Origin: Lachnospiraceae bacterium
Lineage (GTDB): Bacteria > Bacillota > Clostridia > Lachnospirales > Lachnospiraceae
Direction: 5' to 3'
Length of the DNA: 41,986 bases
NCBI GenBank assembly: GCA_017460885.1
Contig: JAFUAB010000011.1
Span: 1-41,986, forward strand
The notes under the pieces are model-generated. The model was not told where the DNA came from. It made no database searches and saw only the letters and a program-made list of their open reading frames with translations. Shown piece by piece: positions 1-41,986 of the stretch. The translations under genes were made by a program, and so were the position numbers. Each line of letters begins with the position of its first letter. The stretch's first letter is position 1.

Positions 1-845
1 AGGAAATTTTTTCTTTTCGTGATCTTGAGGATAGCACCATTTCTACTTACGTCAGCTATCTTGTTCAGTTTATTGAATGGTTCGAGGCGGAGCTTCCCGA
101 CAAGTCAGTACGGGACGTCACGTGGCCGGAAATCCGGTCATACGTTGATTATCTCCGCACCGTTCGTAAGATCGGCAATCGCACCATCAACGTCCACATT
201 GCTCAGCTTCATCATTTTTTTCGCTACGTGCTCAAGCGTGACTGGGATAAATATGAGGTTCCCTATCTCCGTTATGACACGTCACTTCCAAACGTTCCCA
301 CGAGAGCGGAGATGAACGCCATCATTGATTCCATCACCAACGTCAAGCATAAGGCCGAGATAGCGCTTTTGTATTCATCCGGGATCCGCGTCGGTGAACT
401 GTGCCGTCTTAAATGCGGCGACATCCGGAGATCCACGGGATCCGTATTCATTTCCAAGGCTAAAAATCGTCATGAACGCTATGCCGTACTTTCAAATAAA
501 GCCCTGGAAATGCTTATCGCATACATAAGGACTGCCTACCCTGATGCCAGGTCTGAAGACTGGCTTTTTCCCGGACAGAAAAAAGGATCATATGTCGATG
601 ACCAGACCGTTCGCAACGTTTTCAACAATGCCGTTGCAAAAGCTAATCTGGCAGATCGCGGATTTGTCCTTCACAGCTGCCGTCACGCCTTCGGCCTTCA
701 TCTGTATGAAGCAGGAGTGGACGTCATGACCATCAAGGAGGCACTGGGGCATAAATCCCTTGCAAGCACTGAAGTTTACCTGACTCTCGGAATCGGCAAC
801 GGAAGGAGCGTGAAGAGCCCTTATGATCTCCCCGGGAATGATTGA
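1..845 (+). CDS. Tyrosine recombinase/integrase (5' partial)
   Basis: This gene runs in from the left edge; the open frame begins at base 3 and has no start codon in the window. The translated part begins with a helical SAM-like N-terminal core-binding domain (about the first 85 residues, with the stretch ELPDKSVRDVTWPEI and an HHFFRYVLKRDW helix). The catalytic domain follows and shows the full set of tyrosine recombinase residues: the first Arg in SSGIRVGELCRLK, a Lys in the beta-hairpin around FISKAKNRHERY, the HSCRHAF box (His-x-x-Arg), the LGHKS His and the nucleophile Tyr in STEVYLTLG. It breaks and rejoins DNA strands at specific sites. The 3' end reads into the truncated surface protein gene on the other strand, so this is probably the terminal gene of a mobile cassette. 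Several tyrosine recombinases in tandem are common in such cassettes, but only this one is visible. Confidence 0.9.
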   Translation, partial: EIFSFRDLEDSTISTYVSYLVQFIEWFEAELPDKSVRDVTWPEIRSYVDYLRTVRKIGNRTINVHIAQLHHFFRYVLKRDWDKYEVPYLRYDTSLPNVPTRAEMNAIIDSITNVKHKAEIALLYSSGIRVGELCRLKCGDIRRSTGSVFISKAKNRHERYAVLSNKALEMLIAYIRTAYPDARSEDWLFPGQKKGSYVDDQTVRNVFNNAVAKANLADRGFVLHSCRHAFGLHLYEAGVDVMTIKEALGHKSLASTEVYLTLGIGNGRSVKSPYDLPGND

Positions 846-1549
846 ACAGGATCAGCTGCCTGATTATCCGTTGCGAAAGGCATTGTTAGATTTCCTGTAA
901 ATCCTTCGCACCCTCTAAATGCATTTTTACCAATAGATGTAACACTGTTTGGTATCGCCAGATTTCCTGTAAATCCTCCACAACCCCAAAATGCGCCACT
1001 ACCAATAGATGTAACACTGTCTGGTATCGTCAGATTTCCTATAAATCCACTGCAATTATAAAATGCATGGTCACCTATGTGGGTAATACCATTTGACAAA
1101 TATAGTATTTTTATTCTATCTCTGTAATCTTTGTGCCAATTTTCATTTGCCTCATAGTTGAAATAGTAGTCTTTCATCCTCCCCGACCCTTCAATGTACA
1201 GCGCATACCCATCTTCTTCCTCTACAATTTTCCATGTGAGATTATCCCCTTCCGCTCCACACTCACCGGAATCGATTATCACTTCTCTTGTCGCATCATA
1301 AGCCTGAACTTCCGCATCATCATACACTATTGTATGATTTGCTTCCGATGAAGCTCCGGCATCATTAAGATTTTTTGAAATCTCCGAATCATCTAAGCTA
1401 TAACTGGTCGGAGAGCTGTCCCCCACCCCTGCACAGTCGTCTGATGCGGCTGATGATCTGAATGTAAAAATATCAACAGTCAAAATAATTGTAAGTATTC
1501 CCATGACACTCCATACTGCTATATTTTGGTTTATCTTTTTTACTTTCAT
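821..1549 (-). pseudogene. BspA-like leucine-rich-repeat surface protein, 3' end lost
   Basis: The 242-residue frame starts with a signal peptide: Lys-rich N-terminus, hydrophobic stretch from about residue 9 to 32, and a possible SSAA cleavage site near residue 35. A spacer region is followed by three LRR_5 (BspA-type) repeats with the pattern SVTSIG..AF.GC.GF.GNL. The last repeat breaks off after GNLTMP near base 879. The final 20 residues look nothing like the repeats and are encoded by the end of the recombinase cassette on the opposite strand. BspA-type proteins are secreted or surface adhesins, usually several hundred residues long. I therefore read this as a surface protein gene truncated by insertion. 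It may still give a short secreted protein. The start ATG has a weak ribosome site (AAGGATGGGG). Confidence 0.75.
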
Positions 1550-1686
1550 ACACTACCCCATCCTTTCCATCTACGATTTAAAAAATGTAATTCTTTGGAA
1601 TTTTAAATAGATACTTATCAAACTAACAGTTCACTTTGGAGGCATCAGAAACAGCACACCTCTACTAAGACTATTTCTGTGAAAAA

Positions 1687-1737
1687 CCAAAAAAGGACGG
1701 ACACATATGTTTTCCACACATGTATCCGTCCTTTTGA
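1687..1737 (-). terminator. Rho-independent terminator-like hairpin
   Basis: Read on the minus strand, a 15-bp stem (GGACGGATACATGTG pairing with CATATGTGTCCGTCC, two G-U pairs) is followed by a T-run (TTTTTTGG). The two G-U pairs would be C-A mismatches in a plus-strand transcript, so it fits minus-strand transcription. No intact minus-strand gene lies directly upstream; the parent gene may have been lost. Confidence 0.6.
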
Positions 1738-1811
1738 TCGGAACGAATAGACCGGTCGCGACATACCGGTAAAAGGTTGGCAATTAACCCGTCACGCAGT
1801 ATAATAATCTT

Positions 1812-1887
1812 AAATGTTGATATAGCAAACATTTTACCTTTCCAAAATGTTGATATAATGTACATTTTAGCTTTCTAAAATGTTGAT
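1812..1887. repeat. 33-bp palindromic tandem repeat
   Basis: The 10-mer AAATGTTGAT occurs at 1812, 1845 and 1878, exactly 33 bp apart. Between copies lie two near-identical inverted repeats, AACATTTT/AAAATGTT (1828-1835 with 1844-1851) and ACATTTTA/TAAAATGT (1862-1869 with 1876-1883). The array ends 18 bp before the ATPase start codon and could be an operator array or stem-loops in its leader. Confidence 0.6.
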
Positions 1888-1905
1888 CGGAATCGTTCTC
1901 ACTAT

Positions 1906-2447
1906 ATGGAGTCAGGAATGTTAAAGAGAAAAGTTTCAGCGCAGCTTGAGCACTGGATTAAAAACAAGACCGGGAAATGCCTGATTGTACAGGGAGCCAG
2001 ACAGACCGGAAAAACTTATGCCATTGAACAATTTGCGGAGAAGAACTACGAAGAAACCATTGAGATAAATTTTAAGGAAACGCCATCAGCCACAGAAATC
2101 TTTTCAGGTGATCTAACCGTTGATTCCATGGTCATGGCTCTGCGTTTCAGATTCCCCGATAAAAAGATTCTTCCGGAAAAGACACTTATATTTCTTGACG
2201 AGATCCAGGAATGTCCGGAAGCAATAACATCACTAAAGTTCTGGGCTCTGGACGATCGATATGATGTAATAGTCTCCGTGTGATCCCCATAGAAGTTAAA
2301 AGCGGAAACACCAGAGCAAACTCTCTTACTTCCGTTATCAAAAACAGATCTGACATAGATTATGGATACAAATTAATAGATGGAAATATCGGTGTAAGCG
2401 ATGATGGCATAATAACGCTGCCACAGTATATGGTCTTTTTACTCTAA
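1906..2447 (+). pseudogene. DUF4143-type AAA ATPase, internally deleted
   Basis: The first frame (1906-2283, 125 residues) is the N-terminus of the ATP-binding family that pairs an AAA_14 domain with a DUF4143 domain. It has Walker A in GARQTGKTYAIEQF, Walker B in LIFLDEIQECPEA, and the beta-strand DVIVS. In intact proteins this strand is followed by GS and roughly 250 more residues. Here the sequence jumps directly to the far C-terminus. In the neighbouring frame (2280-2447) it reads VIPIEVKSGNTRANSL through PQYMVFLL and a stop, which is the conserved end of the family with its nuclease-like EVKSG motif. The join lies around base 2278-2283 and puts the two parts out of frame. Family members are about 400-450 residues; the biological role of the family is poorly known. 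Confidence 0.85.
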
Positions 2448-2468
2448 ACATCAAAACAACAACAAAAT

Positions 2469-2495
2469 GTGTCACCGGTACCGTCCCGGTGACAC
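2469..2495 (-). repeat. 27-bp palindromic repeat, also terminator-like
   Basis: A perfect 10-bp inverted repeat (GTGTCACCGG ... CCGGTGACAC). Read on the minus strand it is followed by ATTTTGTTGTTGTTTT, so it can act as the terminator of the gene ending at 2522. It matches in 22 of 27 positions the two tandem copies at 19634-19692, so it is also a member of a dispersed repeat family. Confidence 0.65.
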
Positions 2496-2521
2496 AACAA
2501 TATATTATATAAGATGATTTT

Positions 2522-3484
2522 TCAGATTATCTCGCAATACACAAGAGTCTGGTTGAGGAGCTGGTATGCAACCTCTCCGAATGTAACCGGTCCTGCAAAG
2601 GGAGTTGTCTTCCTGCCCTCCAGATTACCGTTGAGATAATTGAGGATACAGTTACATGAGAACACGGGATCGTGCGCACCTGCCGCATCTATCCGGTTTT
2701 TGAATTCCGTGGCATAATCCTCCACCCTGGTCGCAAACCTGTATTCGATACCTTTAAATACCGGCGCATAAAGATCTACGGAGCCTCCTTCGATCGCCTT
2801 GATCGATGTATTGATATATGAGCCGTTATAATCCGCAACCAGCGGCATACCCGTATCTATGTTCTTCTTTTTGATATATTCGGCAAAATTGATCTCCTGT
2901 CCGTTTACTATGCAGTCAGATACAGTCAGTTCATTATCGGGGAACATTATGATCGGATCGGTCTTATCATCCTCGAAGATATTTATCATGTTGATCATTG
3001 CGGTTTTGTCATCCGGAAGCTTGATATACATGACAACAGCCCTGTCCGAAAAGGCTTCTCCGGTCTGGCCGTTATAAACACAGATATCAGTCTGATCATT
3101 CAGATCCGTTCCCGCGATCCAGCCTATGGTCGGATGCATGAGGAGTTCCTCTACATCCGGTGCTTCCTTGGCAAACTTGGCTACAACCTCGGAACCGTAT
3201 GGCATGATAAGCATCGTAAGGCCGTTATCATAGCACTCTTCCACTATCTGAAAGATATTATACTTGCCATAGCTGGCGATCCTTACCTCTTCCCCAAAAT
3301 CAATCTCGTTAACGTACAGCCTTTCCTTTGTATAGATCCCGCCTTCCTCACTTATAAAATACGGGATTGTACCTCCGATCCAGTTGCCCCTCGGCAGCTT
3401 GGACATCAGGGAGATATCACCTGCGATATGCAAAACCTTCCCCTCATCGATCAATTTGGTAGTTTCTTCCAATGTGATCAGCAT
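2522..3484 (-). CDS. FIST-C-like domain protein, function unknown
   Basis: A 320-residue soluble protein without signal peptide or membrane segment. I place the start at the second in-frame ATG (3484) because AAAGGAGG lies 8 bases before it; an upstream ATG at 3517 overlaps the previous stop codon. The C-terminal third contains DPVFSCNCILNYLNGNLEG and FAGPVTFGEVAYQLLNQTLVYCEI. This resembles the FIST_C signature (a Cys/Asn-containing strand, then G..T.GE.....NQT). FIST domains are ligand-sensing modules often linked to two-component or c-di-GMP proteins, which fits the kinase operon just upstream. The middle has a run of beta-strands (NIFEDDKTDPIIMFP). The FIST-C assignment is an inference from the motif; the rest of the protein I do not recognise. 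Confidence 0.6.
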   Translation of the reverse strand: MLITLEETTKLIDEGKVLHIAGDISLMSKLPRGNWIGGTIPYFISEEGGIYTKERLYVNEIDFGEEVRIASYGKYNIFQIVEECYDNGLTMLIMPYGSEVVAKFAKEAPDVEELLMHPTIGWIAGTDLNDQTDICVYNGQTGEAFSDRAVVMYIKLPDDKTAMINMINIFEDDKTDPIIMFPDNELTVSDCIVNGQEINFAEYIKKKNIDTGMPLVADYNGSYINTSIKAIEGGSVDLYAPVFKGIEYRFATRVEDYATEFKNRIDAAGAHDPVFSCNCILNYLNGNLEGRKTTPFAGPVTFGEVAYQLLNQTLVYCEII

Positions 3485-3513
3485 TTCCGTAACCTCCTTT
3501 TTAGATATAATGA

Positions 3514-3732
3514 TCAAAGAGCTGCGATATTGGCAAAGTCAACCTTGGCTACAATAGGATATTTCTTCGCAAACTCCTCCAATTCATTCATGCATTGCCC
3601 CATACTGTCCTTATTGGCATTGACCCTTTTCTGCATTTTGGAGATCATCATATTAAAAGCAAGATTGGTCGAAGTATATCTGATCTCGCCCGACAATAGT
3701 TTTTCAAGTCTTTCCTTAATATCCTCACTCAT
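3514..3732 (-). CDS. Small hypothetical protein
   Basis: A 72-residue, mostly helical protein (start chosen at 3732, with GGAAGG seven bases upstream). It begins MSEDIKERLEKLLSGEIRY and includes a basic stretch around KMQKRVNANK. No family recognised. It lies 29 bp before the FIST-C-like gene on the same strand, so the two are probably co-transcribed and may act together. No transmembrane or metal-binding motif is visible. Confidence 0.6.
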   Translation of the reverse strand: MSEDIKERLEKLLSGEIRYTSTNLAFNMMISKMQKRVNANKDSMGQCMNELEEFAKKYPIVAKVDFANIAAL

Positions 3733-3909
3733 TTTTACTTCCTTCCGGTAACAGACCATTCATACAAATCAATATGTGTTATATGATTTTGTCATACCCC
3801 GGGAAAAAAATCAACCCGCACATTAACCGATTACATGCATTTTCCCGTGACAATTTGTCACATTCTGCCTGAGAACGCATTATTGATCCCGGTGATCATT
3901 TCCATAGAA

Positions 3910-6900
3910 CTATTCATTCAGCACCTCCAGGATGCCTGCGAAGTCATCAGACTGCAGCTTTTCGCGGATCACATCCAGCTTATGGCTGATATCATCGGGG
4001 AATTCATACTCCCCGATCTCGCCGAGGATCTCCTCGATAGACTCTCTGTCCTCACTCTCGGCAGCTTCTCTTGTTCCCTCCACTACTGTTTCTATCAGGA
4101 AGTCATCAGCCTTGGGTCTTCCCTGAGTCTCTATGGTGTCTCCTTCTCCCTTTTCATCATCCTCAGTCAGAACTCCTCTCAGGATGTCTTCATATTTCAG
4201 GTATTCCTGCATGAACCCCGAATGCTTCTCATTGATATAATCCAGATCAACGGCTTTACCGGCATTCTCCAGCAGCTGTGCCTCATCCGCCAGGGCCGTG
4301 GCACCTATCAGTCTGGCAGAGCTCTTTAGCGCATGAACCTTGATGGCATAGTTCTCCCAGTCGCCGCCATCATAGTATCCCTGAATCTCGTTATACTTAT
4401 CATGGATCGAATCATAGAACATCTTAAGTATGGATCTGTAAGCATCTTCCGACCCGCTTATCTGAATTGCGGCATCTCCGTCTATGGATTCGATCTTCTG
4501 ATACCATGCAAGCTCGTCCCCGGAAGCGGATGCCTCTTCATACTGATCATTATCCGGTTCATCTGCGATCTGTGTCTGATCCAGATCGGTCTCGTCGAAT
4601 TCTGTATATGTACTACCGGCGTAATCGTTTTCCTCCTCAAAATACGAACCCAGATTATATGATCTGTTGCTCTTGACAAAATACAGTATTCCGAAGGTGC
4701 CAGGGCCGCAGTTGGATGCTATGGCAGCCGACGCCTGTTTGAAGATAACACGTTCAAAATAAGCTATCCTGCTGATCTCCTCCTGGATCCACTGCAGCGT
4801 TTCGGTAGGCACGTCTACATATGTTATAAACACGATCTCCGAATCCGGTATAACATCAGACGGGAATGCTTTCCTTATATAACCCCTGTATGCCCTTCTT
4901 GTACTGCCTATCCACGCTCCCCCCACTCCGGATCTGTCATCTCTGATCCTCAGCATCGGATGCAGGTTGAGTAATCTGGTAAGCATATGCACCTTAGTGC
5001 TGACCAGATTCTTCTTGACCATATAATCGGTCGTATCAATGATAAAGCTGCACTTGAGCCTTTTTTTGACCGATTCCAGTTCCGCAATGATCTCTTCAAC
5101 GGTAAAACCCTGACGAACCAGCTTGTTGGCTATCATGACAAGGATTCCGGTTGAGCTTGACAGGCACTCGGAATTGACAACATATACATTATCAAACGAT
5201 CTCGCAGCCTCTGACGCAACATGATAGTCATCGCTCATACTGGTAGTTATGGCTATATGTATCAGGAAATGAGCTCTCTTGAGGTTATTGGCAAAGAATT
5301 CGGTGTAATCGGATTCCGTGGGTGCTGAGGACGTCGCATTTCCTCCCCTCTTCATATAGCGCATAACCTCATCCGAATCCATCTGAATGCCGTCCTTGAA
5401 TACTCCTTCATCTGTTTTAACCAGAAACGGAAGTATACTTATGTTTGCCTTCTTGATTATCCTGTCCGGAATATCGGCCATACAGGTAGTTGTGATCATT
5501 ATCTGTTCCTTGCCTATATATCCCGCACCTGCTTCGATATCCTCGAACATGCTCATGGATTTACTGCTGAGCATAAGCTTCTCGGGTGCGATATGCCGGA
5601 TAAGCATTTCCTCAAGGGATTCACCCGATACAGGCTTCACCAGATATCCGTCAAATCCCGCGCGGTTATAGAGTTCCCTGTTCTCACTCCCGGCATTGGC
5701 TGTAAGAACCACCACCGGCGTATTTCTGTTCAGTCCGCCCACCTGCTTTCTAAGCATTTCCATACATTCGATCCCGTCCATTTCTGGCATCAGATGATCC
5801 ATAAGGATAACATCATAATGTCGTTTAAGCGACATATCCAGCGCTTCTTTGCCGCCGGCAGCCTTATCGATGACCATCTCGGTATCGATCAGAAGCCTGC
5901 TCTCCACCTCAAGATTCATTTCATTGTCGTCTACTATCAGGATAGCTGCTTCCGGAGCGGTAAAGCTGCTTTCATATGTGCTGGTCCTGACAACCTGCTG
6001 ATTATGGATATTGAGCTCTCCGATCTCGGAATGATCCGATACGCCCTGACGGATCACGGCGGTAAAGGTAGAACCTTCACCGTACACACTGCTGACAGTG
6101 ATATTGCCGCCCATCAGTTCAATGATCTGTTTAACTATGCTTAATCCCAGTCCGGTTCCTTCGATCATCCTGTTCTTCTCCTGATCCACACGCTTGAATG
6201 CATCGAACAGGAACGGAATAGCCTCTTTCTTGATACCCATACCGGTATCGGAAACGGAAATATGCAGCAGGACGGCATCGTCCCCTGCCTCCTCACTCTC
6301 AATATGCAGACCGATCGAACCGGATGGTGTGTATTTAACCGCGTTATTTAACAGATTGATGATAACCTGTTTGATCCTCACCTCATCACCAAACAGAACC
6401 GAGGGAACCTTCGGATCTATGCTGACATCAAACTTAAGCCCCTTCTCATGAGCTCTCAGCCAGATCATATTGACTATCTCCGACAGCATATTGCCTATAC
6501 GGTAATCAACCGGAACGATATCCATACTGCCGGCTTCCATCTTCGAAAAGTCAAGGATATCATTGATCAGCGCAAGGAGCATCTTTCCTGCGCCCTGTAT
6601 TCCGGATGCATCCTTAACTATCTCATCGGATGCATTTTCATCACGGAGTATCAGTTCGTTCAGTCCGAGGATGGAGTTGATGGGCGTCCTGATCTCGTGA
6701 CTCATGCTGGAGAAAAATCTGTTCTGGGACACGGTCAGTTCTTCAGCTCTCTCGGCTTCCTTCCTGGCACGCTCATTTTCTGCCTTAAAAACCATTCCCT
6801 GGATCAGACTCATCAGAAAGCAGACCAGTCCCACAAGGATCACTGATATGAACATATCTATGTGAGTCATCCTGATCGTATGAACATAGATCAGATCCCG

Positions 6901-7344
6901 AAGCCGGTAGGCGATCTCAAAGCATATTCCCGTCAGTATCGTTATGGCGATAAGGGATGCAGTGCGCAGCTTGCCTGAGAGAACCATTCCGGCATACATA
7001 TAGGCAAATATCACCCATATAAAGCCGCCGCCTCTTAAGCCTCCTCCAAAGATAAAGATTACCGGAAGTATAAAGAATATCAGTAAGGCAACTACCAGCT
7101 TGATCGCAACGTCGACCCTATTCCGTCGCAGGCAGATTATGGTTATGACCGGCATGACTATCAGGGTACCCGCAAGAGTCAGGATCTCTACCATACTTTC
7201 ATCGGTCAGCAGATCACCCACAAATGCGATAAACACCGCAATCTCCGAAACAACAGTCAGGATCAGATACATTCTCTCGGTAAAGTCTCTTTCGGGATCC
7301 TTTACGGCGGCGACGAAATAATTGAAAAGCTTACGTATCCTCAT
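3910..7344 (-). CDS. Hybrid histidine kinase with REC, DegV-like and HPt domains
   Basis: An 1144-residue membrane kinase. Residues 25-185 hold about six transmembrane helices. HisKA follows with the phosphorylated His216 in SHEIRTPINSILGL. The ATPase domain has its N-box around 325-340 (Asn333), DTGMGIK at 366 and GTGLGLSIV at 397. A receiver domain spans about 467-583 (acid pair Asp472/473, phospho-Asp516 in LMDHLMPEMDG, Lys570). Residues 615-895 resemble a complete DegV/EDD fatty-acid-binding fold: ITTTCMADIP near its start, DGIQMDSDEVMRYM, TSSAPT, then an SMSDDYHVASEAA segment and SNCGPGTFGILYF at its end. An HPt domain (955-1060, His1004 in KVHALKSSARLIG) and a helical C-terminal extension complete it. 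The likely job is to sense a signal, perhaps a lipid, and relay phosphate through Asp516 and His1004. Its start overlaps the stop of the preceding kinase gene (ATGA), so translation is probably coupled. Confidence 0.9.
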   Translation of the reverse strand: MRIRKLFNYFVAAVKDPERDFTERMYLILTVVSEIAVFIAFVGDLLTDESMVEILTLAGTLIVMPVITIICLRRNRVDVAIKLVVALLIFFILPVIFIFGGGLRGGGFIWVIFAYMYAGMVLSGKLRTASLIAITILTGICFEIAYRLRDLIYVHTIRMTHIDMFISVILVGLVCFLMSLIQGMVFKAENERARKEAERAEELTVSQNRFFSSMSHEIRTPINSILGLNELILRDENASDEIVKDASGIQGAGKMLLALINDILDFSKMEAGSMDIVPVDYRIGNMLSEIVNMIWLRAHEKGLKFDVSIDPKVPSVLFGDEVRIKQVIINLLNNAVKYTPSGSIGLHIESEEAGDDAVLLHISVSDTGMGIKKEAIPFLFDAFKRVDQEKNRMIEGTGLGLSIVKQIIELMGGNITVSSVYGEGSTFTAVIRQGVSDHSEIGELNIHNQQVVRTSTYESSFTAPEAAILIVDDNEMNLEVESRLLIDTEMVIDKAAGGKEALDMSLKRHYDVILMDHLMPEMDGIECMEMLRKQVGGLNRNTPVVVLTANAGSENRELYNRAGFDGYLVKPVSGESLEEMLIRHIAPEKLMLSSKSMSMFEDIEAGAGYIGKEQIMITTTCMADIPDRIIKKANISILPFLVKTDEGVFKDGIQMDSDEVMRYMKRGGNATSSAPTESDYTEFFANNLKRAHFLIHIAITTSMSDDYHVASEAARSFDNVYVVNSECLSSSTGILVMIANKLVRQGFTVEEIIAELESVKKRLKCSFIIDTTDYMVKKNLVSTKVHMLTRLLNLHPMLRIRDDRSGVGGAWIGSTRRAYRGYIRKAFPSDVIPDSEIVFITYVDVPTETLQWIQEEISRIAYFERVIFKQASAAIASNCGPGTFGILYFVKSNRSYNLGSYFEEENDYAGSTYTEFDETDLDQTQIADEPDNDQYEEASASGDELAWYQKIESIDGDAAIQISGSEDAYRSILKMFYDSIHDKYNEIQGYYDGGDWENYAIKVHALKSSARLIGATALADEAQLLENAGKAVDLDYINEKHSGFMQEYLKYEDILRGVLTEDDEKGEGDTIETQGRPKADDFLIETVVEGTREAAESEDRESIEEILGEIGEYEFPDDISHKLDVIREKLQSDDFAGILEVLNE

Positions 7345-9392
7345 GCTCTTCTACCTCCTCTGACGATCTTCGACTCGGGAAGCTCCCTGAGCATTACTCT
7401 TTCAAAATCCGTGGTGTTGATAGGCTTGGCTATGAATCCGTCAAAGCCCTCCCTTATGAACATTTCCCTGGCTCCTGACACGGCATTGGCTGTCAGTGCA
7501 ATGATAATGATCTCCTTATCAAGCTCCTCAGCCGCCTTTCTAATCTGCTTCATGGCTTCCACTCCGTCCATTTCCGGCATCATGTGATCCATATATATCA
7601 CATCATAATCATTGTGCAGGAATTTCTGTATCGACTCCTTTCCGCTGGAGGCTGTGTCGATGATCATCTCATAGCCGTTAAAAAGTGAAGTGGCCACTAC
7701 CAGGTTCATGGGTTCGTCATCCACAACCAGTGCCTTTACATTCCTGAAAACGGGCTTGATGTGGCTTTCCACTCCGTCCAGATCCTTTGCGTTGCGTCCC
7801 TCGTTAAGGATCTTGATCGCAGGATAAGCATACAGGGGTTTCGGCATGATTATCGCCTCACTTCCCTGATTAAGCTTAAATCCATCTCCCGAGGAAACCA
7901 CTACGATTATGCCCTCTTTGGCAAGTGCTTCAAAATACCCCCTGTTCTCCTCATATTCCTCCTGTCCCATAAAGATATAGCTGACTTCCAGCTTTTCCTT
8001 CAGACGTTCGACCTCGTATACCGTCTCCGCCGAATAAAGCGGTACGTGTATGCCGGCTGCAAGCGAAGAAGCCATGCCCCTGTAGAAATCACGGAGCTGG
8101 GGAACAACATATTTGTCAGGTCTGACATGGAAAAGCACGGCACCCTCGAATTCCCTGTTAAGAGACAGGCACGGTGTGGGATCCACCACTTTCTGTGGAA
8201 TGGTGATCCTTACCGTGGTACCCAGTCCTTTTTCGCTTTCTATCTTGACGAAACCACCCATGGCATGTACAAAGCCATGTACGATATTCATTCCCAGACC
8301 TATGCCGCCGGAGCTGCGATTACGTTTCTTGTTGGCCTGATAAAGACCTTCCGCAAGAGATCTGATGGCGCTCCGATCCATTCCGATTCCTGTATCGGTG
8401 ATCTCGATACACAGGTTCACACCATAGTCCTTATCCTCGGCGAACATCCTGACATATATACCGCCGCGTTTGGTAAACTTCACCGCATTTTCCAGCAGAT
8501 GTCTGAAAAGCTTATGGAGTTTTTTGATATCTCCGTACATTTTGGTCGGGACTCTCGGATCCAGATCCACAACAAGCTCCAGCTTGTCATGATCATCATT
8601 AAGCTTATAGCTGTTTACAACATCATTGATCAGAGACGTACTCATATAGTTCTCTTCCTCAAGCAGAACCTTATGTCTCTTGCATTCCGTGTAATCCTGT
8701 ATATCCTCGATCTGATAAGCAAGTCTGATGCCTGCCCTTTTGATCGCTTCGGCTTCACTGCCTACCTCCCGCTTGATGAGCAGATCGGACATACCGTTCA
8801 CAACATTTACGGGAGTTCTGAGTTCATGGGAGATGTTAGACAGGAAATCCTCCATGTCCGCGTCATTGGATTCCAGACGTTCGTCCTTGAGTCTGTCCTC
8901 TTCGCGTTTATCAAGATTATCACCTATATTTCTTCTGCTGATGAAATACACAAGAAAAATTATGACTGTATGAAGGAGAAGTCGTGAAACAGTGATCCGG
9001 TCATGATCTATCCCCATATTTCCGGAAAGATTCATAAAATGATATATGATGATCACGAAATACTCTGCCAGAAGAACATTGATCATATACATCATCTCGA
9101 AAACCGAAAAGGTGAGCATGACCAGAACTATAGCTATCGAGGCATCAAAGAGCATGGTCTCGTGGATGCTCATATAGAATATCAGCAGAACGGCAACAAA
9201 AAAATAATATGCCACACGTATCTCATACTTAAAATCCTCGATCAGATGCACCGCCCAGATGGAAAAAACCTCGCATAATATAACGATGGGAACCCAGGGT
9301 TCCCATTTCAGCAGAAAATTAATCGCGATCAGTCCTAAAGATGCAACAGTGACCATAAAAACTATATAACGTTCATTGCTTTTTATATTCAT
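7341..9392 (-). CDS. Hybrid sensor histidine kinase with pseudo-receiver and receiver
   Basis: A 683-residue protein; the start at 9392 is preferred because AGGAAGG lies upstream, whereas the more distal ATG at 9419 lacks a clear site. About five or six transmembrane helices fill residues 10-155. HisKA contains the phospho-His189 in SNISHELRTPVNVV. The ATPase domain shows LLENAVKFTKRGG, DTGIGMD and GGIGLGMNIVHG. After it comes a receiver-shaped region (about 415-535) without the phospho-acceptor Asp, then a canonical receiver (about 552-670; Asp602 in YMDHMMPEMDG, Lys656). It should autophosphorylate and pass phosphate to its own receiver. It has no HPt domain, so onward transfer needs the free HPt protein or that of the neighbouring kinase. 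The 3' end overlaps the next kinase gene by 4 bp. Confidence 0.9.
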   Translation of the reverse strand: MNIKSNERYIVFMVTVASLGLIAINFLLKWEPWVPIVILCEVFSIWAVHLIEDFKYEIRVAYYFFVAVLLIFYMSIHETMLFDASIAIVLVMLTFSVFEMMYMINVLLAEYFVIIIYHFMNLSGNMGIDHDRITVSRLLLHTVIIFLVYFISRRNIGDNLDKREEDRLKDERLESNDADMEDFLSNISHELRTPVNVVNGMSDLLIKREVGSEAEAIKRAGIRLAYQIEDIQDYTECKRHKVLLEEENYMSTSLINDVVNSYKLNDDHDKLELVVDLDPRVPTKMYGDIKKLHKLFRHLLENAVKFTKRGGIYVRMFAEDKDYGVNLCIEITDTGIGMDRSAIRSLAEGLYQANKKRNRSSGGIGLGMNIVHGFVHAMGGFVKIESEKGLGTTVRITIPQKVVDPTPCLSLNREFEGAVLFHVRPDKYVVPQLRDFYRGMASSLAAGIHVPLYSAETVYEVERLKEKLEVSYIFMGQEEYEENRGYFEALAKEGIIVVVSSGDGFKLNQGSEAIIMPKPLYAYPAIKILNEGRNAKDLDGVESHIKPVFRNVKALVVDDEPMNLVVATSLFNGYEMIIDTASSGKESIQKFLHNDYDVIYMDHMMPEMDGVEAMKQIRKAAEELDKEIIIIALTANAVSGAREMFIREGFDGFIAKPINTTDFERVMLRELPESKIVRGGRRA

Positions 9393-9457
9393 TTCTCCGT
9401 ATTCCTTCCTGAATAACATGTATCAGGGCCGGTATACACCGTTTTGCCCGATACGCT

Positions 9458-10231
9458 TCAGTGAGTTTTGAAAAAATTGCTGAGCCAGACTAAAAGCTCC
9501 TCCTTTGGAGTGGTCTTAAGAAAATATCCCTGAGGTTTAAAAGCAAGGACCTTTGAAATACTCTCCTTATCTCCGATACCGGTCAGAAATACAACCGGGA
9601 TATTCATGGTATGCGCATCCGCTCTCAGCATTTCCAGGACCTTGGGCCCGCTCAGGACAGGCATCTCATAATCAAGCAGGATCAGATCCGCATGTTCGGT
9701 CGCCAGAAAGCTTACCGCCTCCATTCCTGATGTAACATTCTGTACATTATATCTGACGCTGAGCCATTCGGCTATGATAGACCCGTACATCGGATCGTCA
9801 TCAACTATCAGAATGCTTTTTCTCGAAGCGGTAACAGCCTTAACCTCGATCACCTCTTCTATGATGCCGTCAATGTAATCGACAAAGGCTTCCATGTCCA
9901 GAGGCCGCGAAAACCAGGCCTTTACAGACTGTGTAATGATCGTCTTTCTCAATTCCTCCTGCTCGCCTTTTTCGCCTATGACAAGTATCGGTATCTTCTT
10001 CTCTGTCGCAACGGAGTCCACATGGGCGATCGTTCGGGCGATCGGTGCAACCTCACCGTTCAGATAAATGACAAATATGTCTACCGTGGTCGCATATACC
10101 GTAAGCTTATCACTGTCCGTACCCGCAAAGAACGTATCATAACCGGATCCCTGCAGCTTTCTCTCGATCCCCTTGATTATGACACCCTCGCTGGGACTTA
10201 CTACTACGATATTGCCTTTCCTTTCACTCAT
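9458..10231 (-). CDS. Tandem pseudo-receiver/receiver protein
   Basis: A 257-residue soluble protein with two receiver folds. The first (about 5-125) lacks the phospho-acceptor: its third strand reads VDIFVIYLNGEV with no Asp at the usual place. The second (about 138-255) is complete, with acidic Asp144-146 in ILIVDDDP, phospho-Asp187 in LILLDYEMPVLSG, Thr217 in VFLTG and Lys239 in GYFLKT. There is no output domain, so it probably works by protein contact or as a phosphate shuttle or sink in the relay. Its start codon overlaps the stop of the HPt gene (ATGA), which couples the two in translation. A gap of 65 bp follows before the hybrid kinase. Confidence 0.87.
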   Translation of the reverse strand: MSERKGNIVVVSPSEGVIIKGIERKLQGSGYDTFFAGTDSDKLTVYATTVDIFVIYLNGEVAPIARTIAHVDSVATEKKIPILVIGEKGEQEELRKTIITQSVKAWFSRPLDMEAFVDYIDGIIEEVIEVKAVTASRKSILIVDDDPMYGSIIAEWLSVRYNVQNVTSGMEAVSFLATEHADLILLDYEMPVLSGPKVLEMLRADAHTMNIPVVFLTGIGDKESISKVLAFKPQGYFLKTTPKEELLVWLSNFFKTH

Positions 10232-10938
10232 TTATAATCTCCGTCCTTTCTATATGTCTCTATTCTGTCTGGCCTGTTTTTGCTGATCAGCTCAGCAATC
10301 CTCTCATATTCGAAGCTGTCGCATGCCTCCTTCAATTCATCGTACAGATCCCTTTCACTATCGGGGATTGAATAATCCTCAAGTTCCGTGAATACATCCT
10401 CCAGGGCATCTATGTCCATGTCCTGTGCCGCGTTATACAGCTCGGTGTAGGCTTCCGAAAGCACAAAGGAATCTATCACCGGCCTCTCCTCAGATTCGAG
10501 GATATCCGAGCCCTGTGAAGCGCTAAAGCCCTTCATTACTTCGGACAGCTCCGCGGCGAGCTTCCTGACATCCGAGGTAAATGTCGCATGATTCTCGAAA
10601 ATATAAGCTGCATCACGGGATTTTCCGGCATTTTCCAGCTTCTGCGCATTCTCGCCGGACTCTATGGCGCCTATGATCCTCAGCGTGCTCTTAAGTGCAT
10701 GTACCTTGATAGTATAGTCCTCCAGATCGTTATTGTCGATAAACGAATCCAGATCCGTACATATATGCGGGGCTGAATCACAGAAAATCCCCAGTGCTGA
10801 CAGATAACTGTCGATCGAACCGCTGTTTTCCACTCCGGAATCAGCATCCACTCTTTCTATTTTACGAAGTGCGCTGAGTCTGATGTCTGCCGGCTTACCC
10901 TCGCCGCTTATATTAAATTCAAATTCTGTATTTTTCAC
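10228..10938 (-). CDS. HPt phosphotransfer protein with helical C-terminal extension
   Basis: A 236-residue protein. An HPt four-helix domain occupies about residues 40-145, with the phospho-acceptor His80 in IKVHALKSTLRIIGA. The second half (about 165-230) is a helical module starting near ERPVIDSF. The same module follows the HPt domain of the DegV-containing kinase (its residues 1076-1144, RPKADDF), with the shared pattern LE..EL..Y..P. HPt proteins carry phosphate between receiver domains, so this one can link the two hybrid kinases to the REC-GGDEF protein and the pseudo-REC/REC protein. The gene overlaps both neighbours by 4 bp (ATGA), placing it at the centre of the operon. Confidence 0.9.
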   Translation of the reverse strand: MKNTEFEFNISGEGKPADIRLSALRKIERVDADSGVENSGSIDSYLSALGIFCDSAPHICTDLDSFIDNNDLEDYTIKVHALKSTLRIIGAIESGENAQKLENAGKSRDAAYIFENHATFTSDVRKLAAELSEVMKGFSASQGSDILESEERPVIDSFVLSEAYTELYNAAQDMDIDALEDVFTELEDYSIPDSERDLYDELKEACDSFEYERIAELISKNRPDRIETYRKDGDYK

Positions 10939-12272
10939 GATAGGCTTCTCGTCACGTGGTCAATCTCAAACCACGAGGAATACATATTCTGCTTCCAGAG
11001 AAAACTGATGTCGTCAATTATCCGATCTGATTCGATGACTGAAACGTCCGGCATCAACACATAGTATAAATTTGATCTCACATAAACCACGTCCGTACTG
11101 CGCAGCCTGTCTTCCAGGATATCCCTGAACATGTCCTCAGCCTTTTCAAGGAGATCGGGATCTGCTTCTATGGGACCGATCTTGTCCAGTTCGCAACGTA
11201 CCAGAGCCGACTCCATGTCGTTTGCGTCGGAAGCCCTGCGTACATGTCTCATAATAGCCGTCATATCATCCCTGGATACAAACATGGGCGCATTGGTTCT
11301 GCCCCTTTCCTCCATGAGCTGGATCATTCTGTTTAGTTCCGCTTCTGGATCTCCGGTGGAGCCGGTAACGGACATCCGTGGATCGTAAACCGCTGACCCG
11401 TGCTTGCCGTTCTGCTTGACATTATAGAGCGCAAGGTCTGACCGCTTGTAGAGCTGTTGAAATTCAGTTCCATGTGACGGTACAAAGACTGCTCCGACGG
11501 ATGCCCCGAGAGGAATTCCGTGTTCCTCGCCCATAAGCATGACCGCCAGAGCAGAAAGGTCTGCGTTGATCCTCTCCTGTAGCGAGATCATCGCATCTTC
11601 TTCGACCATCCCCACGTAGAAGCCCATGAACTCATCTCCGCCTATCCTGCTCAGCTCATCACTGCTCCTGGAATTCTTCCTCAGGATGTCAGCAAATCCC
11701 GCCAGTACCCTGTCCCCACAGTCATGTCCGTACAGATCATTGACAAGCTTGAAGCTGTCAAGATCGATCATCAGCAGGGCACCTGTAAGCGTCCGGCACA
11801 TTTCGGTCATCCTCTGCTCACCGCCGATCTTGTTCAACAGACCTGTCAGCCGGTCGGTATTAGCCTCTGTCATGAGGTTTTCCATTACCCTGGAATTGTT
11901 GATGGTATTATGGATACGCTGAAGCAGCACCTCCTTATTGGCAGGCTTGTGCAGAAAATCGGCCGCTCCTTCCTTCAGTCCCCTCTTCTCAACGTCCGCA
12001 TCGGCTTCACCGGTAAGAAATATCACGGGAGTGGGATTTGTGCCGTCTTTCTTTTCAATATCCCTCAGCTGTCTGTATGTTTCGAAGCCGTCCATCTCAG
12101 GCATAAGCACGTCAAGCAGAATAAGATCCGGCGAATGCTTCTGTACAAAGGTCAGAAGCTCTCTTCCCGACCTCAGCACGCTGACCTTCATCATCTGATC
12201 CTTCAGGGTAGACCTTATAAGCTTTAAGCTGGTAACATCATCATCTACCACAACTATCCAATAGTTATCCAT
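10935..12272 (-). CDS. Response regulator with GGDEF diguanylate cyclase domain
   Basis: A 445-residue protein (start at 12272, ATG after a GGAG 11 bases upstream; an earlier ATG at 12314 is possible but adds an unlikely hydrophobic tail). The receiver domain (about 4-125) has IVVVDDDV, phospho-Asp54 in LILLDVLMPEMDG, and a Thr and Lys at expected places. The GGDEF domain (about 140-300) begins DRLTGLLNK, has DLDSFKLVNDLYGHDCGD and the active site RIGGDEF (211-215). An RxxD inhibitory site lies five residues before it. It should make c-di-GMP when phosphorylated and be inhibited by its product. About 130 further residues look like a second, degenerate GGDEF-like fold (DVVYVRSNLYYVLMP). It is the likely output of the phosphorelay encoded downstream. 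Confidence 0.92.
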   Translation of the reverse strand: MDNYWIVVVDDDVTSLKLIRSTLKDQMMKVSVLRSGRELLTFVQKHSPDLILLDVLMPEMDGFETYRQLRDIEKKDGTNPTPVIFLTGEADADVEKRGLKEGAADFLHKPANKEVLLQRIHNTINNSRVMENLMTEANTDRLTGLLNKIGGEQRMTEMCRTLTGALLMIDLDSFKLVNDLYGHDCGDRVLAGFADILRKNSRSSDELSRIGGDEFMGFYVGMVEEDAMISLQERINADLSALAVMLMGEEHGIPLGASVGAVFVPSHGTEFQQLYKRSDLALYNVKQNGKHGSAVYDPRMSVTGSTGDPEAELNRMIQLMEERGRTNAPMFVSRDDMTAIMRHVRRASDANDMESALVRCELDKIGPIEADPDLLEKAEDMFRDILEDRLRSTDVVYVRSNLYYVLMPDVSVIESDRIIDDISFLWKQNMYSSWFEIDHVTRSLS

Positions 12273-12364
12273 AGGATAAAAAACTCCGTTTACAAAAAAA
12301 AGGGATAAAAACAAGAGGTTGAAACCAAGGAATGACTGACTGAGATCCCGAAATTACAGACTGA

Positions 12365-12766
12365 TCAAAATTTACCCGGATAATCCGTTCCGGTATCGTT
12401 CTTATATGCGGCCAGAAATGTAGCAGGATCCTGTTCCATATCCAGCATGGTTACAAAAGCGGTAAGAAGCATACGGTCCGGATTGTCACGTTCCGCACGT
12501 CCCATATCCATCCCGGCCTTAAAGTGATCGATCTGCCATACCATTATATCCACGATGCTGACTCTCTGTATCTTGTATCTGCATGCAAAATCCTGATGCA
12601 TCATATAAAACAGGTACTCGGAATACACGCCCTCGGACCAGGTGAGTCTGGTCCAGAAAGCCTCGGCATATTCCTCGGTCTCGCCGGCACATTTGCACAA
12701 TGCCAGTGCCCAGGTATGAGCGGCTTCTTCTATCTGTTTGTTGTATGATTCATTATCCATATCCAT
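12365..12766 (-). CDS. Hypothetical protein
   Basis: A 133-residue, acidic, helix-rich soluble protein with several Trp and Cys residues (HTWALALCKCAGE, AFWTRLTWSEG, IVDIMVWQIDHFKAG). No family recognised. Two ATG codons lie two codons apart at the start; neither has a strong ribosome site, so the exact start is uncertain. It lies 92 bp before the REC-GGDEF gene on the same strand and may be the first gene of that operon. Its role is unknown. Confidence 0.6.
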   Translation of the reverse strand: MDMDNESYNKQIEEAAHTWALALCKCAGETEEYAEAFWTRLTWSEGVYSEYLFYMMHQDFACRYKIQRVSIVDIMVWQIDHFKAGMDMGRAERDNPDRMLLTAFVTMLDMEQDPATFLAAYKNDTGTDYPGKF

Positions 12767-12877
12767 ATTACCGGGGAGGATTCTCTGTATCTTGTTATGT
12801 AAATCATAAGGGTATTGCCGGGTACGCTTCCCTGCATTATGTTATGTAACCTGCATACTTCGAAGCATTGAAGCGCT

Positions 12878-13261
12878 CTATTCCTCGTCATTCTCTTCGG
12901 GCGCTCCGGCCTGCTTCAGCAGCTCGTCGGGAGTGATCCGGTATACATATGCGATCTCTCCCACTTCCAGCGCATCAGGTTTATAATCAGGATCCCCCGC
13001 ATAGGCCGTCTTAATGCTTTCAAACTTCTTTACCGCTTCGGCTTCACTTATAACATCCCGAAGCTCTACCTCATGATCCTCCACCGGGATATATGCCACG
13101 CGGGATCTGTCATAATATGATCTAAGCACATAATACGGGATCGGTGTACTCTTATCCGCCGCAAGCTTAGTCACGTCCGAAACCACGCACAAACCCATGG
13201 TCGAACTGTAAATGATATCTTTTTTTTCAAATACTTTTATCATTTCCGAACTGTCACTCAT
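12878..13261 (-). CDS. CarD-like RNA polymerase-binding protein (RID only)
   Basis: A 127-residue protein. Residues about 8-70 (VFEKKDIIYSSTMGLCVVSDV ... YYVLRSYYDRSRVAYIPVEDHEV) match the small beta-barrel domain shared by CarD/CdnL and the transcription-repair factor TRCF, which binds the RNA polymerase beta subunit. Known CarD proteins carry a helical DNA-binding domain of about 80-90 residues after it. Here only about 55 acidic residues follow, ending PEENDEE, so that part is short or lost. It could still bind polymerase. The start is uncertain: no clear ribosome site precedes the ATG at 13261, and the ATG at 13243 (MIKVFEKKD) aligns better with family N-termini. It lies downstream of groEL, beyond its terminator. 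Confidence 0.72.
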   Translation of the reverse strand: MSDSSEMIKVFEKKDIIYSSTMGLCVVSDVTKLAADKSTPIPYYVLRSYYDRSRVAYIPVEDHEVELRDVISEAEAVKKFESIKTAYAGDPDYKPDALEVGEIAYVYRITPDELLKQAGAPEENDEE

Positions 13262-13333
13262 AGGCTATATTTTATCAAAAAAAATGCATAAAATAAATAC
13301 GGAACTGAACCAATTGTTTTTGGGAAGAATTGC

Positions 13334-13362
13334 AAAAGCACCGGCTCATCGCCGGTGCTTTT
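13334..13362 (-). terminator. Terminator of groES-groEL
   Basis: An 11-bp stem, AAAAGCACCGG pairing with CCGGTGCTTTT, with a 7-base loop, lies 42 bp past the groEL stop codon. A T-run ends the stem on either strand, so it can also stop plus-strand transcription. Confidence 0.85.
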
Positions 13363-13403
13363 ATCGTGCATTTTAAAGTAAAGCTTTCTGATGAAGCCTC
13401 TCT

Positions 13404-15333
<1,930 letters not shown>

Positions 15334-15422
15334 ATCTAATGCCTCCTTATATAATAAAAATGATTACTAAATGAAAGTATCAACCCGCTGCAGTGTATCT
15401 GCATACCTTTCGGCCATGCTTG

Positions 15423-15449
15423 TTAGCACTCTATCGGGTTGATTGCTAA
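15423..15449 (-). promoter_or_regulatory. CIRCE operator (HrcA site)
   Basis: TTAGCACTC - 9 bases - GATTGCTAA, one mismatch from the CIRCE consensus TTAGCACTC-N9-GAGTGCTAA. It lies just downstream of the groES -10 box, the usual place for HrcA repression of groESL. Confidence 0.93.
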
Positions 15450-15460
15450 CAACAAAATGT

Positions 15461-15466
15461 ATTATA
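15461..15466 (-). promoter_or_regulatory. groES -10 box
   Basis: A perfect TATAAT on the minus strand, 11 bp upstream of the CIRCE element. The -35 at the right spacing (TGGAAA) is poor, so the promoter is called mainly from the -10 and the operator. Confidence 0.65.
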
Positions 15467-15614
15467 CACTCCTCAATTTGTAATTTCCACCACTTTATAT
15501 TTTTTTTACAAAATTTATGTTTCCGTATAAATTGTGATCAGATCGGGCTCTTTTCTAACCCGGATTCCGACCTTAATACCATAAATTCGTTAACTACAAA
15601 TCTCTGTTATGTGA

Positions 15615-15665
15615 TATGATATTTAAGGTTCTACGGTAAAGATGGTGATCAATCGTTTTACCGTA
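15615..15665 (+). promoter_or_regulatory. glmM -10 box and inverted repeat
   Basis: TATGAT at 15615-15620 is a likely -10; no good -35 is seen. Shortly downstream a 9-bp inverted repeat, TACGGTAAA (15632-15640) and TTTACCGTA (15657-15665), spans 34 bp where the transcript start would be. It may be a regulator site or a hairpin in the leader. Confidence 0.5.
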
Positions 15666-15699
15666 ATCATATATCCATCAGAAGAAACGGAGAAAAGCT

Positions 15700-17022
15700 A
15701 TGAAATACTTCGGAACTGACGGCTTCAGAGGCCGTGTTAATAAAGACCTGACCGTTGAACACGCCATCAAGATCGGCCAGTATGTGGGATGGTACTTTTC
15801 ACAGGAGGGAACCGCGGGACGGATCGTCATAGGTAAGGATACCCGCAGAAGCAGTTATATGCTGGAATACGCGCTTTGCGCAGGCATCACATCCTCGGGT
15901 GCCGATGCCTATATAATGCATGTCACCACCACTCCCAGCGTATCTTACATTACCAAGCGCGAAAAGTTCGACTGCGGCATCATGATCACGGCTAGTCACA
16001 ATCCCTACTATGACAACGGGATCAAGATCATTGATTCCGAGGGAAACAAAATGGGTGAAGAGCTTCTTAAGCAGATCGAGGAATACATAGACGGGATACG
16101 CACCATTCCGGTAAGTGAAGATACCGGTAAATGCATTGACTATCTTGCAGGGCGCAACTCCTATATCGGACATCTGGCTTCAATTCCGGAGCACAGCTTC
16201 CGAGGATACAGAATAGGTCTGGACTGTGCCAACGGTGCCTCATCCACCATCGCCAAAAATGTATTCACGATGCTGGGAGCCGATACATACGTGATCTCCG
16301 ATCTGCCCGACGGCAAGAACATCAACCGCGGATGCGGTTCCACTCATATAGAAGCACTTCAGAATTTCGTGGTCGGTGAAGGTCTGGATATAGGCTTCGC
16401 TTTTGACGGAGATGCCGACAGATGCATCGCCGTCAACGAAAAAGGCGAGGTTATGGACGGTGACTATATAATCTACATCATCGCAACCATGCTCAAGAGT
16501 CAGGACAAACTTACCGGAAACAAGGCCGTGATCACGGTTATGAGCAATCTCGGTCTGATCAATGCGCTGAAGGCAAACGACATAGATGTTGTGATCACAG
16601 ACGTCGGTGACAAATACGTCGCAGCAGAGATTGCTCAGAACGGCTACCGCGTAGGCGGTGAGCAGTCCGGTCACATCATTCTGTCCAAATACGCCAATAC
16701 GGGTGACGGCATATTGACTGCCATCATACTGACGGAGATACTGGTTCAGAAAAAGACTTTTGCCTCCGCTCTTCCGCTGGGCTTAAAGATCCTTCCGCAG
16801 AAGCTGGTCAATATCGCGGTTCCGGATAAGAACCGCATCATGGAAAGCCCGAAGATCAAAGAATATATAGAAGAAACAAACAAAAAGCTTGACGGCACCG
16901 GCAGACTCCTGCTCCGCAAATCAGGTACCGAGCCGCTGATACGCATCATGGCCGAGGCAGGCAGTGAAGCGGACTGCGACAGGATCATAAATGACGCCAG
17001 GGCAGTGGTCGAGAGCGTATAG
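15700..17022 (+). CDS. glmM: Phosphoglucosamine mutase
   Basis: A 440-residue enzyme, the typical length, that converts glucosamine-6-phosphate to glucosamine-1-phosphate on the way to UDP-GlcNAc and peptidoglycan. Seen are the N-terminal FGTDGFRG, the phosphoserine loop ITASHNP (Ser99), the metal-binding FDGDADR (Asp236, 238, 240), the sugar-binding GEQSGH and the phosphate-binding RKSGTEPLIRIM. The TASHNP motif and FGTDGFRG start favour GlmM over phosphomannomutase. The start ATG has GGAGAAAA upstream. It stands alone on the plus strand between divergent groES and convergent genes, with its own terminator at 17050. Confidence 0.95.
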   Translation: MKYFGTDGFRGRVNKDLTVEHAIKIGQYVGWYFSQEGTAGRIVIGKDTRRSSYMLEYALCAGITSSGADAYIMHVTTTPSVSYITKREKFDCGIMITASHNPYYDNGIKIIDSEGNKMGEELLKQIEEYIDGIRTIPVSEDTGKCIDYLAGRNSYIGHLASIPEHSFRGYRIGLDCANGASSTIAKNVFTMLGADTYVISDLPDGKNINRGCGSTHIEALQNFVVGEGLDIGFAFDGDADRCIAVNEKGEVMDGDYIIYIIATMLKSQDKLTGNKAVITVMSNLGLINALKANDIDVVITDVGDKYVAAEIAQNGYRVGGEQSGHIILSKYANTGDGILTAIILTEILVQKKTFASALPLGLKILPQKLVNIAVPDKNRIMESPKIKEYIEETNKKLDGTGRLLLRKSGTEPLIRIMAEAGSEADCDRIINDARAVVESV

Positions 17023-17049
17023 ATCCGGCACGTGTCAGTTTAATTAAAT

Positions 17050-17077
17050 GGGGACGGTTCGACCGTCCCCTTTTTTT
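17050..17077 (+). terminator. Rho-independent terminator of glmM
   Basis: GGGGACGGT / ACCGTCCCC stem with a 3-base loop, followed by seven T. It lies 28 bp after the glmM stop. The stem shares the GGGACGGTTC core seen in the 27-bp repeat family. Confidence 0.93.
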
Positions 17078-17091
17078 ATCTTATTGATCCG

Positions 17092-18015
17092 TCAGATTGA
17101 TCTGATCCTTTCTTTGTATTCGTCCGAACTCTTGATCCGAAGCTTATCCTCCAGGCACAGATATTCGGCATCCGATATCTTATCGGTAATGCTCTCTTCC
17201 ACATTCCGTTTATAGGACAGTCCGGCTGCCACGGAGGGAACGAGCTCGGGATCGCTGAAGCTTATGCATCTTTTCTTTACATCGGCTATAAACCTTTCGG
17301 GTTCGCCGTCGTCAGGCATGGGCATCAATACCACAAATATGTCTCCGTCCGTACGTCCTATGATATAATCCGGACTGGATGCGTCCCTGATGATCCCGGC
17401 GATAACCTTTATCAGTCTGTCAGAGCCCTCATCGCCATAACGGTCGTTATGAACCTTCCAGTCATTTATATTGAACTCGGCAACAGCCACCGGAGCCACC
17501 TCCGATCTGTCAAGCACGGAAACTCGCTGTTCAAAGTAAGTGGAATTATACACTCCGGTCAGAGGATCTTCCTTTTCCTGATTGCGTCTGCGTGCATCAT
17601 CGGACTTAAAGGTCTGTTCAAGCTCATCAATATAGATCGAAGACTCACGGTACCCGTATGCCTGCTCACCTATATACTGTAGGATATCCACCGTATTGTT
17701 TATAAGTTTACCTATTGCCTCCGCACGAGCCGGATCTATGGTTTCCTCTTTGATATAGAGATGCGCAATGGTCCTTCCCTGTACTCTGATCTTAAGTCCC
17801 GGCCGGTTAACCACATCTATTTCAAAATGTGAAAAGTCGCCGACCACGACCTCCTTTTCACCGTGTCTGTCGGTAAGCATAAGCTCTATGCCTGCGACAT
17901 CCGCCAAATGTCTCAGAAAATCGAATACATAGTTTGCATCATAAAGAGTGTCAAGACTGTAATGAATAATGTTATCTGCCAACCTCTGATCGAATGATAA
18001 GGTGTTATAAGCCAT
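17092..18015 (-). CDS. Degenerate GGDEF domain protein
   Basis: A 307-residue soluble protein. Residues about 1-130 form a sensor-like region without a family I can name (DRHGEKEVVVGDFSHFEID). A GGDEF fold follows from EDPLTGVYNSTYFEQ (about residue 148). Its active-site strand reads GRTDGDIFVVLMP, that is DGDIF instead of GGDEF, so the catalytic Glu is missing and it is probably not a cyclase; it may bind nucleotide or protein instead. The frame starts 4 bp after the NYN-LOTUS gene, in the operon with SigH and exonuclease III. Its 3' end converges on glmM. Confidence 0.8.
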   Translation of the reverse strand: MAYNTLSFDQRLADNIIHYSLDTLYDANYVFDFLRHLADVAGIELMLTDRHGEKEVVVGDFSHFEIDVVNRPGLKIRVQGRTIAHLYIKEETIDPARAEAIGKLINNTVDILQYIGEQAYGYRESSIYIDELEQTFKSDDARRRNQEKEDPLTGVYNSTYFEQRVSVLDRSEVAPVAVAEFNINDWKVHNDRYGDEGSDRLIKVIAGIIRDASSPDYIIGRTDGDIFVVLMPMPDDGEPERFIADVKKRCISFSDPELVPSVAAGLSYKRNVEESITDKISDAEYLCLEDKLRIKSSDEYKERIRSI

Positions 18016-18019
18016 AATA

Positions 18020-18985
18020 TCAATCCTCCAACGTTGCTATCGCATTGTTATTATCGTCCCTGTAAACGACTACTCCGTCTATATTTGAAACAAATTTGCC
18101 GAACTGATTGTATCCGTAATGCTTGGGATTAAACCCTTCGAATTTCTCGTGAACCTTGTTGGACAGATCCCCCATTTCGTATGGCTTATGAAAAAGCAGG
18201 CTCCTGATGAACTGATATACCTCCAATTCTTCGATATCAGGGCTCTTCATGGTCACATAAACGGTACTGTCCTCCTGGATCACCTGGAAGTCCTTCATGC
18301 TCTCAATAAACTTCCTTATAGACGTAAATCCGTAGTTACGCTCGTCAAAATCCGTATACTGTCTCTGAAGTGTGGATTTGATCCCACCGAGTCCGGCTCT
18401 GTCATCCTCTTTGCCTATCAGATCCAGGATCGCCTGTCTTATCTCCTCGATAGGAGTGATCGTGCCCTTATCGTCATCCTCTTCCGAATAAGCCGCAGCA
18501 GTCTTCTTTCCCTTCTTTGAGGGCGCTGGCTTTGTGACCACCGTATCGAGATCATCCGAGAATATCTTTTCCAAATTCTTAAACTCGGTGCATGCGGCCT
18601 TGAGCGTCTTGGAAGCGTCACTGGATCCCATGCCTATGACCTCGTATCCGGCCTCGCAGAGTCTGTTAACGAGCCTGGTATAATCGGAATCATTAGACAC
18701 TATACAGAAACCGTCCACGGATCTGTTGTACAGGATATCCATGGCATCGATCACCAGCATTATATCTGCGGCGTTTTTGTACTTGGTATAATGCGGCTGC
18801 TGGATCGGAACTATGGCATATTCCAGGGCTCTCCGGTTCCACTCCTTCATGGCAGACGAGGTAAAGTCACCGTACATGCGCTTGTAGGTGACGTTGCCGT
18901 AGGTCTTTAATTCATTTAGTATGTTGCTTAAATATTTGATGTCCGCGTTCTCGGCGTCGATCAGCAATGCGTATTTTTTTTCCAT
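18020..18985 (-). CDS. NYN domain ribonuclease-like protein with LOTUS domains
   Basis: A 321-residue soluble protein; the start at 18985 is chosen for the AAGGA eight bases upstream and because the NYN fold begins there. Residues 1-150 are a NYN (PIN-like) domain with acidic residues expected at the metal site: LLIDAENAD near the start, ADIMLVIDAMD and IVSNDSDYTRL. After a Lys-rich linker (SKKGKKTAAAY) come two OST-HTH/LOTUS modules (about 180-255 and 257-320; YGFTSIRKFIESM and YGYNQFGKFVSNI). LOTUS domains bind structured RNA (G-rich or G-quadruplex RNA in studied cases). An RNA-processing or RNA-decay role is likely; substrate unknown. It lies 37 bp after sigH and 4 bp before the degenerate GGDEF gene. 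Confidence 0.87.
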   Translation of the reverse strand: MEKKYALLIDAENADIKYLSNILNELKTYGNVTYKRMYGDFTSSAMKEWNRRALEYAIVPIQQPHYTKYKNAADIMLVIDAMDILYNRSVDGFCIVSNDSDYTRLVNRLCEAGYEVIGMGSSDASKTLKAACTEFKNLEKIFSDDLDTVVTKPAPSKKGKKTAAAYSEEDDDKGTITPIEEIRQAILDLIGKEDDRAGLGGIKSTLQRQYTDFDERNYGFTSIRKFIESMKDFQVIQEDSTVYVTMKSPDIEELEVYQFIRSLLFHKPYEMGDLSNKVHEKFEGFNPKHYGYNQFGKFVSNIDGVVVYRDDNNNAIATLED

Positions 18986-19022
18986 AGATCTATTCCTTAA
19001 ATTAATTATCCTTTGATTAAAC

Positions 19023-19619
19023 TCATTCGTCAAGGGCGGCTTTGAGCTTTGTCCTCGCACGCTGCAGCGCATTGTCGGCGGACTTGGGCTCCTTTGATAG
19101 TATGGCCGCTATGGCGCTGGTTGACAATCCCGTCACGTGCAGTCTGAACACGTCCCTCTCGAGCGGTGTCAGTATCTCCTCGATCAGACGGTTGATCTCG
19201 TCCACGGTCTCCTGGCTCATGATCAGCATCTCGGGCTCATCCGAGGGTCTGGCCACCAGTTCCTCGACCAGCTGCGTCGTACTCTCCCCGTCCTCAGCCT
19301 GCCTGTCCGCAGTCAGGGACACGTAATCATTGAGCGGCAGATGCTTGAACCTGCCGGAAGCCTGTATGGCATTGTATATCTGTCTCGAAACACACAGCTC
19401 CGCGAACGTGGCAAAGCTCGCGTCGCGGCCGAAGTCATAGTCCCGCACGGCCTTGACAAGGCCTATCATGCCCTCCTGTATCAGGTCCTGTTCGTCGCCT
19501 CCGAGGATATACATGGATGAGGCTTTGGATCTGACCATATTCTTGTAACGGTCCATGATCACTTCCACCGCGCCGTTATCGCCATCCCGATATGCCTCTA
19601 TGTATTGTTCATCTGTCAT
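19023..19619 (-). CDS. SigH-like RNA polymerase sigma factor
   Basis: A 198-residue sigma-70-type factor. Region 2 is seen in YKNMVRSKASSMYILGGDEQDLIQEGMIGLVKAVRDYDF (about residues 23-61), continuing to FATFAELCVSRQIYNAI, close to SigH (Spo0H) of Firmicutes. Region 4 is a helix-turn-helix (LTPLERDVFRLHVTGLSTSAIAAIL, then KSADNALQRARTKLK). It directs RNA polymerase to a promoter set, in Bacillus post-exponential and competence genes; the target set here is unknown. Start: ATG at 19619; a TTG at 19640 is in frame but lies in the palindromic repeats. No strong ribosome site is visible (GAGAAGAAG). The gene lies downstream of exonuclease III across tandem repeats. Confidence 0.87.
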   Translation of the reverse strand: MTDEQYIEAYRDGDNGAVEVIMDRYKNMVRSKASSMYILGGDEQDLIQEGMIGLVKAVRDYDFGRDASFATFAELCVSRQIYNAIQASGRFKHLPLNDYVSLTADRQAEDGESTTQLVEELVARPSDEPEMLIMSQETVDEINRLIEEILTPLERDVFRLHVTGLSTSAIAAILSKEPKSADNALQRARTKLKAALDE

Positions 19620-19633
19620 ATTCTTCTTCTCGT

Positions 19634-19692
19634 GTGTCAACGGGACGGTTCTGCCGACACATTTTGTGTCAACGGGACGGTTCTGCCGACAC
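19634..19692. repeat. Two tandem 27-bp palindromic repeats
   Basis: Two identical 27-mers (19634-19660 and 19666-19692), each GTGTCAACGGGACGG followed by TTCTGCCGACAC, separated by five bases (ATTTT). Ends are complementary (GTGTC/GACAC), so each can fold. A diverged copy lies at 2469-2495 in reverse. They sit between the exonuclease III stop and the sigH start and could affect sigH expression. Confidence 0.85.
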
Positions 19693-19703
19693 CCTAAGCA
19701 GAT

Positions 19704-20456
19704 TCACTCAAAATCAAGCTCCACCGGGCAGTGATCAGACCCCATGATATCGGTATGGATCTTCGCATTCGTCAGCCGGTTCTTCATATCTTCGGACGTG
19801 ATGAAATAATCGATTCGCCAGCCGGCGTTCCTGCTCCTGGCCTGGAAACGGTAGGACCACCAGGAATACACATCCGCGGTATCCGGATAAAAGTATCTGA
19901 AGCTGTCAACGTATCCGGACTCCAGAAGTCTGGTCATGCATCCCCTCTCCTCATCGGTGAAGCCTGCATTGTGGTGATTTGACGAAGGATTCCTGATGTC
20001 GATCTCCTCATGCGCCACGTTCAGGTCACCGCAGAGTATCACGGATTTCTTCTCCTTCAGACCGTTAAGGTAATCCAAAAAGGCTGCCTCCCAGGTCATA
20101 CGGTAATCAAGCCTGGCCAGCTCGTTCTGCGAATTGGGCGTATAGCAGCATACCAGGAAATGGTCCTCAAACTCACAGGTGATCACCCTGCCCTCGTGAT
20201 CGTGCTCATCCACTCCCATCCCGTAAGTCACATTCAGAGGCGTATTTTTGGTAAAAACGGCCGTACCCGAATATCCCTTTTTGTCCGCATAATTCCAATA
20301 CTGCTCATATCCGGGCAGGTCAAGCTCCACCTGTCCCGCCTGACACTTGGTCTCCTGCAGGCAAAAGACGTCTGCGTCCAGCGCCCTAAAATCCTCCATG
20401 AAGTTCTTTCCCAATATGGCTCTCAGGCCATTAACGTTCCATGACACGTATTTCAT
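19704..20456 (-). CDS. exoA: Exodeoxyribonuclease III (AP endonuclease)
   Basis: A 250-residue enzyme of the ExoIII/APE1 family that cuts DNA at abasic sites and trims 3' ends in base excision repair. Seen are Asn7 in VSWNVNGLR, metal-binding Glu35 in LQETK, Tyr105 in CYTPNS, Asp144/Asn146 in GDLNVAH and the catalytic Asp241-His242 in SDHCPVEL. Length and motif order are normal. Its start overlaps the stop of the AAA-ATPase/PD-(D/E)XK gene by 4 bp, so translation is probably coupled. The next gene is sigH. Confidence 0.97.
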   Translation of the reverse strand: MKYVSWNVNGLRAILGKNFMEDFRALDADVFCLQETKCQAGQVELDLPGYEQYWNYADKKGYSGTAVFTKNTPLNVTYGMGVDEHDHEGRVITCEFEDHFLVCCYTPNSQNELARLDYRMTWEAAFLDYLNGLKEKKSVILCGDLNVAHEEIDIRNPSSNHHNAGFTDEERGCMTRLLESGYVDSFRYFYPDTADVYSWWSYRFQARSRNAGWRIDYFITSEDMKNRLTNAKIHTDIMGSDHCPVELDFE

Positions 20457-22144
20457 AATCCTACTCCGACTCCATTAGTTAGCAGCTTCACCTTCGCCTG
20501 CTTCTGGAAAAATGCTACCCCATAGCAAAGAATCTGCTCATAACCATAAAGCCCTTCTGCATATTTTTCCGTAACGATCTGACGGATAGCTTCGTCACAA
20601 TCCCTGTCCAGATCAGATTCCTTATCAGACTTCTTCGCCTCAATGATAATGGCTCTCCGGTTATCCTCGTCCTTCAGCAGAATATCCGGTCTGCCGAGCC
20701 CCTTTTCTTTATTGGATTCCACCTCATATCCCATTCCGACAAATGCTCCGGCAAGGAAGGCATGATAATAATCCTCATGATAGTCATTATAGCTGATCGT
20801 TCTCCAGAGAAGCTCCGAAACGATCCGACCAGCTTCCTCCGCATCCTTATTCCAGAACGCCTCCATCATGCTTTTCTGCATGTTGGTATCTATCGTTTCC
20901 TTAAACAGCTTTACAACCGTATCTTCAAAGATAGATGCTATCTCCCTGTTCGGGATCTTCAGGCTTACAGTTTCACCCTCTTCTTCAGCATCCGCCTTAG
21001 TGATATAGCCTGTCATAAGCAGGACGCTCCACAGATTATCCTCGGATGAATGCAGGGTATCATAAGTAAGCTCATCCGTGATCGTCTGCATGATTTTTCC
21101 GCCGTTCATCAATACTTCAAATTTACCCTTCACCTTAAAGTCTGTCCGCTTTACAAACGTGAGCAGGATACCATTGTGACTTGTATTTTTCCAGTAATTC
21201 TTGGGTCTTGCATCAGGATATTTCCTAAGCTCCGAAAGAAAATTTATTACATCCCACGGGCAATATACAAAGCTGTTTCCGAATACATATCCATCATACC
21301 ATTCCTTTATGGTAATTTTTCTTGCAGTCCTGTCTGCCGCTGCAAGCATGGTATCTACTTCCTCATCGGTAAATCCAAAATACTCTGAAAAGTTCTTGTC
21401 TATCACAGAGTACGAGGCAAAATTATTTGTGCCTGTAAAGATGCTCTCTTTTGCAATTCTAAGGCATCCTGTGATCACTGCAAACTGAAGGAACTCATTG
21501 TCTTTAAGGGCAGTACTCATAATACCCTTGATGACATCAAGCATCTTGGAATAATAACCATTTTTTGCTTTATCCTTTTCGCTCGCCTTCGCAAGAGGGA
21601 CATCATACTCATCGATCAAAAGAATGACTTTCTTGCCATAAACAGCATTCATCATGCGCATGATCATCTTTAGTGAATTCTGAATATCCGCATCCGTTCC
21701 GGTCTGAGCCTGTAACCTGTTGAACACTTCAACATCAAACGAATTCACGGTTTCCCCTGAACTAATGTCAGAAATCCCTTTACATACATCCGCTATAACA
21801 GTCTTTAGCTTCGCATATGCTACATCAAACTCATCAGCTTCCGCATCCTTGAATGAAATAAACAATACAGGATATTGATTCATCCACTCCTTGCAGAAAT
21901 CCTCATGTCCCGTTATGGCAAGACCTTCAAATATGCTCTCGCTATTTTTGCGTATGCTGAAAAAATTCTCTATCATACTCATCATGAGCGTTTTTCCAAA
22001 CCTGCGTGGTCTGGTAAAGAGTGTAACCTCATTATCAGTATCGTTAACAAGCTCATAAATCAGTTCCGTCTTATCAACATAGTAATTCCCTGATTCTCTG
22101 AGTGCCACAAAATCCGATTTTCCAACGCCTACCTTAAAATCCAT
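20453..22144 (-). CDS. AAA-ATPase-like/PD-(D/E)XK nuclease-like protein
   Basis: A 563-residue protein of the group with an AAA-ATPase_like N-terminal part and a C-terminal PD-(D/E)XK domain. It starts DFKVGVGKSDFVALRESG; the P-loop is RPRRFGKTLMM (residues 45-55) and Walker B is VILLIDEYDVPLA. The C-terminus has the nuclease motif with GRPDILLKDEDNRRAIIIEAKK (Asp then Glu-x-Lys) and ends QAKVKLLTNGV. The family is very common in Lachnospiraceae and Bacteroidetes, often in many copies, and its role is not settled. Its start ATG has AGAGGAG upstream. It is the first gene of the operon with exonuclease III. Confidence 0.85.
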   Translation of the reverse strand: MDFKVGVGKSDFVALRESGNYYVDKTELIYELVNDTDNEVTLFTRPRRFGKTLMMSMIENFFSIRKNSESIFEGLAITGHEDFCKEWMNQYPVLFISFKDAEADEFDVAYAKLKTVIADVCKGISDISSGETVNSFDVEVFNRLQAQTGTDADIQNSLKMIMRMMNAVYGKKVILLIDEYDVPLAKASEKDKAKNGYYSKMLDVIKGIMSTALKDNEFLQFAVITGCLRIAKESIFTGTNNFASYSVIDKNFSEYFGFTDEEVDTMLAAADRTARKITIKEWYDGYVFGNSFVYCPWDVINFLSELRKYPDARPKNYWKNTSHNGILLTFVKRTDFKVKGKFEVLMNGGKIMQTITDELTYDTLHSSEDNLWSVLLMTGYITKADAEEEGETVSLKIPNREIASIFEDTVVKLFKETIDTNMQKSMMEAFWNKDAEEAGRIVSELLWRTISYNDYHEDYYHAFLAGAFVGMGYEVESNKEKGLGRPDILLKDEDNRRAIIIEAKKSDKESDLDRDCDEAIRQIVTEKYAEGLYGYEQILCYGVAFFQKQAKVKLLTNGVGVGL

Positions 22145-22163
22145 TCTATAAACTCCTCTTGGA

Positions 22164-22193
22164 ATATAATGCTACCAATATACTGCCCGGCAA
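22164..22193 (-). promoter_or_regulatory. Possible promoter of the AAA-ATPase-exoA operon
   Basis: On the minus strand TTGCCG, 18-bp spacer, TTATAT, placed 20-50 bp before the ATG at 22144. Both boxes are imperfect, so this is tentative. Confidence 0.35.
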
Positions 22194-22245
22194 AAAATCT
22201 CATCTCTTTTTTCGCATAAAAATCCAATTAGAATGCTAACATGAA

Positions 22246-22372
22246 ACAGTCACAACTTCAATAAAAATCGTTGACATAACAAAAATTATATTCACCTACC
22301 GTCTCATCCGTTGAACTCATTGACCGTACCCATATGAGTAAATACTATTGAAACGGCCGTACTGAAGGGCGC
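22246..22372. repeat. 127-bp direct repeat, left copy
   Basis: Identical over 127 bp to 24681-24807. These two copies flank the IS1634-family element and are its target-site duplication. The right copy contains the last 22 codons of the seven-TM gene; this left copy is the displaced duplicate. Confidence 0.93.
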
Positions 22373-22408
22373 GGTAGTTTGACAGCCTAACGATAGTTTA
22401 TCATCTGC

Positions 22409-22434
22409 AAAGCCAGTAATGGCTTTAATTTTTT
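22409..22434 (+). terminator. Terminator at the left end of the IS
   Basis: AAAGCCA / TGGCTTT stem with 4-base loop, then AATTTTTT. It lies before the transposase promoter, so it would stop transcripts that enter from outside. Such insulation is known for other insertion sequences. Confidence 0.7.
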
Positions 22435-22474
22435 GTCAAATTTCAAATTTATACTTCCACGGTACACTATGGTA

Positions 22475-22498
22475 TGTTATAATGACATTGGAGGTGAT
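22475..22498 (+). promoter_or_regulatory. Transposase promoter and ribosome site
   Basis: TGTTATAAT is a perfect extended -10 (TG-N-TATAAT, TATAAT at 22478-22483); the -35 (TTCCAC, 17-bp spacer) is weak. GGAGGTGAT at 22490-22498 is the ribosome site. The transcript would start close to that site, so the leader is very short. Confidence 0.6.
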
Positions 22499-22501
22499 AT
22501 C

Positions 22502-24268
22502 ATGCGATTAGGGTGGGCTAAAACAAAGTATTCCATTTCCTACTGTGTTAAGAAGACCGTGTACGTGAACGGAAAAAACACGGACATTGTTGTAAGGCGA
22601 CTTGGCTCTGAAAAACAAATCTGTGAAAAGTATGGCGTAACCGATGCCAAGGCATGGGCTAAGGAGCAGGTAAGATTGATGAACGAGGCAGAAAAGGAAG
22701 ATGCCGCCAAGTTCAACATAGAACTCTGTGCCGGCACAGATCTGGTTATGGATGAACAGCGACGTTTCAATGGAGGGTATCTTTTCCTCCAGGATGTTTA
22801 TTACGAGTTAGGACTTCATAAGATATGCAGAGCGATATCCGGAAGACATCTTTTCGAGTATGACCTTAACAATATTCTGTCGAGGCTGATCTATACAAGG
22901 ATTCTTTATCCTTCATCAAAAAAGAGCAGTTTTGAGGAATCAAAACGATTCATAGAACAGCCCTCTTTTGAACTGCATGATATTTACCGTGCTTTATCTG
23001 TCATTGCAGAAGAATCCGACTACATCCAAAGCCGCCTGTTTAAGAACAGCACCGCTATTCAAAAGCGAAACACGCAGGTTATCTACTACGACTGCACCAA
23101 CTTCTATTTTGAGATCGATTCTGCCGAAGATGACAAGCAGTTCGGTAAGAGCAAAGAGAACCGGCCTCTTCCAATCGTAGGAATGGGTTTGTTCATGGAC
23201 ATGGAAGGCATCCCGATCTCCTTCTCAATCTATCCCGGCAACAGAAACGAGCAGATGACGATGATACCATTAGAAAAGAAGATGCTTGAAAATTTTGATA
23301 TGTCAAAGTTTGTTGTCTGCACCGATGCAGGACTTTCCTCTGCAACCAACCGTGTTTTTAACTCCTATGATGGCGAGGATGGTATGCGGGCCTATATCAC
23401 AACACAGCCAATCAAGACACTTAAAGAATTCCTGCAGGAATGGTGTATGGCTGATGATGGATGGACGCTCAATGGAGACGATTCAGGTAAGATATACAAA
23501 ATATCGGAACTTGATGATGAACAGGATAAGGACAAAATCTTCTATAAGATCAGATGGATCAAGGAAGAAGGAATCGTCCATACGGACAGAGGTGATAAAA
23601 AACAGATCATTGAGCAGAAACTCATCGTTTCGTACTCAATAAAGTATCGTAACTTTATGCGCCATGTCAGAGAAGGGCAAATCGAACGAGCAATAAAAAT
23701 GGTTGAATCTGGAGAGAAAACAATCAACAAGAAAAAACAGAACGATCCCAAGAGGTTTATAAAGACAGATCATGCAACAAGTGATGGCGAGATTGCAAAT
23801 CTGTCTGTCAGTTACATCGATAAATCCGTGATCTATGATGAGGAAAAGTATGATGGTTTCTATGCCGTCTGCACTAATCTTGATGACAATGTAAGCAGTA
23901 TTGTCAAGGCAAATAAACGCAGATGGGAAATCGAGGAATGTTTTAGGATAATGAAGACGGATTTCGAAGCTAGTCCTGTGTATCTAAATCGCCAAGACAG
24001 GATACTCGCCCACTTTATCACCTGCTTTATTGCACTGATAGTATACCGCTACGTAGAGAAAAAACTCGACAATAAATACACGATCGATCAGATACTTCCT
24101 GTATTACAGGAAATGGATTTCATGAAATATGAAGGTAAAGGTTATCAACCTGTATACACAAGAACAGGCTTGACAGATGCCCTCCATGAAGCATTTGGAT
24201 TCTGCACCTCAAAACAGATCGTCCCCGTTGCAAAAATGAGGAATATCATCTCTCTGACAAAAAAGTAG
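22502..24268 (+). CDS. IS1634-family DDE transposase
   Basis: A 588-residue transposase of normal length; the start at 22502 follows GGAGGTGAT closely. A partly helical N-terminal part precedes the catalytic domain: first Asp in VIYYDCTNFYFEID, second in FVVCTDAGLSSATN, and the YREK-type box with the Glu in RRWEIEECFRIMKTDF, followed by SPVYLNRQDRILAHFITCFIAL, a segment very characteristic of IS1634 members. It cuts and inserts the element by the DDE mechanism. The frame is intact, with no stop codons or shifts, so the element may be active. Base use does not stand out from its neighbours. Confidence 0.93.
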   Translation: MRLGWAKTKYSISYCVKKTVYVNGKNTDIVVRRLGSEKQICEKYGVTDAKAWAKEQVRLMNEAEKEDAAKFNIELCAGTDLVMDEQRRFNGGYLFLQDVYYELGLHKICRAISGRHLFEYDLNNILSRLIYTRILYPSSKKSSFEESKRFIEQPSFELHDIYRALSVIAEESDYIQSRLFKNSTAIQKRNTQVIYYDCTNFYFEIDSAEDDKQFGKSKENRPLPIVGMGLFMDMEGIPISFSIYPGNRNEQMTMIPLEKKMLENFDMSKFVVCTDAGLSSATNRVFNSYDGEDGMRAYITTQPIKTLKEFLQEWCMADDGWTLNGDDSGKIYKISELDDEQDKDKIFYKIRWIKEEGIVHTDRGDKKQIIEQKLIVSYSIKYRNFMRHVREGQIERAIKMVESGEKTINKKKQNDPKRFIKTDHATSDGEIANLSVSYIDKSVIYDEEKYDGFYAVCTNLDDNVSSIVKANKRRWEIEECFRIMKTDFEASPVYLNRQDRILAHFITCFIALIVYRYVEKKLDNKYTIDQILPVLQEMDFMKYEGKGYQPVYTRTGLTDALHEAFGFCTSKQIVPVAKMRNIISLTKK

Positions 24269-24269
24269 T

Positions 24270-24558
24270 AAAGGAAGCCAGGGGCTTACGCCCCTGCCCT
24301 TTAATAAATGGCGCTATGCGCCTATAGAGCCTTAGTCTGCTTGATTACAGAATATCTGCCCGTATATGATGGTCAACCCTGCGCTCCAGCATGCGCTATG
24401 CGCATTGCTGTGCGCACCGCAGAGCGGCTACGGGGTTGACAATCATAAGCGGGCAGATAATAAAGCACCTAAGCAGACTAAGGATTAATCCGGTACCTGT
24501 AGGTATCCACTTATGAATAAAAGGCCGACCGTAGCATCGCGTAGGTCGGGCTTCCTTT
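24270..24558 (+). ncRNA. Candidate structured RNA in IS 3' region
   Basis: Directly after the transposase stop, AAAGGAAGCC (24270-24279) pairs perfectly with GGCTTCCTTT (24549-24558) and encloses several hairpins. These are AGGGGC/GCCCCT (24280-24295), GGCGC/GCGCC (24310-24322), a long arm from 24330 to 24483, TACC/GGTA (24494-24505) and CCGACC/GGTCGG (24525-24549, sharing one base with the closing stem). The long arm is a 13-bp helix (CCTTAGTCTGCTT with AAGCAGACTAAGG), then TATCTGCCCG/CGGGCAGATA, GTCAACCC/GGGTTGAC and an apical AGCATGCGC hairpin. No protein frame fits. I do not recognise the class; an untranslated structured RNA or 3' leader of the element is inferred. Confidence 0.65.
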
Positions 24559-24611
24559 AAAAGTCAGTTACAGCGATAACAAATAGTGTAACGTGTAACC
24601 GTAAAATTTAT

Positions 24612-24655
24612 AAAAGTCCCAGAGCACGCTCCAAGAGCGGCTCACGGGACTTTTT
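24612..24655 (+). terminator. Terminator at the right end of the IS
   Basis: AAAAGTCCC / GGGACTTTT stem with an inner GAGC-CGCT/AGCG-GCTC helix and a T-run (TTTTT). It closes the transcript that would contain transposase and the structured region. Confidence 0.8.
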
Positions 24656-24680
24656 CCATCAAAACACTGTCAAAGACAGG

Positions 24681-24807
24681 ACAGTCACAACTTCAATAAA
24701 AATCGTTGACATAACAAAAATTATATTCACCTACCGTCTCATCCGTTGAACTCATTGACCGTACCCATATGAGTAAATACTATTGAAACGGCCGTACTGA
24801 AGGGCGC
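24681..24807. repeat. 127-bp direct repeat, right copy
   Basis: Perfect duplicate of 22246-22372, at the right boundary of the IS. It carries the original 3' end of the seven-TM gene, including its stop codon at 24739. Confidence 0.93.
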
Positions 24808-25425
24808 AAAAGAAGCAGAATCCGGTACGAGAAAGGTAAATACCACACCGACTACGACCGGGAGGACAAACACCCATGCCGGAACAGTGGCTCTGCCTGC
24901 GCTTTTATCCCGGTATTTCGAAAGACAGAGTATGCCTGCCATGATATAACCAGCTACAATAATATACATGGGAATAAACAGGACTCCCCTGTGGTACAGC
25001 CAGTTCTCATCATAGTAAAACACCCAGCCCGTAAAGATGTTTATCACAATAAGAAAAAGCATCACCATACCCGGCAGATACTCGGGAGCAAAGCGCTGCC
25101 TCTTTGATACGCCTCCGTCCCTGAACCGGATCCGGCAGTAACACAGCCACGTCATGAATAAAAGCACAAAGGCGATATAAAAAACCGTCATTCCGATCAA
25201 CGACAACTCCCTGCTGCCCGGGAAAGCTTTGTTTTCAAAAAGATATCCGAGGATATCCCCCGCCGCCATAACAATATTCAAGATCAAAAGCAATAAAAAA
25301 ATGTCCTCATCTGCACTCCTCTTTTTTCTGTGATGAAGGATCAGATATATGATGCTGAAAGCAATAAGCAGCGTGCCGCTGTCCATGATCAATGTGGCAT
25401 AATCCCTGTATGTCAGATAAAACAT
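24739..25425 (-). CDS. Seven-TM sensor-like membrane protein
   Basis: A 228-residue membrane protein (start 25425, GGGAGG seven bases upstream). About seven hydrophobic helices are seen, for example LLIAFSIIYLILHHR, FLLLLILNIVMAAG, FYIAFVLLFMTWL, MVMLFLIVINIFTG and VFVLPVVVGVVFTFLV. The motif IFTGWVFYYDENWLYHRG recurs in the neighbour as IFTGMLWYYDSNTVYHDTG, so the two share a family. Only the membrane part is present; the frame ends 9 residues past the last helix. Seven-TM parts of this type usually precede GGDEF or kinase domains, so this may be a sensor module acting alone or with its neighbour. Its last 22 codons lie in the direct repeat, but the stop is original. Confidence 0.75.
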   Translation of the reverse strand: MFYLTYRDYATLIMDSGTLLIAFSIIYLILHHRKKRSADEDIFLLLLILNIVMAAGDILGYLFENKAFPGSRELSLIGMTVFYIAFVLLFMTWLCYCRIRFRDGGVSKRQRFAPEYLPGMVMLFLIVINIFTGWVFYYDENWLYHRGVLFIPMYIIVAGYIMAGILCLSKYRDKSAGRATVPAWVFVLPVVVGVVFTFLVPDSASFAPFSTAVSIVFTHMGTVNEFNG

Positions 25426-25455
25426 CAATCAGCCTCCCAAATTCCGATAAAAGTG

Positions 25456-26502
25456 TTACTGTCTTAAAAGCTCGCCCATATTTCTTTCGAAAAACTCCGC
25501 CGATGTCTCATTTTTCTCCTTTGATGAGCTGCCGGCGGTAATCTTCATATTATGCTCACCGGCTATCGTGTCAATGTCAGCAAGAAGCATATTGATAATC
25601 CCCCTTGCATTTCCGTACAAAAAGGTAACAAAGCAGTCCTCACCCGTCCTTACGGTTTCACTTTTTTCCGGGAGCACCTTTCCAAAGCCCTCACAAAAGC
25701 CTGCGATATCGGAAGCTGCAGGAAGCTCAACGCGCAGTATGCCGCTGGGCTCTGCCTCCCGGTTTATCACCCGCTTATGCAGATCCTTAAGATAATTCAC
25801 ATTGTAAAAGCCGCTTACCTCATCAATAAAACTGCTTTTGTCGGCGGAGATGAAATAGAGCATCGCAACACCTATGGAGATACCCAGGTGAAAGGCCGTA
25901 CATCCCGTCAGGGTTTCCAGCAGAGTGCCCCACAGCATCGGCACGATAAACGGCCATATTGAAAAGAAAGGCATGCCGCCGGTTTCTTTTTTATAGCGCA
26001 GATACTGGTATGTCGACATGAAAAGATACGCATAGCGAAATACGTCCTGAAGCACGTACAAGCCGGTATCATGATAAACAGTATTGCTGTCATAATACCA
26101 TAGCATACCGGTAAAAATATTAACGATATCAAGTACCAAAAGCACGACGACCGGCGCAAAATATAACACCAGCTTTCGCTTCAGATAATCCATACTGTCA
26201 TACATAACGAAAAACGTATACAGAAACCATATGAGCATGGTCAGATTTAATGAGACCTCCAAAAGCGTTTCAAGTATCATGACAAGCACATACGGTCCGG
26301 GATGATACGGCCCTCTCAAAAACGCCACAAGCAGTCCGTCCGTTGCCAAAAAGAGCGTCGAAGCCACCATAAACAGATAAGCCGTATCTGCTTTGTTTCC
26401 CGTATGCTTTTTCCTCAATACCGCAACAAGCACTCCCAGCATCAGAATAACGGCTGCGAAATTGATATCTATATTTGCTATCTTGTCCGTATTAATACTC
26501 AT
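25456..26502 (-). CDS. Seven-TM protein with degenerate GGDEF domain
   Basis: A 348-residue protein with about seven membrane helices in residues 12-220 and a cytoplasmic part of about 125 residues. The cytoplasmic part reads DEVSGFYNVNYLKDL, like the DPLTG.YN...L start of GGDEF domains, and later VRTGEDCFVTFLYG where the RYGGDEF.V strand should be. The GGDEF active site is therefore replaced by TGEDCF and half of the domain is shortened, so catalysis is unlikely. It is probably a membrane sensor with a regulatory domain. A ribosome site AGAGAGG precedes the start. It lies 15 bp after the twin-GNAT gene in the same operon. Confidence 0.75.
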   Translation of the reverse strand: MSINTDKIANIDINFAAVILMLGVLVAVLRKKHTGNKADTAYLFMVASTLFLATDGLLVAFLRGPYHPGPYVLVMILETLLEVSLNLTMLIWFLYTFFVMYDSMDYLKRKLVLYFAPVVVLLVLDIVNIFTGMLWYYDSNTVYHDTGLYVLQDVFRYAYLFMSTYQYLRYKKETGGMPFFSIWPFIVPMLWGTLLETLTGCTAFHLGISIGVAMLYFISADKSSFIDEVSGFYNVNYLKDLHKRVINREAEPSGILRVELPAASDIAGFCEGFGKVLPEKSETVRTGEDCFVTFLYGNARGIINMLLADIDTIAGEHNMKITAGSSSKEKNETSAEFFERNMGELLRQ

Positions 26503-26517
26503 ACTGCCTCTCTTTTA

Positions 26518-27366
26518 TCAGCTGTTTTCGCTTCTATTGCCTTTATATACCTGCTCACCCTTACTTTCCGCAAATAACCTGTCCGTAAGCTTTTTTACCG
26601 CATCATTATGTCTGCGGATCACGATCCTGGTATCCTCCGGATAGTTTTCAGCAATCTTCAATGCCGTATGAACCATCATAAGTGCAAGATTCTTCTGATA
26701 CTGCGGTCCGTAGGAAATATAAAGAAGCACATGAAGCAGCCCGGATGGAGCCTTTTTCATCAAAAGCAGCCCATCCACCTTGTCATCCGCCACAGAACAG
26801 GATGAGATATCATCCTCGAACCAGCTCATGGAAAGATACGCCAGATCATCCAGCAGCCCGAAAGAACCCATAGACAGGCATTTTTTGATAAATGTCCTGT
26901 ACTGGTGTACAAAAATATCGGACAGCGGCAGTATATAGTCCGGAACCCTGGTAATCTTAAATGTGGAAATAAGTCTTTTGATATCCGCCATGGTAACTAC
27001 GATATCAAGCGCCTCGGCCGACTCCTGCGAGAACCCGTTTTCTTCCAGACGGTCTGCCATATACCGGTCCGGCGATTCATAATAGCTTTCCGCCACCTGT
27101 TCATCCGAGACTGCCGTTTTGTATTCCTCCAGGAGGATCTTTGAAATCTGATCGTTTTCACACTTAAGCAGCCGTATGCGGCTCTGCGTATCCTTTTCGC
27201 TGTCGCCGTTTTTCAATTCATAGACAAGCGCTCCGACAGGAGCGCCCCCGTCGTCAAGGGCGCCGATGCCGTTGAAAAATATGCGCTTCAGATCCTCCTG
27301 CATATCTTCATCAATATATGCATAAAAATCCATAAGATTTTCGCTGTCGATATATACAATCTCCAT
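26518..27366 (-). CDS. Degenerate twin-GNAT-like protein
   Basis: A 282-residue soluble protein that looks like two GNAT acetyltransferase folds in a row. The first has the strand GALDDGGAPVGALVYEL and a helix LEENGFSQESAEALD near its end; the second has GLLLMKKAPSGLLHVLLYISY and MVHTALKIAENYPEDTRIVIRRH. Neither carries the R/Q-x-x-G-x-G/A acetyl-CoA motif, so acetyl transfer is doubtful. Its ATG lies one base after the stop of the 1545-residue gene, with no ribosome site of its own, so translation is coupled. The GNAT assignment is an inference from fold-like strand and helix order. Confidence 0.5.
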   Translation of the reverse strand: MEIVYIDSENLMDFYAYIDEDMQEDLKRIFFNGIGALDDGGAPVGALVYELKNGDSEKDTQSRIRLLKCENDQISKILLEEYKTAVSDEQVAESYYESPDRYMADRLEENGFSQESAEALDIVVTMADIKRLISTFKITRVPDYILPLSDIFVHQYRTFIKKCLSMGSFGLLDDLAYLSMSWFEDDISSCSVADDKVDGLLLMKKAPSGLLHVLLYISYGPQYQKNLALMMVHTALKIAENYPEDTRIVIRRHNDAVKKLTDRLFAESKGEQVYKGNRSENS

Positions 27367-27367
27367 A

Positions 27368-30300
27368 TTACCAGATATGAGCCTTTTTCGTCATAAGCTT
27401 ACCCGAATTCAACTGTTCTTTGAAGAGTTTTTCCGCATCCACCGGGGGCTTAAACCCGCCATTAAGGGCAAACTTCACAGTCGTGAGCTGTATGTAGAGA
27501 TCACGACGGGAAGGATCATTCTTCGGCATGAGTTTCATTATCTCTTCATGCGACAGCTTCAAAAGCTGATCCGGATCATACCCGTTCCCCTTCTTCGCCA
27601 TAAGCTTCGGATAAATACTGTATAAAGGATATATTCCTTTTATAAATTCATTTTTTTGCGCGATAAATTGTATCGTTTCTTTGTCCAGAGTGCAGCCTGC
27701 ATCCGGGTGTTTATCTCTAAGCTCTGAATATTCTCCCAGAAATGTATCATTGTCAAAATCATACATCATCCTGCATATCTGACGAAGGTCAAGATTATTC
27801 ATGCTTAACATATCATCCATACTGTTAAAGGAAAGCAGCTTCAGATCAAAATCCAGGATGAATTTCAGGATCTTCTCATATTCGACCCTCTTTGCCACCC
27901 TCTCTTCGGTTGTGGCCTTCTCGTTATTTATTGCCATTTTCTTAAAGATATCGAGGCTTTCCTCCTCCGTAGCCCCCTGAAAATAAGCCATATTGCTTAT
28001 CACGGTAGAATATAGCCTGGGATTGATATTCGCATATCCTTTTGGATCGGGTTTTATTACATTATTAGTATAATCGTGTATTAAATGGTAACGACTTAAA
28101 TATATCCGTTCAGATTCCTGATCGTACTTTTCCAGAGACTCCCTGTCTTTTGCACACAGCTCATTTTCCTTATAGCGGCGTTTTTCTTTTTCAATGTCCG
28201 CCGGATCCGTGCTTTCCCACTTTCTTTGAGTCCTCAGCGTCCTGGGGGTTTTAATCTCCTCCTGAATGACAGGAGGCTTTTCCGTAGTAAAAGTCCAGTC
28301 CTGCATTACCTCAAAGACTTTTTCCGCATCCACCGGGGGTGCAAACCCGTTGTTTTTGTAAAATGCCACAGTCATGACAAGTTGATAAGGTGTAGCACTG
28401 ACAGGATCAACCTTTTTCATGGCAGTCGTTATCTCATCAGTCGAAAGATCCAAAAACTTATCCGGATCAAACCCCTCAATCCCCTTCAGCCGGGGATACA
28501 GATCATAGAAGGCTGCCATTCCTTTAATAAATTCTACTTTTCGCGCGATCAGTTGTATCGTTTCCTTGTCCATGGTACAGTCTGCATCCCAGTAAACATC
28601 TCTAAGCTCTGTATAATCTGACAAAATCTGATCACTGTTAAAATCACGCATCATCCTGCACATTTGACGAAGGTCGACATTATTCATGCTTAACAGATCA
28701 TCCATACTATCAAAGGAAAACAGCTTCAGGTCAAAATCCAGAATAAATTTCAGGATCTTCTCATATTCGACCCTCTTTGCCACTATCTCTTCCGTTGTGG
28801 CGTTCTCGTTTCTTATCGATATCCTTTTAAAGGTATCGATGGTTTCCTTCTCCGTAGTCCCCTGAAAATATGACATATTGCCTAACATGGAAGAATAGGC
28901 CACGGGATTGATCGACATGAATTTTTTACTGTCTTTTGATATCTCATTTGCATAGACTTTGTATATCGCATCGCTATGATCAAGACAGATCCGATCGGAT
29001 TCCTCATTGTACTTATCTAAATACTTCTTTTCTTTTGCGTGCAGCTCATTTCTCTCTTCTTTTTCAAGCTCCGTCAGATCCATATCCATGCTTGACCTCT
29101 TTCTCTTCATCACCCTCTTCCTGCGGTACCGGATCTCCTGCTGAACAAAGTTGCTTGCACTATGCAATACCTTGTAAATATCTTCGAACTCCTGGGATTC
29201 GATGTCCTCACCCTCGATTTCTCCTGCTTGCGCATCTGATAACCTACGGTTTATCAGCTCAAGCCTCTCATCGCTGAAGGAACCCATCTCCTCCATCGAA
29301 ATAAGACTCCTGCATTCCGTGGCAGGCAGCTGCAGCAATCCATCCAAAGGCCCTGAAATATAGTTACAGCAAAAATTATATTTAAAGTCTCCCTCTCTTT
29401 GCAGTTCCTCAATGCTCTCTATGCCTTCGGGGAGCTTCAGCCATCCGCGTCTCCTCTGATTCTTATATATTTCAGCCATATTATCTGCAACATCAACAAG
29501 ATTTGCTCCTATTAAGGATACGGCCTGTTTTTTATAGAATTCATCAAACATTTTATACCGCGGGTTTGCGGAGAATTGCTCTACAGGTATCGAATTATAG
29601 GCATTGTATACTTCTCTCCAAAACATATATTGCTCTCCGGCGGTTCCCGTGATGAGTTTATAAAGCCGTATCATCTCATCTGCAGGCTTTCCCTTCAAAA
29701 AACCCATGATAGTTCTGCTGCCTGCGTTGGGTATATGATACTTTTTCCCGTTCTTTCGACACCACGCTCTCAGCACGGCAGGACCCATGTCACCGACTTT
29801 GCCTCTTATGTCAATCTGACGATCCAAAAACTCCGCTGTTATTGCGTTGGACTGAAAACGCTCTTTTCGCTTCGTGATCTCCTCCGGCGGAACCTCCCCG
29901 GCGGGCTTGGAAGGAGATAAATATTTCCACAGATGCTTTATCTTATCATCCAGACCGATCGTTTCCTTATTCACCTTTTCCTCACACTGTGAGACCAGTT
30001 CCTCTACGGCACCGGGAAGGAACACGGGGCCTTGAAATTTTTTTAATCGCAAGAGATTTTTAATGTAATCATTCCACTCTTCATCCGTCTTTTTAAGATT
30101 GGTGTTATCTATGGCGATTTCACTGTTGATGAAGGTTATGGTGTTACGGATACTATGGAAAAATGTAAGCTTCGCCCTGATCCTTTTGGCATCCTCGTCT
30201 GAGAGCTTAAAGCCGCGCTCTACCCCTCTGACAAGCTCAAAGTGAATATCCTCCGCCTGCTCACACAGCTTCATATTCTCATGATAATGATGGATGATAT

Positions 30301-32005
30301 CGGGAATGCTTTCGCATTTCATTTCATGTATATCCAGCTTTTCGAGCTCCTCCAGTCTGGCCCTTAAGATTTCCTCGCTGTAAGGCGCATCCTTTTCCAC
30401 GGTATTCTGCCGCATATTCCCTTTGTACGCCAGTACATTATCCATAGCAGTCTCAAAAAGTTCATTGTTTTGGGAAATCCGGTCCTTCCTTTCTTTCTGA
30501 TCATAAGGCATGGTGGATTCCATCGACTTCTTCGCTTCCGTTGTTTTCTCGCTGTAAGTCTTGGATACAAGCTCTTTAAGTGTATTCGGATTGTTATATT
30601 CGGCCTTCATCCGTTCATAGAAAGCCTTGGCGTCCCGGTTATTATAATTCGGCTCGGCGCGGCGTTCCATACGTTTTTTATCCACGCCGTTTAACCGCAT
30701 CATCGTCTGCCCCAGGATATAGGATCTGTTCAGAAGCTCGGCGATCTTCTTCTGCTCCGGCGTATTTGCCGCCCCGGTATCCATGGAAAGCTCCTCATTG
30801 TAGTGATCCCTGTAGTAAGGATTTTTGATGATTTCCTTACGAATGTTATAATACGCGGCTATAGAGCGCAGGGACTGCAGTCTTTCCTCCAGCATGTCCT
30901 TCACGTTTCCCTCTATATTGTCCATATAATGATGCTTTGTTGCCATGCGGTCAAAGGCGGCCACACGATTTGAGAGACTCTCCAGTACAGAGGCATTCCT
31001 GATCATATCCGCATCCGTTTGGAAGGAGATGCTGTTGATATCAATAGTAAACAGGGACTGCGCCATAATGTCGAGAGCCGCTTGTATATCCTGTCCTTCT
31101 CTTCCTCCGGGACCTTTATTTTCATTATTACCGATATATTTTCTGAGCAGCGTGAGATTATACTCCTTGTCTTCCCGCACCAAAAACTGTGACAGGTCAC
31201 GATATGCTTCTTCATCGGATAAGACCAGCTTTTGTGCATTGACCGTTTCCTCCATTACGCCTAATGCACCCTGCTCCGATTCCCTTTCCGCCTGTTTTAA
31301 AAGTTCCTCGTTCCTTATCTTCTGAAACAGTCTGGATCTCTTGTTTTTCTTCGTTTCCATACGTTTTCTGTCATTAAGCTTATCGGAAAAAGCTCCCTTG
31401 TAGTCCTTTACCATGAGTTCCTTAGACGGTATATACTCCAGCTGATACACATCTCTGGTCACTCCGATCAGACTACGGGCTTCGGCTATCATGTTATAGA
31501 GCCTGCTGCTGTTCTTTTCTACCGTATGCTCAGACGCAAATGCTTCCTGGTCCATCTTTTCTGCTGCTTTGGCTCTTTTCTCTTTTTCTGCCTCGTGAGC
31601 TTTGCGTTTTTCTTCACGAGCTTTTTCTTTTTCCTGCTTGTGAACAAACGAATCCATGGAGCGGGAAATCCACTGCTTTTCCGCGATCTCATCGGCATCA
31701 AAATATTTCCCCTTGTCAAGGGCCTCGGTCATCTTTGTCAGGTCGGTATCTTTTCCATCGGCGCGAGGGGCATTTTCCTTCCGAAGCATAAGCTCTCTTT
31801 TTATCAGCGGATTTAAGGCATCATCCATTAATTTTGGTTTTTCAGCCAGATCCTCAGGCGCAAGCGGATCCAGTGAAAACTTTCTGCTCTTCGTTTCCCC
31901 GGCCTCAAGGTTACCGTGTATCGCTTCCGACTCAAGCGTGCGGTTAACATGTATAGTTTTCGGTATTTTTTTCAGTTGCTGCTCATCCATATGATTTATT
32001 CCCAT
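27368..32005 (-). CDS. Large hypothetical protein with tandem 295-residue duplication
   Basis: A 1545-residue soluble protein without signal peptide or membrane helix. The N-terminal 150 residues end in a charged coiled coil (KEKAREEKRKAHEAEKEKR), and the middle is mostly helical. Near the C-terminus two copies of one module lie in tandem, shifted by 295 residues (about 988-1240 and 1283-1530). Both contain NPxxYSxxxxNMxYFQG, KRVEYEKILKFILDFDLKL, SMDDxLSMNNxDLRQxCRMM and GFxPPVDAEKxF. A 33-bp stretch is identical in both copies at DNA level, which points to a recent duplication. No catalytic motif or family recognised. The start has AAAGGAG nine bases upstream. It heads an operon with the twin-GNAT and seven-TM genes. 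Confidence 0.85.
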   Translation of the reverse strand: MGINHMDEQQLKKIPKTIHVNRTLESEAIHGNLEAGETKSRKFSLDPLAPEDLAEKPKLMDDALNPLIKRELMLRKENAPRADGKDTDLTKMTEALDKGKYFDADEIAEKQWISRSMDSFVHKQEKEKAREEKRKAHEAEKEKRAKAAEKMDQEAFASEHTVEKNSSRLYNMIAEARSLIGVTRDVYQLEYIPSKELMVKDYKGAFSDKLNDRKRMETKKNKRSRLFQKIRNEELLKQAERESEQGALGVMEETVNAQKLVLSDEEAYRDLSQFLVREDKEYNLTLLRKYIGNNENKGPGGREGQDIQAALDIMAQSLFTIDINSISFQTDADMIRNASVLESLSNRVAAFDRMATKHHYMDNIEGNVKDMLEERLQSLRSIAAYYNIRKEIIKNPYYRDHYNEELSMDTGAANTPEQKKIAELLNRSYILGQTMMRLNGVDKKRMERRAEPNYNNRDAKAFYERMKAEYNNPNTLKELVSKTYSEKTTEAKKSMESTMPYDQKERKDRISQNNELFETAMDNVLAYKGNMRQNTVEKDAPYSEEILRARLEELEKLDIHEMKCESIPDIIHHYHENMKLCEQAEDIHFELVRGVERGFKLSDEDAKRIRAKLTFFHSIRNTITFINSEIAIDNTNLKKTDEEWNDYIKNLLRLKKFQGPVFLPGAVEELVSQCEEKVNKETIGLDDKIKHLWKYLSPSKPAGEVPPEEITKRKERFQSNAITAEFLDRQIDIRGKVGDMGPAVLRAWCRKNGKKYHIPNAGSRTIMGFLKGKPADEMIRLYKLITGTAGEQYMFWREVYNAYNSIPVEQFSANPRYKMFDEFYKKQAVSLIGANLVDVADNMAEIYKNQRRRGWLKLPEGIESIEELQREGDFKYNFCCNYISGPLDGLLQLPATECRSLISMEEMGSFSDERLELINRRLSDAQAGEIEGEDIESQEFEDIYKVLHSASNFVQQEIRYRRKRVMKRKRSSMDMDLTELEKEERNELHAKEKKYLDKYNEESDRICLDHSDAIYKVYANEISKDSKKFMSINPVAYSSMLGNMSYFQGTTEKETIDTFKRISIRNENATTEEIVAKRVEYEKILKFILDFDLKLFSFDSMDDLLSMNNVDLRQMCRMMRDFNSDQILSDYTELRDVYWDADCTMDKETIQLIARKVEFIKGMAAFYDLYPRLKGIEGFDPDKFLDLSTDEITTAMKKVDPVSATPYQLVMTVAFYKNNGFAPPVDAEKVFEVMQDWTFTTEKPPVIQEEIKTPRTLRTQRKWESTDPADIEKEKRRYKENELCAKDRESLEKYDQESERIYLSRYHLIHDYTNNVIKPDPKGYANINPRLYSTVISNMAYFQGATEEESLDIFKKMAINNEKATTEERVAKRVEYEKILKFILDFDLKLLSFNSMDDMLSMNNLDLRQICRMMYDFDNDTFLGEYSELRDKHPDAGCTLDKETIQFIAQKNEFIKGIYPLYSIYPKLMAKKGNGYDPDQLLKLSHEEIMKLMPKNDPSRRDLYIQLTTVKFALNGGFKPPVDAEKLFKEQLNSGKLMTKKAHIW

Positions 32006-32039
32006 TGCTGTAATCTCCTTTCTTCCGGTAAAAACCGCT

Positions 32040-32067
32040 GTAACTGTTCAGCCTGCAGGACAGTTAC
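32040..32067 (-). terminator. Hairpin before the 1545-residue gene
   Basis: GTAACTGT / ACAGTTAC stem followed on the minus strand by AGCGGTTTTTACC. It lies between the GNAT gene and the large hypothetical gene and may be a weak terminator or attenuator. Confidence 0.45.
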
Positions 32068-32093
32068 ACGATGCTCATATATTTTCGCCTGTT

Positions 32094-32504
32094 TTATGAT
32101 TCAAACACCTCCGCCGACAGATCATATGTCAGCAGTACCATACCGCTATCATCCGGTTCAATTTCCGCGAAGCCGCAGGAAAGCAGGAAATCTCTTATTT
32201 CGAGTTCCTCCTCGGATATGACCAGGGCACACACCACCGCCTCGGCATCCATGTCCTCCGCCGCATCGATAAGGAGCGATATCATAGCCCTGCCCGCGCC
32301 CTTTCTGCGGCTGTCCTCATCCACAAAAATGTAACGTATGGCAAGCGTATGATCTCCGCCCGCACCTGCCGCAAGAACTCCGACCGCAGCGTCGCTTTCC
32401 TCATCTACAGCGCCAATAAAAACGTCGCTGTTTACGAGAGACTCCGTATCGACGACCCCTAAAAAATAATCCGCATTTCTTTCCGTTATAATCGTTGCCT
32501 GCAT
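32094..32504 (-). CDS. GNAT family N-acetyltransferase
   Basis: A 136-residue acetyltransferase. The acetyl-CoA-binding motif is clear: IRYIFVDEDSRRKGAGRAMISLLIDAA (R-R-K-G-A-G), followed by the strand AVVCALV and RDFLLSCGF, the usual end of the fold. The substrate (amine on a small molecule or protein) cannot be told. I chose the ATG at 32504 because AGGAGGAG stands just before it; an in-frame ATG at 32540 also follows a GGAGG, but very close. It lies downstream of the giant surface protein gene and 88 bp before the 1545-residue gene. Confidence 0.83.
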   Translation of the reverse strand: MQATIITERNADYFLGVVDTESLVNSDVFIGAVDEESDAAVGVLAAGAGGDHTLAIRYIFVDEDSRRKGAGRAMISLLIDAAEDMDAEAVVCALVISEEELEIRDFLLSCGFAEIEPDDSGMVLLTYDLSAEVFES

Positions 32505-32569
32505 ATCTCCTCCTATCTGAACGATCTCATATATCCTCATCTTCCTCCATGCAGTTTTTTACTATTCAC

Positions 32570-32590
32570 TAGCAGCTTCACCTTCGCCTG
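32570..32590 (-). repeat. Relic of an AAA-ATPase/PD-(D/E)XK gene end
   Basis: A 21-bp stretch identical to 20480-20500, which encodes the QAKVKLL end of the AAA-ATPase-like protein. On the minus strand it reads NQAKVKLLVN here. It lies 8 bp past the stop of the giant gene, with no other part of the family gene nearby. Confidence 0.55.
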
Positions 32591-32598
32591 ATTCCGGT

Positions 32599-35500
32599 TT
32601 ACTTGATCGTCATACCTTCTTCGACGTTAATTCCGGCTTTGGAAGTAAACAGCGATCTGATCTTTTCCTTTACGTCCTTCCCGATCGACAGCTTCACCAC
32701 GGCCTTCTCATCGATCATGTTGAACGCTGCCTTACCGATGCTGGCAAGGTTTGCAGACTTGACGGTCACGGTCTTCAGGGATTTGCATCCGTTGAACGCG
32801 TAATCGCAGATCGTCGTCACGTTAGCGGGTATCGTTATCGAGGTAAGACTCACGCAATCCTCGAAGCAGCTTTCGCCGATCGTTCTTAAGCCCTTGCCGA
32901 GTGTAACCTTCTTAAGTGACGTACACTCTGCGAATGCCTCCGTTCCGATTTCCGTTACCTTGGCCGGTATTTTTATGGACTTCAGCGCGCCGCAGCGTTC
33001 AAAGGCCCTGTCATCTATCACGGTCACATTCTTGCCGATGGTCACAGTCTTCAGGGACGTACATCCCATGAACGTATCGTCATGAATGACGGTTACCCCT
33101 GCGGGTATCTTCACGGATGTCAGGGCCGTACAGCCTTCGAATGCTCCGCTGTCTATCTCCCTGACGTTCTTGCCTATGGTAACCTTCGTAATGTACTCGT
33201 TGCCGCTGAAGGCACCGCTGTCAATTCTAGTTACGTCATAATTCATACCCAGGTACTTAACCCTGGCCGGTATGGTAACGCGGCCCTTGGCGACGGTAAC
33301 GTCGACGTTATCTACGCCTACGACCCGGACTGCATTGGCAGTGGATACGGCGTACTGCACGCCCCTGACGTAGAACCTGTCTCCGGACCAGGTCGTAAGT
33401 GCCTGCAAGGCTGCCAGCTGATCGCCGGTGCCTGACAGTACGAACTCGCAATACTCCGGAATGCCCTCAAAAGGATCATTACCGATGCCGGCTTCCATGA
33501 GCAGGGTTGACTTAACCGTAACCTTCCCGAGCAAAACACAGCCGAAAAATGCTGAATCGCCGATCTTATCCACGTTCTTCGGTATCGTGACGGTCTTAAG
33601 GGATACGCATTCCCTGAAAGCGTTATTGCCGATCTCCCTCAGCCCATCCTTAAGGCCAACCGATGTAAGCGCGGCACATCCCTCGAATGCGCTATCCAGT
33701 ATTTCGGTTACACTTGCTCCAAGAGTCACCTTCTTAAGCGAAGTACAGCCCATGAATGCCTGTGCACCGATGGTTTCAACATTCTTGCCGACGGATACGC
33801 TCCTGATATCTGTATTGCCTGCGAATGCGCCAAGTTCAATGGCCACTACCTCATACTTCGTCTTGTCATCGGCAAACTTCACCGTAGCGGGTATCGAGAT
33901 ACTTGTCCTGGAAACGCCGTCTGCAAGTCCTGCAACAGTGACCTTATCATCTCCGATCTTATAGTAGGCAAGTCCGCCTGAAATAAATTTCTCATCGCCG
34001 GTCCTGCTTGAAACCCGGAACGCGAATGAATATTTCTTTAATCCCTGCGTTGCGGTGGTGACATAACCATCGGCCGTATCCGAACTGATGGATACATCAT
34101 CTTTGGAGAGTGAGTTGTATGCCTGCAGGTCTCCCTCATCATAATAAGCATAAACATTGATAAAGCCTGAGCCGCTCTTCTGAACCGTAAGATTACCAAG
34201 AGTATCTACACTCACCGCGCCCTCAGGAGATGATTCAACTTCGTAGCGGTATTTCAGGTTTTCGGCTCCGGTCACCATAACATTGTCGCTCGAAATAAGC
34301 ACTCCTTCTTTGTTTACTACGTATCCCGTTTCCGTGCGTGCCAGTTCTGACTCAACCTGCGGATCAAGAGTTATGACTTCTCCCACTTTGTTTGCGTTAA
34401 ATGACAGTGGTTCTCCTCCGTATACGGTCATGTTTGTAATGGCTGTTACCGTGTTTACCGCATCAACGCTTGCCCTGCGTTCAACCGTTACATCGCTGAT
34501 GGTATCACGATCCGTCTCTACCATGAGCCTGAAGGTCTCGGTCACATTGCCGGATCCATCGGTCGCAGCGGTAAAATATTCATCGGGAATGGTCAGGTCA
34601 GTCTCAATAACTCTGGAATCACCGGGCAGGATCGGATCATTTCCGTATCCGACATTTTGCAATGCTTCAAACTCCGTGCCCATTTCATATCCCAGGATCA
34701 TCTCTGCGTTCTCTCCCGTTTTGGCATTACCCAGATTGGTCAGGGTACCCTTTACGTGATAGATGCCCCTTTGTGCGGTCTCAGTAGCTTCAAGGCTGTC
34801 AAGAACTACGTATGGTTCAAGCTTTTCCCTGATGTCAAGCACTCTCAGGATGCTGCCTGCGGCATCCGTCAGCGTGATCGCGGCTCTTGCATCCTTTGCA
34901 TCCTCATTCAGGGCAAACTGCCCGGTAAAGGTTTGTGCCTTACCTCCGGTGAGTCCATCCATCGTAATGCTTTCTACGGTCGAAATTTCTCCCGTTTCTT
35001 CATCAAGGCTGGTCAAAACGGGATTGCCTGCAGCGTCGGTTGCCCTGACGGTAATGCCATCAAGCGTTTCATAGCCGTCGTTAAGCACGTCAAAAGCAAA
35101 GACGGCGGTATCTCCGGCTGAGGCGTAAGAAAATCCTGCATCCCTGATCTCGGGAGTTCCGTCATTCAGCGTCTTAAATCTCACTGGAACGGCATCCTCC
35201 ACGTCGACGACGGGATACGACATGCCTCCCTCGGTTTTGATCATGGAAGGAGCCTTCCAGGCGAGGCCATTGATGTTCTTTTCTTCATCCACGTCAAAGG
35301 ACACGTAGTCATAACTCATTCCGTTCTCTTCAGTAAGCTGAATGGGCATCGTAATGCCGCTGATCATGCTAATCGGCTTGCCGGAAGTCTCAACGTCAGA
35401 AGGTACCACCTGTACCCTTGCACTGTACAGGTGCCTTTCAAGCACAAGATTCTCGGGATCCTCAGCTTCAGGAGTGTTCTCCTCGACACCTTCCTTAAGA

Positions 35501-38500
35501 TTGGTACCGCTCTTTGCCCATATGTAGTAGATCTGATCGCCATTGCTTTCGGACTGGAATGACGTTATGCTGCTTTCGTTTTTCTTGTCGGCTCCCTCAA
35601 CCGTCTCCAGCCTGTCCCCGTGGACTATCTCTATGGGAGCAATGTATCCTATCGTACCGTCTGCAGGTTCTTCCTTGTTAATGACGTAGCAGTCTTCATA
35701 AACCTTCTCCAGTGAATTTTCCCAGTCGTACGTCAGATAGGATACATCCATGGTTACGATATTTCCGTCCTTAAGCCAGGAAAGCCATATCGAATCGTCA
35801 AGCATCACCAGATCCGGATCGGTATCGGAAACGTTGTCGGCGGTCAGGATGACGACAGCCGTCATCTCATCGGACTCAAAGTCATACACCTGCAGATATA
35901 TCTCCCTGTCTTCCACGGTTTCCAGGTCTCCGTCGGTGTCCACGCTGAATGCATACAGTCCGACAGCATCCAGGCTGCATGATGATGAGTCAAGGATCAC
36001 GGGAATATAGCCCTGATCCTCATACTCGGGTTTCGTCCCGGCCTTCCTGTAGCCGGTGGTCTCGTCGATCTCTTCAATGACCCTGACGTTGGGAAGGGGG
36101 TCACAGAATCTCTGTCCATAGTAGCAACGGCTGTATGCCTGTATCCTTTCATCCCTCACCTCCTCGGGAAGACTGGCGAAGTCAGCCCAAATGCCGGCGA
36201 TGTCCTCTTCGGATGCTTCGGGTTCTATCCACTCATTTCGCTCAAAATCATAGATCCTGTATGCCATCAGGCTGAACTTGGGATTAATGACGTCGCCCAC
36301 CAGCGCTCTGGCCTTTACTGTTCCATCCTCCGAGGTTTCGTATTCTGATGCTTCGTAATACTGCTTTTGATAATATACGATCATCCTGTTGTCACTGTAG
36401 GACACCATGGGGGAAACATCCGCCGCAGTGTCTGACCAGTCGAACTCACCATACTTCGGATCGACTTCATCATGGGTCGTCCTGGTCACCTCCTGGACAT
36501 CGCCCTTAAGTTTACCGTCAGGATCAATGAACCTTGCATGAAGATCAAGTGAATTCAGCTTTGCAATTTCTTCATCATTGCCATCTTCATACTGACCCTG
36601 ATCCGGGTTGGAGCTGGGCCAGATGATCACTGCTCCCCTGTCTCCCAGGGAATATATCCTGGGGACTCCGTCCAGCGTGCTGTCTTCCTCCAGCACTTCA
36701 GGTTCGGTCCACTTTGATCCGTCATAGTACATGTAGTACGCGGCCTTGGAATCACTTCCTGCGTCCACCCTGTTCGCCGGCACGTTCAGGAATACTCCCG
36801 CGTACCGGCCGTTTCCAAGATAAGTCATGTCGAAATTGGGATCTGACCCGATCTTGTTGGCCATGACTCTCTCCGTAAACTTTTCGGGATCGCTGGTTCC
36901 GGCACCAAGGGCTAACATCTCCTCCTCTTCCTCACTGTACCAGGTGCTGCCTCCGGCCATGTAGCTTACGTCCTCAGGCTCGAAGCCGTCTGCGGATTCA
37001 TACAATACGTTCTCCTGCTCCAGAGCTCCCAGGGCCGCTGCTCCAAGGTTGCTCGTATCATCGCCAAACAGATTGTAGTCCTTTTTGACGAAATTCTTCT
37101 TAAAGTCAAATACCAGGACATGGACACTCAGGTCGGCCGTAAGCCTTACCCTGCCCGAATCTCCTTCCTTATTGGCATAGAAGACCAGGTTAAACTCGGC
37201 TCCGCCCGACAACGTTACGCTGACCGTGTCTCCCAGAACGCCTGCCTTGACATCCAGCGTTATCTTGGGAGTCAGGATGAACGCGCCGTACGAATCAAAC
37301 TTCCTGTTTACGTCACGGGGATTGAAATCCCAGACGTTGATCCCCTCATCGCCTACCTTTGAGACGTAATAGCGTTTGCTCTCATCATTATCACCGCGGG
37401 TCTGTACGATAAAGCTGGCCTTTGCTCCTCCCGAAAGTGCCAGAGTTATCGTGACTGTAACGCCTATAGGCGTGGCAAACTGTACCGATCCGCTTACTTC
37501 ACCTTCCAGTTCAGCGGTCAGAACCAGACTCTTAAAGTAATAATCTCCATTATCATAGGCAAATGTCATGGCGAATGAGAATCCCACTTCCATTTCAGCC
37601 TTTCCGCCCATCTTCACCTTTTTCTTTTCGGGCGTGACTGCCTGTTTAGATGCGGATTTAAAGTTTTCTTCTTCTTTGACTCTTGCGGCCTCAGCATCTT
37701 CGACTTCCTTGATGGCCTTCTGCATTTCCTCCTCGGCTTCCTTGGAATCCGCCTTGTCGCCGGAGTACTTATCCATTACCTCCTGGAGTGCCTTTTCCTT
37801 GTCGGCCTTGTTCTGAATCTCATCCGCCAGTTTCTTAGCCGCGTCATCAAGGGGTTTCTTCTTTTTTTGGGTGCTGATGGCATCAAAGTTGTATCCGATG
37901 GAAATGACCTTTTCACCTGAATCATTGATCTCAACGTCGTCAAATTCTCCGCCCCAGCCAAGGTTAAAGAGCATGTCCACGTTGCCGATCAGGTCGACAC
38001 CAGTCTGCTTTCCTCCAAGGAAGCTGTTCACCACCTGGACCACGCCCATGGTCTGCCTGAATTCGATGCCTACCTCCCTCTGCAGATAAGTGCGGCCCTT
38101 ATTGTCGGTAAACGCGACTGCCAGGACGGTGCCCGCCTCAAGTCCGAGAGTATCGGGATTGAAATCAAAGGTAAACTCGCCTGAAGCATCATTTACCGTG
38201 CCCTTGACGTTCTGCGTCAGGCACGTGTCGTCCTTATAGAATTTAAGCACGCCTTCCGTTATCTTGACGCCTTCCGCCGAAGGTGTCATCTGAATTCGGT
38301 AATTATGATTTCCGTTTGTCCATTTTACAAAATATCCGTTTGATATCGTGGGCGTTTCGGCTTTGTACTCACCCTCCTTAGGATTTCCGTTCTCATCCTT
38401 GCCGTCCTTTTCCTTTTTGAAGAGCTTTACGTTATCGATCCTCAGTTCCTCATAGGTGGATACGACGACATTCTGAGCCCGCCCGGGAATCTGCGTGACT

Positions 38501-41500
38501 CCCGTGTTGATGATCCCCTCGGGGCCGTCATAACCTATGTTCACGAGATAATTATCCAGCACGGAGAATGAAGGTGAATCCAGCCGGTAGAAGCCGTTGC
38601 CGCTCGTTCCCTTGTAGGTTCCGTAAGACGTCGATGCCGTCTGGTTGTCAGCCCATATCTGCGCTCCGGTAAGACCCTTGGTCTTAGTCATTCCGGAGAG
38701 CAGCAGCTTGTCCTCCAGCATAAGCCAGCCGACTATAGGCGCGGGCTGCTGAGCGTTGCTCCTGGGCACGAAGCTGTAGTAGATGCGGCTGGTGGGACGC
38801 CTGGTCGTGTAAGGCAGCACACTTCCGGACGATGGAACGAAGGACTTGTAGCCGGGGTCATTCTCCACCCATTCACCGTCCTCGTCCTCATCCAGGGTAC
38901 CGTCACGCCACATCACCTTATAATTGTCCTTGCCGGCGTCATCCTTGTTGTTTGTCAGTCCGGCTATGTTGTAGGTCTGGTTAATGGTAACGTCTGACAG
39001 ACTGAAAGCCTCTCCGCCGTTATACGTCTGCGTTTTTTCGCCCTTGGGGGTATAGGTGACCGCTCCCTTCTTTATGTCCTCGAAATTCTTGAACTTGGGA
39101 TCCGGCATTACCTTGAGAGTGGTGGTATCATACTCGATCCCTACCTGATAATAGGTCAGATCCCTGTCTCCAAGGTGAGTGACGAACGTGGTAGGCTGAG
39201 CCGGGGCAATGTTCTGTGAGCTGTCCCTGCCTGTTGACGACATGGTCATGTCATTCTCGTTCTTCTTGCCCGACAGAGTGATCCTGGTAATGGCATTGGT
39301 ACCATTGGCATAAGCCTCAACCTTGATGGTGTCAAGCTTGTTTATGGTTAGTTCCGTTCCGTCATCATAATGAACATATCCGCCCCTTACTTCTTCGCTG
39401 CCGTCAGCCTGGGTCACCTTGCCGAAGCTGTTGGTGAAGCGCACCTTGGCAGTCTTGAGTTCATACACGGGCACCAGCTGGATCAGCTTGTTCGTCTGAA
39501 TGCCGTTAAAAAGATAATCCTTGGTGAAGTACTTTCTCATAAATTCCTTGTTAACCTGGAATCCGATGGGAATCACCTCACTGCTCATGGGATTACCGGC
39601 ACCGACCTTCTGCACCCTGAAGCCCTTCAGCTCCACCACATCAGATGTGGGAGAGACTCCCTGACTGTTCGTTCCTCTGGGATCTCCCTGCTTAACATGA
39701 ATCACGTCGCCGCTGCAATATGTGGCTCTGTCACTGCCCTTGACTGTACCGTCATCAAGGTATACGTCAGGAAACCTCACATCAAATCCGGTATCGACTG
39801 CCGTGGAAGGATCCTTGCCGTTATACTGCATTTCCGTGTACTTATTGTTCGGATTGGCATTGTTGATCATTATTTCGAAGGGATTATATCCGATCACCAC
39901 CGAGTCGATCTTGCAATAAACGTCATTGCACAGGCAGGTGCCCACTCCATATACCCAGGGATGGAGGTAAACGCTTGAAAGATCTCCATGCAGGTCATTG
40001 ACGTCCACAAAGAACCGCCAGTGCCTTGCATCTGAAAAATTCGGCGCACCTTTATATGTCTCCTTGAGGCTGAGCATCTGCTTATGGTTCGCATCCAATA
40101 TCTCAAGATGCATATCCTTGGTGTCAGGCTTGCCAAAAATTCCGTAGCTGGTGTGACCCCAGTATTCGATATCAAACCACATATAGTCCGCACCGCTTAG
40201 GTCAAATGGCATCCTGCTGTTATAAGGAGTAACATAACGTCCATGACTTCCCACGTACGATCCTGTACCATTATCGAGATCGAACATGTCAGCTGTATAG
40301 TAGACTGTTTCCCTGGCACCATCCATTTTCCCGTCTCCGAGCTGCTCAACGGCGTTGAGGTATTCCTCCGGCAGGGAATCAGCAGTCTCCTGCGCTGCCT
40401 CAGATCCGGGGATCGTTACCAGGCAGGCATTTCCGGTATCTTCAACATTACCGCTGTCACTGATCAGTCCGATCCAAAAGTGCCTGTCCTCAGTGCTGTT
40501 GCCCGGATATACCCTGATCTCGGCGGTTCTCTCCGTTTCGCCGGGAGCAAACAGCAGTTCCCTGCGGGTCACCTCGTAGTCCGCGTCGGGCACAGCATCA
40601 ACAGCCTGCGTGCCTACGGTCACGATGTCCATACGGTCTATGCCGCTCGTCCTCGATACGGTAACCGAAACGTAAGGATCATCAGGGCTCACGGTCATTT
40701 TGTTTTCCCTTATCGAATAGGTCATCTCCTCTTTTTCATCATTATCGATAATGTTAACGTAACCGTTATAGGTTTCGCCTATCTCCGCATTCTCAGCATC
40801 CTGCAACAGGAAGATGAACAGTTCTTCCGACTCCGATTTTTTATCATCAATGGCCGAAACCCTGACTTCTTTTTTGTATTCGCCTTTTTTGAAAGTCAGG
40901 GTCACCGTAACGCCATCGAGCTGCTCTAAGTCCTTACGGGTCTTTGCATTGCCTGTGGCAAGATTCTCAGCCTCATCCTCTGTAACTTCCCGTTCAGTGT
41001 ATTCCCTCCAGTCGTAGAGCGGAGCCGTCTCACCCGTCTGTGCCTTATAAACATTCAACAGACCATTGCTGCGCCCGTGGAATCCCATGTCTTCATCGGC
41101 CGCACCTTCGCCGGCCGGGACTTCATCGTCCATGCCCTCGCCGGTCACCTCGGTTACCGTCACATCTTCGTCAGGCGTCTCTGACGTCTCCTCCACGCCG
41201 GCAACCGTCACATTTCCGGATGCGGCATCATTTTCAACGTCGTTAGCATCCCCCGGAGCGACACCCTCCGGCATCTCTTCATCAGTCCCAGCATTATTCT
41301 CATCAGTCTCCGCGATAACTGCACCCTCCAGCATCTCCTCAGCCGTCCCGGCATCAATCTCCTTGTCAACGGCCACCTCGGGCGAATACACGTCACCGTA
41401 AGCCTGCATCAGGGGCACCGTATCCGGATTTTCCTTCAGCTCACTGTCTCCGAAAATGCTCTTATTCACACTCAGGGTATAATCCTGTCCATACACGGAC

Positions 41501-41790
41501 GAAATATCCACCGCCTTAAAAACGACAGACGCGGGATTATCCGTATTACCGGCACGGGTCACGGTTATTATCCCGTCCTCGCCCTCAGACAGGCTGATCA
41601 TGGTGTCGGCGAATCCGAATACTCCGTTTGGATGTTCCTCATCGCTTACCATGTTACGAAGCTCTTCCTTCAGAGCTTCATTCTCTGCGGTTTCTGTCGT
41701 TTCGGCAGCGAAAGCCGGCAGATCCACCGAGGTGAATGTCAGCACTGTTGCCAGAAACAGGCTCAAAAACCTTGTCAATTTCTTTCTCAT
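32599..41790 (-). CDS. Giant secreted protein with Calx-beta and BspA-type repeats
   Basis: A 3063-residue protein, intact in one frame. A signal peptide occupies residues 1-29 (MRKKLTRFLSLFLATVL ... PAFAA). Two Calx-beta-like segments follow (about 55-350 and 355-462), the first interrupted by an Asp/Glu-rich stretch (about 140-240) with repeated EEM.EG units. Later come beta-rich domains, a Lys/Glu coiled coil (about 1300-1385, KKLADEIQNKADKEKALQ), a region with repeated YxxDGSKWTEPE-type and ISWPSS strands suggesting a propeller, a CARDB-like part (about 2190-2400), and BspA-type leucine-rich repeats at the C-terminus (about 2600-3060, VTIGKNVxxIxxxAFxGC). No LPXTG, SLH or other anchor was seen. 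A surface or secreted adhesin is likely. AAGGAGG precedes the start. Confidence 0.88.
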   Translation of the reverse strand: MRKKLTRFLSLFLATVLTFTSVDLPAFAAETTETAENEALKEELRNMVSDEEHPNGVFGFADTMISLSEGEDGIITVTRAGNTDNPASVVFKAVDISSVYGQDYTLSVNKSIFGDSELKENPDTVPLMQAYGDVYSPEVAVDKEIDAGTAEEMLEGAVIAETDENNAGTDEEMPEGVAPGDANDVENDAASGNVTVAGVEETSETPDEDVTVTEVTGEGMDDEVPAGEGAADEDMGFHGRSNGLLNVYKAQTGETAPLYDWREYTEREVTEDEAENLATGNAKTRKDLEQLDGVTVTLTFKKGEYKKEVRVSAIDDKKSESEELFIFLLQDAENAEIGETYNGYVNIIDNDEKEEMTYSIRENKMTVSPDDPYVSVTVSRTSGIDRMDIVTVGTQAVDAVPDADYEVTRRELLFAPGETERTAEIRVYPGNSTEDRHFWIGLISDSGNVEDTGNACLVTIPGSEAAQETADSLPEEYLNAVEQLGDGKMDGARETVYYTADMFDLDNGTGSYVGSHGRYVTPYNSRMPFDLSGADYMWFDIEYWGHTSYGIFGKPDTKDMHLEILDANHKQMLSLKETYKGAPNFSDARHWRFFVDVNDLHGDLSSVYLHPWVYGVGTCLCNDVYCKIDSVVIGYNPFEIMINNANPNNKYTEMQYNGKDPSTAVDTGFDVRFPDVYLDDGTVKGSDRATYCSGDVIHVKQGDPRGTNSQGVSPTSDVVELKGFRVQKVGAGNPMSSEVIPIGFQVNKEFMRKYFTKDYLFNGIQTNKLIQLVPVYELKTAKVRFTNSFGKVTQADGSEEVRGGYVHYDDGTELTINKLDTIKVEAYANGTNAITRITLSGKKNENDMTMSSTGRDSSQNIAPAQPTTFVTHLGDRDLTYYQVGIEYDTTTLKVMPDPKFKNFEDIKKGAVTYTPKGEKTQTYNGGEAFSLSDVTINQTYNIAGLTNNKDDAGKDNYKVMWRDGTLDEDEDGEWVENDPGYKSFVPSSGSVLPYTTRRPTSRIYYSFVPRSNAQQPAPIVGWLMLEDKLLLSGMTKTKGLTGAQIWADNQTASTSYGTYKGTSGNGFYRLDSPSFSVLDNYLVNIGYDGPEGIINTGVTQIPGRAQNVVVSTYEELRIDNVKLFKKEKDGKDENGNPKEGEYKAETPTISNGYFVKWTNGNHNYRIQMTPSAEGVKITEGVLKFYKDDTCLTQNVKGTVNDASGEFTFDFNPDTLGLEAGTVLAVAFTDNKGRTYLQREVGIEFRQTMGVVQVVNSFLGGKQTGVDLIGNVDMLFNLGWGGEFDDVEINDSGEKVISIGYNFDAISTQKKKKPLDDAAKKLADEIQNKADKEKALQEVMDKYSGDKADSKEAEEEMQKAIKEVEDAEAARVKEEENFKSASKQAVTPEKKKVKMGGKAEMEVGFSFAMTFAYDNGDYYFKSLVLTAELEGEVSGSVQFATPIGVTVTITLALSGGAKASFIVQTRGDNDESKRYYVSKVGDEGINVWDFNPRDVNRKFDSYGAFILTPKITLDVKAGVLGDTVSVTLSGGAEFNLVFYANKEGDSGRVRLTADLSVHVLVFDFKKNFVKKDYNLFGDDTSNLGAAALGALEQENVLYESADGFEPEDVSYMAGGSTWYSEEEEEMLALGAGTSDPEKFTERVMANKIGSDPNFDMTYLGNGRYAGVFLNVPANRVDAGSDSKAAYYMYYDGSKWTEPEVLEEDSTLDGVPRIYSLGDRGAVIIWPSSNPDQGQYEDGNDEEIAKLNSLDLHARFIDPDGKLKGDVQEVTRTTHDEVDPKYGEFDWSDTAADVSPMVSYSDNRMIVYYQKQYYEASEYETSEDGTVKARALVGDVINPKFSLMAYRIYDFERNEWIEPEASEEDIAGIWADFASLPEEVRDERIQAYSRCYYGQRFCDPLPNVRVIEEIDETTGYRKAGTKPEYEDQGYIPVILDSSSCSLDAVGLYAFSVDTDGDLETVEDREIYLQVYDFESDEMTAVVILTADNVSDTDPDLVMLDDSIWLSWLKDGNIVTMDVSYLTYDWENSLEKVYEDCYVINKEEPADGTIGYIAPIEIVHGDRLETVEGADKKNESSITSFQSESNGDQIYYIWAKSGTNLKEGVEENTPEAEDPENLVLERHLYSARVQVVPSDVETSGKPISMISGITMPIQLTEENGMSYDYVSFDVDEEKNINGLAWKAPSMIKTEGGMSYPVVDVEDAVPVRFKTLNDGTPEIRDAGFSYASAGDTAVFAFDVLNDGYETLDGITVRATDAAGNPVLTSLDEETGEISTVESITMDGLTGGKAQTFTGQFALNEDAKDARAAITLTDAAGSILRVLDIREKLEPYVVLDSLEATETAQRGIYHVKGTLTNLGNAKTGENAEMILGYEMGTEFEALQNVGYGNDPILPGDSRVIETDLTIPDEYFTAATDGSGNVTETFRLMVETDRDTISDVTVERRASVDAVNTVTAITNMTVYGGEPLSFNANKVGEVITLDPQVESELARTETGYVVNKEGVLISSDNVMVTGAENLKYRYEVESSPEGAVSVDTLGNLTVQKSGSGFINVYAYYDEGDLQAYNSLSKDDVSISSDTADGYVTTATQGLKKYSFAFRVSSRTGDEKFISGGLAYYKIGDDKVTVAGLADGVSRTSISIPATVKFADDKTKYEVVAIELGAFAGNTDIRSVSVGKNVETIGAQAFMGCTSLKKVTLGASVTEILDSAFEGCAALTSVGLKDGLREIGNNAFRECVSLKTVTIPKNVDKIGDSAFFGCVLLGKVTVKSTLLMEAGIGNDPFEGIPEYCEFVLSGTGDQLAALQALTTWSGDRFYVRGVQYAVSTANAVRVVGVDNVDVTVAKGRVTIPARVKYLGMNYDVTRIDSGAFSGNEYITKVTIGKNVREIDSGAFEGCTALTSVKIPAGVTVIHDDTFMGCTSLKTVTIGKNVTVIDDRAFERCGALKSIKIPAKVTEIGTEAFAECTSLKKVTLGKGLRTIGESCFEDCVSLTSITIPANVTTICDYAFNGCKSLKTVTVKSANLASIGKAAFNMIDEKAVVKLSIGKDVKEKIRSLFTSKAGINVEEGMTIK

Positions 41791-41858
41791 TTCTCTCCTC
41801 CTTGTTTTGCACTTTATGAACCGCTGACTCCGTCCCCGGGGTCCTCATTGCTAACGCA

Positions 41859-41910
41859 AAAACCGCCTTACCTGACAGGGCATATTCCCCCGTCCGGTAA
41901 GCGGTTATCC
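41859..41910 (-). terminator. Terminator of a gene beyond the right edge
   Basis: On the minus strand AACCGC-TTACC pairs with GGTAA-GGCGGTT (one bulged base) around a G/C-rich inner stem, followed by TTTTTGCG. It would end a minus-strand transcript entering from beyond 41986. Confidence 0.7.
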
Positions 41911-41957
41911 ATCACGAATATATGCAGTTTATTCGAAAAAAGGGCGCAATTACAGCT

Positions 41958-41986
41958 GATGCGATGCGATGCGATGCGATGCGATG
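41958..41986. repeat. GATGC pentamer tandem repeat at the window edge
   Basis: Five copies of GATGC and a partial sixth reach the last base. The repeat continues off the window, so its full length is unknown. The window probably stops here because the assembly broke on it. Confidence 0.9.

Follow-up and report, generated by a model that had tools for sequence, protein, structure and literature searches.

To our knowledge, lipid sensing inside bacterial cells is poorly known, and we know of few kinases with a defined soluble lipid-binding domain. In the DegV family, which includes the fatty-acid-binding proteins FakB1 and FakB2 of Staphylococcus and Streptococcus, fatty-acid complexes are named in the titles of many solved structures. 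As far as the accessible parts of the two papers go, the fatty-acid carboxylate in FakB1 is gripped by a network of Thr62, Ser95, Ser171 and His270 and Arg173 is a proposed latch (PMC8892158); the FakA reaction is reported to require Arg173, Arg205 being key to FakA and membrane binding (PMC9136124). The C-terminal domain of FakA is itself described as a DegV domain in the available excerpt of PMC10146087. Among the kinases, RpfC of Xanthomonas campestris is presented in the accessible text as a hybrid kinase whose 22-residue N-terminal sensor binds the fatty acid DSF (PMC5391125); the word DegV is absent from that paper.

The window, i.e. the whole stretch of 41,986 nucleotides analysed here, encodes a hybrid histidine kinase of 1144 amino acids with a DegV domain (3910..7344, minus strand, as are all features located below unless no strand is given). 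Its layout was established from Pfam, NCBIfam, an AlphaFold2 model and 80 relatives. An N-terminal membrane region made of helices (residues about 21-187; 6784..7284) gave MASE11 as sole sensor-family match in Pfam, which is weak (E 0.008) and below its cut-off. It is followed by HisKA (6529..6726), HATPase_c (6049..6390), a receiver (5602..5943), the DegV/FakB-fold domain (residues 615-889; 4678..5502) and an Hpt domain (4252..4431). All four signalling domains are present with intact phospho-sites: the phospho-acceptor His216, Asp516 of the receiver and His1004 of the Hpt domain are invariant in 75 full-length alignment rows, as are the ATP-site residues of the N and G boxes, and His1004 is found in 78 of the 78 rows with a letter at this place. 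The protein is thus predicted to be a hybrid histidine kinase of the phosphorelay type, with kinase and phosphotransfer activity. Its scores against the NCBIfam models of TorS and BarA were far below their cut-offs. The AlphaFold2 model of the whole kinase reached a pTM of 0.46, at which the domain arrangement is unreliable.

The DegV domain was recognised by PF02645 with 128.8 bits, for a curated cut-off of 27, over profile positions 2-278 of 280. Pfam, the alignment to the S. aureus chain 4x9x and the AlphaFold2 model agreed on the DegV fold. All of this bears out the sequence-only reading, which had placed such a fold at this very site of the first hybrid kinase, had proposed the profile search and had claimed kinship with the fatty-acid-binding DegV/FakB proteins. 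FakA-like_C gave no Pfam match in the window protein at E 0.01, PF02645 being matched instead; it weakly touches 6 of the 35 short-form relatives described below. The kinship of the domain to the C-terminal domain of FakA is a distant one, within the DegV fold. The genome from which the window derives encodes one protein that scores above the curated cut-off for the FakA family, as well as four free-standing DegV proteins; the FakA gene lies on a different contig from the gene cluster of the DegV kinase.

At least 590 confirmed candidates were obtained in a scan of species genomes. The best 80 of the 590 were taken as relatives, a choice that leans to close kin, and the window itself (L005) was left out. 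These 80 all share the position of the DegV domain within the kinase, one of them (L081) being cut inside DegV. Chance or artefact was rejected as the source of the fusion on account of the domain profile matches and of the same arrangement across relatives. Genome surveys, in which at most six candidates were scored per genome and which thus give lower bounds, detected a match at E<=1e-58 in at least 76 of 397 sampled genomes of the window's own family; in at least 69 it lies inside an ORF of at least 480 amino acids, 17 of these ORFs reaching at least 1050. Among 391 genomes of the class (E<=1e-40) at least 10 had a match in a large ORF, six belonging to the window's family, three to one other family (f66) and one to a third family (G095, 580 amino acids). 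The phylum sample (398 genomes, E<=1e-52) yielded at least three such matches, all from the window's family.

Two main forms were distinguished: a long one of about 1150 amino acids with the order kinase-receiver-DegV-Hpt, as in the window, and a short one of about 900 amino acids which ends with DegV. For the 35 short members, Pfam recognised DegV and HATPase in all, HisKA and the receiver in 34 each and Hpt in none. Two further relatives carry DegV at the N-terminus, namely L153, which is cut at its end, and L133 (3808-8544, minus strand of its locus), a 1578-residue kinase in which DegV precedes dCache sensor domains, kinase, receiver and Hpt. The placement of DegV between receiver and HPt, from which the sequence-only reading had derived a gating of the phosphate flow, is therefore not general, as 35 relatives have no Hpt behind DegV and two have DegV in front. 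Two sequences deviate: about 110 residues behind DegV in L154 have no Pfam match, and the short-form L129 (5951-8563; 870 amino acids) displays DegV and HATPase, with no HisKA, receiver or partner kinase recognised, and is possibly a degenerate or pseudo-kinase.

In a tree of 137 DegV domains (42 of 84 long rows included, root placed for drawing only), a branch with SH-aLRT 100 separated all 79 fused domains from the 58 free-standing ones. Such a grouping suggests that the fusion probably arose once, in or near Lachnospiraceae. The kinase-core tree, which included 27 long kinase cores, placed L129, L133, L153 and L124 on long branches. The two trees disagree on the long-form L132: by its DegV domain it groups with the N-terminal forms, by its kinase core with the long ones. 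We therefore refrain from counting independent moves of the HPt.

Pocket and docking residues were mapped by pairwise alignment to chain 4x9x and by a multiple alignment of 121 fused (84 long, 35 short, 2 N-terminal) and 57 free-standing DegV domains. Counts drop a fused relative cut at its locus end (L097) and a duplicate of L002 (L134); 22 of the free-standing loci (L096-L117, L097 being the one removed) had been retrieved with the fused domain as query. The FakB2 numbers Thr61, Ser93, Arg170, Arg202 and His266, which we take to be those of 4x9x, fall on the expected letters of the chain, and by its numbering the Ser of the LSGT motif, Ser704, was defined as the equivalent of Ser95. Two hydroxyls of the carboxylate network have been kept according to both alignments. 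Ser672 (5329..5331) stands at the place of Thr62 in FakB1 and Thr61 in FakB2, where Ser or Thr occurs in 82/84 long, 30/35 short and 2/2 N-terminal forms; Ser704 (5233..5235) stands at that of Ser95 and Ser93, with Ser in 80/84, 23/35 and 2/2, respectively. Ser171 is not diagnostic because the free-standing DegV domains do not conserve it either, 53 of 57 having Gly.

The multiple alignment revealed three replacements. Leu780 (5005..5007) occupies the place of Arg173 (Arg170 in FakB2), where Arg was counted in 10/84 long, 19/35 short and 1/2 N-terminal forms against 57/57 free-standing domains. Ile812 (4909..4911) occupies that of Arg205 (Arg202 in FakB2), with Arg in 2/121 fused and 51/57 free-standing domains, a position read from the multiple alignment, as the pairwise alignment to 4x9x gaps that stretch differently. 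Asn878 (4711..4713) has taken the place of His270: Asn is found in 115 of the 121 fused domains (His in 2, other letters in 3, a gap in 1) and in none of the 57 free-standing ones, which have His in 56 and Tyr in 1. The three residues are kept jointly in 0/121 fused and 51/57 free-standing domains, which makes the hand-over of fatty acid to FakA unlikely. The changes are not uniform, as seen from the short forms, of which only 23/35 keep Ser95 and as many as 19/35 still have Arg at the place of Arg173. On the docking face, two positively charged positions, 810 and 812, are now hydrophobic. Concerted switches in the fused set were Tyr to Phe649, Thr to Ser672, Leu to Thr772 and Gly to Ser872. 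In terms of variability within this set, Asn878 ranked at the 8th percentile (only 8% of the domain positions vary less), Ser672 at the 14th and Ser704 at the 20th. Asn878 being both widespread and little variable, the pocket seems to have been re-specified and not left to decay. The sequence-only reading had tied its case to the residues which contact the carboxylate; this holds for the two hydroxyls, and fails for the histidine that became Asn878. Taken as a whole, the residue pattern indicates that the fused domain has left the FakA pathway with several pocket-end positions still constrained. Ordinary FakB was discarded as the identity of the fused domain on the losses at Arg173, Arg205 and His270.

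Directly upstream of the DegV kinase, with an overlap of 4 bases, lies the gene of a second hybrid kinase of 692 amino acids (7341..9419), in which Pfam identified HisKA, HATPase and a receiver, and no Hpt. Between HATPase and receiver it has a conserved stretch without Pfam match (residues about 410-560), perhaps a degenerate receiver. A large same-strand ORF directly upstream was found in 77/83 long, 30/35 short and 2/2 N-terminal relatives; 53 of these 77 long forms and 11 of the 30 short ones show an overlap of exactly 4 bases, and in the short-form L140 the upstream ORF codes for another DegV kinase. The partners retain the kinase His, the N-box Asn and the receiver Asp, with one or two exceptions among 32 and 77 rows. 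Of 32 partners belonging to short and N-terminal forms, 29 gave a Pfam match to Hpt; of the 78 long-form partners, 72 were scanned and none gave one.

The distribution of HPt was then counted with a model built in this analysis. Out of 120 DegV kinases, 11 had no readable partner sequence (among them L141, L154 and L124, which have split ORFs, and L129, which has no partner), leaving 109 pairs. Exactly one HPt was present in 105 of them, two in none, and none in four. In the 105 pairs, it resides on the DegV kinase for 75 long forms and 1 N-terminal form, and on the partner for 29 short forms; the neighbouring kinases of the remaining 6 short forms were unreadable. These last four comprise L081 and L153, both cut by contig ends, the latter with a small separate HPt ORF nearby; L064, in which an HPt follows DegV in a different reading frame; and L140, where HPts occur in ORFs on both sides of the two tandem DegV kinases. 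Read in the simplest way, these counts mean that both kinases belong to one unit which needs one HPt, on whichever chain, and this once-per-pair pattern is independent evidence that hybrid kinases encoded side by side work as a single unit. As HPt may sit on either partner, the order receiver-DegV-Hpt is not required. The count of one HPt per pair need not hold for the pathway, since a separate Hpt gene is also present in the window.

This gene, coding for a protein of 236 amino acids (10228..10938, Pfam), is located between those of a receiver-domain protein of 257 amino acids in which Pfam found no output domain (9458..10231) and of a receiver-GGDEF protein of the diguanylate cyclase type (10935..12314; Pfam, motif IGGDEF), a possible output. 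Within the fetched flanks, which differ in length, a GGDEF gene was seen in 35/83 long and 8/34 short loci. A c-di-GMP output is plausible at the window locus and may not be general across loci.

Further genes were observed around the DegV kinases. Downstream of the DegV kinase in the window (2522-3517) is encoded a DUF6976 protein, a relative of which occurs in 18/83 long-form loci; it matches FIST_C weakly, with a score under the cut-off. Two very long ORFs of 1545 and 3063 amino acids extend at 27368-32005 and 32599-41790 of the window. In 10/83 long-form loci (L007:4280-7429, L131:14068-16725 and eight further ones) there is a nearby hybrid kinase with N-terminal 4Fe-4S and [FeFe]-hydrogenase-like domains, fused in L007 and L131 to HisKA, receiver and Hpt, HATPase being found in L007 and not in L131. 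A role as hydrogen or redox sensor kinase is possible.

The explanation that we favour, with a probability of roughly 0.55, is that a decommissioned FakB serves as the receptor of a two-kinase phosphorelay and that a hydrophobic, probably acyl, ligand alters the kinase unit. In or near Lachnospiraceae, a hybrid histidine kinase would have acquired a former FakB-type carrier by fusion, probably a single time, after which the carrier would have lost its link to the fatty-acid-kinase pathway. Having kept its fold together with some of the polar end of the acid pocket, and having lost the residues for phosphorylation of the cargo by FakA, the DegV domain would most likely be a cytoplasmic ligand-binding receptor. 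Ligand binding could shift, in one direction or the other, the autophosphorylation or the phosphotransfer of both kinases to the single shared HPt, from where phosphate may pass on, at the window locus, to the receiver protein and to the receiver-GGDEF diguanylate cyclase. A counterpoint is that the membrane region of the kinase may be the real sensor. The nature of the ligand leaves room for a variant that overlaps with this explanation, in which the receptor recognises an acyl ester, an aldehyde, an isoprenoid or another amphiphile. The neutral Asn in 115/121 domains and the concerted switches at 649, 672, 772 and 872 speak for it, but Asn can still hydrogen-bond a carboxylate and fatty acids are the ligands named for many solved DegV structures, so that we hold this variant to be possible, at about one chance in three.

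The loss of the two arginines and of the histidine would equally suit a DegV domain devoid of any small ligand, acting as a protein-interaction scaffold that holds the partner kinase, for instance, or places the HPt. The frequent co-occurrence of the partner fits such a role, and so do the hydrophobic positions 810 and 812, as might be expected of a protein interface. However, a pure scaffold would not need the little-varying Ser672, Ser704 and Asn878, and a fixed spacer would hardly tolerate the move of DegV to the N-terminus in two relatives; we regard the scaffold as rather unlikely. Much less probable still is a working FakB-like carrier tied to FakA-type kinases and gating the phosphate from receiver to HPt, as the sequence-only reading had it. 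The fold, the two hydroxyls and the presence of FakA in the genome speak for such a carrier, but the window domain has lost the residues linked to FakA reaction and FakA binding in the accessible part of PMC9136124, no fused domain retains both arginines together with His270, and the domain order is not conserved. Coming back to the receptor, a broader formulation can be given tentatively, at somewhat less than even odds: a carrier decommissioned once would have become, across Lachnospiraceae, the receptor of an obligate two-kinase phosphorelay which reads the intracellular lipid pool directly and signals by phosphorelay, in some loci by c-di-GMP, with the HPt on either kinase of one machine. 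If true, gut and rumen Lachnospiraceae would read their lipid pool without intermediary, a question that is directly testable on one soluble domain.

The open-licence literature, as far as its accessible text goes, offered no description of a DegV-kinase fusion or of a kinase with such a sensor, and no DegV-histidine kinase fusion is described in the available portions of PMC3146951, PMC3533761 and PMC12688256, in line with the sequence-only reading, which knew of no characterised example. The pairing of a DegV kinase with a second hybrid kinase under the one-HPt pattern is newly reported here. Compared with its kin FakB1 and FakB2, the window domain is fused to a kinase, lacks Arg173, Arg205 and His270 and belongs to a signalling gene cluster; a whole kinase family thus carries a domain of fatty-acid-binding parentage with a clean residue signature of exit from the FakA pathway. 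With RpfC, the window kinase shares the receiver and the HPt of a hybrid kinase, and fatty-acid binding as a prediction. We know of no HPt traded within a pair in the RetS/GacS network. The likeness to that network lies in sensor kinases acting on each other, like the kinase pair here, according to the accessible part of PMC12148439. The BarA/TorS-type hybrid kinases have in common with the window kinase the order HisKA-HATPase-receiver-Hpt and all phospho-sites, whereas the window kinase adds the DegV domain, and its family trades the HPt with a co-encoded second hybrid kinase.
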